Assembly: GCA_030142905.1 (NCBI GenBank)
Contig: JASJOG010000472.1
Location: forward strand, 89,708-153,707
Reading direction: 5' to 3'
DNA from: Heliopora coerulea
Lineage: Eukaryota > Cnidaria > Anthozoa > Scleralcyonacea > Helioporidae
DNA: 64,000 nt
Shown: piece after piece, positions 1-64,000 of the stretch
How the letters are laid out: each line of letters begins with the position of its first letter
How positions within the stretch are numbered: the stretch's first letter is position 1
Position numbers and translations under genes: made by a program
The notes under the pieces: model-generated
Seen by the model: only the letters and a program-made list of their open reading frames with translations
Told to the model about the DNA's origin: nothing
Databases searched by the model: none

Positions 1-673
1 ATTGAAAAGTTCTAATAAGTAGTTGGGCTCAAAAGCTTTAGTAGTTTTGAACATGATAAGTTGGCGTTCTTCCAGAGTTTTACCGACTGCATCCCATTTA
101 AGTCTTAAAGATAACAGACGATGGAATATAGTAATTTGTTGTAAACGTTTTCAAACAGAAACGGTACACTTGCACTTACAATTGTTTTTTTATTTTAATG
201 ACGTCCTCAGCGTGATATAAAATGAGAAATTCGTGATTCAGTTACGCAGCGAATGTCAACACTAAACACTGAGTTAATCATACCATTCTCTCTTTACGAC
301 AACCTGGGAATGACCCTAAAATAGAATTGTATAAAACAACAAATCCTCCTGGATACGCGTTAACTTCTTTCGAGAATCTCTCGTGCATTTTTACTGGATT
401 CAACAAGCATACTGTTCGCAGTTGACTCGACTGCGGAACTGATAAACAGTATTCCGGTAATACAAAAGATGCGAATTCAAATCCCGCTAAAACTAATGTT
501 TTACGCCTAATCTTTCGCTTTGTAGGTTAATCGTGTACAATTCTTATCCTCGTTCCGAGTGTGTACGCTGACTGTAGATTTATTAAACAACTAACCCATT
601 CCTGTCCGAGACATCTCCCCTTGACAAGTAAAATTGTCTGGCGTTAGCCAGAGTAGAATTAATAAGTAGGGTA
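1..673. other. Non-coding flank, no gene seen
   Basis: No reading frame here resembles a protein, and I see no splice-bounded exon. The only recognisable item is at 601-660, a copy of a short dispersed motif (CCCCTTGAC..GTAAAAT..TCTGGCGTTAGCCAGAGTA) that recurs near 14.4, 14.65, 32.74, 38.55 and 42.88 kb. Confidence 0.6.
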
Positions 674-2885
674 CGGACCGGTGTCACGCGAAATAAGTGA
701 CCACTGCGAAATAACCGACCAAGCGTGACGTCTCAGAAATTCTGCATCCTAACCCTAACCTGTCTGATGCACATTTCATACGGCGCATCCTGTGCTCATG
801 CGCACAGCCAGTAGAGTCATTTCGCAGATCATAAATTTCGCGTTGCAGTGGAAAGGGTTAAACATTTCGGACATAGCGCGCCTTTTATAGCAAGTCGCTA
901 GAATCTATGTGACTGTCCCTTCTTTTTTATCTGAAGTTTGTAATTGCCTTACATCGTTAAAACTGACTTTAATATCCATTGCACTGCATGTCCCAAATTT
1001 ATCGACTGAAAGGAGATGGCTCATGTTGACTTAAGCTCATATATACTTAGGTGATTCTGTGTCATTTTCAATCAGCGTTAAAACTAGAAAATATCGTGGC
1101 CTTTCTAATTACCAACTTCAAGCAATTATTTCTTCCATGGACATGTCAATTTTAAATAAACCGACTCGACTTCAATGTTCTAATTTTAAGCGTAACTCGC
1201 TTTTAATCGGAGCCGAACGAGTCTGACAAAGTTCGTGATTTTTTTCCTCCGAAATTTCACCTCGATTGGCGATTTCTAACGTTTCTGGCGATTATCTTTG
1301 ACCACATTAAATGCATCTTCAAAATAAATGGTAAAATTGATATTTTAATTTGTTTATAACCAACATTTCCTCTTAATTTCTAGTTAAATTGCTACCCAAT
1401 GAGTTCCCCGCTTTCTCGCAGCTGAGCAAACTACATTAAGGATCTATAATGGGATTTTAAACGGCTTGTTATTTCGTCCTGAATTTCTTATCTTATTTGC
1501 TTGGATTAGAGAAGAATTGCGATCTTGTTAAAAAGGATAGAACTGTTGTTGGAGAGATCAAAAGGTATGGGCTTTTTTCTGTGGAGTTGTAATCTTCTAC
1601 GTTGATTTAAATGTTAGTTTTCAATAAACGAAAATGTTTGAAGATCTGAAGTAAAAGTAAAAACTGTTTACCACGGAGGAAACTTGTTAGGAATCGAAAA
1701 CAGGCGACAAGTGAAGCAGAACAACTAAACATGTTGAAATAAAACAATTTATTCAAGCCAAGACTGTTCATCTAGAGTGCGGACCGGTGTCACGCGAAAT
1801 AAGTGACCACTGCGAAATAACCGACCAAGCGTGACGTCTCAGAAATTCTGCATCCTAACCCTAACCTGTCTGATGCACATTTCATACGGCGCATCCTGTG
1901 CTCATGCGCACAGCCAGTAGAGTCATTTCGCAGATCATAAATTTCGCGTTGCAGTGGAAAGGGTTAAACATTTCGGACATAGCGCGCCTTTTATAGCAAG
2001 TCGCTAGAATCTATGTGACTGTCCCTTCTTTTTTATCTGAAGTTTGTAATTGCCTTACATCGTTAAAACTGACTTTAATATCCATTGCACTGCATGTCCC
2101 AAATTTATCGACTGAAAGGAGATGGCTCATGTTGACTTAAGCTCATATATACTTAGGTGATTCTGTGTCATTTTCAATCAGCGTTAAAACTAGAAAATAT
2201 CGTGGCCTTTCTAATTACCAACTTCAAGCAATTATTTCTTCCATGGACATGTCAATTTTAAATAAACCGACTCGACTTCAATGTTCTAATTTTAAGCGTA
2301 ACTCGCTTTTAATCGGAGCCGAACGAGTCTGACAAAGTTCGTGATTTTTTTCCTCCGAAATTTCACCTCGATTGGCGATTTCTAACGTTTCTGGCGATTA
2401 TCTTTGACCACATTAAATGCATCTTCAAAATAAATGGTAAAATTGATATTTTAATTTGTTTATAACCAACATTTCCTCTTAATTTCTAGTTAAATTGCTA
2501 CCCAATGAGTTCCCCGCTTTCTCGCAGCTGAGCAAACTACATTAAGGATCTATAATGGGATTTTAAACGGCTTGTTATTTCGTCCTGAATTTCTTATCTT
2601 ATTTGCTTGGATTAGAGAAGAATTGCGATCTTGTTAAAAAGGATAGAACTGTTGTTGGAGAGATCAAAAGGTATGGGCTTTTTTCTGTGGAGTTGTAATC
2701 TTCTACGTTGATTTAAATGTTAGTTTTCAATAAACGAAAATGTTTGAAGATCTGAAGTAAAAGTAAAAACTGTTTACCACGGAGGAAACTTGTTAGGAAT
2801 CGAAAACAGGCGACAAGTGAAGCAGAACAACTAAACATGTTGAAATAAAACAATTTATTCAAGCCAAGACTGTTCATCTAGAGTG
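674..2885. repeat. Perfect tandem duplication, two 1,106-bp units
   Basis: Unit 1 is 674-1779 and unit 2 is 1780-2885. Reading the two side by side I found no substitution and no indel, and the 1,106-bp offset is constant from the first to the last base. Neither unit has an ORF worth calling. The units start at a GGACCGGTGTCACGCGAAAT sequence and end at CATCTAGAGTG. The copy is either very recent or an assembly duplication of one locus. Confidence 0.95.
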
Positions 2886-4216
2886 CGGAACAGGCTGAAT
2901 CTCTCTTTTCGTTAGTTCTGTTTAATGGTTCTTTTAGCAGTTTAAAAATTCACGAGTACATAAATATCCTATTTCAAATACGAATATTGGTATTACGTGA
3001 TCTTACAAGCTGCTCAACTAATCGACTTCACAGAGGAGTCATTGAAGTAATAGTCTCGTTTTAACCATTCTACTCATGGAGCTGTCCTTCGTTATTGGTC
3101 AAAGATACAGGACTTCAAAATTTTGTTTTTATGTGTACCACTCAGACCCATTCTAATCTCGCATATCTTTCGGTATGTGGAATGAAATTCTTCAAACTTC
3201 CTCATGTAAAATCCATTTCCAGCCGACAATTTGAAGAAATACAAAACAAAGCATACTCTGAATAGCAGCATTTTGTGCACTCAAGGTTTGAGTAATAAAC
3301 AAGACAATAATATATACGATGATATTTCGATTTTACTCCAAAATTGTTTGTCTTGTTTATTACTCAAATCTAGAGTGCACAAGATGTTGCTATTCGGAGT
3401 ACGTTTTCTCATGCAAATCTATAGTACATGGAACATGTTCTTAATACCTGAAATCGAAAATGCACGAGTTAAAACTAATTTCTTGAATGAAACTTACCAT
3501 GTGGCATTATAACTTTTTCGTCTGAGATTATAGGTAGACGCAATGTGAATGGGTGATATTTGTAAACTGTGAGATTTGAAGCATTTCGCCTCTTAACGGC
3601 TTGCACCCATTTTCGCCCCTAGTCGATTAACTGCACCCAATTTCTGCACCTAATTCATTTATCAGTTATTGTGTATAACCGAACATTATAGTTGCGTAAA
3701 GATTCTTTGTTACCCGTTGTTGGTTTAGTGGCACTTGTATCAGTGTCTACTGTTGAAAAGCTGAAGATCAAAACAACACTTTCTTGCCAATTCTCCTTAC
3801 ACTAAATTGTCTAGGTTAAATCTTCTATGAAGTACAAATATACGATTTATCAAGATAGTGATCTGCCAAAATTTATCAAACGAAAAATTGAAGTTACTTC
3901 ACGGTACCACGCTGTCTTATCATTCATTAATAGTGCTTAGGTTAATGACTCCATTGGTAGTTTTCAAGCATATATTCTCAAAAACGCTCTTTGCGAAATA
4001 GAGGCAGGAAATAATGACAAACGAGAGACTGACATTTCAGGATGAAGATAGAAGCTCTTTGAATCTGTCTTTTGAATGAGCCAAAAAGTTCACTAAGAAA
4101 TGAATCAGATATCTCCAATGTAAAAGCATGTTAGATTTGCCAAGGTTCAAAGAAATTTTGATTTTACACGGAAATGTCACATGTAAATCAGATATTTCTT
4201 GCGTGAAGATTTCTTG
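2886..4216. other. Non-coding, contains a small foldback
   Basis: There is no supported gene. The short ORFs here do not look like protein and overlap the foldback at 3251-3404. The rest is unremarkable AT-rich sequence leading up to the secreted-protein gene. Confidence 0.5.
3251..3404. repeat. Foldback (MITE-like) element
   Basis: The arms at 3251-3307 and 3347-3404 are imperfect reverse complements over about 57 bp, with an exact core TTTGAGTAATAAACAAGACA on both sides of a 40-bp loop. No target-site duplication was obvious. It is probably a small non-autonomous DNA element. Confidence 0.6.
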
Positions 4217-4392
4217 TACCATATCCATATATCTACATATTTATATACCTATATCTATGTATTTATCTATGTCTATATGTCTATCTACATCTATATATCC
4301 GTGAATCTATATATCCGTGAATCTATATATCTATGAATCTATATAGCTATGTATCTATCTACATATCCACATATCTATATATCTATATGTAA
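4217..4392. repeat. TATCTATATATC-type low-complexity repeat
   Basis: Degenerate tandem repeats of (TATCTATA/TATCTACA) cover this stretch. A second short patch of the same type lies at about 4684-4730. Confidence 0.85.
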
Positions 4393-4412
4393 TATTTAAA
4401 AACAGAGCAGAA

Positions 4413-4473
4413 GTGCTTTATCGGGATTTAAAACACGAGGCGATAGCCGAGTGTTTTAGACCCGATAAAGCAC
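4413..4473. repeat. 61-bp near-perfect hairpin
   Basis: The sequence reads GTGCTTTATCGGG ... CCCGATAAAGCAC and is almost completely self-complementary through its centre (CGAGGCGATAGCCG). It looks like a small hairpin MITE; the same arm sequence is not seen elsewhere in the window. Confidence 0.7.
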
Positions 4474-4981
4474 GAATTGCAAGTTTTTTAAATGTCTTAT
4501 GAAATTCACCACCTAATACGCTAATTCGCGCAGAAAGTTTGGAAATTTATCTTTCGTAAGCTGAAAAAAATTGAACTTTTTCTTCACATATGAAGGCACA
4601 TGTATCTTTATCACATATATAGATCAGACACGCTTATAAATTTTTTTGTATTTTCTTCATGAATTTTTGATGAATTTTATAAATCTATATATACATCTAT
4701 ATATCTATATAAACATCCATATATCTATATATTTAAATTTAAAAAATTGAAAATAGCCCGAGAGTCTGTCCTGAAAGACAAAAACTGCTCATTTTTTTGA
4801 CTGGAATTGCGTCATTAACGTTTCTATCACAGTACGGAGATGCGAAAACTATTTTCTATTCGTGTCATAAAATAACTAATAACCATAAAATCAACCATTC
4901 ATTATCTTCAGGATTGCTAATACTAATAATGGCGTTCTTTTCTTAATATTATTATCAACACTCTGTTTTCTGTGTTTCAGA

Positions 4982-5149
4982 ATGATCTTATTATTCAGTG
5001 CCGTTTCATTTCTAATCATAAGTTGCTCATACGTGTCTGCTAGCACGTGCCAAAGTCAACTGCCCAGTGGCGTGGACTCGTCTATTTGCGACGAGATTCA
5101 GTCAGCGGTACTCATATTACGCTACACTGTCCGCGATATCGATGAAAAG
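4982..5149 (+). CDS. Secreted protein gene, exon 1 (signal peptide)
   Basis: It encodes 56 codons: the signal peptide, then [19 protein letters not shown] with two cysteines 13 residues apart, then the start of the first helix ([16 protein letters not shown]). The donor is AAG|gtgaga, phase 0. The exon itself begins at 4981, after a polypyrimidine tract and CAG. Confidence 0.85.
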
Positions 5150-5917
5150 GTGAGAAATTAAAGACTGATACATCGCAGCAGTGAATAAGAAACCGATGTG
5201 ACCCCGGGTATTTTCTCTAGCCTTGACGTTTTTCTTAAAATCATCCCCTATTTTGTCGGTTAACTAGCCCGAATTTTTTGTCGCACCGGGGTTACTAGAC
5301 GTTTTGACCTTTAGAAATTCGCTTGAAAAGTCCTTGGATAGACAAAGCGTGGGGGAATGAGAAGATTTGAGGCATAGTTAATAAATGAATGGTTATTCAG
5401 GAAAAGTGAGCTGCTTCTTATAATGAGGAAAAGATGCCATTTGTGTTTTTTTAGGTGAAGGAAACAGTAATCGTGGCTCTGAAAGAAGCTCGTGATATTT
5501 TGGGATCCACATCAGCCGCAACAATCGAAGATGTCAAGAGTGCTTTATCTGGGAAACGCCGTAAAAGGTCAACGAGTAAAGGTGCAATTTGAAACCAATC
5601 TTTTATTAGTCCATACCGGTATAAATATACTTATAAACACACGAAGGCGTACATATGCTACACATACATACATATATACGGTTACATATATGCACATGCA
5701 TATTTACACATGCATATTTACACATGCATTTATAAACATACATGCACATGCTTTTTGCGACTGAACACGGTTGGGTTTGAAATTGTATTTGAATAGAGCT
5801 ACCTACCTACCTACCCACCTACCTACCTACCCACCTACCTACCTACCCACCTACCTACCTACCCACCTACCTACCTACCCACCTACCTACCTACCCACCT
5901 ACCTACCTACCTGCCTA

Positions 5918-5954
<37 letters not shown>

Positions 5955-8900
5955 TTACTTGCCTACATACCTACCTACCTACCGTCCTACCTACTTTCCT
6001 GCTTACCTATCTATCTACCAGCCTGCCTGCCTACCTACCTAACCTACCTAGCTACCTACCTACTTACCTACCGACCTACCTACCAAGCTAGCTACTTACC
6101 TACCTACCTACTTACCTACCTACCTACTTACCTACCTACCTACTTACCTACCTACCTACCTACCTACCTACCTACCTACCTACCTACCTACCTACCTACC
6201 TACCTACCTACCTACCTACCTACCTACCTATCTACCCACCCACCTACCTACCGACCTACCTACCTACCTACCTATTTATATACATATAGGCAAACATACG
6301 TTCATATGTCCGTGTATAAATGAATTCATAACTTCAAACCTACCTATACCAATGCCCACACACCTATAACCATATATCCAACCATACAAATATTCACAAA
6401 CGTCCATACTCACATAACATAATCTAATATACATACCCTAGTCAAAAGGGAGAGATGATGAAACAGTAATCGTTCATCTTGTAAAATTTTGTAAGTTGGT
6501 CGAGGACCTCTTGTAATAAAATTTCGAATGCTTCGACAATCAAAGGCGTTCTATGGGCGAAGGAGGTTTAACTATCTATCATCGTCCTGTCAAATGGTAT
6601 GTTGACCCATTTTATATACTTTTTATTTTTTATTTATTTCACTTCAGATATACCAAGTGAAGTGCGGTCCCTTGCAGACAAGGCAGTGGAAAACATTGAA
6701 ATTGCGATTACGATCGCTGAAAAAAACATCCGGTCCTCCATTGCACTTGCTGTGTCTGACATAAATATTCAAAATGATAACTTGAAGACTGATGCGGTAA
6801 AATTACTTCGCAAAATACTGACTAAGAGGTCCACTGTATCAGGTATATTACATTTTAATCTTGAAATGATTGTATCTTACAGACGTTAAGGGTAATGTGG
6901 GGTCAAACATTTATGTAGATGTTACTGGTATGAGAAGTTCGCTCAAGAAAACGAGAAATTAATCGTTAGATTATGTTGTAAGTTTATTGATTTACCTCCA
7001 CAGCCTTGTAAACTTTCAAAATTACAGGGAACTTGAGCAGGATACGAACTCGTACCTTTCGTTAAGAAGACCGCTGCTTCACCGATGTCACAATCGAGTT
7101 AACTAGGAATAATAAACCCGTTTAATTTTGTTTAATTAAAATTACTTTCCTCTAATTTACTTTGATCTAATGTAATTTAGTCTCACTTAATTCAACTTGA
7201 CTTAGGGGCTTATTACATGGACAATTTCAACCCGGACTGAAATTCCAACCCGATAAAGTTTGACCTACATGGCTGCCCTCATGTCGGCTTCATTCAATTG
7301 CGATACCTGGTACAACGAGATATCGTTCCAGTCTTTTTAGAGTTCAGTGGGCTAGCTCGGTTTACAGTGATCATATAGGAAAATGTCAGCCCGGTGAAGC
7401 GGTGGGATCCCGGTCAAAACCAAACGGGTTAACCCCTAAATCTGATATTGTTTCAAAGTTTCCTTACGTAAATTTCACATCATTTCACATGTGAAAAACA
7501 TATGAAATTGGAACATTTTCACATATGAAATTTACATATGAAAATCAATATTAAATATGAAATTTTCTTTTCACATGTGGAATTGAAACAATTCACATGT
7601 GAAATATTAATTTCAGATGTGAAATTTCATGTGAACGTTTTGTAAGGGTTATACAGCGAAACCACGAATTTTGATGAAATCCCAAATGCACGGTTATTCT
7701 GAAGATAGAAATACTGATAAAGGCAAACCATACAAATTTAACTTCATAAAACAAAAAAAATATAGAAGTCCTAGAAAGCCACCTTAAGCGCTACATTCCA
7801 TAAATCTATTTGGAAAAAATCTATTTAACGATTAGATTATTTGCTCGAGATTTCTATGAGTATTAGCTAATGCCTACGAGGTATTTGCTAATACTAGATA
7901 TTATAACTAACGTTCGTATTTACTTCAGGCTCGGAAGACGCTATGATCCGTCGAGATCTGCCTTCCGATGTCCAAGCCGCCCTTGGCATTGCTGCCGGGG
8001 AAGTGAAGAAGGCAATGAAAGAAGCCGTGACGACAAGTATACATGAGTATAAAAAGATTATGGATTATTTTGTACCTCTCTTGAAAGAACTTTTCCAAAG
8101 GGCGGACTTGAAAGGAGGTATGTCATTAGAGAAACTAATATTAGAAAAAATTATAAGGACATAAAGGATACTTCTCTCAATAAGTTATCAAGCAAAGTGT
8201 CGTCTCGAAATTTGTGGAAATAGAGGTCGTACCGAGTGTGCAAAAACTGAGTTTTTCGACGCCGCCATTAAGCAGGCAAAACTCAGCAAGGCTTACTGAA
8301 AGGCAAGTTTTCTCGTCACCTGCTTAGCAGCAACCAGATCAGAGCCAAGGTTTATCTGAAGATGACGTTAAAGGAACTCTCGACTCATTACTTCTAAATT
8401 CGGCCAATTTAATGATGGCTCCCAAAACCAAACTTTGCATATAAGATACAATGTTTCTTCGAACGAATTTCGAGATGAAACTTCGTACAAATTTCAATTG
8501 TCAAGAGATATCTAACGTTGTCTTAAAAAACGTCAGCGAATTTTTCATGGATTCCCCTTTAAATGGATGTAATTTCTGCTACTCCCTTTGATAAAATATG
8601 ACAGTGGTTACTTCTCTTATTTTTTGGTGCCTTGGGGAACTGCCAGTTGGAATGAAATTCATTTCATAATGCACTGCATCAATTTTTCCCGTTGAAACAG
8701 ATAATTTTGGCCTTTCAATCGGAGTTCTAGGGTTGTGGTCTGGCACCCTATCGACCAACTTAATTTCAAGTGTCTCTCAGTTTTCATTAATTCCTAGTCA
8801 CTAATTTCTTCATTTTGTGGTTGATATCGCGTGTAAAATGAACAGTGTCTCGTTGAAAAAAAGCTTGAAATTAGGCATTCATTTTCCTTCATTATAGATG

Positions 8901-10897
8901 GCGTGGACCAAGCTGAACAAGATATTGAACAGCTGGCTATAAAGGCATCAATGGGATTTATTAAGTTCTACGACTCATTTTCACAGGTCAGCATTGGAAA
9001 GGCTATCAGAACTGTCGAGAGTTTGTTGCAAAAACTAAGCGTCATTGGAAAAGCGAATCCAAATGGTAAGAAATCCAGCAAAACTCGAGTTGTTGTTTGG
9101 CAAATTGAAATGTAGCAGATGTGAGTACAAATTCATTTCGAAAAGGTCTACTTTAACTGGCTGTAACACCAAGCACCACGAGGAAGAATGCTTCGTTGCA
9201 GAAAAAGAGTAGCAATTTGGGTAAAGCTTTCTCCTTAGAAAAGTCAGTAATAATGCTTAGTATTTTGTGAGTAATATAGAGAGTGTGCGAGCAACACAGT
9301 CGACTCGTTTTGGCGCTGTCTATACCTGAATACAACTAATTGCTACGCCTAGAGAGGTTTCAAGCTTGCAAATCCAAGCATGCCAGATTGTGATACAGTC
9401 TTATGACTCATTATTGGATTGGAAACTGAAGGTCGTTGCAGCATTTTGAGGGGTTTGAACCCCTTGAACCCCCTTCCCTTTGGCTACGCCACTGGCTGTA
9501 ATCAAGATCTGAAATTTAATTTTTTTTTCAGTATCCCACTGGAATACCAGGGTTCAAAGTTTTAGTATCCCTCCTTGAGAATCCAGCGTCTCACTTCTGT
9601 ATACCAGCTATAAAGATTTCAGTATCCCACTTATCCGTCAGTATGACTGTCCATCACACCCAATCCAGCTCAGTCACCATATAAGCTCATTGGAAGACCA
9701 ATTTAATGTTTGATACAGTAATACCAACTTGCTTAACTTGAACTGCTTAAGTTTCCACTGTGAAGCTATCACACGATTCGTTGACTGATATACACCCGCC
9801 ATGTAGGCAATTACTGCAACCTTGCAACCTCGTACCCAAGGTCTTTCCTTCAGTTTTCAGGATGGCAATTCGGGCAGTAGCTACTTAACGACAAAGCTAT
9901 TGGGAGACCACCGCAGGCATTTACCACATTTGAAATTTTGTGGCATCCGATCGGACAAGCAAAACACGGTTTAGTGCGCAAAATGAAATTTTAGTATCCC
10001 GTGGATATCGGGACAGCGCAAATTTCAGAACCTGTCAGTAATGAATTGCTCACACTAGTACGTATAAATTTTTTGTGCTTATACATATGCTTATCATATG
10101 TTAATGATAGCAAACGTACAGTAAGTGAGTAATTTCCATTTTAATAAGTTTTAGAATTTCTCATCAAAATCCATTCAAGTAGCAGCTGAGTAGTTAACCT
10201 GTGTGGTAGTCTGTTATGCTTGGAGAAGCAGTCAATTGTTTAATCTCTCAGGTAGGCATGTAGGGACCCAGTCGCCAACCTAAGCACCCATCTGGCCAGC
10301 CCACCACGCGCAATCACTCCACCTCTCCATCCTGCCACACCACAACCCAGTCTACTCCACCCCGTTATCCCGCCACCCCACCAAACCGACACTCCTATTG
10401 ATCAATCGACCTGTTGATCAATCAGTCAATCAACCAACCAACCAACGAATCAATCAATCAATTAATCAATCAACCAATCAATCAATTAGTCAGTCAATCA
10501 ATCAATCAACTATAAATTAGTCAATGAATCAATTAATCAACAATTCAATCAATCAACAATTCAATCAATCAACAATTCAATCAATCAACAAATCAGTCAG
10601 TCAACCAATAAACAGTCAGACCGACCAACTGATTAATTCTTATTGCTGCTTTTTTTCAGTTGACTGTTGGTTTTTGTTTCGTCTCTCTTCAAACGACCTT
10701 TCATGTTTCTGAACTTTTTTTCAGCTTTGGGTTTGTTAAAGAGTATTTTGGAGCAAGAGACTCAACTTGTCTCTAGCGTTGTCGAAACGACTAAAGGGCC
10801 CGATAAAGAAATCCGACAAACAGTGATAGGGGCCGCCGAAGAGATCTTAAAGGATTACCAAACTATTGAAGCAATGATAAAGAAGAACGGGATGTAA
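4982..10897 (+). CDS. Six-exon secreted helical protein, unrecognised family
   Basis: The exons are 4982-5149, 5455-5581 (or to 5560), 6648-6842, 7929-8117, 8898-9065 and 10725-10897. Together they encode about 339 aa ending in TAA. All acceptors are AG and all donors GT. After intron 1 (phase 0) every intron is phase 1, so exons 3-5 are symmetric modules of 56-65 codons. The start is the ATG at 4982, just after an acceptor (TGTGTTTCAG|a), so an upstream 5'UTR exon is likely. Residues 1-20 form a clear signal peptide ([18 protein letters not shown]) with cleavage expected after VSA. The mature part is rich in A, K, E, I and L, predicts as amphipathic helices, and has only two cysteines, both near its N terminus. 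With the longer exon 2 there is an RRKR furin-type site. I do not recognise the family; the protein is inferred to be secreted, with unknown function. Confidence 0.8.
5455..5581 (+). CDS. Secreted protein gene, exon 2
   Basis: The acceptor is TTTTTTTAG|GTGAAG. Two donors keep the phase-1 frame of exon 3: CGCC|gtaaaa after 5560 and AAAG|gtgcaa after 5581. I prefer 5581 because every other phase-1 junction in this gene also splits a codon after G, and it gives an Asp codon. That choice adds RRKRSTSK, a furin-like cleavage site; the shorter choice would remove it. RNA reads would decide. Confidence 0.7.
5800..6275. repeat. (CTAC)n microsatellite in intron 2
   Basis: About 475 bp of CTAC/CTAC-CCAC/CTGC tetranucleotide repeats lie inside intron 2 of the secreted-protein gene. 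The long Pro-Thr-Tyr-Leu ORF over it is a translation of the repeat, not a gene. Confidence 0.95.
6648..6842 (+). CDS. Secreted protein gene, exon 3
   Basis: The acceptor is ATTTCACTTCAG and the donor TCAG|gtatat. It is a 195-nt symmetric phase 1-1 exon. It encodes a helix starting [19 protein letters not shown]. The IPSEV opening resembles LPSDV at the start of exon 4, which hints at a repeated module. Confidence 0.85.
7462..7647. repeat. MITE with TTCACATGTGAA sub-palindromes, intron 3
   Basis: The 186-bp element starts CCTTAC and ends GTAAGG, and its termini are imperfect inverted repeats (CCTTACgtAAatTTCACAT). Inside are many copies of the palindrome TTTCACATGTGAAA and variants. No ORF. 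It is a non-autonomous DNA transposon by structure. Confidence 0.7.
7929..8117 (+). CDS. Secreted protein gene, exon 4
   Basis: The acceptor is TATTTACTTCAG and the donor GGAG|gtatgt. It is a 189-nt phase 1-1 exon. It encodes [20 protein letters not shown] followed by a second Lys-rich helix and a hydrophobic one ([12 protein letters not shown]). The frame stays open past the donor for 47 bases, but the clean consensus splice site marks the exon end. Confidence 0.85.
8898..9065 (+). CDS. Secreted protein gene, exon 5
   Basis: The acceptor is TTCATTATAG and the donor AATG|gtaaga. It is a 168-nt phase 1-1 exon. It encodes acidic then basic helices ([36 protein letters not shown]). Like its neighbours it is one helical module per exon. 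Confidence 0.85.
9425..9497. repeat. Remnant of a CAGTGGCGTAGC-ended DNA transposon
   Basis: GGGGTTTGAACCCCTTGAACCC..TGGCTACGCCACTGG is the reverse complement of the CAGTGGCGTAGCC..GGGG terminus. Similar ends occur near 13.8 kb and 49.9 kb. Only a terminus is left; there is no transposase. It sits in intron 5. Confidence 0.5.
10399..10620. repeat. (AATC)n microsatellite in intron 5
   Basis: Degenerate (AATC)n/(AACC)n repeats lie upstream of the polypyrimidine acceptor of exon 6. Confidence 0.9.
10725..10897 (+). CDS. Secreted protein gene, last exon
   Basis: The acceptor is ACTTTTTTTCAG. The exon encodes [20 protein letters not shown] and a final helix, ending NGM-TAA at 10895-10897. No canonical AATAAA was seen in the next 100 bp; AATAATATTATAAGG at about 10976 is the nearest AT-rich candidate. 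Confidence 0.85.
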
Positions 10898-12059
10898 GAA
10901 GTGATCTAAATGAAAGGAGTTTACCTGCGAAACTAAATGATGTCTGCTTTTCTGTCTTGATTATGATTTTCAGAAATAATATTATAAGGTGAAATAATCA
11001 GTTAAGTTGCGTTCACATCAGCTCTTTTGGAGTGGATTTGGGCGATTTCTAGGTGAATTGGTTTTGGTCATTTCGCCACATTGGCCTTGGTTTGGACTTT
11101 TAAGAAAGACCTTTTTGCTCATCTGATTCAAGGCCAATTTCCAATCACGGGATTATGGCAAAATGCGAGAAATAACTCGCGAATTTTCTTTAGAGAATGC
11201 TTAGTTTATATCTTTTGTTATTTTCCTGGCTAAAAAAGTATTCTCTTTGCCAGGGAGTTGAAATGCCTTGAACTCTTGGAGAATTTAGATACTGTTCTCA
11301 CGAAAAACTTTCCCAAGAGCCATAGAAAGTCCTCGAGCCGGACCAGAAGTGCGACCCATTTGACCAGACTTTACTCCCGACCATCGCTAAAGAGAGCCAC
11401 AGCTAAACAATCAACGTGAATCGCGACCTAAAGATTGACCACCCTCGTGCGAAGAGAAGACATAATTGTCCGAAAAGGAGACAAAAAATTGAAGCGCTGT
11501 CCACACGTATCTGTTTCAACGGAAATATTTTTCGAAGTGAAATGATCGGAAAGGTCTGAGTACTGCCGAAATGTCAAGAGTAGTTTACTAACGTTTTGAG
11601 CAAAGGCCCTTCGTCAGAGAGAAAAGGCAAAATATTTTTCTCAAAGTACGTCGTTTTCAAAGTACGTCTGTCTACGCGGTAACGTTTTTGAATCGTTTTC
11701 GCCCTTCCACATGAATACGCAAACACGATTTGCATAGTCGTCTTGAACATTCAGCAAAGGTAGGTTGATCTCAAGACACACTATTATTGGCTAAAAAACA
11801 GCCCAAGCAAAAGTGAAACAAAATGGATATGTCCGTCCACCATTTTGAATCCCGCGTGCGATGCCATACCATGGTGTACGAGTTTTTGAAAAGTTCCGTT
11901 TTCATCCCCCCACACGACCGTAGGAAAACAGCGTTTTCAAAACTTTCCACTCGGGGAAGCGTTTTTACAAAGTTCCGTTTTTCGTTGACCGTATTCGCCG
12001 GATACGTGTAGCCGGGAAAGCAATCATCAAACAAAAATTTGCATTTTGAAACAACGGAA
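10898..12059. other. Intergenic, no gene seen
   Basis: It probably includes the 3'UTR of the secreted-protein gene. The overlapping ORFs at 11771-12034 on both strands have no family features. Confidence 0.5.
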
Positions 12060-12437
12060 GACGGTAAGAACCCGAGTTAGTGTTCGAGTTGGGAATCGAG
12101 TTGGAATTCGAATTCGGATTCGAGTTGAAATTAGGGTTAGGGTTAGGGCTGGAGTAGGGGTTGAGGTGGAGGTAGGGGATAGAGTTGGGGTTAGGGTTGA
12201 GGTTGAGGTTGGGATTAGGGTTAACTCCAGACACTGGTACGTAGCGATTATTTCAATTTTTAGATAACAAATGTGTTACTTTGTTGTTAGGAACCCTAAC
12301 CCGAATCGTGACTCGAATCCTAAGTCGAATCCTAATTTAAATCCTAATTCGAATCGTGACTCGAATCTTAACTTAAATTCTAACTCAAATCCTAACTGGA
12401 ATCCTGACTCGAATCCTAACTCGAATCCTAGCTCAGG
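12060..12437. repeat. Inverted pair of degenerate telomere-like repeats
   Basis: 12060-12225 (+) is a G-rich array of GAGTTGGGAATC-type and GGGTTA units (AGGGTTAGGGTTAGGG at about 12133-12148). 12290-12437 is the C-rich complement type (CCTAACCCGAATC, CTCGAATCCTAA). The two face each other across about 65 bp. The Arg-Val and Asn-Pro-rich ORFs here are repeat translations. Confidence 0.85.
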
Positions 12438-12479
12438 TGATCAGCCAACTCGTGTGCACTGGGCCTAAAGCGAATTTTT

Positions 12480-13540
12480 TTTTTCTTGCGTACATCGACG
12501 TTACCGTATTTACTGTAACCTGGTAGCCTTTATATTTGACAATTAGCTCATTGAATTGAGCTCATGAGGGAAATCGTAGCGATTGCTCGATCCTTCCAAT
12601 TCGGCTCCCGAAGTCCATTTCCTGTAGCGAAGATAGGTGGTTGTATTTTGAGTATTTCTACTATTAGTACTTCCTTTCCGATTCCCAGATGAACAGGAGT
12701 GCAATATTTACCGCTTTAATGTTAATTTTCCTGGCAATACACTGAACTAAGTTCGCCTCAGACACATTTAGGCTGTTTTCATCTGGACGTATTTTTTTCG
12801 CACGAAGCGGCTTTTTCTGTTACCTCACGAGCTTACAGCTGGAATAAAAACCTCAGACACTGAGGGTTGAGGGGTAAAGTAGAACACAAAATGCCATCGT
12901 ATTGAAGCTCTTAGTTGGATCTCGAAAACCTGCTTGGCAAAATAGGTGGTTATCCAATGTTGCTACGTATCACCGGCGAATAAGTTGATAATTCCCTAAT
13001 TTTTTTGTGACTTCGAGCCTTCTTGAGCTAATCCAAAATTTGTTTTTCCTACTTGTGCTTCTTTGCTTCCTGCATATATCGCTGCATATTGACTAAAGTG
13101 GACAATGTTTTGGAAGCGATGATCGTGTGAATTGAAGTAGACATTTCACAGTCAGACACTCTACCTCGACCTGTTAAGGAAAGCTTTTGATTTGACGCTT
13201 TCGGCCTTTTGTGACATTTTCTTGATAATGTTTAACAGGGATTCAGCTACATGCTTTGGTTATTGTTTCTTTCCGCAAACCGTCAGAACGAGAGGAGACC
13301 ATGATCACTACAGTTGTCTGCTTCTCCTTTCTTTGGGCTCGAGCTGGTGAGTTGCCCTTGGGTCCAAACCGGAGTCGATGGACACAGTTTCTGACTTCGT
13401 TTTTGTCATCATGATTTTCATAAAGTGTCACTCGAGAAGGCTGGAAATTCGTAGATATTGTTATCTCCAACTAGAACAGTGGTCAATGATGTCACCCACC
13501 CTCTATCTACCCACCTGTCCACTCATTCATTGATCCATTC
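12480..13540. other. Intergenic, no supported gene
   Basis: The largest open stretch is 13243-13470 (-, 75 codons). It has no start context, splice pattern or family motif that I can defend. Confidence 0.4.
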
Positions 13541-13800
13541 AGGTGCAGATCTAGGATTTTGCAGAAAGGGGGATTTGGAAGGTCAGGTGTGGTTTCAGGT
13601 TTTTGAGAAAGGGGTGTTTAACCAGACTATGGGTTATTGTAGTTTTTTAATGGCGTGGTTACTTTATCGCTTAAATGGGATGTTTAATTAAAGAAAAAAT
13701 ATGCAAATAAACTTTATTATGTAGACAGCGACAAAAGCGAGGAACCCTCTCATTGCTGGCTCAATTGGGGGGGTTTAAACCCCCTGGGTCCGCCACTGAC
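13541..13800. repeat. Decayed DNA transposon / MITE
   Basis: It opens with GGTGCAGATCTAGGATTTTG and closes with GGGGGGGTTTAAACCCCCTGGGTCCGCCACTG, the CAGTGGCGGACCCAGGGGG terminus type common in cnidarian non-autonomous elements. No transposase is present. Confidence 0.5.
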
Positions 13801-14329
13801 ATTTATCTATTCATCCATTCATATATTCATATGTCCTTCTAGTCCTTCATCCCTTCTTTCCTCTGTTCATCCACCTACCACACCTCCCTCTCACCTTTTC
13901 TTATATAACTTATTCATCCACCAACCCTTCCTCCCTCCTTCCATCATCCACCCTCTCAACATCTCTATCTCATTCCACCAACCTGCCCTTCCTACGCTTC
14001 TACCCTCTCACCATCACTAAGATAGGTATTACTCTCCCCCGCCAAACCTCAACAAGATGGGTCCTACCCTTCGAGACATTCCCAACTACATTGGTCCTAC
14101 TCTAGGTTGGCTTCAGAATGATACGGCACAGAAACTTTATTATTTTCACAAATCAGTATAAGATTATACATATATCTTTATTTCTAAGCCTTAAGCCACA
14201 CATTTTAACTTACATTACAGTTGCCTTGTGTCAAAACTAGCCTAGAAGCAGCGCAAAACGATAATAAGCCCATGTGATGCAAACCAGAAATTTAAGTCTG
14301 AATTTAGGTTTTCAGCACTAACCGTTTCG

Positions 14330-14770
14330 GGTCTACACCCGACTTGGGTATTTTACTTTGGCTAACGCCAGATTATTTTACTCGTCAAGGAGAGACTTGA
14401 AATACGTTAACATTTTCCTGTCCAAGGAGTCTCCCCTTGACTAGTAAAATCGTCTGGAGTTAGATTGTTTTCTTAAGCTTTCATCATTAACCCTCGCGGT
14501 TCCATACCTGACTTTCTTTTCCTCCTTCCCAAATTATCAACTTAACAGTTAGCGGACAAGTGTAAATGCCATAATGTTCTTTGGTATTTTACTCTGGCTT
14601 ACGCCAGACGATTTTACTCGTTAAGGAGAGACCTGAAATATGTTAACTCTTTCCTGTCCAAGAGCTCTCCCCTTGGCCAGTAAAATCGTCTGCCGTTAGC
14701 CAGAGTAAAATACCAAAGTCGGGTATGGACCTGAAAGGGTCCGACTTTTCCTGTCCAAAAGTCCCCTTGA
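14330..14770. repeat. Cluster of dispersed TCTGGCGTTAGCCAGAGTA repeats
   Basis: At least two copies lie here in alternating orientation: GGCTAACGCCAGATTATTTTACTCGTCAAGGAGAG at 14360-14394 and a fuller pair at 14590-14720. Further copies are at 601-660, 32724-32762, 38537-38567 and 42851-42917. The core is self-complementary (TGGCGTTAGCCA). The ORF at 14614-14811 is a translation of the repeat. Confidence 0.75.
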
Positions 14771-15294
14771 TTAATATAACTCACACGTTCTTGTTTGTCC
14801 CATATTGTCAACTCATTTTAGCAGAGAAAGATAAATGGTAATTTACAAGGAAATAAACGTTCATTAAAATGGTATATGATAAATGATAATTGACAGTTAA
14901 ATGGTAAATAGTGAATGGTAAACGAAACGTTTCTATAAGAACATGGTGAACTCACTTCTTGTAACTGCTTCATGAACATATTAGGTGGCGAAAGATGTTT
15001 GACATTAGGGTGGGGACTAACTCTTACAAAAAGTAGGGCCAGGGGTGCATTCAGCAGCTCCCCAGTTAAAATTTCAAAAGTTAAATAACAAAATTTGTTG
15101 AGAGCGCTACCGTGTATTGAGTTTATTAATGATGATATCGCAAAGAACAGTACTTACAAGTACTATTAGTTTAGCAAGTTGAAGAGTACGTTTTTAGCCC
15201 TGGTCTTGAAAATATTCCAGGGCCTTGTCGCTTCACCAGAAATATTGAGGGCTATAGTCCCAGTCGCCCACCATTCCATCGCCAATGTTCACTA

Positions 15295-15421
15295 TCACTT
15301 GAATGATGTGACGCCACTTAGCATGGCGTTGTCAAGGGCCCTCTTTGCTTCCTTCTGAACTTCTTCCCATTCGAACGTCTTGCACACATTGGAAGAGTTT
15401 GCTGGGTCCATTACAAGTGGC
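15295..15421 (-). CDS. Orphan last exon of an OAS/cGAS-like nucleotidyltransferase
   Basis: On the minus strand, TTTTAATTCAAG|G opens an exon of 42 codons ending in TGA at 15295-15297. It encodes PLVMDPANSSNVCK, then FEWEEVQKEAKRAL. Members of the 2'-5'-oligoadenylate synthase family end in a very similar way (R-P-[VL]-[IVM]-[LM]-D-P-A-[DN]-P, then a Trp and an Ala-rich helix), and the exon phase here would supply the preceding Arg. This piece is the C-terminal wall of the fold, not the catalytic part. No upstream exon with GS or DxD motifs was found in the window. The Gypsy insertion at 16.5 kb lies upstream, so the gene may be broken or a fragment. Assignment rests on a short motif. Confidence 0.55.
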
Positions 15422-15429
15422 CTTGAATT

Positions 15430-16496
15430 AAAAAAAAAACACATATAAAATTAAATAAATAGTGAACATATTAGGACATTACTGTTTCAACTCTTAGATC
15501 GTCTTCAACAGTCAATAAACGATAGTTGTTGGCGTTTGCAAACTATTTCTGAAAATATTTAATTCTTTCCACATTTGAATTGAACCGGCGAAGAGTAACC
15601 TTGCTCAAGAAGAAACGTCATAATCTTGGTATACAAGTTTAGAAATGCCGGCAGTCTATTTCGCAACGAGAATACTTTTTTTCATTCATATTTCTCGGCA
15701 TTAACCTTCATAAAAATTACTAAACGTTACAGATACTATCACGTTGGCAAACCGTTCTTTTCAAAAACGTATTAAACTTTACTCTGCATATTCAATATTA
15801 TACTTTTAATCTGCTTTTCTCAAGTTTTTGAAGTGGTTGGAAAGCATCTTTTTTAAAAAATAAAATTAAATTTTAGTTTTTACTGAATTTTACCAAATTT
15901 TTACCAAGATTGCAAACATAACAATCTAGGAACCGAACCTATTAAATCAATTCAATTTCATGTTAAAACACTTTCTAAAATTGTATATTGTGCTGTTACT
16001 TTGTCTGAAGGTTTGAATGTTTTCTAAAATAATTTGAAAAATTTTGGAGAGCTCGCGAAAATTTGCAGTATTTTAGGTTAAGTACCTGAAGTGGCGTTCT
16101 GACAATGCATTAAAACCTTTAACAAACTTTCCTAACCATTTGGTAGCTCTGTATAATGTTTGAAAATAACAACACTATTTCATCATTTACCCTTAATTTT
16201 TTGTTACCATGGCAACTGATCAATTGAAGAGGTGATTTTCATTGCCGGAATTTGATTTGGTATTATGCGTTGAAACTCATTTTACTTAACAATAATACCA
16301 ACAAAAACTTATATTTTGAATGTTAGACTACCTTAAAGCCTTCGAGATTTGGAGCTTAATATGAAAAGGGCCAGTTGAACAATTCGTGGTAATTACATTG
16401 CTCATTTTTGCCAGGAACTTTTAAAATTTTAAAAGCAAATGTTTAAATTTTTGGCAACTTTTGAGCGACTTATGAGCATTTCGTTGAGAAACTTTT
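15430..16496. other. AT-rich stretch, no gene seen
   Basis: It should hold intron or upstream sequence of the OAS-like exon, but I could not identify another exon. Confidence 0.4.
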
Positions 16497-16661
16497 CGTA
16501 ATGTATTGACTTCCTTATTTGACGGGATTTTATATAAAAGAACACACGAGTTCCCAAAACTACAACACAACTAGGTTTATTAACATGGCGGATCACAACA
16601 ACACATGGTGAGCTCATGTTTCAACCGAGCATGCGCCAGTAATGTATACCGAGATATGACA
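16497..16661 (-). repeat. Gypsy 3' LTR
   Basis: 165 bp, read on the minus strand as TGTCATATCTCGG ... CAATACATTACG. It differs from the other LTR by a few substitutions and one 3-bp indel (ACA). The terminal TG is kept; the final CA has decayed to CG in this copy. Confidence 0.9.
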
Positions 16662-16901
16662 AATCCCCCTTTTTAAAAAGGCGAATTAGAGTAAGTATTT
16701 ATACTGTAGTATTAAGAGTTTAACTGAAGAAATGTCTCAAGAGTGTGTTGATCAAAATGTCAAAAACTGTTTGATCAAAAGTATCTCATGAGTTGTTTTC
16801 GATTCCTGATGGGGTATCTCCTTGTTAGTTCTTCGGGTAGAGGGTTTGTTGTACTTAAGTCTTGCCTATCAGCGTCTTGTGGTCTTGGTGGGGTAGTCGT
16901 A

Positions 16902-17248
16902 CTAGTCGGATAGTACTACGGGGTACCGTAATAGTCGGTATAAAGGTGAAACAATTTTCGCAAAATCTGGTACGAATTTACGAAGGAAATTAGCACTACC
17001 TAGAAATGATTGAAGTTCTGTAACATTTGTTGGTGGGTCAGCATCGTGTATGGCTTGTACTTTCTTATTAGTTGGCGAAATTCCAGTAGCTGAAATTGAT
17101 GTACCTAGATAAACAATCTCATCAAGCATGAAAAAAAACTTGTCAGGATTCAGCTTAAGTCCACATTCTTGCAATCTCCGGAGTACTCCATGTAAGTTCT
17201 CTAGATGGGCTTCATCAGTGTCTCCTGAAACTAGTATGTCATCAATAC
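16902..17248 (-). pseudogene. Gypsy RT, C-terminal part
   Basis: It resumes the RT after the nested LINE at IDDILVSGD, the catalytic DD motif, then KLNPDKFFF, VYLGTSIS and LQSFLGSANFLRKFVPDFA, which are RT palm/thumb and connection motifs. It ends at 16902 after PLYRLLR. The RNase H domain is absent. Confidence 0.85.
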
Positions 17249-17610
17249 GATAGATAGATAGAAGAACTTTATTTACCCACGCTAACATCGTCAGTATGAA
17301 ACTGATTTCCACGATGGGCGTGCACATGATCATTATAAGCTACTACAAAAGTATAGTAAATTGTTACAAAAGTTTTAGAAATTATTATAATACAGAAGAT
17401 AAAATCATTAGGGATTACTATTACACTAGAAAAAGTTCATGAGAGAAAGAGTTCAAAGATTGAAAGTAATATAATTATAAGTTTATGATTGTTCTATTTA
17501 CAGTTGTATCCTCTGAATTTAGGCTAGAGAATAGTATGAGCAGCAAGTTTTCTTTTAAAACAAGTAAATGATTTTGTCGCTCTAAGCTCTTCTGGTAATG
17601 AATTCCATAT

Positions 17611-19986
17611 CTAACCCCCATTAAACATAAAGCTCTTTTTCATATTGTTTGTACAAGGTTTAGGCAAACAAAGTGTGCCTGAGTTGTTCCGAAGATTGTA
17701 TTTTATCAATTCATTTTTGAATGTAAAGAGTTCACTGAGGCAGTGTGGTCCCAAGTTATTTAATATTTTAAACATTGTTTTGGCTTTAGTTTTAATTCGT
17801 TGTTCTTTTAGAGGTTCCCACCCCAGCATGCTCAGAACAGTTTCTTGGTTTACCTCATTAGGTACATTTGCTATAATTCGAGCAGCTCTGTTGTGAAGTC
17901 TCTGAAGGCGTATGGATTGTGTCTCTCCAAATACATTCCAAACTTCAGAGCAGTAGTTAAAGTGGGGTTGAATAATAGCATTATATACTGACCGAATTGT
18001 GTTTTGATCAACAAAATCTCGCAAACGTTTAAGAGCATATATTCCAGATGATACTTTCTTGCATATGTTGTAAGTATTGCTTTTCCAAGACAAATGCTGG
18101 TCAAGAATTACGCCTAGAATTTTGCTTTCAGAGACTTGTTCAATTTGTTTATCCTCGATATTGATTATAGGTTGTTTATCAGAAATTTTATTTAATATTG
18201 GTTTAGTCCCAATTAACATAAATTTAGTTTTTGCAACATTCAGGCTGAGTTTGTTTGATATAAGCCATTTCCGAAGTCTTTCTAAATCTGAATTCACTGC
18301 ATCCTCAACCTCATTCAGTGAGTTACCAGCTGCTGTAATATTTGTATCATCTACAAATAACCGGGGTTTAGTTTGAGCAAGACATGATGGCAGATCATTT
18401 ATGTAAAGCAAAAAGAACAGGGGACCCAAAATAGAGCCTTGTGGTACTCCACATTTAATATTACATTCAGATGAGATAGATCCATTCACTTCACATTTCT
18501 GTTTACGATTAGTTAAGTAGGACTTAAGAAGGGAGTAGGCATTACCTTTGATTCCATATAGTGATAACTTATCCAGTAAAATTTGGTGGTTAACAGTATC
18601 AAAGGCCTTTTTTAGGTCTATGAATACAATAAGATTAAACAATTTTCTATCCATGTTTATGTACCAGTCATTAGTACAATCTAGTAAGGCTGTAGCAGTT
18701 GAATGGAGCTCACGGAAGCCAAACTGATGTTCAGAAAACAGATTATTTGTTTGTAAATAATCATGTAATTGGTTGTAGATAATTCGTTCCATGACTTTGC
18801 TTATGGCAGGTAGAATTGAAATAGGCCGATAATTACCTGGTAGGTTTCGATTACCATTTTTAAAAAGTGGAATTACTTTTGCCATTTTCCAGTCATTGGG
18901 GAAGGTGCATAAAGTAATACTTTGATTGAAAATGTATGTTAGCGAATCTGAAATCATGGGTGCTGCAATTTTCATAATTTTACTGGATATTTTATCAATT
19001 CCAGTAGACTTATTACCCGATAATTGAGATAGTAACTGACACACGTTATTTACAATAACTGGTTTGAATGAAGTAAACTCAGATTTAGTTGTCTTAATGA
19101 ATTGTTTATAATGGTAATTGGTTGTACCAATCTCTTCAGCAAGATTTGGTCCAATATTTGAAAAGTAATCATTAAAAGCCTCTGCAATATCACATTGGTT
19201 TGTCAACTTCTGTTTATCTATATTCAATTCATTTACTATTGTTTTCTTATTATATTTACCTAGTTGACTATTTATTACCTTCCAAGCAGCTTTTGGATTT
19301 TTCTTATTTGCTGAAATTTTACTGGAAAAATAATCAACTTTGGCCTGCCTAAGTCGAGTGGTTGTCTCATTTCTCACTTTCGTATAAGCAACCCAGTCTT
19401 TTTCAAGTTTGGAGATCATGGCTACTCTTTTTAACCTATCCCTTATGTTAATCAGTTTTTTAATATCTTTTGTTATCCAGGGAACTGATTTTGATTTGAT
19501 TTTCTTCTTCTGGATGGGAGCATGCTTGTTAAGAATTTCTAAAAATAATTCTCTCCAAACATCCCACATACTATCTGGGTTATCTGCAAAGAAATATACA
19601 TAATCCCATGTCTGATGTGATAAGTCTTGTAGAAACAGATTTTTGTTAAAGTTTTTCATGTTTCTAATATCAGTGATATTTTGTTTTTCGCTCTGAGTGA
19701 TGTTGATTTTCCTTATAGCAAAAATAAGGCTATGGTCACTTATTCCTGTGTGGATTACACCAGACTTGCAAATTTTCTCTGGCATGTTTGTTATGAAATG
19801 ATCAATGAGGGTAGAGGAGGTCATAGTCACTCTTGTGGCTTCATTTATTAGTTGAGTTAATTGGTAGGTTTCTAATAATGATATTAGTGTCTTAGTTGGT
19901 TGATCTAAATTTGTTTTGATCAAATCACAATTCAGATCTCCAAGGATACAAATTTCTTTATTTTCATTATCAATAGTTTGTATCAA
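17611..19986 (-). pseudogene. LINE endonuclease-reverse transcriptase (main ORF)
   Basis: 791 codons remain open. The N-terminal part is the end of an APE-type endonuclease (ICILGDLNCDL; GISDHSLIF). It is followed by the RT: STGIDKISSKIMK, NYRPISILPAISKVME, HQFGFRELHSTATALLD, DLKKAFDTVNHQILL, CGVPQGSILGPLFFLLYIND and LFVDDTN. The catalytic motif reads FVDD where FADD is usual. A C-terminal RQKRLHNRA-type region closes the protein. The rest of the endonuclease lies upstream in another frame. Confidence 0.9.
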
Positions 19987-20008
19987 ATTTTCAAAATGGG
20001 TAAAAAAT

Positions 20009-20537
20009 TCAGGGGAAGCATTTGGTGTTCGGTAAACAGCGACAACTATGAAAGGCCAGACTGTGAGGTTTGGTTATTTCTATACAAACTGCTTCAAAAT
20101 CTGTTGGTACAATGTCATGTCTTATCTGGTAGTTTAAAGAGCTACGCAGGTAGATACATACACCACCTCCATTTCTACTTCTATCATTTCGGACAATATC
20201 ATAGCCAGGTATATTAATCATATTATCAGTTATAGCTGGACTAAGCCTGGTTTCATTGAGAGCAAATAAATCTAGGTAATTTTGTGACATTATGTAAATA
20301 ATTTCATTGAGTTTTTTGGGTAAACTCACAATATTCAGAAATGCCATTTTAAATCCCCGTTGTTTTGAAAAAGATTTAAGGTTGCTTAATAGGTCATTGC
20401 AATAGGAAAGGTTGCTGCTCACATTATTCATATTATCATAAAAGGATTTCATATCATTGGGAAAATTGTTACTTATGTTTGTTTCTAATACTTCACTGCC
20501 TATTTCCTGGTAATGTGGTAAACATTCTTCAGATGAA
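20009..20537 (-). pseudogene. LINE APE endonuclease, N-terminal part (frameshifted)
   Basis: It contains LDLFALNETRLSP, the catalytic Glu motif of AP endonucleases, and RNGGGVCIYLRSSLNY. It is separated from the main ORF by a frameshift near 20000-20050. The frame runs a few codons past the LINE edge into Gypsy sequence. Confidence 0.8.
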
Positions 20538-21315
20538 CACAGCAACCTGGAAGGTCTCTTAAAAAGTTTTCTATTGTGCGCTGGAAGACGGATACTGTAC
20601 TATTAACTCCGTAAGTCAGGTGTTTGTATTTGTACAAGCCCAGATGTGTATTGATTGTAGTGTACTTTCTGGAGTCTGGGGTAAGTTCTAGTTGATGATA
20701 CGCCTGGGAGAGGTCAATTTTTGTGAACTTCTTCCCTCCTGGCAACTTTCTCAATAATTCTTCAAGGGTTGGTACTGGTTATTGTTCCAGAACAGAAAAC
20801 TTGTTAATTGTTACAGAGTAGTCACCACAAATTCTCAGGTCTCCATTTGGTTTGATTACAGGAACTGCTGGTGAGGCCCATTCTGAATGTTCTATTTTCT
20901 CAATGATATCTTCTTCCACTAGTTTCTCTGGAGCTTTCTCGTACTTTGAACGAATTGCAAAGGGTACCACTCTTGGTTTGGTGAATACGGGGTTTTCATC
21001 TTTAACTCGTAAAGACACTTGAACTCCCTTAATTTTTCCCACCATGCTCTTGTCAAAAAGGTCAGAGTATTGGTGTACAATGTCTTCAGCTGTCGTAGAA
21101 ACCACATTAAATATTTTCTGCCAAGGTAAGGTAAATTTAGACATAATGTCAAGACCTAGAAGTGATGGACCTTTTACCACACGGATCAAAAGTTTTCCCA
21201 CTTGATTTCCAACCTTAACATTCATCTCTTTTTTCCCCAAACATTTGATGGTGTTCCCTGTATAGCCTTTCAGGATTACAGTTGGAGGTTTCAGTGTTTC
21301 AATTTGATTTCCCAT
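20538..21315 (-). pseudogene. Gypsy protease end and RT N-terminal part
   Basis: It contains GPSLLGLDIMSKF (protease end), then RT: LVEEDIIEKIEHSEWASPAV, KPNGDLRICGDY, KFTKIDLSQAYHQL, KHLTYGV. A stop at 20779-20781 splits it where RTs have VLEQYPVPT. The frame is cut by the LINE at about 20538. Confidence 0.85.
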
Positions 21316-22367
21316 TAAAAAATTCTGAAGAATTTAGCAATGTAACTGAACTACCAGTGTCAATTTCCATAGGAACTTCCTTGTCTTCAATTGTAACAGA
21401 TAGTTTGTAAAAGGGTGGTGTATTAGCAGGGTCTCCAGATAATGCAACACTTTTCATGTAGACTGTGAATTGATTGAGAGGAGTCTCTTCAACTTCTCTT
21501 GGAACTGTTTCCCCAGTAGATGAAGCTGTAACATGGTGTGCGTTGGTGCTGTTTTCACTTTCCCTCTTTTTCTTGAAGCAGACTTTAGCTAGGTGTCCTG
21601 TTTTTTTGCAGTAGTTGCAAATAGTTTTTGTGTGGCTGCACTTGTCTGCCCTATGTTGGGAGGATCCACATCTAAAACATTTTTTTCCTTCAGCCTGAGT
21701 TTTTGGCATGGATTTGCTCCTAATATCTTGTTTAGGGTTGTGCTTTTTGTTGACAGTATTTACTGCCTGGAGTTTTGAATTGGATTGGTCTGTATTTGTC
21801 TGTAGTAACTTAGACTCTTTTTCTGCCAACTCGTCAGCTCGAGCAGCACTCAGGGCCTGTTCGAAAGTCCTGTCTTCCGACAGTAATTTCTTCTTTGAAG
21901 TTTGGGTTCTTACTCCCCCAACGAATTGATCTCTTAAAGGTCTAGTAAGGTAGGGACCAAAATTGCAATGCACTGCTAAACATTTTAACTTGTTTGCGTA
22001 CTCAGTTACGCTTTCATCTTCACTGTGGATGGTGTGATGGAAACGGTAGGTCTCCGCCACTTCGAGTACCTTGGGTTTGGAGTAGCCTTTCGAAATTTCA
22101 ACAAGCTGGTCGTATGTTTTATCAGCAGGTAAATTTGGAAGACAAAGATCTTTTAATGTACTGCATGTTTTCTTACCGATCCAAGAGATGGTAAAGGGTA
22201 ACTTTTTTCCTATCTGCAGCTCGCTTTCCCTCTTCCGTAGCATCGTCTGCCACTTGACCAATGTTATTAGCCACGAAGTAAGAATTTAAGCGTTCGCCGT
22301 AATCTGTGAAGTCGGCACCGTCGAATGGTTCCAAAATGCCCAATTGCGGTCCTAATTGCAATGTCAT
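21299..22367 (-). pseudogene. Gypsy gag and protease
   Basis: Gag starts at about 22367 (GPQLGILEPFDG) and changes frame near 22200, so it is frameshifted. It carries two CCHC zinc knuckles (CFRCGSSQHRADKC and CNYCKKTGHLAKVC) followed by the aspartic protease motif MEIDTGSSVTLL. The protease then continues in a different frame at 21315. Confidence 0.85.
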
Positions 22368-22403
22368 CGTTGTAAACGAAATCTTTAATCCTCGTCGCCA
22401 GTT

Positions 22404-22565
22404 TGTAAAGTATTGACTTCCTTATTTGACGATATTTTATATAAAAGAACACACGAGTTCCCAAAACTACAACACAACTAGGTTTATTAACATGGCGGAT
22501 CACAACACATGGTGAGCTCATGTTTCAACCGAGCATGCGCGAGTAATGTATACCGAGATATGACA
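22404..22565 (-). repeat. Gypsy 5' LTR
   Basis: 162 bp; in plus orientation TGTAAAGTATTGAC ... GAGATATGACA, so TG...CA on both strands. It is followed inward by a TGGCGACGAGG primer-binding-type sequence. Confidence 0.9.
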
Positions 22566-22570
22566 CTTTT

Positions 22571-24181
22571 CCACAATTTACCTGCACAATTTATAGGGGC
22601 CTACTCGAGAAACAAAATGAGATCTTGGTTAAATGATTTCCCGTGTACATTTCATTGCCCTAGCTGCGGGAATAATCCTGAAGATCGAATCTGGGTTTTT
22701 GCCAAAGTTTGTTGAAATCCTGTTTGTTAATAGACAATAGCCTGGTCACCCCGATTCATTGTCTGATATCTCGATCACGGGCGCGTAGTACTGAGCCAGC
22801 GTTATCCACATAAGTTACCGAAACAAAGATGGCGTCCTACAGGAAGTTGTTGGAAACTTTATAAAAGAACTCAAATGTCTACAGGTTTTGAAAGTCTGCG
22901 TTTTCGGTCACTATTCAGGTACCAAACGTGGCTGCATTTGGTGTATTTCTACTGAATAAAAGGACTCTGGAATTTTATCTAACCATACGAAGTAGAAATG
23001 ACATTCAATATGAAAATGATCTACAACGCTCTCCTAAAAAAGTTAAGGCAAAGGTGTTGACAATCTTATTTCATGGTAGCCTTTGTTTCTTAATAGAGTT
23101 TTGGATAAAGGTTTATGATGTTTAATGTTTATGCGTTTTTCTGCTGTTCTATGAAGGATTGGTTGGCTTCGATGTTACAATGTTGTTACATCAAAACGAA
23201 AGGTACGTTCAGCTGTCCTCAGCAGAACTGACAATAATGAATGGTGTGACGGTATGTTATTTTGGCAGATTGGAAATTGTAAGGAAGTCTGGCGATGTCG
23301 GTCATGTATTGTTAATCTTGGTTCAAATCATTTTATAGTATGTTTCTTAGGCCCGTAGCCAGCCTGGCATGCTAGGAAGGACAATAAATTATCTAACAGG
23401 GCTCATAACATATGGACACAAGTCAAATTTACACTCAACGAACTATTGATATTTGCTAGGCAAGTGTGAAAGAAGAAAAGTATATTTTATTTGTTACGTT
23501 AGAAAATACACCTTTTGCTGTTCATTACCAGGTAATATACTATCATTAACACCAAACTCAAACTCATTAACGCAAAAATACGTTCATATTATTCAATCAA
23601 CATTCACTAGCGTAGATACACAACCATTTCCATCAAAGGGCATTCCATAGCACTAACAGACAACCATTAACGCCTTTCTACTATACATTAGGGATAATAA
23701 AATTTCAATTAGGCATGATATTTCTCTTGCGTTCAGTCCCCCTCCACCAACAGTTTCTCATCGGATCTGAAAGACTTACAAAATTGGTCTTGAAGAATAG
23801 TGGGGGATTCGGACCCTCCATTTCCCCCGTGGCCTCGCCACTGTCTTCCAGGGACAAGTTTTAGTTATGATGCAGCCTTCCACCATTGCTAACTTGAAAA
23901 ATAAGAAAAATAGTACCAACGCGAGTACAAAATTGGTTATGTAAAATACAATTATAATGTCCTTCACTATATTTTTATATTGTTTTGTATTTATATAAAA
24001 AAGATTTTCACGTAGTCACAATTTGCTACACTCTTATTTCTTCGCCAATGAGCTATGAACTATGCTTGCCCCTCCCCGAGCCACTGCAGTTGAAACAGTT
24101 TACTGGCTTTTTTGTGTCTTTCGTTTTCGAGTCCAATACTCCATATAACTATCAATATTGGACCACATATTTTTTTTTTAG
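22571..24181. other. Intergenic, no supported gene
   Basis: An open stretch at 22580-22713 (+) contains CPSCGNNPEDR but has no start or splice context that I can support. Nothing else resembles a gene. Confidence 0.4.
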
Positions 24182-24331
24182 ATTTATTCGAAAGAGACAT
24201 AGTCCTTGATAAGACTGTAAGTATAGTCACCGATTCAAAATATGGTTCACGAACTTCACGAGATACGGTGGCCAACCATGTTAATTTATGGTCAGAAGGA
24301 GTGGTTCCTCACGTTATTGATTCCAGTGTAG
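24182..24331 (+). CDS. Orphan astacin metalloprotease exon (propeptide end)
   Basis: A 150-nt phase 1-1 exon with acceptor TTTTTTTTTAG and donor TGTAG|gtaatt. It encodes LFERDIVLDK ... VNLWSEGVVPHVIDSSV. In astacins the propeptide carries an (F/L)EGDI-type Asp segment, and the mature enzyme begins just before a LWPxGVIPYVID sequence; both match here. No HExxHxxGxxHE exon follows within the window, so this is an isolated exon or a fragment. Confidence 0.55.
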
Positions 24332-25520
24332 GTAATTGGTTGGGTTAATTAACACCAATCTTAAACTCATAAATGAAAAGGCTCAGCAGAGCAGAACGTG
24401 GTGAGTAAAGCATTTTACATAGCCAAACAGTCATCGAAATATTGGTGAAATAAAAGAGGTTCGAACTGTCTAACCCAATTCAGTTTATGTACGAATTATG
24501 ATGGTTTATTCCATTATCTTTTGTATATTTCCGGATCCCATATGACCTTATCGATCCTACAACAGACCGGAGGAATATCTTGTGTAATTAAAAGTTTGTT
24601 CTCCCTAATGTATATACGAATGGTGTAAATGATCATCTGTTGTCGCTATAGAATGACCTATGATGCAAATAGTTGCGTATCTACGCTAATGAATGTCACT
24701 TTCTACGCAAAAAAAAAAAGTTAATTGAAAGTGACAGAAGCGTTAATGAATGTCGATTGAATAAAATGAATGTCTTTTTGCCTTAACGAGTTTGAGGTTG
24801 GCATTAATGATAGAATATTTTCTGGTCATGAACAGCAAAACGTGTATTATAGCAGCAAAAGGGAATCTAATTAATTAGGGAAGAGGTTGATAAATCCGAC
24901 TTGGCTAACTCTCTGCTAACCTGAACCCAATTCAATTTTCCCTGGATTTCATCCCATTCTGCGCCTATCATCTAATATCATGTAACTCGAACTCGGTTAA
25001 ATCGAACTCTCCACCAACTCGAACCAAATTTAACATTCCCTTGGCTCAAATTTACTCCATTAATTCGAACTCTCTTTTGAAAACGTCGGTCAATAAACCT
25101 GAAAGTTTGGTAGCCGAGGGGATTACATCGCTACTTTATTCACGCTCTTTTAAAGTAAAAACTAACCATTACCACCATCATTGTCATCGTCATCATTATG
25201 ATTATCATTATTATCAATATTATAATAATTATTATAATTATCACTATCATTATTGTTATCATTATATCATAAACATCACGTCATTATCACACTTATAACA
25301 ATTTTCTAGCCCACTGCGGTGCGAGGGTACTAATCTCGACGTGCGTTGAGTCCTGTTACACGCGTGGTGACTAGGGAGAAAAATTTTGGCTTTGTGTGTT
25401 TGTTTATGTGTATTTGTTTATGTGTATATATATATAAAATCATCAAAAGCCCGCTCAACATAAAGTTTAAAAATCCTATAATCATCATACAAACTTTATT
25501 TAAAAACAAAAGCTTGTATA
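24332..25520. other. Intergenic, with a (CAT/ATT)n patch
   Basis: No gene is seen. 25165-25275 is a CATCATTATTATTAT-type trinucleotide repeat. Confidence 0.5.
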
Positions 25521-25524
25521 ATGA

Positions 25525-25543
25525 TTATACATATATATATACA

Positions 25544-25579
<36 letters not shown>

Positions 25580-25601
25580 TATATATATATATATGTATAT
25601 A

Positions 25602-25655
<54 letters not shown>
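25525..25655. repeat. (TA)n microsatellite
   Basis: An almost pure TA repeat flanks the Penelope-like cluster. Similar tracts are at 26288-26317, 28030-28144, 28428-28470, 29203-29232 (followed by (TG)n) and 51302-51378. Confidence 0.95.
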
Positions 25656-25656
<1 letters not shown>

Positions 25657-25751
25657 GATTATATCGCTTACCTCAAAAAGTCACTACAGCCTGTTTTCAT
25701 CTTGGGAAAGAATCTTCAGGTGACTGACGAACTTCGAAACCAGGAAGCTTT

Positions 25752-26172
25752 TTATGCGTAGGCCGGAATGTGGGCGTTAGGGCGTGGAACAATAGGAGGA
25801 TTTTGTTTTTGTTTTAGGTTGTTTATGCGGAACTTGACCTTGTGTGGGCAGGCCGAAACTATTTCCGATCTTTTGTTTAGCAAGTTATTTTTATCTTTTA
25901 CGTTCAAAATAGAAAATTTTTCCTCTAGACATAAATTACATCGTTTTGATCCTCCTGAATATGAAATAGCGTGTTTTAAAATAGGCCATTTTATGGTGAA
26001 ATCTTGTTTGTTGATTTTCAAATTCCAAATGTGTTTAGAAAGCTCCGTTTCATTAGAATATTTTATGTGTTGAAAAGACTTAGTGTGGTTACGATATCGC
26101 TCTTTGAATGTCTTAGATGTCATCCCTATGTAGTGTTTTGTGGTGTTCGTGTTGCATGTTGTGACTGATGCT
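25752..26172 (-). pseudogene. Penelope-like element, GIY-YIG endonuclease fragment
   Basis: On the minus strand, KHYIGMTSKTFKERYRNHTK matches the YIG motif and the following Arg/His of GIY-YIG nucleases. Then come ELSKHIWNLK and SKRCNLCLEEKFSIL, a Cys pair typical of the Penelope C terminus. The RT domain is absent. It belongs to a different subfamily from the copies at 26.3-29.2 kb. Confidence 0.8.
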
Positions 26173-26288
26173 TTGTATACTATATTATATATGCTTTTAT
26201 ATACTACTTTTATATTGTATATAATCCCATTTGCTCTTCCTTTGCGTTATTGAGCCCTCTTTGCATTTCGTAAACCTAAACGTTCACG

Positions 26289-26315
<27 letters not shown>

Positions 26316-26319
<4 letters not shown>

Positions 26320-27227
26320 ATCATAAAAACTTTATTAAAAAAGAAGAAAAATCTACAACTTACGTTTCGGGGACCGGCCCCTTCTTCAGCAGCTCACAGT
26401 TAAAGAATAGAGTCCTTATATACCTTATCGTTCTTCCTTAAATTTACATAAATTTCAAACTTCCATTACATTCAATCCCAGAGGAGTATAACATTTTTAA
26501 TTTTTCAATCCAAAAACCTTCCCTTGCTGTTGGATCCCTAACATCGGTAACATCAATTATTTTAACCGATAAATCTTTCATACCTATATGCTCATTATCA
26601 AAAAAATGTGCATACAGGTGTTCCCCACAAATTCCCCTTTGTCCCCTTTCATATCGTCTCAATGAGCTCTTATGGTTATTGAACCTTAGCCTAAATGGTG
26701 TTATTGTGCTCCCCACATATTGTTTGCTACATCTCTTGCATGTTATTAAATATACCACTCCTTGAGAGTCACAATCAAAGGAATGATTGATATGAAAAGA
26801 CCGCTTCTCAACATTACCCATAAAGGTCGATCCAGTTTCAACAAATTTACAAACTTTACATCTGGCCTTTCCACAGCAAAACATTCCCTTGGACCCCTCC
26901 TCCATAGGCTGCATTTTAGCCCTCACCAAAATATCCTTCAAATTCTTCGCTCTCCTAAAGCTTAACCTCGGAGCAATCGGCAAAAGCTTTTTAAGTACAG
27001 GTACCGATTCAACCAAAATTTGCAATTCTCGAAGAATATTATGCACTACCTGAAGTGCAGGATGAAAGTCAAAAGTCAAAACCAATCTATCAGACCTATC
27101 TGAATTTCTCTTTCCCGTCCCTTTAAGCAAGACTTCTCGATCAAGACCGTTCACTCTACCGATCTGCTTATCAACAAAACCCCTCTCATAACCCCTTTTC
27201 CACAAAAAACCTTTTAATTCTTTCTCC
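26316..27227 (-). mobile_element. Penelope-like element, minus-strand copy
   Basis: The C-terminal half of a Penelope pol: RGYERGFVDKQIGRV and LVLTFDFHPALQVV (after the RT), then GIY-YIG: VVYLITCKRCSKQYVGSTIT, NNHKSSLRRYERGQRGICGE, REGFWIEKL, with stop at 26444. The RT catalytic core is missing, so it is 5'-truncated. The 3' end has a hairpin (GGGGCCGGTCCCC) followed by GAAACG, a hammerhead-like remnant, and stops at (TA)n. Confidence 0.9.
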
Positions 27228-27990
27228 CTACTTTTGACTTTCACCCTGCACTTCAGGTAGTGCATAATATTCTTCGAGAATTGCAAATTTTGGTTGAATC
27301 GGTACCTGTACTTAAAAAGCTTTTGCCGATTGCTCCGAGGTTAAGCTTTAGGAGAGCGAAGAATTTGAAGGATATTTTGGTGAGGGCTAAAATGCAGCCT
27401 ATGGAGGAGGGGTCCAAGGGAATGTTTTGCTGTGGAAAGGCCAGATGTAAAGTTTGTAAATTTGTTGAAACTGGATCGACCTTTATGGGTAATGTTGAGA
27501 AGAGGTCTTTTCATATCAATCATTCCTTTGATTGTGACTTTCAAGGAGTGGTATATTTAATAACATGCAAGAGATGTAGCAAACAATATGTGGGGAGCAC
27601 AATAACACCATTTAGGCTAAGGTTCAATAACCATAAGAGCTCATTGAGACGATATGAAAGGGGACAAAGGGGAATTTGTGGGGAACACCTGTATGCACAT
27701 TTTTTTGATAATGAGCATATAGGTATGAAAGATTTATCGGTTAAAATAATTGATGTTACCGATGTTAGGGATCCAACAGCAAGGGAAGGTTTTTGGATTG
27801 AAAAATTAAAAATGTTATACTCCTCTGGGATTGAATGTAATGGAAGTTTGAAATTTATGTAAATTTAAGGAAGAACGATAAGGTATATAAGGACTCTATT
27901 CTTTAACTGTGAGCTGCTGAAGAAGGGGCCGGTCCCCGAAACGTAAGTTGTAGATTTTTCTTCTTTTTTAATAAAGTTTTTATGATGTTT
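27228..27990 (+). mobile_element. Penelope-like element, inverted plus-strand copy
   Basis: It is an almost exact reverse complement of 26316-27077; the two face head-to-head across about 150 bp (27078-27227). The coding part is 27260-27862 (LRELQILVESVP to the same C terminus). Partial, inverted tandem copies are a known outcome of Penelope-like element insertion. Confidence 0.9.
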
Positions 27991-28029
27991 ATATGACGTT
28001 TAAACTTTATGTTGAGCGGGCTCGTGAAG

Positions 28030-28106
28030 ATATTATATATATATATATTATATATATATATATAATAGATATATATATAATATATATATAATATCTATAG
28101 ATATAG

Positions 28107-28144
<38 letters not shown>
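28030..28144. repeat. (TA)n and ATATCTATAGATAT repeat
   Basis: Low-complexity TA-rich sequence immediately before the first hammerhead motif. Confidence 0.9.
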
Positions 28145-28145
<1 letters not shown>

Positions 28146-28190
28146 CTGCAGACGGAACCGTTTCGGCCTTTTGGGCCTCATCAGTGCAGT
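28145..28190 (-). ncRNA. Hammerhead ribozyme, copy 1 (type I)
   Basis: On the minus strand: stem I ACTGCA, core CTGATGA, stem II GGCC-CAAAA-GGCC, core GAAA, a mini stem III CGG-TT-CCG, cleavage triplet GTC, and stem I complement TGCAGT. All invariant hammerhead residues are present and all three stems pair perfectly. Cleavage is expected between 28151 and 28150. Confidence 0.9.
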
Positions 28191-28374
28191 GCTGACAAGC
28201 AGGATGGAGAAGCCTACATTATATAGGCAACTCAAATATTCCACGCATTTGGTACATCTAAGCCATGCCAGAGCGCTCTAACTAGAGACTAGTGAGCGTG
28301 CGCAGATCCGCTAGCGGCATGACTCATCCTGTAGAGCGCTTAATATGGACCAAGGGGCCATAGAGCGATATCTA

Positions 28375-28420
28375 ACTGCAGACGGAACCGTTTCGGCCTT
28401 TTGGGCCTCATCAGTGCAGT
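28375..28420 (-). ncRNA. Hammerhead ribozyme, copy 2 (type I)
   Basis: Identical in all 46 bases to copy 1: same three stems, CTGATGA and GAAA cores and GTC triplet. Cleavage is expected between 28381 and 28380. Confidence 0.9.
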
Positions 28421-28423
28421 GCT

Positions 28424-28477
<54 letters not shown>

Positions 28478-28479
28478 AA

Positions 28480-29200
28480 TTATCAAAAACCTCCTTATCC
28501 CAAGTTTTAAAATCATTTATATCTGACAAGATAAAACTTTTAAAAAAAAACTTTATTTCAACGTTTCGGGGCACTGCCCCTTTGTCAAGAATAAGAAAAA
28601 CATGATAGAAGATGCTCCTTATATACAGAGCATAACTTAAAAATTTAAAAAAACCATTAAAAAGTACTCAAAAGAAGTCCCTAAGGTTCAAACCTTTAGG
28701 TACAAAAGAATCCAATTTATATGTCCAAAAACCTTCCCTTTTGGTTGGGTCTGATACATCCGTCCTATCAACTATTTTGACTAGCATATCTTTAATTCCC
28801 TCATGACCCCCCTCATAAAAATGGGCATACAAATGTTCTCCCGATATACCCCTTTGGCCATTACCATACCTTTTAATACTGCTTTTATGGTTATTAAACC
28901 TCCTCCTGAAAGATGTTATTGTACTGCCCACATAAATCTTCGAACACTTTCTGCACATTATAAGGTAAATCACTTCTGCTCAATCGCAATCGAACAAATA
29001 ATTAATATAAAATATACGACCATTTCTAAAAAATGTGAAACCTTCCTCCACAAAATTGCAAATTTGGCAGCGGGATTTACCACACTTTCGCATCCCTTAT
29101 CCCTGCTATCTTCTCCCTTAAGTTTAGATCTCACTAAATTATCCTTTAAATTCTTAGGTCTCCGGTATACAATCATCGGCTTTTCTTCAAAAATATTTCT

Positions 29201-29203
<3 letters not shown>
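28480..29203 (-). pseudogene. Third Penelope-like fragment
   Basis: RRPKNLKDNLVRSKL at about 29115-29160, then GIY-YIG: MIYLIMCRKCSKIYVGSTIT, NNHKSSIKRYGNGQRGISGE and KREGFWTYKLDSF, with stop at 28668. At least one frameshift lies near 28970. The 3' part again has a GGGGC-AGT-GCCCC hairpin followed by GAAACG (about 28560-28590). It is a diverged relative of the palindromic pair. Confidence 0.85.
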
Positions 29204-29231
<28 letters not shown>

Positions 29232-29256
29232 CTGTGTGTGTGTGTGTGTGTGTGTG
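29203..29256. repeat. (TA)n(TG)n microsatellite
   Basis: A dinucleotide tract at the 5' edge of the Penelope fragment. Confidence 0.9.
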
Positions 29257-29284
29257 TAAGTAAAATTCATCTTACTAAGTTTAG

Positions 29285-29440
29285 ATGTTTGTAAGCTTGG
29301 ATATATGTATGATGAAAAGTTTGTTCTCAAGCTTTTATCTCAGAAAACTTCTGAGCTCCCCAACTGGAATCGAACCCGTGTCTCCCGATTGCCAGTACGG
29401 TTGTTTTACCACTACACTATAGGGTCTCAGACGGCAAGTA
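29285..29440 (-). mobile_element. tRNA-derived SINE
   Basis: On the minus strand a box A-like AGTGTAGTGGT and a box B GGTTCGATTCC are spaced as in a tRNA, but the anticodon stem does not pair, and a non-tRNA tail follows (GGGGAGCTCAGAAG...). It replaces the sequence right after the thioesterase exon of the polyketide synthase. Confidence 0.65.
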
Positions 29441-29545
29441 TGATGTTAATTCGGGACATCATCCAGACCATTGCCACTTCTTCATCTTGTTCCACTAGTT
29501 GACTTGCCATTTCGTAGGCCAGCATTCCTCCAAATGAGAAGCCAG
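29427..29545 (-). pseudogene. PKS thioesterase exon, truncated by SINE
   Basis: After TTTCAG it encodes AGFSFGGMLAYEMASQLVEQ, the nucleophile elbow (G-x-S-x-G) of a type I thioesterase. It then runs into unrelated sequence and a stop at 29427-29429 at the edge of the SINE. The catalytic Asp and His are lost. Confidence 0.8.
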
Positions 29546-29559
29546 CTGAAAGAATAAAA

Positions 29560-31431
29560 AGGTAATAGGAAGATATAGGAGTTTTGTGACTCACGTCTCC
29601 GTTTATCTATTTTTAAAAAGCGCCTAAAAATAAAAAAATAAAAAATAAAAAATAAAAAATAAATAATAAAAAATAAATAATAAAAAATAATAAATAATAA
29701 AAAATAAAAAATAAAAAGCGCCGAGAAAATAGGTTTTCTTCATTGTAGTATGTAATGAAATAGGAGCTAAATTCACTATAGGGCATAATTCAGTATAAAC
29801 TGCAAACAGATGAATTCAACTCAGAGTGTGGCAAATGGTGACGCTGTCCATTTGAAGGCAAGGCTTTTTGCAAACTTAAATTAGCACTTTTTCGAACTGA
29901 TGAAATGTTTTACAAGTCACTATGAATTAAATAGACACGAACTGTTGCAAATTTAATCTTTTTGAAATCCTGTCTTTCCATATTTCAGCAACATAACCCT
30001 TTCACTACCAAGTTCTTTATAGTTTGATTGAAAATTCAACGTAAGTATACTATTGATAGTTAAAGGATTTAACGTTCATTACGTGCAAAGGACTGGTTGA
30101 ATGTACGAGTCACCTTCTTCGGTACGGTCAATTGTGAAAATAGCAAGATCAAATTTTACTGTATCACAAACTTCATGTGACTGTAGAATCTTGTCTCTTA
30201 CCCCTCACTAATTGGATAAAAGCACTATTATGGACATCGCGATCCATTTGGTTTCACGGTGGCTGGACTAGGTAAGGTCAAACCAGTCACCTGACTGAGG
30301 CATGAAAAATATTTCAACTGCGGAATTGAAACTAGGAGTGATACAGCAATACAAACAAGATTGCAAATATTTTTGCTGTAGTTTGAACTCGGAAGTCGAT
30401 TAGAAGAATATTTTTTTATAGGTCAAAAAGGATCGATTGCATAGACAATTAAGCATGCCAGAACGGTCTGCTTTTTTCTTTTTCGATCGATTTTCTTCTT
30501 CATTTGTGCAATGTGGCACAATGATTGGTGCAGCTGGTTGCTAGGTCATTATGGCTAATTTGACCAATTAACATCTAAGAGAAAACTTGCAAGAATTCCA
30601 TTGAGTGGAACTTTTCATATAAATGTAAGGTTTTGTTAGTCAGCAGCGGCTTTTTCTAACATAAATCAAAGCCTTTCCAGAGTGATATCAGAGGACGCTT
30701 CTCCCCAAAAATATCCTAGGTTTGAGTGTAAAAGTCGCAACGGCAAATGCAATTTTCGCTGTGATCAAAGAGTGCAAAGATTTTTATCGTACGTAGAAAG
30801 TTCGTATGTAGAAAGCAAAGAATCGTATGTAGGAGCAAAAAGATCCCTTGTGGAGTCATAGTTTTCGAAATAAGTCTTTTGTGCTGCGATTTTGCCTGAT
30901 TTTTTTTAAAAATCTGAATTTTTGAAAATGGTCAAAAGCTTTCGAGCAGACGCGTCGGGACCAAGAATGTAAACCCATCGGAGCCATTAACCCCTAAAAA
31001 CTCATACACCCCTAAAAACTCATACACCCCTAAAAACTCATACACCCCTAAAAACGTCCAATATGTTCACGACAACTTAATTTCGAGTTCCTTGCTTGGG
31101 AACGAGTGGATATAAATCCCGACAATACCGGAACAGCGAGTCTAATAAATCTTTTATCATTTAGTTTGAGCGCATTGCATAAAGTTAACAGTTGTGATAA
31201 AAGTTTAAATTTGAAATGAAGTTGACAACGTTTATGGTATTCATGCTTCCCTTTAACTTATTTAAAAATAACCTGTTAATAATGTTATTCCTAACACAAC
31301 TTACTATGATGGATAGCCGTGCTTAAATAGGTGCGCATACATTACAGCATGACTCAGCGTTTCCATGACATAACATGATTTCAAATAGTACATAAAATCC
31401 AATCAGAACTCACAAAATACATATATAAGTG
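29560..31431. other. PKS intron, repeats only
   Basis: It contains (AAAAAT)n at 29630-29715 and four copies of an 18-bp unit (ACCCCTAAAAACTCATAC) at about 30987-31055. No other coding sequence was seen. Confidence 0.6.
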
Positions 31432-31469
31432 TTAGGAAATTGAATATAAATACAATATATTTCTCATAC

Positions 31470-31605
31470 CAATGTAGTATGGACTCCTTGGCTGCTCTTT
31501 TTGAATCAACTCAAAGTATCGCTTTCCAAGAACTTGGACTGTGCCATAGGCACTTGTCTGGTAAGTTGAATCATCCAATCCAATGCTATACAGTGCAACA
31601 AGAGT
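31470..31605 (-). pseudogene. PKS thioesterase exon, N-terminal part
   Basis: The acceptor is TTGTACTTCAG and the donor ATTG|gtatga, phase 0 to 1. It encodes TLVALYSIGLDD, then GTVQVLGKRYFELIQ and QPRSPYYIG, the region just before the GxSxG motif of thioesterases. This 136-nt piece is intact. Confidence 0.75.
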
Positions 31606-31639
31606 CTGAAGTACAAAGTTCATGAGACAAATAAGATTT

Positions 31640-33298
31640 CTATTTATATATCCCAGCCATAAACGATAACGGTTAATTATTTGTCGACATAGTTATGAAT
31701 ATAACTGCTGAATGAACTCATAAAAATTGGTATAAGTAAGAAAACCTATAATAGTTATTTTGATCAAGGTGGTTTTAAAAAAATTGCTTTTTCTTAGATT
31801 AGATATCGAAAAACACAAACAAACCAAAGAAGCTGATGATTCTAACTTTTGATCATCATTGAATAAATTTATTTGGTTATTTTCTCTAGATAAGTGCCTT
31901 AAAATGTATGGATTCCAAAAATATTGAGCATATCGACGATTTTGACGCCTGTAAGGCGTCTTTGAGTTTTGGTTCGAACAATTTTCAAATTATATCTAAT
32001 CTCTATTAAACAATAATAATTATCGTATTGGAAACCGTTGAATTATAAGAAAAAATTATATTTTGCACCCCTTAAGACAGGAGGAAAATTTGTATTATTT
32101 TCTATTTTGTATTTTCTATTTCATCAATTTGGATTTAGAAAAATTGTAGCGTATGTAATGAACCAAATCGTGTGTTCAATTCATCTTTTAATAGCTAGTA
32201 AATATAATTTTTCCCAATGTCTAAGTGGTTTTTCGAGAGCCTGGTCTTCATTTCATCAATTCAATTTGTTATTGAACAATTAGCATCTTTGAATTCGGAA
32301 CATTTATTCTACGACAGTAGTTAGCATGCTGTATTCTTATCATTTAAAGGATAGGCTTTCTTAAAAAGAATTTTCTCCGTTAATCTCATGAAATGTTTTT
32401 TGATGTTAATTTGTTAAAATTTGATAAGGCATTAAAGGGCAAGCGAACTCAGTCACTCAAATAGAGCATTGAAATTTTGACGTGAAAGTGCTACTGATGT
32501 ATCGGGAAATATTCTATTTACAGAGTGATTTAGATCGGTAATTTTCATAACATGTTAGGATGATTATTCTTTTAAGAACTATACTAACAGCATTGTAAGT
32601 TTTGTAAGTATTGGAGCTCGAATTAACGTTTTTCAAACCGGAAGTTTTAAATTTGCTGTATTCTCGAATACGTTTTCATGAAATTATGTATTTACCTTTT
32701 ACCTGGTGTTTAGTTGTCGTTGGCCAACTTTAGACGATTTTACTTGTCAAGAGGAGACATTCTGATTGCGCAGCTGGAAAAGGGTTATTATTTAAACGTT
32801 CATTTTATTTAAACCTTTATCTGGAGTAACTCTAATCTTGGCACTTTTTCAATTTACTTTGGCCTTCAACAGTTGATTTTGTTTGTCAAGCGTTAAACCC
32901 CGAAGTCATCCAGGCATGACAAGTAAATGATAAAAACAGGCTATTTAACCGACGGTTGGTTACCCAGTAACTATGACATCAGTTGATCAATATATCTTTT
33001 ATTTGGCCTTGCAGCAGTAAATTCCTTGACATGCTGCAATAATTTCCCATATGTTCTCAATTATATTAAAGATGTTCATTTTGTGTAAAACATCTGGCAT
33101 AGGTGTGTTCATCAGAAGATCTTCAATGAGACACAGTTTTGTATTCATCGATATATTTAACAGATGAGATAGTAGAGTGGGAAACCTACAAAACCCAAAT
33201 CGAGTTCAGGTCGAACTGGTTCCTTTTCCATCGAGGTGAAACCTAATGTTCATCTTCATATTCAATAAATACCTTAGCTCTTACTAAAACCTCGAGTA
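31640..33298. other. PKS intron, no gene seen
   Basis: The start of the thioesterase (usually an LFLIHP-type strand) should lie between this exon and the next, but I could not find it. A dispersed-motif copy is at 32724-32762. Confidence 0.4.
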
Positions 33299-33316
33299 TC
33301 ACGTTAAATATCTTAC

Positions 33317-33637
33317 TTGTTGTTGAAAGCCTAGTGCAAACGGAGCATTTGCCAGCGCTGATTTTTGGCTGCTATGTACCATAAATACTTTCACGTACGC
33401 TTCATCCGGAACATAGAGTGGAATTATTTTTTCCTTAATCTCTTTTCCCTGAAGATCGACGTTTTGAAAATCTTGCTCGTCGCGAGGAAACAGTGGGACG
33501 TCTTCCTCAAGTGGAAAACCGATTCTTCCATTATTCGTTGATTCCTCGTCGTTAGGTTCCTCGTTATCTTCAATCTGATCCAGTATGTCTTTGATTATTG
33601 TAAGACCAGTAGTCTTTGGCTGGATGAAGTAGTACGT
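33317..33637 (-). pseudogene. PKS exon after ACP (linker to TE)
   Basis: The acceptor is TTTTGTAAG and the donor CAACAA|gtaaga; 107 codons, phase 0-0, open throughout. It encodes TYYFIQPKTTGLTIIKDILD (end of the ACP), an acidic linker, then PLYVPDEAYVKVFMV and APFALGFQQQ. Confidence 0.75.
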
Positions 33638-33664
33638 CTTACAAAATGACATAAAGAGGAACAA

Positions 33665-34570
33665 AGATGTGAATTTGTTTTTTTCGGTTCATGGGATATA
33701 CTAATAGAAAGCCATTTTAGTGGTTAGAATACCTTAAACTAGGTAGCTTTTTCATATCAGTGGAATACAGTTACATCCCCTCAACTGGAATCAAATATTG
33801 AATACCTTTTACAGACCTTAATCATAGTGACATATAACATGTGAATTCCACAAAGCATTGATCATGCGCAATATGTTGGGACTCTGTTACGATAGAAGGA
33901 GTGGAACATCATCACGCGTAAGGCCACTGTTTTTTATAACTCTCTGTCATACACATAAAAATACAAGCAACACAAGACGGCTCAAATGGTAAAATAGTTA
34001 ATAACAATTAAGTATTTTTTTGAGGAGAACGAAACACATGGTCAAACACCCCGAAAAACATTTTGCACATCAAGAAAACTTTAACAAGAAAAGCGATGCG
34101 CGGTTTTTTATAGCAACTTTGACGTTTCAAAATCGAAACTGATAACATTTTAATATAATTTTATTCGAAAAAGAGTCAGAACTAGACGCACGAGTGTCTT
34201 GGAGGCGTTCACGGGTAAATGCAATCGACAGGAATCTAGGGAAAATGTTTCTCTGAATAAAAAAATGATAGTTTTGGTAAAGCTTTTTCCTTAATTAAGC
34301 CTCTTGCAACGGACGATGGCTCGCGATCCAATGACAATTTTCCATCTCATAATGAAAATACGCATCTATCACCCGAAAAACAAAATTGACGCATAGCAGA
34401 ACGGAAAATTGAGTCAGTCAAAACATTCTCAAACTCATTAGTAATTCATAAAGCAAAAACGAAACATATACATAATTAATCAGTATTTAGAAATCGGAGG
34501 AAGATTACAATTGAATTTTTCCAACTTTCGGCTGGATTTTTGCCTTAAATACTGCTTCGATTGAGAAGTA
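33665..34570. other. PKS intron, no gene seen
   Basis: Nothing recognisable apart from the left edge of a foldback family (ATCGGAGGAAGA at about 34493). Confidence 0.4.
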
Positions 34571-34711
34571 ATTTCAAACACTCGTTTAGTGTTCTTCCTC
34601 CGATTTCTAGATACCTCGAAACTTGTTAAAAAAACTAGGCTTCGCCTTGTCCTTCAGCTCGTCTCTCGGTATCTAGAAATTGGAGGAAGAACACCAACTC
34701 GTGTTTGAAAT
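34571..34711. repeat. Foldback MITE in PKS intron
   Basis: The arms ATTTCAAACACTCG...TTCTTCCTCCGATTTCTAGATACC (34571-34615) and their reverse complement (about 34668-34711) face each other across a loop containing AGGCTTCGCCTTGT. No ORF. Confidence 0.7.
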
Positions 34712-35309
34712 ATTACATAAAATACAGATGGAACTGACAATGAAAATACATGATGATGTGAACTGGGTGTGATTTAAACATACATTAAAACATATGGTGT
34801 ATGAGTATTAGACTACCAACAGTGTACAAACAAGTTTACCTTGAAAACAGGTAACAGGTATGACCATGCACTCACATTTATGCAAAAGATTTTCAAAAAC
34901 TTTTTTCCTTCACATGAGTCTCCAATTTATTCAAATGACATTGGTAAATTGATTTATGTTACAATATTGGAAAGTGGTGTAAATGTAGCTATTTCCAACC
35001 TTAGTGAACCCCAGAAATATCATTTGGTTAATCATCAAAGTTCTCCAACAGACGAATTATGTATTTCCTGCTGTTTTTAGGAATGGCTGCAACTGGTCCT
35101 TGAAGAGACCCTAGTTCAAAGCTTCCTCATGGCTTGTCTACAGCCAATACCTCGATGGTGTTTACTGCCTACAGCGTTCCACCTTTGCATCTAGCAAAAG
35201 CGCCAATTGCACTGCTTTTTGAAAACTAAACCTTTCACATAGTGTTATACAATAAGTAACACATTAAGAGGTCGTCAAGAGCTATCTCATGATAGGAATG
35301 CCATGCATG

Positions 35310-35990
35310 ATTCCTTGCCCCATGTAGTCTCCGTCAAGAGAACCCCTTTGTACTGGTTTCATGCCCATCGCGCAGAGCTCATGTGGAACAATGGGCTCAT
35401 TATTAAGAAAATTGCCACTCCTGTTCTCTTCTGAGGCCGTCAATGCATAACTTTGCGTGGAGGCAAAGTTAGATTTAATGAGTTTGACATCAGTAGTAAT
35501 TTTTTGGCTGTCTTGAATATGCACTCAGATAGTGATAACCTCCTAAAACAGCATCTCGTGGCACCAATAAAAAAGAATACACATTCTTTCATTCCAAAAG
35601 GTCAGAATGAAATGATAGATATAATTTACCGAGTATGATATGAGAATCGATACTCAAAGAAGTACCAGATGCTTCATTGTTCACTATTCTGGCTGATCGT
35701 ATAGGTGTTCACAATAAAGAACAGAGGAAAATTTGCGTCCACTTTGTTGATGCTAATTCTGACGTCTGGGTGGAATTTTTCACCTTTGCTCAACCAAGTT
35801 GTACAACAGAGGAAAATCTTACACGAAGTATAAAAGTCAGCTTAGATGAGATTAACCTTCCAACAGAGAATCTGAAGTGCTCATGCACAGCAACAGCCAC
35901 TGCATAAACCTTGTAATTGCACACTCCTGCAGGTTACTGTCTGCCTGCAACCTGCTGGACAAGTTCAAGCAGAGCAATAAGTTGTTCAAT
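35310..35990 (+). pseudogene. hAT-like (TTF zinc finger / DUF4371) transposase remnant
   Basis: On the plus strand, in several frames: CITLRGGKVRFNEFD, NFLAVLNMHSDSDNLLKQHL, KGQNEMIDIIYRV, then LADRIGVHNKEQRKICVHFVDAN and a SNSHCINLVIAHSC segment. These follow the order of domesticated or mobile hAT-like DUF4371 proteins. Multiple frameshifts and stops; further remnants may extend from about 34841 to 37060. It sits in a PKS intron, on the opposite strand. Confidence 0.65.
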
Positions 35991-35999
35991 TGGAGTGAT

Positions 36000-37344
36000 G
36001 ATCTCTTAGAGGAGCTAATAACAAAAGCCATCCCAGATACTAGAAAAAAGAACTCTGTCCACAACCTTTGGGTCTTCAAATAGATCGAAAGACATTTTGT
36101 TTGCCAACACGTCTACCAAGCCTACGATCAAATCATTAGAACGCTGGAGATAATTAACCACGGCCTCCATGTGGATGAAGATTAGAGTCCGACCTTCATG
36201 ACAGAGTGGGATGTCGAAATGAAGAAAGATGCTTGTCACATTTCTCTTTACATATCACCGTCTGTCTCATCATCAAGGTATAACGGTCCAGCTTCATCGA
36301 TGTGTTAGAGGCATTCAGTATCGTTGGGAAGGCGAGGACCGCATACCGGCGATGTCACAAGAGAGGATGTATTTGCGTGAGCAGTTTTAGAGTGTCCTAC
36401 AAGAGTGCCTGTGAAATTGCCCAATGAATAAGCGTGGAGCCAACTATGCCCAGGATTACAGGTACACTGGTGGAGTGTTAAAAACGCAAAAAACTTGTCA
36501 GAAACTTGACCTTTTGATTGACTTAATAAACTTGACCTTACAAAAGAGATTGCTTTGGTTCATTATATTACCCCAGAATTGGATGAAGTTCTCAGGGTTG
36601 TCGGTAACATACAACAAGTTGCTAGGACTTCTACCGTCTGAACGACAGCCAGACATAAGTGAAGCCATAAAGATGTAGAAGACCGACTTGCCATCACTAA
36701 AGGTCTTACCTGCTCAGCTTTTCAGGTGAAAGACCACTGTCCTCCGCTCGAGATGAAGCCTGGGCAACGATGGATCACCTGTGCACAAACAATGAAGCAG
36801 TACAGCCCAGAATATTTTCGGAACCTCTCAGTTCTTCAGAAAATTGCTTGTACCATATCTATCACATCATACAAGTGCTGGCGAAGTTGTATGGGTTATT
36901 AGAAAAATCAGTAACGGCATGAAGCGACGTCTACGGAACCTGGCGCTTACGCACATCCATTACAAGATAACTGATTTGGATGTAGGTGTGAACAAGTTTG
37001 CAGAAATGTATCTCTTCCACTCAGAAATGGAAAATTTTATTTTCGAATAGATCTTGACAGTCGCATGTGTTTCGGTATTACCATAAGGTACAAGTTCCAT
37101 GAAATTAAATTCAATAGCTGTTTTGTTGTAGAAAATACATGCGATGGAGACTTGGTTCAACCTTCAATAGAGAGCCACGGTGAATATAAGAAGATGTTGC
37201 ACGTCCGGAACGAAACGTTAGTAAAGTTGTTTTAAATACTTTGTGTTTTATTCCTGTCATTATGCCTCTCCACATAAAAATCATGAGCTGGGCTCTCATT
37301 TTTATATTACGGCGTATAATGCCTTGATAATTATTTTGTTAATA
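36000..37344. other. Continuation of hAT-like debris, no intact gene
   Basis: Short ORFs on both strands with no clear family match; probably the decayed C-terminal part of the hAT-like copy. Confidence 0.35.
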
Positions 37345-37940
37345 CAGTAAACTCTCTTGATGCGGATACCTCTATAAAGCGGACAACTTTCTATGGCAGG
37401 CACAACTTGCTGGTTTCGGCAATACGTAACATATTTCCCTGTATATTAACTCTAAATAAAGTGGACACCTCTGTAAAGCACACAGCAGACACTTTTTGGA
37501 AGAATTTTTGTCCAAAACATCCATGAACCGTACACTTGGAACACTTAATTTGCGTGCGTCACGTTCATCACGTTAGACATGTTTAATACGAATTGGTAAT
37601 CTTTTATTTACTTGTTATTAAAAATCAATACAATGGTTTGTTTGCACGACCGTTTAGACGTTTTATAAAATTCACCCGTCTTCGTTCTCCCCTTGTTCCT
37701 CGTTCTTCATAATGTCTTTCTCAAGACAATTTATAGTCAAGTTCACGCTTTTAAATGTGCTTAATATCATGGGAGGGGACTGTGAACGTTTAATTTTGCT
37801 TTTAATAAAGGGTGCGTTCCAGGTGTGACTTCACAAATGTTGAGTGTCACGTCACTTGAGCTTTCTATAAGGTAGACACCTCTCTAAGACACACACTTGC
37901 AAGTGGTCCTAAGCGTATCCGTTTTAGGGATAGTTGACTG
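37345..37940. mobile_element. Tc1/mariner-pogo type MITE
   Basis: The 596-bp element begins CAGTAAACTCTC and ends GATAGTTGACTG, imperfect terminal inverted repeats flanked by TA (37343-37344 and 37941-37942). Sub-terminal GCGGATACCTCTATAAAGCGGACA motifs repeat inside. No transposase ORF. Confidence 0.7.
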
Positions 37941-37942
37941 TA

Positions 37943-38840
37943 GAGTATTTTTATGACATCTAGCTATCTTGAATGTAAGACATGCATAAATGGATTTACG
38001 TTTTAAGTTTGTTTAAAGTAAAATAACACAATGGCAGTCATTCTTTTTCCATGTTTCTACCCCTATAGATGATGAAATCACAGCGCATTTAACACCCCCC
38101 AAAAGTCATTGGTTCATGAGCACTGACAACAACCTGTGGTTAAGTGTTACTGTTTCGTGTTATGGGTATTTGCCATACCTTAATCGAGATTCAATACAAA
38201 ATAACGTATCATTACATAAACAACAGATATCCGCACATTCAATGTCCTAAGTGTAATCTTTTGAACAGTTTACATGACCTCTTCTGACCTTCAAAATTCT
38301 AGTAAACATTTCCTCAAAGTACAAGAAATTGCATTTCAGAGACTTTAGATTTTAAAATTTTCGGTGAACGTTTCCATCCGTACCCCTATAAGAGTTTTTT
38401 TGTGCCTTAGTCGCTCGCATTACCAAACCCCCATTTACAAAACGCTAGTGACGAGCCTAAAAGTTGAGACGACCTAAAAGAGTTCGTTAAATTGAGATAT
38501 TTTTTGCCCATTTCGATCCGAGACATGTACTTTCAGAAAAATCATCTGGCGTTAACCAGAGTATAATCAGAGAGTCGGATAATGACCGAAAAATTTTAAA
38601 TGACTTTCATAAATCATGCCTTTATACTCTAATTGACCAAGAAAGTTTGACAGTTATTGTTTTCTGAGTTTAAAAAATCTGGCGAGGAAAGCAGGCAAGT
38701 CCTGACTAGATACGTAAATACAAATGGTTCTGATTTTCCATCGAAATTTTTTATGAATTATTAATAAGTTCTTTAGAGCAAAAGAGATGGAGAGAGCAAT
38801 CTTCATAATTATACAAAAAGAAACATTGCTAAAGCAGATT
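37943..38840. other. PKS intron, no gene seen
   Basis: Only one copy of the dispersed TCTGGCGTTAACCAGAGTATAAT motif at 38537-38567. Confidence 0.5.
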
Positions 38841-38853
38841 TTTAATACATTAC

Positions 38854-39218
38854 CTCAAAAGAAGCACCGACACTGTTTTTTATTTGAATGCCCATGCTGC
38901 CTGCACCAATTGAATCTATTCCATATTTGTAAAGACCAACACTTAAGTCAACTTCTGCTGGGTCTCCTCCTGACCATGTTGACAATAAATTTCTAACGAA
39001 CTCTTTAACGTAGTTCATTCGTAGTTCTAATGGGTGACGCCTCAACTCCTGTAACGTTGTCATACTTTGAAGTTTACTGAACGACAAAATCTCATCTCGA
39101 ATTAACTGCAACCTTGGAGAAACATGGTTTCTTAAGTAGACTGGCCAATTCACGTCGCAAAGGCAAACTTGAGCTTCGTTTGGAATTTGAAGAAGGAAAC
39201 GTTTAAGAAATTCCATCC
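38854..39218 (-). pseudogene. PKS exon: KR end and acyl carrier protein
   Basis: The acceptor is TTTAACTCCAG and the donor TTTGAG|gtaatg; incoming phase 1, outgoing phase 0. It encodes the KR C terminus (CLCDVNWPVYLRNH) and the ACP with YGIDSIGAGSMGIQIKNSVG. The Ser of D-S-I is the phosphopantetheine site. This exon is open throughout. Confidence 0.8.
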
Positions 39219-39305
39219 CTGGAGTTAAAGCATTTTGAGACTATTTTAGGATTTAAACTGTAGCAGATTAAGCAGGATATAAGTTCATGTTTTTCATATT
39301 CGTAC

Positions 39306-39584
39306 CTGCTTTGTGTAATATAGAATTAAATCCCTGTTTCTCAAGAAGTGCTGCAACATTTTTGTTCCTCTCAAGGACCCCAGCGTCACTAATGAGTCCT
39401 CAGTTTACTGAAAGCGCTGGTAGACCAAGCCTGTACAGCCGGTATTCACAGAGACTATCTAGAAAAGTGTTAGCTGCTGCGTAGGATACTTGCCCGGCAT
39501 TTCCAAGAACTCCCGATATGGATGAGAACATGATGAAGAAATCCAAATCCATTGAAAGACTTAGTTGGTGAAGCAGGACACTTC
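39306..39584 (-). pseudogene. PKS exon: ketoreductase catalytic part
   Basis: The acceptor is TGTTCACTTAG and the donor AGCAG|gtacga, phase 1-1. It encodes [20 protein letters not shown] and [10 protein letters not shown], giving the Ser, Tyr and Asn of an SDR-type ketoreductase. A TGA at 39400-39402 replaces the Trp of the conserved N-W-G motif. Confidence 0.8.
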
Positions 39585-39827
39585 CTAAGTGAACAGTTAG
39601 CATCGAGAAAAAAAAATCAATTCTCGCTTTTTTATGGACGATTGACTGTTACAACTTTGTATAACTTGTTAAATATGCATGCTTTGCATGTTATTACAAA
39701 CAAATATGAAAAAGTAAACGCTGAGGCTAACGTACTCTCTTACAAATGGGTGTTAATATATATTTCCTTTCCAATATTTAAAGTACGTCATTATGTAAAG
39801 TTTTGAACGAGATAACAACATACTAAG

Positions 39828-39897
39828 GTGTATTTCAACCAAATGCCATGAGTTGTGTTTTATTCATGAGCGCCATGGCATATTGTTGAAACGCACC
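39828..39897. repeat. Hairpin repeat in PKS intron
   Basis: GTGTATTTCAACCAAATGCCATG pairs with CATGGCATATTGTTGAAACGCAC across about 23 bp; a small MITE-like hairpin. Confidence 0.6.
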
Positions 39898-40223
39898 CTG
39901 GTGTGATTACGACACACATCTCCGAGGTGTGGTGACACATCTTTGTGCACATTAAAGATTGGACTAAAAGGCCGTGATTACTGTCTCCATTTTTATATTG
40001 TAACACGCTCTTTTTATTAATTTAAACAAGAAGTAAACGCTCACGTTCAGCTACAAAAGAAACTCAAGAACACTCACATAAATTTCAAGATCGTCATGGT
40101 CACCGGAACGTATTTTTAACGGTACAAAATCACTGGGTCACATACAAGTGCATGAGTACGTTTTTATAGAAAGATGTCCATGGGTATGGTGACATGGAGT
40201 ACTCGGAAACAGAAATGACTTAC

Positions 40224-42791
40224 CTAGGACTTTTGTTGACAATACCCGTTCACAAGTCTCAAAATCTGCGTCTTTAATCATTTGATCATCTAAAACCATT
40301 GCACTGTAAACGCTCTAATTCTTGTTTAACGACAGTCATGTCCTCCCTAGAGGTAACATCCGCTTGACGGAAAAGGATCCGGCACCAAGTTTCCTTTTCC
40401 AAATGTTGCGCCTCGGATTTCTTCTCGTCGCTTGGAGGCGAGCGTGCAGTACACATTACCATCTTGGCACCATTTTCCACCATCCACCTTGCTACTTTAA
40501 ACCCAAATCCTCGTATGCCACCGATGACCAAATACGTTCGATTTCGCCTAAGACCATTTGAATCAAGAGCCAATCTCAGAAATTCTACTTTCTCTGGAGC
40601 ATACTTTGGCTTGAAGGACACAGTGTGTAAACGAAGTTCCGTCTGCCTTTCAGACTTAAATCTCGTAATCATAGAAGCGTTGTCTAATCTAATGACATCA
40701 AATATACTGGTCGATACCTGAGGCATTTTCAGAAGCTTCTGCAAGAATTTGGTTGAAGCAAGGACAGACGTACAAGCGTCCAACAAACTTGAAAATCTTT
40801 TGGAATTCTTGATAACGTCATCCAAACTTGTCTTGATGAAGCTGAAATCTTTCTCGTTACTAACATTGAGTTTGTTGCTCTTTTCGTCAGAAACGGCAAT
40901 TACTTGGCCTCCTGGCTTCAAGTGTTTCATAACCTTTTGGAGAATGATTCCACGGAGATTTTTTAAGAAGCAAATGACGTCCAAAGTCGTATCATTCAAT
41001 TCGTCACCGATTGCCAATTCTTCTCGTGTAAGAACCATGGGGATTCCATATCGTTTTAGTTGATTTTTACCTCGCCAGTCTTTGGTCAGGCTGATAATTT
41101 ATTCCCCTAAAGAAATTGCGATAAATGGAAAGATACAACAAATTTCCTCTTCCTCGTGACACACCAGAATCTTCTTTCCTTCGACTGCGGTGACGATGTC
41201 TTTGATGAGGTGGTAAGAAATCGCCATCGGAATAGCCAGCGAGGCTGCCTGTTGGGCAGTGACTTCATGGTTAACTTTAGTCAAACAGGAGCACTCCTCA
41301 GCAGCGACATAGCTTTCAAGGTTTCGAGCTTCACAAACACCAACCATCAGATCTTCATCCTCGTAAGTGTCTAATTTGCTCCGCAGTTTCCCAACTACAG
41401 TAACATTGTCGGACATGTTCAGGCTAGTCCAATATCTCTTCAAAACTGGACAAGCAAAGAATACTTCGAGCACAGGACTTTCTCCTCCACGATTTAATCC
41501 GTTCGTTTCTAGTAAAAAGATTTTATTCGAGATGAACGACACTTTGAAAGCTTTTGGATTTCCCGATTTGTTGATAGGAGGTTCTTCTTTGGTAAGTTTC
41601 ACCTTTCTAGCTTCTAACCTCGTCAACTTGTTAACGTAACGCAAACCATTCCGATAGGCAATTTCTTCATTAATTACCACTTGTCCAATGTCTGTTACCA
41701 TCTGCTGAAAATCATTTGCGTTTGGGTTCTCTGGTAAGTCAATTACAGAAGCGTTTGGTGCGTCTAGGTCTTCAGAAAGAGTTCTTGTAAAACCGAAAAT
41801 TGAGCTTGACCAAGGAAATACTGGTTCGCTTTCTTCGGGAGCAAAATAATCTACATTAGATCCGCCAGTTATTGAAACTATTCCTGATGTCACAAAGACT
41901 AGCTGAATTTCTTTGGTGAGATCTTCTTTCTTTAGGATTTCTTGCACCAGAAGGAGTGAACATTCAAACGTAAGAATATGCGATGGCTTAAAATTCTGAG
42001 AATCAGCTTTATGTTGGCTGGCATATACCGGCCAAAAGTTGATTACCACAAGCTTGTCATTCTTTTCTTGTGTATATCGTTTGCTCAGAATTTTATTCAG
42101 TGATTGCGAAAGCTAGGCACGAAGTTCCTCGGCTGTGTCTTGTATATCGACGAACGTTGCTGTCTCGTTACCCGGAAGATGTTCAAAAAGCATTTGAGCA
42201 AAGCCACGCCGGTCTCGTAAGATGAGCCATGTTTTGCGCTCTGCTGATTCTTGTGGCTGTTCGGTCGTCAAGTACTCTTTGCTCCAGGCCATCTTGAATA
42301 TTACATCTTTGAAACTTGCTGTGGGTTTTAGCGTTGAAAGATCAATCCCAAGAAATCCATTCAGTAGCATGACGCCTGTACCATAGCAGTCCATGAGAGT
42401 GATGTTGAATCGTTCTCCCTCTCCGGAGGGAATGGTCCTTACATGGCTGAATAAAGGACGACTTAAGTCTTTACGCAAGACTGTCGCATTGCTAATCTGA
42501 TATGGCACAGATTTTGCTTGGCTCTGTGTAACTAAGAGAAGACTCTGAAAACAGGCATCGATGATGAACGGGTGTATGACATAAGCTGACAACGTATTGA
42601 AGATTTCGTCCGTAAGATGGATGGTAGCAAGTGCTTCATTATCATTAGACCAAGTCTGTGTGATCAGACTAAATTGGGCCCAAAAAGAAAGCCCATCTTT
42701 TCACGTTTCTCAATAAGATATCCTGGCGGACGTTGGACCATCCGGGCTTTAATGGCGTCGAAATTATAAAGATCCACTGTTTGTGGCTCAT
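40224..42791 (-). pseudogene. PKS exon: DH end, ER-like and KR N-terminal part
   Basis: It begins phase 1 (ACATTTAG|AT GAG) and ends CTAG|gtaagt. Contents in order: PPGYLIEKREKMGFLFGP and SAYVIHPFIIDACFQSLL (second half of DH with the Asp motif); an inactive-KR or linker region (LVFVTSGIVSITGG); ER-like VTVVGKL and AAEECSCLTKVNHEVTAQQ; KR NADPH site GGIRGFGFKVARW. Lesions: frameshift near 42680, TAG at 42113-42115, TAA at 41099-41101, and a small deletion/frameshift near 40310 just before the SAMVLDD segment. Confidence 0.8.
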
Positions 42792-43358
42792 CTAAATGTC
42801 AAGAGAATAGAAAAGTATGGATTCTTGGTTTAAGGATAAATATTTTCTTGACTCACTCCTTGGTAGGATGTCTCGCCTTGATGATAAAAATCATCCTGCG
42901 TTAGCCAGAGTAAAATAATCTGATATTCCCTGGAGTGAAATAATCAAATATTCAACAAATATTTGGAATTGACAGTCGATTGTAGGAAACCAAGTTTATA
43001 TATGATTATATATGACTATGATCCAAGCTTATATATGACCTCCCAATGATATAGGGCGGACATGTGGGGAGCAAGGGAAGCATGAACCTTCATTTTTTAA
43101 ATTGGTGGGAGAAGCTCCATTGCTTTCCAAAACTATAACATCTGTACTTTAAATGCTCATGGATCTTGACATCTGGCGGAAATTGCATACAACAATGCCA
43201 GCGGTACTATTTATTCGGGTTATCACCGACACAAAATTATGATCACTTTGTTTAAAAAATAAGAACAAACGCTGTGCAGAGGATCATTAAAGCCGCTTTA
43301 AACGATGGGCCATTAGAATAACCGTTGAAATTAACATAAATGAAATTGTTTTATTTTA
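42792..43358. other. PKS intron
   Basis: Contains a copy of the dispersed GTTAGCCAGAGTAAAAT motif at 42851-42917 and nothing coding. Confidence 0.6.
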
Positions 43359-43359
43359 C

Positions 43360-44144
43360 CTTGATTTTCTTCGGTGATATCCAACCGAACAGAACCTTCA
43401 GACAGAACCATTTCATTCTCGTTATCTTCCACTTTTGTTATCTGATAATAACTTCCTTCAGTTGAAGTTTGACAGGTGTGCAAGCGAGTGCGAAACTTGG
43501 GACAATCATTGCTGGATATTGTCAGCAAGTTGCTAAACATGATATTATGCGCATTTGGCACCGTTCTCGGAAACATATGGAGTACCAAAGCGAAAACCAT
43601 TTCAACATAAACAGCAGCGGGTATTACCGGATCGGGAGATTCTTCAAATTTGTGATCCTTTAGATACGGAAGAGTAAATAAATCTACTTCAGATTCCCAA
43701 GCATGTAAGCCCGAAAACGCTTTCGTGGAAACATGTTTTCCCAGAAAAGGAAGACTACCTGTCAATGCCATTGCCCTTTCTCCTTCTTCCATCTTTTCGT
43801 CAAGGGAAGTGACGAGCTCAACGGGATGGCCGTCACGATACCAGAACTCGTTTTCTTGCCAGGGATAAGTCGGACGCCTAATGAAAGATCTGGATCCAGA
43901 TCCTTGAATTCTATTCCACGAAAGTGGAACCCTTTGGGTGACTAGCGGCACAATTTTGCAGAAAAGACTTGTGCTGTTCGTTTGCTGAGCGTTTGGGGAG
44001 TGTTTTGATTACTACCATATCGTTTACGTTTTCAGTCCTTGCTTTCTTGAACTGCGACCAAATTTGGTGAACGTGTCGGGAGTGTTGAGGACCCGCGTTA
44101 ATTTCTACAAAAGCACGATAACCATCATTAAACATGCTTTCCTA
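43360..44144 (-). pseudogene. PKS: AT end and dehydratase N-terminal half
   Basis: The last part of the large first exon. It encodes the AT end (FVEINAGPQHSRHV), RVPLSWNRIQ, and the DH start with YLKDHKFEESPDPVIPAAVY, whose His is the DH base. A TAG at 44142-44144 and a frameshift near 43945 interrupt it. The donor at 43359 (CAAG|gtaaaa) leaves phase 1, matching the next exon. Confidence 0.8.
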
Positions 44145-44950
44145 GGCAGAAGACAAAAGAACGGTTTGACGGATGTTTCTCCACCAGTGATCTCTGGAAA
44201 GCAGTTTTCCCAATATTTGGGTACCATTTACCGTTGAGTAAAGAGGAACACTTCCTTGACATGGGCGAAGCTTTATTTTTCTCGTCTCCTCAATAAAAGA
44301 CTGGCTGATTCCTTCCATTTGACGACTATGAAATGGTCGTGCAGTGCCAAGTGTTCTCCAAAACACACTACTGAGGTGTTCATGAATGTGTCTCTCAATC
44401 AGTTGCATAGATTCTCTATCACCAGATAAAACGACGTCTGTTGGACTATTAATGACAGCTATATCTACGCGATTTTCAAGCTGTACATTGCGCAACACAT
44501 CACTAGCATCCTGTGGTGACATGCCAATTGCTGCCATACGTCTAGCTGGTGAACAATTTTCGTGCAGTTGAGATCGAATTAAAACCAAGTGCAGAGCAAT
44601 GAGTTAGACTCAATGCTCCCAATGCACATGTCGCCGAGATTTCACCAAGACTATGACCAACAACAGCCGATGGTTTAACTCCCCAGGATTTCAACAAATT
44701 GGTCAACGCAAAATGTACCTCGAACAGAGCTGTCTGTCCAATTAGATTTTCGTTCTTTTTAGAGGTCTCCTCCGAGCTGCTAAACTCTTCTGTTAAGGAC
44801 CAGCTAATTCCCTTGGGTCTAAGTATTTTATCTATTCTTTCTATGCTCTCCTTAAAGGTTGGTTCATACATCATCATTTCTTTTGCCATGCCATACCATT
44901 GACTTCCTTGCCCACCATATAGAAACACCACTTTGTTAAAGGGTACAGTT
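44145..44950 (-). pseudogene. PKS acyltransferase domain
   Basis: FLYGGQGSQWYGMA opens the AT, GHSLGEISA holds the catalytic Ser, and RPFHSRQM holds the His. A one-base frameshift near 44590 lies 15 residues after the catalytic Ser. Confidence 0.85.
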
Positions 44951-45239
44951 GCATCACCGACCACAACGAATTCCTGCCATCCATTCTCCTGTTCAGCAAA
45001 CATACTCAACGCCCTTGCACCCTGTCTCAACGAACGAAAACTAACCGCTAAGCGCTGTGAATGCACCGTATACTTTTCATTCAAGGAATAGCATATGTTA
45101 TCTTTGAGAAGTTCATCACCATCTGGTTTCGTCTCAAGACTTTGGGAGAACCTCCGTGCCATCGCTTTGAGAGCGTCGCTGGAACAAGCCGATAAGGTCA
45201 TGATCCTGTTTACATAGCTACGACTTAGAATCAACGGTG

Positions 45240-46540
45240 ATGGCGTTTGTGATTCTTCTTGGAGTATCACATGAGCATTGGAACCTCCGTAACCATAGGA
45301 ACAAACTGCAGCTGTCCTTGGGTTGCCAGTCTTTGAGTTCCATGGTTCATTCTGTACTTGAACCATCATCTTCCTTTCTGACATCTTTAGCTGTGGTTTG
45401 ATGTTATGGACGTTAATGGTTGGCACAAAATACTCATATTTGATCATAAGACAGGTTTTTATCAGCCCCGCTAGTCCAGCTGTCGATTCAGTATGGTTGA
45501 TGTTTGATTTTACTGAGCCTACACGAAGTACTCGTGTGCTGCTGTTGCCGTAAACACTTGCAATGGATCCCATCTCTACCACATCCCCTATAGCAGTGCC
45601 TGTACTATGTGCCTCGACATACTGGATGTCGTCTTTTGAAAGGCCAGATTCAAGTAACACTCTCTTTGCAAGGTGAGCTTGCGTCTCTTCACTAGGTGAA
45701 GTCATTGGTATCGCAGTTTGACCATCATTGTTCAAACCACACGCTACTATCTCAGCATACGTTCCATCCCTGTCTTGAATGGCTACTGCTGTTGGTTTTA
45801 GCACGACAGCAGCTATTCCTTCACCTCTTCCATAACCGTCCCCGCTTAAGTCAAAACTTTTACACCGACCGTCCTCAGCTAGCAGTCCAGTTTTACAACA
45901 AGCCGTGTGAAATGTTCTACCGGATAGCAAAATTTTTGGAGCACGCAAAATTGCTACGTCACATTCACCTGTCTGCATATGTACAAACGCAAGATGAAGC
46001 GCTGTCAGTGAAGAGGAGCATGCAGTATCTACCGTCAAGCTTGGTCCCGTGAGGTTTAGAGAGAAAGAGGTACGGTTTGCTGCAACTGAGGACGTACACC
46101 CAGTAGATGCAAACTGGTCAATTTTGCGAACGTTTGGCCTGTCCAGAAGCAGACCTCCATAATCTAAGTTCATAAGACCAACATAAACGCCAGTTCGACA
46201 TTGTTGTAAATCTTCTAAACGTAGACCAACATCTTCTATTGCCTCATAAACAACATGAAGAAGTAAACGTTGTTGTGGATCCATGGAGTGACTCTCAGCT
46301 GATGACATTCCAAAGAACTGCGCATCAAAACCAGATACTTTGTCCAGGTAAGCTCCTGTCAAAACATAATGTTTTCCCGGGGTGCCTCTTTCTGGATTGT
46401 AGGGAGCTAGCATTTCTCTTGCATGAGGTCTGTTTGTTGGGTAAGAACTTATATCACATTTACCTTCAACCAACATATTCCAAAACTCGTCTTTCGAATT
46501 AGCACCAGAAGGAAACCGACAACTAATGCCAACAACTGCT
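45240..46540 (-). pseudogene. PKS ketosynthase domain (open frame)
   Basis: A complete, uninterrupted KS: APIAVVGISCRFPSG at the start, SMDPQQRLLL, catalytic Cys in VDTACSSSLTALH (about 46020), EAHSTGTAIGD and KSNINHTESTAG with both His, and YGYGGSNAHVIL at the end. All three catalytic residues are present. It is the C-terminal continuation of the RND transmembrane frame, with a roughly 55-aa Lys/Ser-rich linker between them. Confidence 0.9.
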
Positions 46541-46993
46541 ATTGGAGCAAACTTCCTAGTTAGACTAGGTTTCTGCACTTTCTCTTTGTTTTTGTCGTCT
46601 GAAGGAGCACTACCCCGCTTTATTGACTTATTCCATATCTTAAGTAGCTGCTCGATTGGTGATATGTCTAGATTAAAAACCTTCCCTAAAAGAGACAGGT
46701 ATCCAAGTAGTATAACCAAACCATGTAATAGACCCGGCACAACTATTCCAAAGAACGTCTTAAAAAATATTCGGAAAACAATCGAAGATCCAAAACCGGT
46801 TGGCATCATTCCAGAAACGTGCTCAGTCCTCCATGTAAGACACTGCCGCCAATGGTGCTTAGTGCATCCACGACACGAAGTTTGGGTGATCTGGCCTTGG
46901 AGGTAACAAAATGATAAATTACATGGGCATTGTACAGAGAAACCCACTTTTTATCAGTTTCAACTGTAAAGTGTTTTACCCTCGTTAAATAAA

Positions 46994-47025
<32 letters not shown>

Positions 47026-49280
47026 AAGGTTGATCATCGAAATGGAATTGATAGAGATGTCCCATACATACATGAGACCAAGCAGTTCCAGAATAATGGT
47101 GATAAAACCGCACAACAAACACAGAATTATCATTAGATGGACTAAGAAGAGCGGTGATATTAGAAGAATTGAAATTCCAGCAATGATAAGATCTCGTACG
47201 GTCTCGTCCAAAACTTGAGCATATTGTTCAAAATAAATAAACGGTAGCGCGACTGCAACCGCATCGAGATCGGAGTAAAGAGATAGATCTTCAAGTAGGC
47301 TGGTCATCATCTTCCTCTGAAAATTCGACCGGGGGTTATTTTTAGAAAAGACCAGGATCCTTGAAGCTGCTATGTGAGTCCTATTTTCAGAAAATTTAAC
47401 TTCTTGAGCAAATGTTCTGTAATGCGGTAATGACAGAAAATACTGGAGTTCTTCATAAAAGCTATCGATACTGTTTATCTGAAAGTTGTTGACGTTTGCG
47501 CACCTTAGAAATTCTGACAACCAAGATAAGGTCTTTGTGTAAAATACTCATTGGATGTCGCGATAGATTGGAGATCTAAATATTTCTGCTGAATTTCACT
47601 GCTACTATAGTCTACATTTCCTGGAATAACCAGATTCACCTCTATATCCAAGTGAAAATGTTGTTCATAAACGTCAAGAAAACTTCTTTAGTAAAAGTCT
47701 TCACTAGTTAGTAAATGTCGACTGAAACTTTCATCCACATGAAGAGCACCATATACTCCACCGGCCAAGAGCGCCAAGGATAGAGAAAAAACCACAGTTT
47801 TCCCTGGAATAGTTGTCAAAATTGTACACCAGCCTTTCATCACGTTATCTAAAGCATTTCTTCGAATCCTTGTGCAAAAATTTATCTTGGACGAAAGATT
47901 ACTAATAAAACAAGGAAGGAAATCCCGACGCTTTGAATTTATTCTCTTGATGTCAAACCAAATACAGGCCACAAAGAACGTTACCAGCATGAGGAACGCA
48001 AACGTAATGGCTAAAGCAGCATAAGCGCAAAAGAATCGAACTGCGGGGAAGACTGAACGACAGCTAACTGGAAATGCTACCAGATCTGTTAAGGTTGTCA
48101 TGGTAATGGTTGGACTACTTCTCGCCATAGAACCACTCAAAATATGAACAGCAGGAATGTTATCACGAATAATTTCATTTAGGTTGTGAAGGATGATAAA
48201 CACATCATCAACACCGATGATAACGACCAAAAACGGTAGTACACCGACCATGTTAATAAATGAAATTCCAATGTACATTAACAAACCAAAGGCACTTGTT
48301 ACCCCTAAATAGATAGCTAGCAGAGCACAAAAACCCAACAAATGGTGACCGTAGAGAGGATCTGCACATCTTCCATTAACAATTGAGCTGGATAAACCCA
48401 TAATTGTAAACGTCACGGCAAAAGTCTTATATCAGACCCAGTACTTTCCGATACAGAATCATCTGGACTTCTCTCAGCAGAATACACAATATTTGCTCAG
48501 GTAGTGTTTTTGGAGAATTCCGACATTATCTCAATGAATTTACTCTCCCAATTCAATACGTTACCTCTTTCTTTCTGGTTGGATGGTTTTGTCATAACGT
48601 AAACCATCAGTAACGCATTCGTTGTATGCAATGAACTGTTTGAAGCTCTTTTTCCGAAGATTAAGTTAAAATTGTCTTTTAATCGCCTACCATTTGACAT
48701 AATAAAAGAATTGTTGCGAAACACAGCTTCAATTCGGCCAGAAATGTTGTAAAGTCTAGATTTACTGTATTCGAAGAGTTCTAACAGATTTGTGAACACA
48801 CATTTACCCATCGATTTTGGGCGATAGAAATATTTTTCATAACCTTTGATTTGGACAATCCTTACGTTTACATCAATCATTTCTGCTAAGCACTCCTGTG
48901 AGAGAACAATTTTATTTTCTTTTGGTAAGATGATGACTTCCTCTTGTCTGACTTCTAGATGAAAACCGAATGTTTTTGCTTTGTTTATATTCCGTGATGC
49001 CTGACTGTTTTCAGGCAAAAACAAACATTTAACTTCCTTTTCAACACTGAGTTGAATAAGTCCAGATGTGAAGACAATTGCGAGAAAAATTGCCAAGAAA
49101 ATTACAAAGAGAGGACGCTTTGATATGAACGAAGCCCATTTTTCAAAAAGCCTTTCAAGAAAAATTAAAAAGATCTTACAGAACCAATTCCACTGCTGTT
49201 GGAGTGGAGCTAAACACGTTGGTGAAGACGTCTCAAGCTTGCTATGGTCAAGATTGTTATCGGCAGTTGACTTCATATTT
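46541..49280 (-). pseudogene. Patched/RND-type membrane part with sterol-sensing domain
   Basis: After an acceptor (AATTTTTCAG at 49281) it encodes a cytosolic start, TM1 (RPLFVIFLAIFLAIVFTSGL), and a large extracellular loop with N-glycosylation sites. Next is the sterol-sensing domain: MVGVLPFLVVIIGVDDVFII (GVDD, as in Patched), then RSSPTITMTTLTDLVAF. A second extracellular loop and the last TMs follow (FKTFFGIVVPGLLHGLVILL). RND proteins have 12 TMs with two such halves; the order here fits. Stops at 48497-48499 (TGA) and 47688-47690 (TAA), and frameshifts near 48420, 47540, 46925 and 46825, break it. It is continuous with the KS in one frame. Confidence 0.8.
46970..47032 (+). mobile_element. 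5'-truncated LINE/SINE 3'-tail insertion
   Basis: CAGTTTCAACTGTAAAGTGTTTTACCCTCGTTAAATAAAGTT(ATT)n is inserted inside the RND coding region between INLV and GFSV. It reads as a retroposon 3' end with polyadenylation signal and microsatellite tail on the plus strand. Confidence 0.65.
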
Positions 49281-51300
49281 CTGAAAAATTAGTAGTTAAA
49301 AGAATACGTTTAATTAACGAGGTCTAATACCAAGTTGTCTTTTTCACGAACTTTAATAATTTGGCAAAATTTCATATTATTGTAGAATGTGAAATTGCAG
49401 AATGTTGCATATATATTGGCAAAGGTAGTCACAAAGTAAAATGAAAAAAGAGTTTTAGAAAAGCACTCTGATTTAAGTTTTTTCCTAGCCGTTCAATTTC
49501 TCGTATTAGTCTTATCGCATCGGTGAAAGCTTAAACAACCAGAATGTAATTTTCAATTTCTGTAGTTTTTACAATCTATGGAAAACTATCCTTGTGTTCA
49601 ATATAGTCTCCAAATCTATATGATGTGATACGAGAGCAAGGCACAAGTGAACTATTATCTCAAAGGAATTGAGAGCGAATAATCTAATTGCTTTTGCTTA
49701 AGCCAATTTATTGGTTGCAGTATTGTAGTGTCTTCAATACTTCCATAAAGTTAAATGATTTTTACTTTGTTTGCTAAGACGCTCGTCCCGAGCATCTTCA
49801 GAGCATGGTTCGAAAGTTTACAAACACAAGACTTGAAGTCAAGGATGACGCGGCCTTACAAAGAGATATTTCTACCAAAACAAAAGAAATGAATAATTAG
49901 TTGTTCCAAGTGCAGTGGCGTAGCTATGGGGGAAGGAGGGGGAGCCGCCTCTCCACCGAAGCTCTAAAACGCTTTTAGTTGGAAAATTCTTCACTCTGTC
50001 GGAAAATTCGGCGCCCTGTTGGAAAATTCTGATTTGCGAAAGCGTCGGAATATCGAATTACAGAGAGAAAATAAAACGATTTTTAACTGAAAATTAATTC
50101 AGTACAATTCATAGGAATAATCTGTTAAATATATAACATATCTTTACTCTGTTACTCTACAATAATTGAGTGAATCTCGCGTTTTCTGGTTGAGACATGC
50201 CAGACGACAGAATAGCTCAACGGCATAGGTTTTACGATACTTATTAGCTCAAATTTGTCTCGGTTTTCTTTGTTATTCATAGAGTTTTATTTTCTTTACA
50301 ATCTTCAAGTGAAGGGAGGAATTTGATATTTACCCAAGGAAAAGCGGCGTTGATGAAACGAATAGAATAAAATTGAATTAGCTATTAGTAATTCATGGGT
50401 TATATCTGTATAAAAACCTAGGTTTTTATTTTGATACAAACCGTTAACTTCTAATGTGAAATTCAATTCTAGTTACCACAAATTTGTATCTAAAGCAAGC
50501 ACAACAAAAAAGTCAAATATCGAAAATCTCTCATTCTGTATAGACCAAATAATTACTTACAAATGAACGCAACTCTGAAACACGAATTCAATAAAAATTG
50601 AAAGTACAGTTGTAAAAACTTGAACTTACTCCAAATGATTCCCCACACACTTTCTTGTCAAGACTTTCGTCTACCGAATAACGCGGTTCTCTTTTCACGA
50701 CATTCACTATCATTTTTATCTCACTACATTGAACACTCCCACATTTGAAGGACTTAAAAATAAGTTTCAGATTCTTTGCTAAAATCATTTTGTGTTACAA
50801 AAATGCCTCCGTCGTTGTGTAGATCCGCCATAAGATGCAGCCTGTTTACAATCTTCAAGGATCATTTCATGAAAGTAAATAGCTGTCGTCTCGCATTTGA
50901 ATGACACTATACGTTATCTCAGGCATGCCAAATGCACAGAAAGGAAAATGCCGTTAAGAATGTCCCCTACCAGCCTACCCCTTTTCAAAATATTTAATTC
51001 ATCGATCTTTTCCCATGAAGACCTAATATTAATCGTTATTCGTCTATAAACCTCTCGAAATTTGAACAAAATTAGTTTATGACCTCGAACGTCGGCTCCT
51101 AGCCAGATGCATCCCTCGGGGCTTAAGGCCCTCGGGATGAATCAGGGTAAGAGCCTCCGTCCTCGGTAATCAACTCTTACCTAGTTCATATGAATTTAGA
51201 ACTGTTTTAATGAAGACAAATTTTCGTTGATTCCTTAGTGCATAGAGGATTTCATGTAGTTAACATGTGTGGTCGTGTGTGATCGTATCGTGTGATTTAT

Positions 51301-51301
<1 letters not shown>
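49281..51301. other. Upstream of RND-PKS, no clear exon
   Basis: A 5' exon must exist, because the large exon begins at an acceptor. The best candidate (50630-50713, -) has a donor but its phase does not lead into the ATG at 49276. 49914-50040 is a decayed CAGTGGCGTAGCTATGGGGG element terminus. Confidence 0.4.

Positions 51302-51378
<77 letters not shown>
51302..51378. repeat. (TA)n microsatellite
   Basis: A TA repeat with a palindromic break (ATACCATAAATAT). Confidence 0.95.
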
Positions 51379-51380
<2 letters not shown>

Positions 51381-51389
51381 CGAGAACCA

Positions 51390-54350
51390 ACAACAGCATA
51401 AAAGTTACTCTTCCAAGAATTTGTTTAATCAACGTACGTTATCTCTTGTTCAAGATCGATGAGCTCACCGCTTTACTACAGATGCACTCGGTGAACTAAG
51501 TTGCTATAACAGAAACTAGGGTTCGAGGAGATATTGATAACGAACTGGTCTCAATTTTTGAGTATAATATGTTTCTCAATGACCACTCATTCTGCCGGGT
51601 GGGAACGTATGTCTCTCAAATCTCTCATAAGATATCCCCGCTAAAGAATTTATCCTAAAACTAAAATGGACTTTGAAAACTCAAGATTTGAGTGCTTATG
51701 GCTTTGGTTGCGGCCTACTCGTCTTCCCAGACCGCTGTCGAGTGTTACAATTTGTGTCTTATATCATCCACACGGACAACATGTACAAGAACACCGAGAT
51801 CTAAACGAATATTAAGTAGCTACCACTGACACATCATTACGTAACCAGCATCCTGACTATGGTCTCGTTTTTCTGGGTGACTTTAATAACTTCAATATAT
51901 CTAACTTGGCTTCTATTCATAATTTAAATCAAGTTGTTGAAGCACCAACTAGAAGATCATCTATATTGGATCTAATAGTGATCAACCTGCAGAATTTCTA
52001 CCAAAGTACCCGAATCGGTAAGTCTGAATCGGTCAGCCATCCCACTGGGGACGACTGACCACAATATTGTTATATGGGTGCCTAGTTCGGAGCACGTTAA
52101 TAGACGGAATGCAAAGCCTGTCGAACGATCGGTGCGTAGCTACCCCCGGTCTGCTGTTAACGTATTTGGGAGATGGGCTGCTTTGTATGATTGGTTCAGT
52201 GAGCTTGGTGCAAGACCCACAGTTGATGATCTTACTTCGTCTTTCATATCACACTCGACTGATTCTATCAACCGTATAGTCCCTCTAAAGACCATAAAGT
52301 GCCATCAATCGGACAAGCCTTGGATAACCCCAACTATCAAGTTGCTTATCAAGGATCGACAAAAAGTCTTTCATAATAGAAATATACCCTTGTTCCAATC
52401 ATTAAAATACAAGGTTCAAGCAGAAATAACAGAAAGGAAAAGGACATTCTATAGAAACAAAACTGAACATCTTAAAAGGACGACTATCGTAAATGATGGA
52501 ATATTGTTATTAAAATCTCTGGTAGATCTCCGAAAACCAACCAAATTTCCCTGGAAAGCGATGGAATGATCTTGAGTAACTCGGAGTTAACCAATGTTTC
52601 AAATGAATACTATGTATCGGTAAATGCGGACATCCCACCCCTTAACGTGTCTCTTTTACCAGCTTTCCTAACGTCAAGCCATCCTGTACTAACTATACAG
52701 CCCTTTGAAGTTTGCAAGAAACTACTCGCGGTTCAGCCCTTTAAAGCTTATGGACCCGACAACTTTCCAGACCGTAATTTGAAAGAGTTTGCCTTTGAGT
52801 TGGCTGAACCAGAAACCACTATTTTAAATGCATCCCTCCTGTCTGGAGTGGTTCCAACAATCTGAAAAGGATCTAACGTCACAAAAGTCCCAAAAATGCA
52901 ACGATCTATAGATAAGGGTGACACCAGACCAATATCACTAACACCTTGTCTGTCTAAAGTACTGGAAGACTTTGTAGTGACATGGCTGATTGATGACGTG
53001 AAGAATAAGATTGATCCCCGCCAATTCGGATGTCTAAAAGGTACATCTATGACCTATTGTATTTTAGACATGATCCATACCTGGCTTTCCTATTTGGATG
53101 CTCCAGATAAGCACCTACGCATCTTTTTTAGACTTTTCAAAAGCATTTGATCGTATTGGTCATAACATTCTTATCGGAAAACTGATAGGTATGGGTGTTA
53201 GACGTTCTTTGATACCTTGGGTTATCAGTTTTCTGTATAACCGACGACAACATTTCAAGCTTGGTGAATCAGTCTCTGAGTGGCTCCCTGTCAATGCAGG
53301 TGTTCCCCAGGGAACAAAGTTTGAAGCAATTCTATTTCTTATAATGGTTAGTGATTTGAGAGTAGCAGAGCCTGATACAAGAATGTGGAAGTATGTAGAC
53401 GATGTGTCGTCTTCAGAAAATCTGCAGAAGGAAAGCATCTAGAACACCCAAGCTACACACGATGTGAGAAACCTATAGGTTTCAGACAACTGGATGCGCC
53501 TTAATGCTAAGAAGTGCAAAGAACCCTGGATATGTTACTTTAAGGAGATCCCCGAATTACCACCGTTGATAATTCATGGTCGAGCATTGGAAAAAGAACT
53601 CTTCTCATAAGGTCCTTGGGTTGATTATTCAGAAAAGCTTAAAATGGAGTGGACATATAAATTCAATTATACCAAAGGCATCGAAGCGCCTACACATTCT
53701 CCGTGTTCTACGCTGAAGTGGTGTTCCTATTGTTGACCTTATTACTATCTATTTATCGTTAATACGTTCAGTTAAATACTGCTGAATACTCAGAATACAG
53801 TTGTATAGTCTGGCACAACGCTTTGCCCTGTTATCTGTCAGATGAGGTCGAGAACATTCAAAAAAGATTTCTACGTATTATCTATCCTGAAAAATCGTAT
53901 AATGAGGCCCTGCTGTTGACTGGACTCCCGTAATTAGATATTAGACGTAAATATCTTTGTATAAAAACCTTATCAACGATAGCTAAAGGTGGTCAGCTCT
54001 TACAGCGTTTGACTCAGAGTAGGACATTTGCACACATAGCTATTTCATTAGAAATTCGAACAATTGGACAATGTATAAATGCAGGACTGAACGCTTTAAG
54101 AAAAGTTTCTTTCCAAGCACAATTATAGCCACCAATAAGAAGATGTAGATTATGAACTTCTCTTAATACGAAAGTATTTTTAATAGACCACTTTTATGTG
54201 ATAATTCTTTAAATAATTGTGTAATTTGCTTTTAAAGCTTGTAACCCAGTCCCTTTGCTAATGCTTCTTCTTTCATGTAAACTTTAATAGTTCTTTTTAA
54301 ACAAATTGTAATTCATTGTTAATGCGAGAATGTGTTAATAAAACACTACA
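51390..54350 (+). pseudogene. Decayed CR1/L2-like LINE
   Basis: Fragments in all frames: endonuclease region (about 51400-52080, GFGCGLLVF; HDYGLVFLGDFNN-like at about 51850), then KPWITPTIKLLIKDRQ, AYGPDNFP, TRPISLTPCLSKVLEDFV, RQFGCLKGTSMTYCILD, FLDFSKAFDRIGHNILI, NAGVPQGTKF and KYVDDVSSSE. It ends with AATAAAACACTACATTACAATC repeats. Many stops and frameshifts; old copy. Confidence 0.85.
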
Positions 54351-54362
54351 TTACAATCTATT

Positions 54363-54560
54363 ACAATCAATCTATCTGTCTGTTTTTCTGTCGATCTATT
54401 TGTCTGCCTGTTGATCTATCTATCTATCTTTGTCTTTCTGTTTGTTTTTTCCGTGTCTGCTTGTCCGTGTCCGTCTGTTAATCTTTTTATCTGTCTGTCT
54501 ATCAATCTGTCTTTCTGCGTTTGTCAGTCATTTTGCCTGTCTCTCTGTCGATCTACCAAT
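54363..54560. repeat. (TCTG)n/(TCTA)n microsatellite
   Basis: A degenerate tetranucleotide repeat at the 3' end of the LINE; probably its expanded tail. Confidence 0.85.
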
Positions 54561-55016
54561 GCCTTAGAAATCAATAATGTTTCATCTGAGAAGTCAAAAT
54601 TTAACTTATCATTCTTGATAAGCTACGGTTATTTCTAAAGAGCCTTTTTAGTAAAGTCACCTTTTCTTGAGACATGCATTCAACCTTTAATGTGGAAGAA
54701 ATTGGGCTTTAAAGCTTAAAATTAAAGAAAAACCTTTTGGGAACATTTACAAGACCTCATGAGAACCAATCTAGTCTGCCTGGAAGCTTGGAATGCCTCT
54801 CAAAATATTTGGAAATTGGTATATGGATGCCGATTTAAACATATGAGAAGTTAAATGTTAGTTGAAATTATGGCTCACATTTCCCCTCAAGTGATATACA
54901 CTTAACGCCATCTTTCAAAAAGGAAAAACAATTACGGTTATTTTTTATATACGTTACACTTTATGTAAAATTTAAGAATGAAATGATGCCAGGTATTGAG
55001 CACAAGGTAGATTAAC
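54561..55016. other. Intergenic, no gene seen
   Basis: No coding features. Confidence 0.5.
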
Positions 55017-55135
55017 GATCTTCAAGCTCTATACTCAGAAAATGATTTCTGAGCCCCAGAGGGGGATCGAACCCGCAACCTTCCGATAACCGGTAAGACG
55101 CTCTAACCATTGAGCTACCAAGACTCAGATGGTGA
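55017..55135 (-). mobile_element. tRNA-derived SINE (minus copy)
   Basis: On the minus strand: box A TAGCTCAATGG, box B GGTTCGATCCC, then GGGGCTCAGAAATCATTTTC and a tail to GATCTTCAAGC. The anticodon arm is not a normal stem, so it is a SINE and not a tRNA gene. Confidence 0.7.
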
Positions 55136-55204
55136 GCTAGGATGCAAGTTCGATATATATGTGCGACCTAGGCGGAAGCCACTATATAGTAATAATGATT
55201 GATG

Positions 55205-55290
55205 CAGGTTGCGGGTTCGATCCCCGTCTGGGCCTCAGAAATCATTTTCCTAGTATCGAGCTTGAAGATCGTTCATCTATCTTAATATAT
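55205..55290 (+). mobile_element. tRNA-derived SINE (plus copy, 3' half)
   Basis: GTTGCGGGTTCGATCCCCGTCTGGGCCTCAGAAATC, with box B and the same tail, is the inverted counterpart of 55017-55082. It lacks box A, so it is a 5'-truncated copy facing the first. Confidence 0.7.
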
Positions 55291-55299
55291 CCAAGCTCT

Positions 55300-57484
55300 C
55301 ATGTTTCTCAAACATTTAACTGCAATAACTTCTTAAATTATACAATATTACAATTTTTCGTTTGTTGATTTAGATTTGTTTCGGTTATTAGGCTATCACA
55401 TGAAAAAGTAAAATCTCAACTAAAAACGTCAATGGTGGACTCCCGCTAAGATTTGTCCTCGTGCCATATGACAAGCCAATCAAAGACTTCAATTGGAACA
55501 AATGCAAAGATAACGATAACGACAAAAGTTTAAAATACGTATTATATCTTAATTCAGTCAGACAAAGTCGTTAACTAATACATAGGAATATATATTTTAA
55601 TATCGCCAAGTAATGAATAGCTTTAATTGGAATCAAAGAACCCGTTATTAATCGTACTCGATTCCTTCAAGTGAACTGCTTTTTTAATGTCAACCAGGTG
55701 TAAAATAATCACCATTTTATCGCAGTGTTCTTTAGTATTTAGTATTAGTATTTTTTATGACGTACCTGTTTCTGGAATTTAACATCAGAAGCAGCTTCTA
55801 TGTTAGTCATTTTCTACAACGAATTACAAAACAAACACTCCTACGAAACAACATAATTATGTGGATTACACCTGACAACTTAAGTAGGGGGTAAGATATC
55901 CTTCTGCTGCACCTTGCTCCCAGTAACTACCCATATGTTCTCTCAATCATTTTCCTACGAATGTACGGTGCTAAAGCCTAAAACAAATGTCGAAGTATGT
56001 CTCTTGAGTCTTTTTTACACTTCTTACACAAACTTGCGAGTTGTAAAGTCATTAATTTAAGTGAGCCAATCAAAGAATCAAGATTAAAACTAGAAATACG
56101 TGCATGCAACAACCCCTTGCCCACCCTTCCAATATATCTCTCGAGAATCCAATTAACAATGATAATTTTTCAAAATTCTCAAAAAGACAAATCCTCCTGA
56201 CTATAACTGGAAGAGGACATGCAATAAAAAAAATCCACAAAGAATTTGGCCGCAAATAAAAAACAATCCAAACTGGAAATTATTTTATGTTTAAACTGCT
56301 TATAGTCAAATTTACGTTTAAAATTTCAATTCTGCTTTATTAAAACAAAAAGTTCGGTGAGAATAACGTTCAACGGGTTAACAAATGGTAAGATGTCCAT
56401 CCTTACAATTAAGTTATTAAACAACGAATGATAGGATCAATACCCTGAATTATTTGCGGGATTATGGTAATTCGTGTCATTTTCCAATTAGACTTCTCGC
56501 TTATTTTGCCTTAAAGAACAATTGTTTTATTAGATGACCAGACTTTTTATCTTAAAAGTGCAGCATTCTCATAGATTATCAAACGGATACCAGCATTACG
56601 GACAGCTCATGATTGTATATTTTTCTGACATTTTTTTGACTTAAAAAATTGATAAATTATACGTTACCTCAAAGTTGGTTACAAAATGTCTTTAAGATCT
56701 GCTATGATAAGGATTTATGCTAAGTATTCATCCGGAAGTACAAGACTTTGGTGACTAAGATGAAAAGAATTACGAAATCGACGAAGTAAACAAAGAAAAC
56801 ATGAATGAATTCTGCAGTTTTATCGCTGACCAAATATCTGAAAATGCAAAACATAAAACAAAAAAAGACAAACAAACCTTGTGGAAGTTTTGTCGAAAGA
56901 AGAACGAGAAGAGGGAAGTAAAAGACGTATATTTTCCAAGGCAAAACATGAATAAAAATGAAAAATGGCGTATAAACCTGCAACTCTTGCGTATTTTCAA
57001 CCAAGCATTCAGTGGCTCCTCAACACAAAGGGTTCAACGGTAAATTTACACGCAGACGACTTTAAGCTTTCTTGAGAGGTTTTAAAATCTTGATGAAACC
57101 ATTACCGATCAAATACGGTAAAGGTCATCATGCACAAATCACTCTTGAAGTGCGAAAGATTAAAGCGGACAACTATTCTGCCGAAGGATAATTTGGTGAC
57201 CAAAAACAAGTAGCTTTGCAGCGAGTTACCTGGTGGCTGTTTACCTTGCATTTTTGTTTCGAGCCAAAAATACATCCTAACATCTTCAATGCGGTAACAT
57301 TTCATAGCGAAAAAAATCCTGATTGAGGCAATGAAATCTTTGTGTGGAAAGCGGAGAAAGCATCCAAAGACTGTCATGGCCTGGACAACACTTCTGGATG
57401 ACGAGTGTTCTATCTCACAATTGACCATGAACAATTGACCATGAACGCTGTCCGGCTAAATCCTGCAAAATGTTCAAAAATAAT
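55300..57484. other. Intergenic, no supported gene
   Basis: An ORF at 56801-57043 (+, 80 codons, Lys/Asn-rich) and others on the minus strand have no family match. A short direct repeat (CAATTGACCATGAA) lies at about 57418-57446. Confidence 0.45.
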
Positions 57485-57698
57485 TGTGGGGAACGCAATG
57501 AGAAACCCACAATTTCACAATAATCACTAGTTTATAATATTTATTCTCGATCACAAGGAAAGACAATCGTCACAATATCACAACCCACAGAGCACATGCA
57601 CAACTCACAGTGTCAAATTATATTACAGATCACATTACCTACCTATATACTTTCGCTTTAAGCTTATTGGCTCTAACAAAATGCCGTTAAACCTAACA
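57485..57698 (-). repeat. BEL 3' LTR
   Basis: TGTTAGGTTTAACGGC ... on the minus strand, ending CCCCACA. It differs from the other LTR in GGGG/GAGG, CAATT/CACTT and CAGAGC/CAGGGC. Confidence 0.95.
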
Positions 57699-57845
57699 GT
57701 TTCAAACACACTCCCCCATGAGTCTCCCTAATGGAGGCTCATGCAATTAAAGGAAACTACTTCTCACTAACAAAACTAAGAAACTAAATAATGCTAAGTT
57801 AAGGTGTTCAATTGGCATAGATGAAACAATTAGATAGTGTACAGT

Positions 57846-60827
57846 TCAAGAGTTCTCTTCAGTCCCAAGGATTTTCAGTCTTTCTCTCGCTACGATTGTT
57901 GCTGTTCTCTTCGGTCTGAAAACAGGGGCGTCTACGTTCAAGGTAGTTGGTGTGGTCGTCTTGGTTACGTCACAAGATAATTCCAGCGGGTAAAGATGCT
58001 GTATTGGTCTTTCTAAGTAATCCCTCCCGGCCCGTAGCTTCACCGCTCGGATTTCGCCATCTCGACCTTCGATCAAAGTTTGAACGATACCCAAGGGCCA
58101 TTTGCCTCTACTTTTTTCTAATGGGGATTTTATGATCACCACGTCCCCCACTGCCAACTGTAGCTTGGTGCCCGGGTGTTTCATGTTGTGTCGCTCTCTC
58201 AAGGCGCGAAGGTACTCCTTAGTCCACCGAGACCACATGGCTTCTTTGCACCTTCGTAAGTACTTTCCTCGCTTCCTCAGATCTGTATCTTGAAGGTAAT
58301 GTGGCTCTTGTTCGGGCAACAGATTTGGACCTTGGAATAGCATGGAAGATGGTGTCAACACAGGAAGTTGAATGTCATCTTCTACGTAACAGAGAGGTCG
58401 ATTATTCACCGTTATTTCTACATCCAATACGACATCACAGAGTTCAGGCCAGGTAAGCAAGCCATTCCCAATGGTTTTATGAAACGCAGATTTCACCACT
58501 CCAACAAGCCGTTCAAATTGCCCTCCCCACCATGGCGCTCTGCTTAAGTTGAAGGTCCACGAGATGTTGTGCTTCGTCAAAAGGGCATGAAGTTGTTCGT
58601 CGAATTGCGCCTTTTTTAGCCACCTTGCTGCTGCGATAAACGTTTTCCCATTGTCAGAGTAAATTTTCTTCGGACGACCACGACGAGCAATAAACCTTTT
58701 TAGGCTACGGATGAATTCACCGGTTTCTAGATTAGGCAAGACTTCCAGGAACACGCCTCGGCTGAGACTGCAGGCGTATAATACGAGATATGCTTTGCTT
58801 TCTACCTTTCCCTTTCGTCGATACTTGATGGGTCCCGCAAAATCCACTCCAATTGTCTCGAAGGCAGTTGTTCCCTCAGTTCGGGAAGTTGGAAGTAAAC
58901 CAGGAGGAGGCTGGGCGTGCGCAAGGGCCTGAAATCGCTTACAGCCCCAACACCGCTTAATGACGCGTCTCGTCACTCGTCGAAGGCGTGGTACCCAATG
59001 ACGCTCACGAACTTTAGCCATTGTAAGACTTACACCACCATGTAGAGTATCTTGATGCGCTTGCTCTACAAACTTCTCGGTAAATTGGCTGTCATCAGGA
59101 AGGTAGGTGGGATAAAGTCCTTGAATCCGACCGCGACATTCAAGGATTCCTTCGGAATTCGGCTGAAGATTTAGCTGTAATCGATCTTCCTCGTACTTTG
59201 GACGATTTTTCGCACGATCTTGTTCACGCAGAATCCACCATTTTAATTCTCGTTCTACTTCGTCAGTCGTAATTGGCCCGACTATCTTGGGATGTCTTCT
59301 GAAATTCTGTACCAGCCGTCTAATCCAAACACATACTCGCAAGGTAGTTCTGAGATTGCGTCTTCCCAACAACTCACCAAACTCATCAGTTTCGTCGATT
59401 GTGATGGCCATTACTTCTTTCACCATTTTTGCTTCTGCTTCCGACTCCTCACTAGCACTTGTCGCAGGATTTTGGGGCCATTGTTCAGGATGAGGCAACC
59501 ACACTGGCCCTTTCCACCAAAGATTATTGTTGGAGACAGGTCCGCCACGACTACCAAGGTCAGCAGGGTTCTGTGCAGTTGGTACGTGTCTCCAGGATTT
59601 AACTTCGTGGTTCTGGATCTTCCGAACGCGATTTTCAACGAATTGGCGATACTCTCCTCCACCACAAATCCAGTGCCGGGCCACTGTACTGTCGAGCCAA
59701 CAATGGACTTCTGTTACCGGAAAACCTTCAAGTGCTGCTCGCAAGTTATCGACAAGATTGACAGCCATGTGTCCAGCGACCAATTCCAATCTCGGAATGG
59801 TTAAACTTCGTTTCGCCAGTCTAGATTTCGCGGCGACAATTCCTTGGCTAACTCCAGAGGTCTGTCGAACAACAGCATAAATGGCAGCACAGACACCACG
59901 ACCGCTGGCATCACCAAAGGCATGTAATTCCACCGCTTCTATTGGCTCTCTATGCGTCACTAAACTGCGTCGAACCGTGACTTTCATAGGCAGGCTCTTT
60001 TCCCATTTCTCCCATTTCTTCATCAAGGGTGAAGGAAGAGGAGCGTCCCACGCTTGTTTCGTGTCACAGGCGTCTCGGTATAGGATCTTTCCTTCAAGCG
60101 TAACAGGAGAGACCAATCCAAGTGGATCGTACACCTTTGCTAGTTTTCCGAGTATACCTCTCTTAGTAGGTTCTGCGTTCTTTTCCGGGAAGGAGGTGGT
60201 CAGCGTGTCCTTTTCGCAGTCCCATCGCAGGCCAAGTAGATTGCATTCACCACTTGTGAGCACATTTAGTTGTTGCTGAACATACGAAGGCTCCCCGTCC
60301 TCCTCGGTGATATTATCGTACATCAACTCCGGCACGTTGGAATGCCATTTATGGAGGGAAAACGCGGCGTCAGCAAATATCTTGTTCGCTTCTTCCTTAA
60401 GGTCTCGAGCATCGCTTACTGTTGCTCCACCAGAAATGAGATCGTCCACATATAGGCTACGTTCAATCTCGTTCACGGTCGTTGGACGTTCTTCTCTCCA
60501 GGATTCAAGATGCTGCTCGATTACTCCCGCCAATAAAAAAGGGGAAGGAGCCAGCCCAAACAAGGCCCTTGTGAAGCGAAGCGTCTCCACCTCTGTAGAA
60601 TTAGGATGTTTCAACCAATGGAAACGAAGGGAGTCGCGCTCCCTTTCTTTAATACGCACTTGTAGGAACGCTTTACGAAGATCTCCAGCGACAGCCACGG
60701 GGTGGAATCTACCACGCACCATCACGTTCCAGAGTTTGTTTTGCAACGGTGGGCCAGGGTCTAAACATTCATTTAGCGAAGGATCTTTGTTTCCACCTCG
60801 AGCTGAGCAATCATAGACCACTCTCAA
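57846..60827 (-). CDS. BEL/Pao pol: RT, RNase H, integrase
   Basis: 993 codons, uninterrupted. RT: LRVVYDCSARGG, AVAGDLRKAFLQV, LYVDDLISGG at about residue 126 (catalytic DD). RNase H region: LHAFGDASGRGVCAAIY, HCWLDSTVARHW and AQNPADLGSRG. Integrase: an H...H...C..C zinc finger (HQDTLHGG, RCWGCKRF), then FETIGVDFAGPI, IYSDNGKTF and WWGGQFERLV, giving the D, D and E. The reading frame upstream is the same as that of the gag/protease ORF, with a single TAA (60843-60845) between them. Confidence 0.95.
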   Translation of the reverse strand: MRVVYDCSARGGNKDPSLNECLDPGPPLQNKLWNVMVRGRFHPVAVAGDLRKAFLQVRIKERERDSLRFHWLKHPNSTEVETLRFTRALFGLAPSPFLLAGVIEQHLESWREERPTTVNEIERSLYVDDLISGGATVSDARDLKEEANKIFADAAFSLHKWHSNVPELMYDNITEEDGEPSYVQQQLNVLTSGECNLLGLRWDCEKDTLTTSFPEKNAEPTKRGILGKLAKVYDPLGLVSPVTLEGKILYRDACDTKQAWDAPLPSPLMKKWEKWEKSLPMKVTVRRSLVTHREPIEAVELHAFGDASGRGVCAAIYAVVRQTSGVSQGIVAAKSRLAKRSLTIPRLELVAGHMAVNLVDNLRAALEGFPVTEVHCWLDSTVARHWICGGGEYRQFVENRVRKIQNHEVKSWRHVPTAQNPADLGSRGGPVSNNNLWWKGPVWLPHPEQWPQNPATSASEESEAEAKMVKEVMAITIDETDEFGELLGRRNLRTTLRVCVWIRRLVQNFRRHPKIVGPITTDEVERELKWWILREQDRAKNRPKYEEDRLQLNLQPNSEGILECRGRIQGLYPTYLPDDSQFTEKFVEQAHQDTLHGGVSLTMAKVRERHWVPRLRRVTRRVIKRCWGCKRFQALAHAQPPPGLLPTSRTEGTTAFETIGVDFAGPIKYRRKGKVESKAYLVLYACSLSRGVFLEVLPNLETGEFIRSLKRFIARRGRPKKIYSDNGKTFIAAARWLKKAQFDEQLHALLTKHNISWTFNLSRAPWWGGQFERLVGVVKSAFHKTIGNGLLTWPELCDVVLDVEITVNNRPLCYVEDDIQLPVLTPSSMLFQGPNLLPEQEPHYLQDTDLRKRGKYLRRCKEAMWSRWTKEYLRALRERHNMKHPGTKLQLAVGDVVIIKSPLEKSRGKWPLGIVQTLIEGRDGEIRAVKLRAGRDYLERPIQHLYPLELSCDVTKTTTPTTLNVDAPVFRPKRTATIVARERLKILGTEENS

Positions 60828-60845
60828 TTTGGTGCTTTCGGCTTA

Positions 60846-62420
60846 TTCACGAACGACAGCGCGATGTGGCATGTAATATTCCTTCCCCACCACTTCAAGA
60901 GGTGCCCTTTCGACTACGCCTTGTACCAACTGTTCGCGAATGATGGCATCGTACTCTTCTAGTCTTCCCATTCTGTTAAGCTTCCTAACTTGTGTCTGTA
61001 ACCGTTGCAGGCTTCCATTTCGGTTCGAAGGTAGAGGAGGGTGGTTTCCCTTCCAAGGTAGGCCAGTTTCGTACCAGCCTTCAACAGGATGGCGAGAAAG
61101 CTGCTCTCGAAACTCCTCGTAAACTACTCTTTGATCACCCGAGGGCGAATCAGCTAGTCCAAGGACATCAAGGCTACACAGGCGTTCGTAATCTGAGGAG
61201 GAATTAATGGCAAGGAAACCATTTGTCCGATCAATTCCGTCTCCTGGCGCCATGATCACCCATCTGAAACGGGTCAGTTCGGCTACAGGTTCTCCTTGTC
61301 TACCAAGACGCAATTGCGTATTAGTGCGAATCTTGGCGTATTCGTTTGCTCCAAGTATCAAGTGAACTGGCAAATGGTCGTCAGGGGTCTTGTCTTCCAT
61401 AACCACACTTTGTAAGTGCTGGTGTTCCTGAATAAGCTTATCATAACGTGGATTATCAAGAGTTAACAGTTCACGTTTGTTTATAACGGTTACCTTGGCA
61501 TCTAGGGTGAAATCTCCTCTCAACGACTTGAGTACAAAGTCATGTTCCACTAACTTGGCTGTGGTTACGCCAAACAATGTAGTAATCTTTCGGGTACTAC
61601 TCTTCACAGCTTTCGTTTTCACTAAACTCGTCAACGTCGTCGATGCGTACGAGTGACTCGCTCCACTATCGAGTAGCGCTCTAAATTTAATCCCATTAAT
61701 CTTGACTACAGCGACCGGATGTACGACGGAAGTTCTACGAACACTCGTTGTCAACACTCTTTCTTCTTGTTCTTCAGAGGCTTCAGGGCAAATGGACGTA
61801 TGGTGTCGTTTTTTGCATTTCTGGCACGATATCTTGCTCTTGCACGCACTCGCTGCGTGAAGACCGTTGGCACAGTTAAAACAAAGGCGTTTCTTCGCCA
61901 AAATTCGTTTCCTCTCATTTGGGGATACCACTTTGTCACACGAGCTCATCTTGTGGTCGGCACTGTTACAGTAAATGCACCGGATTTCTTGTTCTCGGGA
62001 ATTTAACGCGCGTGCACTTGTCGAATCCTTCTCTTTGGTTTTCTTACTCATGCCTTTAACATTGTCGTTGGTCTCCGTCCACTTTCTCAAGGCCTCTAAA
62101 AGTTCTTTAAATGTCCAACTTCTCCAGTCACTTTGGACATGCGACACCAGTTCCGCTTTCACCGCCTCGAGCTTTTTCATCACATAATACACCGTCCCTT
62201 GAATAGTGTCTAATTTCTCGAGAGTTTCCAAACTCTGGACGTTAAATAACAACTGCTCGTAAAACCGATGTATTTTCGGAACATCTCGCTCTGTTATGCT
62301 CGGTAGCTCAATTATGCTGACTACATAAGAACCGGCGACTTTGCTGGGGTGGCCATACTTCTCTTCTAGATATTTTAATCCCCGCTTATAGCCTTCTTCA
62401 GTGAAAGGGTAAACAAACAA
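60846..62420 (-). CDS. BEL/Pao gag end and aspartic protease
   Basis: FTEEGYKRGLKYLEEKYGHP is the typical BEL gag (DUF1759) segment. Three Cys-rich knuckles follow (CIYCNSADHKMSSC, CFNCANGLHAASAC, CQKCKKRHHTSIC), then the protease FRALLDSGASHSYAS and the RT lead-in (GLPWKGNHPPLPSNR). It stops at TAA 60843-60845. Confidence 0.9.
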
Positions 62421-62453
62421 TTGCGCGCCTAATATGAGGTTCCACCAATTCCT

Positions 62454-63005
62454 TCAGATGAGAAAACTTGGTGATTGGAGAAACGTTTTTGCGAATCGAC
62501 CATGGCGTTGAATTGGCCCGAAAAGCGCACCCCAATCATGCGGCTTGCCATTGAACCTTGTTATGTCTAACTTCGGCAATTTTGCAGTTTTTTCCGAAAG
62601 TTCTCTCTCTTTTAGCGCGGCCTCTAGTTTCTGTTCTAGGAGTTGTTTCTTGAATTTCATTTTTTGTTCGCAACTTTGCGCTAGCTCTCGCTGCTTGGCA
62701 CTTTGATCAAGTTCTTCTACAAATTTCAACAGTTTGTTTTGGACTTTGTCCGCTTCGGTAACACGCGCATCAATTTCATTTGACCATTGTTTTACATTTT
62801 CTTCCGTGTCACCTTGCCCGAATTTCGCTTCTTCAATGCTGCCTTTTAATGTAGTAATCGTACTTACGATTGTTGCGATGGATTCCTTTTGTCGTTCAAC
62901 TGCAATTAACTCTCCGGTACTTAGAATTCCGTCAGTTCGCTTCAGGCGAAATTGTAGAGCCTTTAACTTGGCGTCCATCTCGGAGAGTTGTTTCTTGAGA
63001 GACAT
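62454..63005 (-). pseudogene. BEL/Pao gag N-terminal part (frameshifted)
   Basis: It starts at 63005 (MSLKKQLSEMDAKLKALQFR), a coiled-coil region, then LPKLDITRFNGKPHDW, the conserved BEL gag motif. The frame then slips at about 62535 and again near 62420, so it does not join the next ORF directly. Confidence 0.85.
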
Positions 63006-63060
63006 ATTTCACGTGCGCATCCAGTTATACGAATAATGATCCCGTAGGAGGTGCCAGTAA

Positions 63061-63274
63061 TGTGAGGAACGCAATGAGAAACCCACACTTTCACAATAAT
63101 CACTAGTTTATAATATTTATTCTCGATCACAAGGAAAGACAATCGTCACAATATCACAACCCACAGGGCACATGCACAACTCACAGTGTCAAATTATATT
63201 ACAGATCACATTACCTACCTATATACTTTCGCTTTAAGCTTATTGGCTCTAACAAAATGCCGTTAAACCTAACA
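63061..63274 (-). repeat. BEL 5' LTR
   Basis: Same 214-bp sequence as the 3' LTR with three differences; ends CCTCACA on the minus strand next to the primer-binding-type site. Confidence 0.95.
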
Positions 63275-64000
63275 GTTTCCGACATAATCGTCGTACAGAG
63301 ATGAATGAACCAGAATCTTCATTCTACTTTACCAATAAACACCATCAAAATCCAGGCGGTAATATTTCTTGCAAGAAGTCCTCCCTTAGGGAAGAATGAA
63401 GTCGGAAAGCTACTTTTCAAAGCGGCTCAAAACAATTCCGTTCACAGAACTTGTACTTCAAAGCTACTCGATTCAGATTTACCTGTGATTGTGCAGCTCA
63501 GGTAAGTGGATACCAGAACGTGAAAAGTCCCAAGATTTATACTAATCGACATCTATTCAACTTCAGCGAAGAATGTCGTTTTTAATACACTTAGTCGCTT
63601 AGCAAATGTCCTGACAGCAAGCGAGTTCCCTTACGTCTTTTGTTCATATAAATCAGAAAGAACCAAGACAAAGCGTTGCAGCAAAAAGTGAACAGTTGGC
63701 AAATGCATATTCCAAGGAGCTAACTTTGAGAACTGCTCTGTCAAGTCATAAATTGTCCAGTTACTGAGGTGGCGAAACCAGCCGTAGGCACCAAGAAAGC
63801 CATTTCCTTTGCCGGTCTTAAATCATCTACTGGAGTTCAGTGTTCAAATAATGTAAACAACTTGCTAGAGATCCATACAAGGGGAAAAAAAACGAGACCA
63901 AATCGATTTGCTCCAATACGGCATCTAAGTACGGTGTGTTCAACAACATACCAGTCCCGAGCTTGCACACGACATTTTTGAGTGACCAGAACCCATGGAT
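63275..64000. other. Window end, possible exons of unknown gene
   Basis: 63303-63501 (+) is open and ends at a good donor (CTCAG|gtaagt). 63769-63981 (+) is open and basic. I recognise neither, and I cannot show they join. Confidence 0.25.

What the first reader, a model, noticed from the sequence alone, without database searches (positions are those of the whole stretch)
46540..49280. Patched/RND membrane protein fused in frame to a ketosynthase
The last RND transmembrane segments (FKTFFGIVVPGLLHGLVILL), a short linker and a complete KS are one frame with no stop or splice site for 2.4 kb. Sterol-sensing RND proteins export or bind lipids; in mycobacteria separate MmpL RND proteins export polyketide-derived lipids. 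A single-chain exporter-synthase would be a new architecture in animals as far as I know. This copy is dead, so a functional paralogue is the real target.
Basis: partly seen in the sequence, partly recalled or inferred. Interest (0 to 1): 0.88.

Follow-up and report, generated by a model that had tools for sequence, protein, structure and literature searches.

The report
Coral transporter fused to polyketide synthase
Octocorals carry genes in which a Patched-type membrane protein runs, in one open reading frame, straight into a polyketide-making enzyme; the copy in this window is broken, but four open copies lie in the same genome, and such a protein would likely make a lipid-like product at the membrane and pass it out through its own membrane half.

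Summary
Confirmed: the fusion is real and was not created by this pseudogene. On the minus strand (49276 to about 29448) lies a broken gene: Patched/SSD (RND) - linker - KS-AT-DH-(no clear ER)-KR-ACP-TE. By alignment, exon 1 alone has 3 stops and 6 frameshifts. A search with the Patched half, limited to long proteins, returned 27 predicted proteins of 1700-1989 aa with Patched, SSD and KS, plus a 3629-aa model ending in a thioesterase. The assembly matches blue coral, Heliopora coerulea, in contig number and nearly in size. It holds four open fused frames; five of its six KS hits are fused to Patched, the sixth is a fragment. One paralogue pair shows purifying selection over Patched, KS and AT-DH. 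A relative's Patched half models as a full NPC1/PTCH1 fold, and the TM4/TM10 acidic residues are kept in 31 of 37 and 34 of 38 rows. I therefore favour a synthase that exports its own product; that is inferred, not shown. Precedents: two Chromera PKSs fused to an AcrB/SSD-like part, and three Acropora PKS genes with an unnamed "other" part before KS. I found no printed animal Patched-PKS. Anchoring without export is a serious rival: two own-genome copies have a degenerate Patched half but intact KS.

The parts
46681..49276 (-). Patched/NPC1-type RND membrane half with sterol-sensing domain, broken by stops, frameshifts and an insert with a TTA repeat
   Evidence: PF12349, PF02460; tblastn to P0003 and P0029; disablements
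46546..46680 (-). Linker between TM12 and the Pfam start of KS, in frame on both sides (49 aa if counted on to the VGI motif of KS)
   Evidence: Same open frame; 46-49 aa to that motif in 30 of 30 aligned rows
45409..46545 (-). Ketosynthase (KS); Cys motif and NHTES motif intact, EAHSTGT in place of EAHGTGT
   Evidence: PF00109 and PF02801; motif alignment
43950..44928 (-). Acyltransferase (AT), broken by a frameshift and a stop
   Evidence: PF00698 in two pieces
42353..43750 (-). Dehydratase (DH), split by an intron (about 43357-42790; donor GGTAAAAT shared with two open paralogues)
   Evidence: PF21089 and PF14765; donor comparison
40540..42112 (-). Region at the place of an enoyl reductase; no ER family matches in relatives P0029 and P0028
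   Evidence: No Pfam hit in piece 9; no PF00107/PF08240 at E<=1; for P0029 two marginal PDB matches, one to VAT-1-like, E 0.005, so an ER remnant is possible
39403..40537 (-). Ketoreductase (KR), in at least two exons
   Evidence: PF08659; tblastn to P0029
38845..39231 (-). Acyl carrier region with GIDS motif
   Evidence: tblastn to P0029; PF00550 in P0029, 4e-5
33317..33640 (-). Exon between ACP and TE
   Evidence: tblastn to P0029, E 0.006; similar exon in C579 and C89 copies
31468..31611 (-). Thioesterase exon
   Evidence: tblastn to P0029, E 4e-5
29448..29579 (-). Thioesterase exon with the motif GFSFGG
   Evidence: tblastn to P0029, E 6e-4; PF00975 in P0029

Best explanation
The window holds a broken copy of a coral gene in which a Patched/NPC1-type membrane protein runs in one reading frame into the KS, AT and DH of a polyketide synthase, and the open copies are predicted to continue through KR, ACP and TE, to make a polyketide at the membrane and likely to hand it to their own membrane half for export. 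Shown by sequence: the fused frame here, in the same genome and in other assemblies; catalytic motifs; the RND fold match of a relative; purifying selection on both halves in one paralogue pair. Inferred: RND proteins of this fold have both ends in the cytosol (recalled for NPC1 and PTCH1), so the synthase would hang on the cytosolic side below TM12. With no recognisable ER, the chain would stay unsaturated or hydroxylated, be released by the TE and enter the RND conduit, driven by a cation relay through the TM4/TM10 acidic residues. Speculative: the product serves the calcium carbonate skeleton, as a nucleation aid (as reported for medaka PKS) or as the polyene pigment reported from octocorals. 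The window copy decayed after duplication.
Against: No transport, product, transcript or protein was tested. In the two C89 copies (and P0027, which has the same first and last residues) the Patched half lacks the first luminal part and the acidic sites are changed (Asn-Val in TM4, Glu in TM10), yet KS and AT motifs are intact and dN/dS between the two is 0.12 over the open frame: there the Patched half may be only an anchor. Patched dN/dS (0.34) is higher than KS (0.09). P0025 has lost the KS Cys segment and P0164 the TM10 Asp and a KS His. Unfused relatives of this Patched type exist in sea anemones and Hydra, and their cargo is unknown to me. The second fused lineage (P0029, P0181) has no species name here, so a link with skeletons is a guess.
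Confidence: 0.55

Rival explanations
1. Anchored and sterol-regulated synthase. The Patched half holds the enzyme at the ER or another membrane and senses sterol or lipid (as the sterol-sensing membrane part does in HMG-CoA reductase, recalled), without exporting the product.
For: Sterol-sensing domain match in the window piece and P0029; the C89 copies keep the synthase motifs but not the RND acidic residues; the authors of the Chromera paper read their AcrB/SSD fusion as probable ER association.
Against: The Patched half of a relative models as a complete two-halved RND protein, not one sterol-sensing half, and 31 of 37 and 34 of 38 rows keep the TM4 and TM10 acidic residues.
Confidence: 0.3
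2. Lipid supply rather than export: the Patched half draws a fatty acid, sterol or other lipid from the membrane and feeds it to the synthase as starter or tailoring substrate.
For: NPC1 and NPC1L1, among the nearest folds, move sterol inward (recalled).
Against: No Pfam sign of a special starter-loading domain in P0029; in mycobacteria MmpL proteins, many encoded in PKS loci, export the lipids (review passages).
Confidence: 0.1
3. Two neighbouring genes joined by a deletion in this pseudogene or by gene-model error; no fused protein exists.
For: The window copy is broken, and many Patched frames in the databases end at what looks like an exon edge before any KS.
Against: Predicted proteins of 1700-1989 aa spanning the junction in other assemblies and four open frames in the same genome, whose matching paper used HiFi reads; purifying selection.
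Confidence: 0.03

Closest known systems
Chromera velia AcrB/SSD-coupled PKS (Cvel_8275, Cvel_22311; PMC7464705, section 10 and passages seen)
   Same: N-terminal RND/sterol-sensing-like part followed by what resembles a single PKS module in one gene (4523 and 4384 aa)
   Different: An alveolate, described in one passage; no sequence could be compared here, so common or separate origin is open
Acropora digitifera PKS genes (aug_v2a.12941, 16843, 16847; table passage of PMC4604110)
   Same: Listed as other-KS-AT-DH-KR-(ACP*)-TE, the same order as here, in a stony coral
   Different: The 'other' part is not named; one turtle PKS in the same table is also listed as other-KS-AT-DH-KR-ACP, so 'other' need not mean Patched. 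That it is this fusion is my untested inference
Mycobacterial MmpL exporters with their PKSs (review PMC7261415, passages seen)
   Same: RND exporter working with a type I PKS; many mmpL genes lie in PKS loci
   Different: Separate polypeptides there, one chain here
Animal PKS and AFPK families (Lin et al. 2024, PMC10764717; abstract, section 7 and passages seen)
   Same: Animal-encoded type I KS enzymes
   Different: The main text has no occurrence of 'patched', 'transmembrane' or 'coral'; no membrane fusion is described in what I read
PTCHD3-like Patched proteins of cnidarians (Actinia P0175, Hydra P0190)
   Same: Relatives of the Patched half that end without a KS
   Different: No synthase; 41% and 37% identity to the P0001 half

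Membership tests
Patched/NPC1-type RND family | Sterol-sensing/Patched domain by profile | tested here: met
   PF12349 1.1e-32, PF02460 5.4e-27 in the window piece
Patched/NPC1-type RND family | Full RND fold with both halves and luminal domains | tested here: met
Patched/NPC1-type RND family | Acidic relay residues in TM4 and TM10 | tested here: met
   31 of 37 and 34 of 38 fused rows; not met in the two C89 copies and P0027; the window has the TM4 pair, its TM10 site lies at a frameshift
Patched/NPC1-type RND family | Cation-driven lipid or sterol transport | not testable with these tools
   Needs an assay
Type I polyketide synthase | KS Cys-His-His | tested here: met
   Cys motif in the window and 28 of 29 homologues; first His in 30 of 30 rows (motif EAHSTGT in the window); NHTES in 30 of 30 rows
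Type I polyketide synthase | AT, DH, KR, ACP, TE in one chain | tested here: met
   P0029 model; matching exons in order in the window and in own-genome copies, TE not seen for C135 within the stretch fetched
Type I polyketide synthase | Enoyl reductase (fully reducing type) | tested here: not met
   No ER family at E<=1 in P0029 or P0028; marginal VAT-1-like match E 0.005 in P0029
Animal FAS-like PKS (AFPK) | KS in one clade with animal FAS | not tested
   No animal FAS or other animal PKS was in the tree; the 30 comparison KS come from P0030-P0159, by name bacterial or unnamed
Chromera AcrB/SSD-coupled PKS | Common descent of both halves and junction | not testable with these tools
   No row named Chromera in the lists; many rows there are unnamed and the list is capped
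HMG-CoA-reductase-like sterol-sensing anchored enzyme | Only one sterol-sensing membrane half before the enzyme (recalled) | tested here: not met
   Two RND halves in the model of P0163

The most novel reading that the evidence does not exclude
Reef-building and soft corals own a self-exporting polyketide synthase, one chain that both makes a polyene-type product and moves it across the membrane into the space where the skeleton forms. It arose before octocorals parted from a second cnidarian lineage (possibly stony corals), and supplies the nucleator or pigment of calcium carbonate skeletons.
Probability: 0.2. Interest if true: 0.95.

Novelty: new variant of a known kind. Interest (0 to 1): 0.82.

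Why it matters
It would join synthesis and export of a polyketide in one animal protein, something known otherwise as separate partners in mycobacteria or as a passing remark on Chromera. It also makes a concrete candidate for two open questions in corals: which gene makes the polyene colours reported from octocorals, and whether PKS products help start calcium carbonate in corals, as Hojo et al. suggested from medaka and sea urchin.

Tried and rejected
Deletion artefact of the pseudogene: rejected. Linker length as evidence of a functional tether: 46-49 aa in 30 of 30 rows, but other variable windows of the same alignment are just as constant in length, so I do not use it for function. Haplotype copies: C579 and C135 differ by 4.1% in DNA over 11.8 kb, and the paper of the matching assembly gives 0.73% heterozygosity and purged haplotigs, so they are likely paralogues; C89a and C89b lie about 47 kb apart on one contig. 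One origin of the fused Patched halves: the label 'fused' needs 7 changes, but most unlabelled rows inside the two fused clades are frames cut before any KS could show; (31 of the 77 rows) one clade is not rejected (AU p 0.185, lnL 5.4 lower), and that test counted 7 rows without a visible KS as fused because they sit in the P0029 clade. KS halves of 11 fused rows form one clade 100/100 against 30 other KS, but no other animal KS was available. The protein search with P0029 had 7819 matches and listed 120; among those listed only P0029 itself covers Patched plus KS, the others cover 72% of the region or less; its length limit shut out P0001-P0027. Residues 812-1044 of the structure model (linker and KS stub) have pLDDT under 50 and say nothing. 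Type I FAS in the own genome (PF21149) and a whole-protein search for more copies did not complete. ARAGORN found no gene and Rfam one weak tRNA outside this gene. Paper searches on octocorals with polyketide synthase (25 of 68 listed), sclerite pigments and animal PKS gave leads only as cited. PMC11959691 (octocoral calcification) and PMC10267220 (Heliopora genome) have no occurrence of 'polyketide' or 'patched' in the main text, nor has PMC5976621. PMC11413580 mentions two PKS genes in Palythoa without details. PMC12833800 and PMC12560086 passages held nothing on this fusion. Species of P0001-P0026, P0029 and P0181 could not be named.

Full report
What is in the window. On the minus strand one gene runs from 49276 to about 29448. 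Its first exon (to about 43357, with a GT donor shared by two open paralogues) encodes a Patched/sterol-sensing RND protein, a linker, a KS, an AT and the first part of a DH. Later exons hold the rest of DH, a region at the ER position without a recognisable ER, KR, ACP and TE; the TE-side exons match only weakly. The junction lies in one 802-codon frame, 46950-44545. The copy is dead: aligned to relative P0003, exon 1 has 1224 of 1940 residues identical, 3 in-frame stops, 6 frameshifts and an insert with a TTA repeat.

The fusion elsewhere. A search with the Patched C-half and linker, limited by the length rule to proteins of about 1670-5300 aa, returned 40 proteins. 27 (P0001-P0027, 1700-1989 aa) carry PF02460, PF12349 and PF00109. 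P0029 (3629 aa, EukProt) has all these and continues to a thioesterase. P0028 (Dendronephthya gigantea LOC114544389) has 387 aa of the Patched C-half before its KS. The other 11 are PKS without Patched. A search with Patched alone (47 rows) added 5 with a KS (P0161-P0164, P0181). Many other rows end at what looks like an exon edge, so their state is unknown. Actinia P0175 and Hydra P0190 end without a KS.

The own genome. The assembly has 429,824,877 bases in 769 contigs. The Heliopora coerulea paper (PMC10267220, outline and passages) gives 429.9 Mb, 769 contigs, HiFi reads and 0.73% heterozygosity, so the window is very likely blue coral; this is a near match of numbers, not a name from a tool. 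PF00109 gave 6 hits: four in open fused frames (two of 1857 aa on C89, one of 1964 aa each on C579 and C135), the window copy, and a 52-aa fragment with stops. Only the best candidates were scored, so this is a lower bound. C579 and C135 are 96.7% identical in protein; C89a and C89b 99.6%.

Selection. NG86 on exon 1, C579 against C135: dN/dS 0.336 for Patched (19 nonsynonymous, 16 synonymous changes), 0.091 for KS, 0.254 for AT-DH, linker too few, all 0.247. Binomial chance of so few nonsynonymous changes under an assumed neutral share of 0.765: 0.003, 6e-6, 3e-7, 0.06 and 1.7e-13. The window copy against C579 gives 0.337 overall, with KS 0.208 and AT-DH 0.453, higher than in the open pair, as expected after recent decay; Patched (0.342) is no higher than in the open pair.

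Catalytic and relay residues. Over 38 fused rows: KS Cys in 36 of 36 with the site (P0025 and P0161 have a gap); AT Ser in 35 of 35; TM4 Asp pair in 31 of 37; TM10 Asp in 34 of 38. P0027 and the two C89 copies are one sequence type and are the main exception: their Patched half lacks the first luminal part and both acidic sites are changed, while KS and AT motifs are intact. This counts against transport in those copies.

Descent. In the Patched trees the octocoral-type rows form one clade (100; 100/100), and P0029/P0181 fall in a second clade (99; 100/98). Whether both are one clade is not resolved (AU p 0.185). KS halves of 11 fused rows form one clade 100/100 against 30 other KS, with P0029 and P0181 beside the octocoral rows. 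The two halves tell a compatible story, but other animal KS are missing from the tree.

Function. With KS, AT, DH, KR, ACP and TE and no ER hit, the product is predicted to be an unsaturated or hydroxylated chain released by the TE. I favour export through the fused RND half (0.55) over anchoring or sterol control (0.3) and over lipid supply (0.1). The link to the skeleton is speculation from papers seen in passages: medaka PKS product is reported as secreted and nucleating otoliths, and sea urchin pks-2 as needed for spicules (PMC4604110); polyenals of 6-14 double bonds are reported from octocorals (PMC13115693); Raman papers on octocoral polyenes stand in the reference lists of PMC4930200 and PMC13115693 (not read).

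Prior art. Chromera velia has two AcrB/SSD-coupled PKSs (PMC7464705). Hojo et al. list three Acropora PKS genes as other-KS-AT-DH-KR-(ACP*)-TE and none in Hydra and Nematostella; a turtle PKS in the same table also has an 'other' part, so the word is not specific. The animal PKS survey of 2024 has no occurrence of 'patched' or 'transmembrane' in its main text. Searches for the combination in the held library gave no paper that names a Patched-PKS fusion in an animal; subscription journals are mostly missing and preprints are not held.

Noticed in passing
G000:C89:112440-114965 and 159475-162000 (minus), loci L019 and L020: Two near-identical tandem copies of the fused gene in which the Patched half has lost its first luminal part and the acidic relay residues while the KS and AT motifs stay intact: a possible natural switch from transporter to anchor.
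   Followed up: partly
window 26444-27340 (minus) and 27218-27862 (plus): Two almost identical frames on opposite strands with a GIY-YIG-like C-terminus (by eye), as in Penelope-like elements.
   Followed up: no
window 57846-63008 (minus): Long open frames of 998, 536 and 184 aa that look like a BEL/Pao retrotransposon (by eye).
   Followed up: no
window 17611-22285 (minus): LINE-like reverse transcriptase frame of 820 aa next to pieces of a Gypsy-like element (by eye).
   Followed up: no
window 55052-55124 (minus): A weak tRNA match in Rfam (32.1 bits, gathering 29) that ARAGORN did not call.
   Followed up: no
G000 whole assembly: Apart from the fused genes, PF00109 found only one short KS fragment (C290), so a cytosolic type I FAS was not visible; the check with a FAS-specific family did not complete.
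   Followed up: partly
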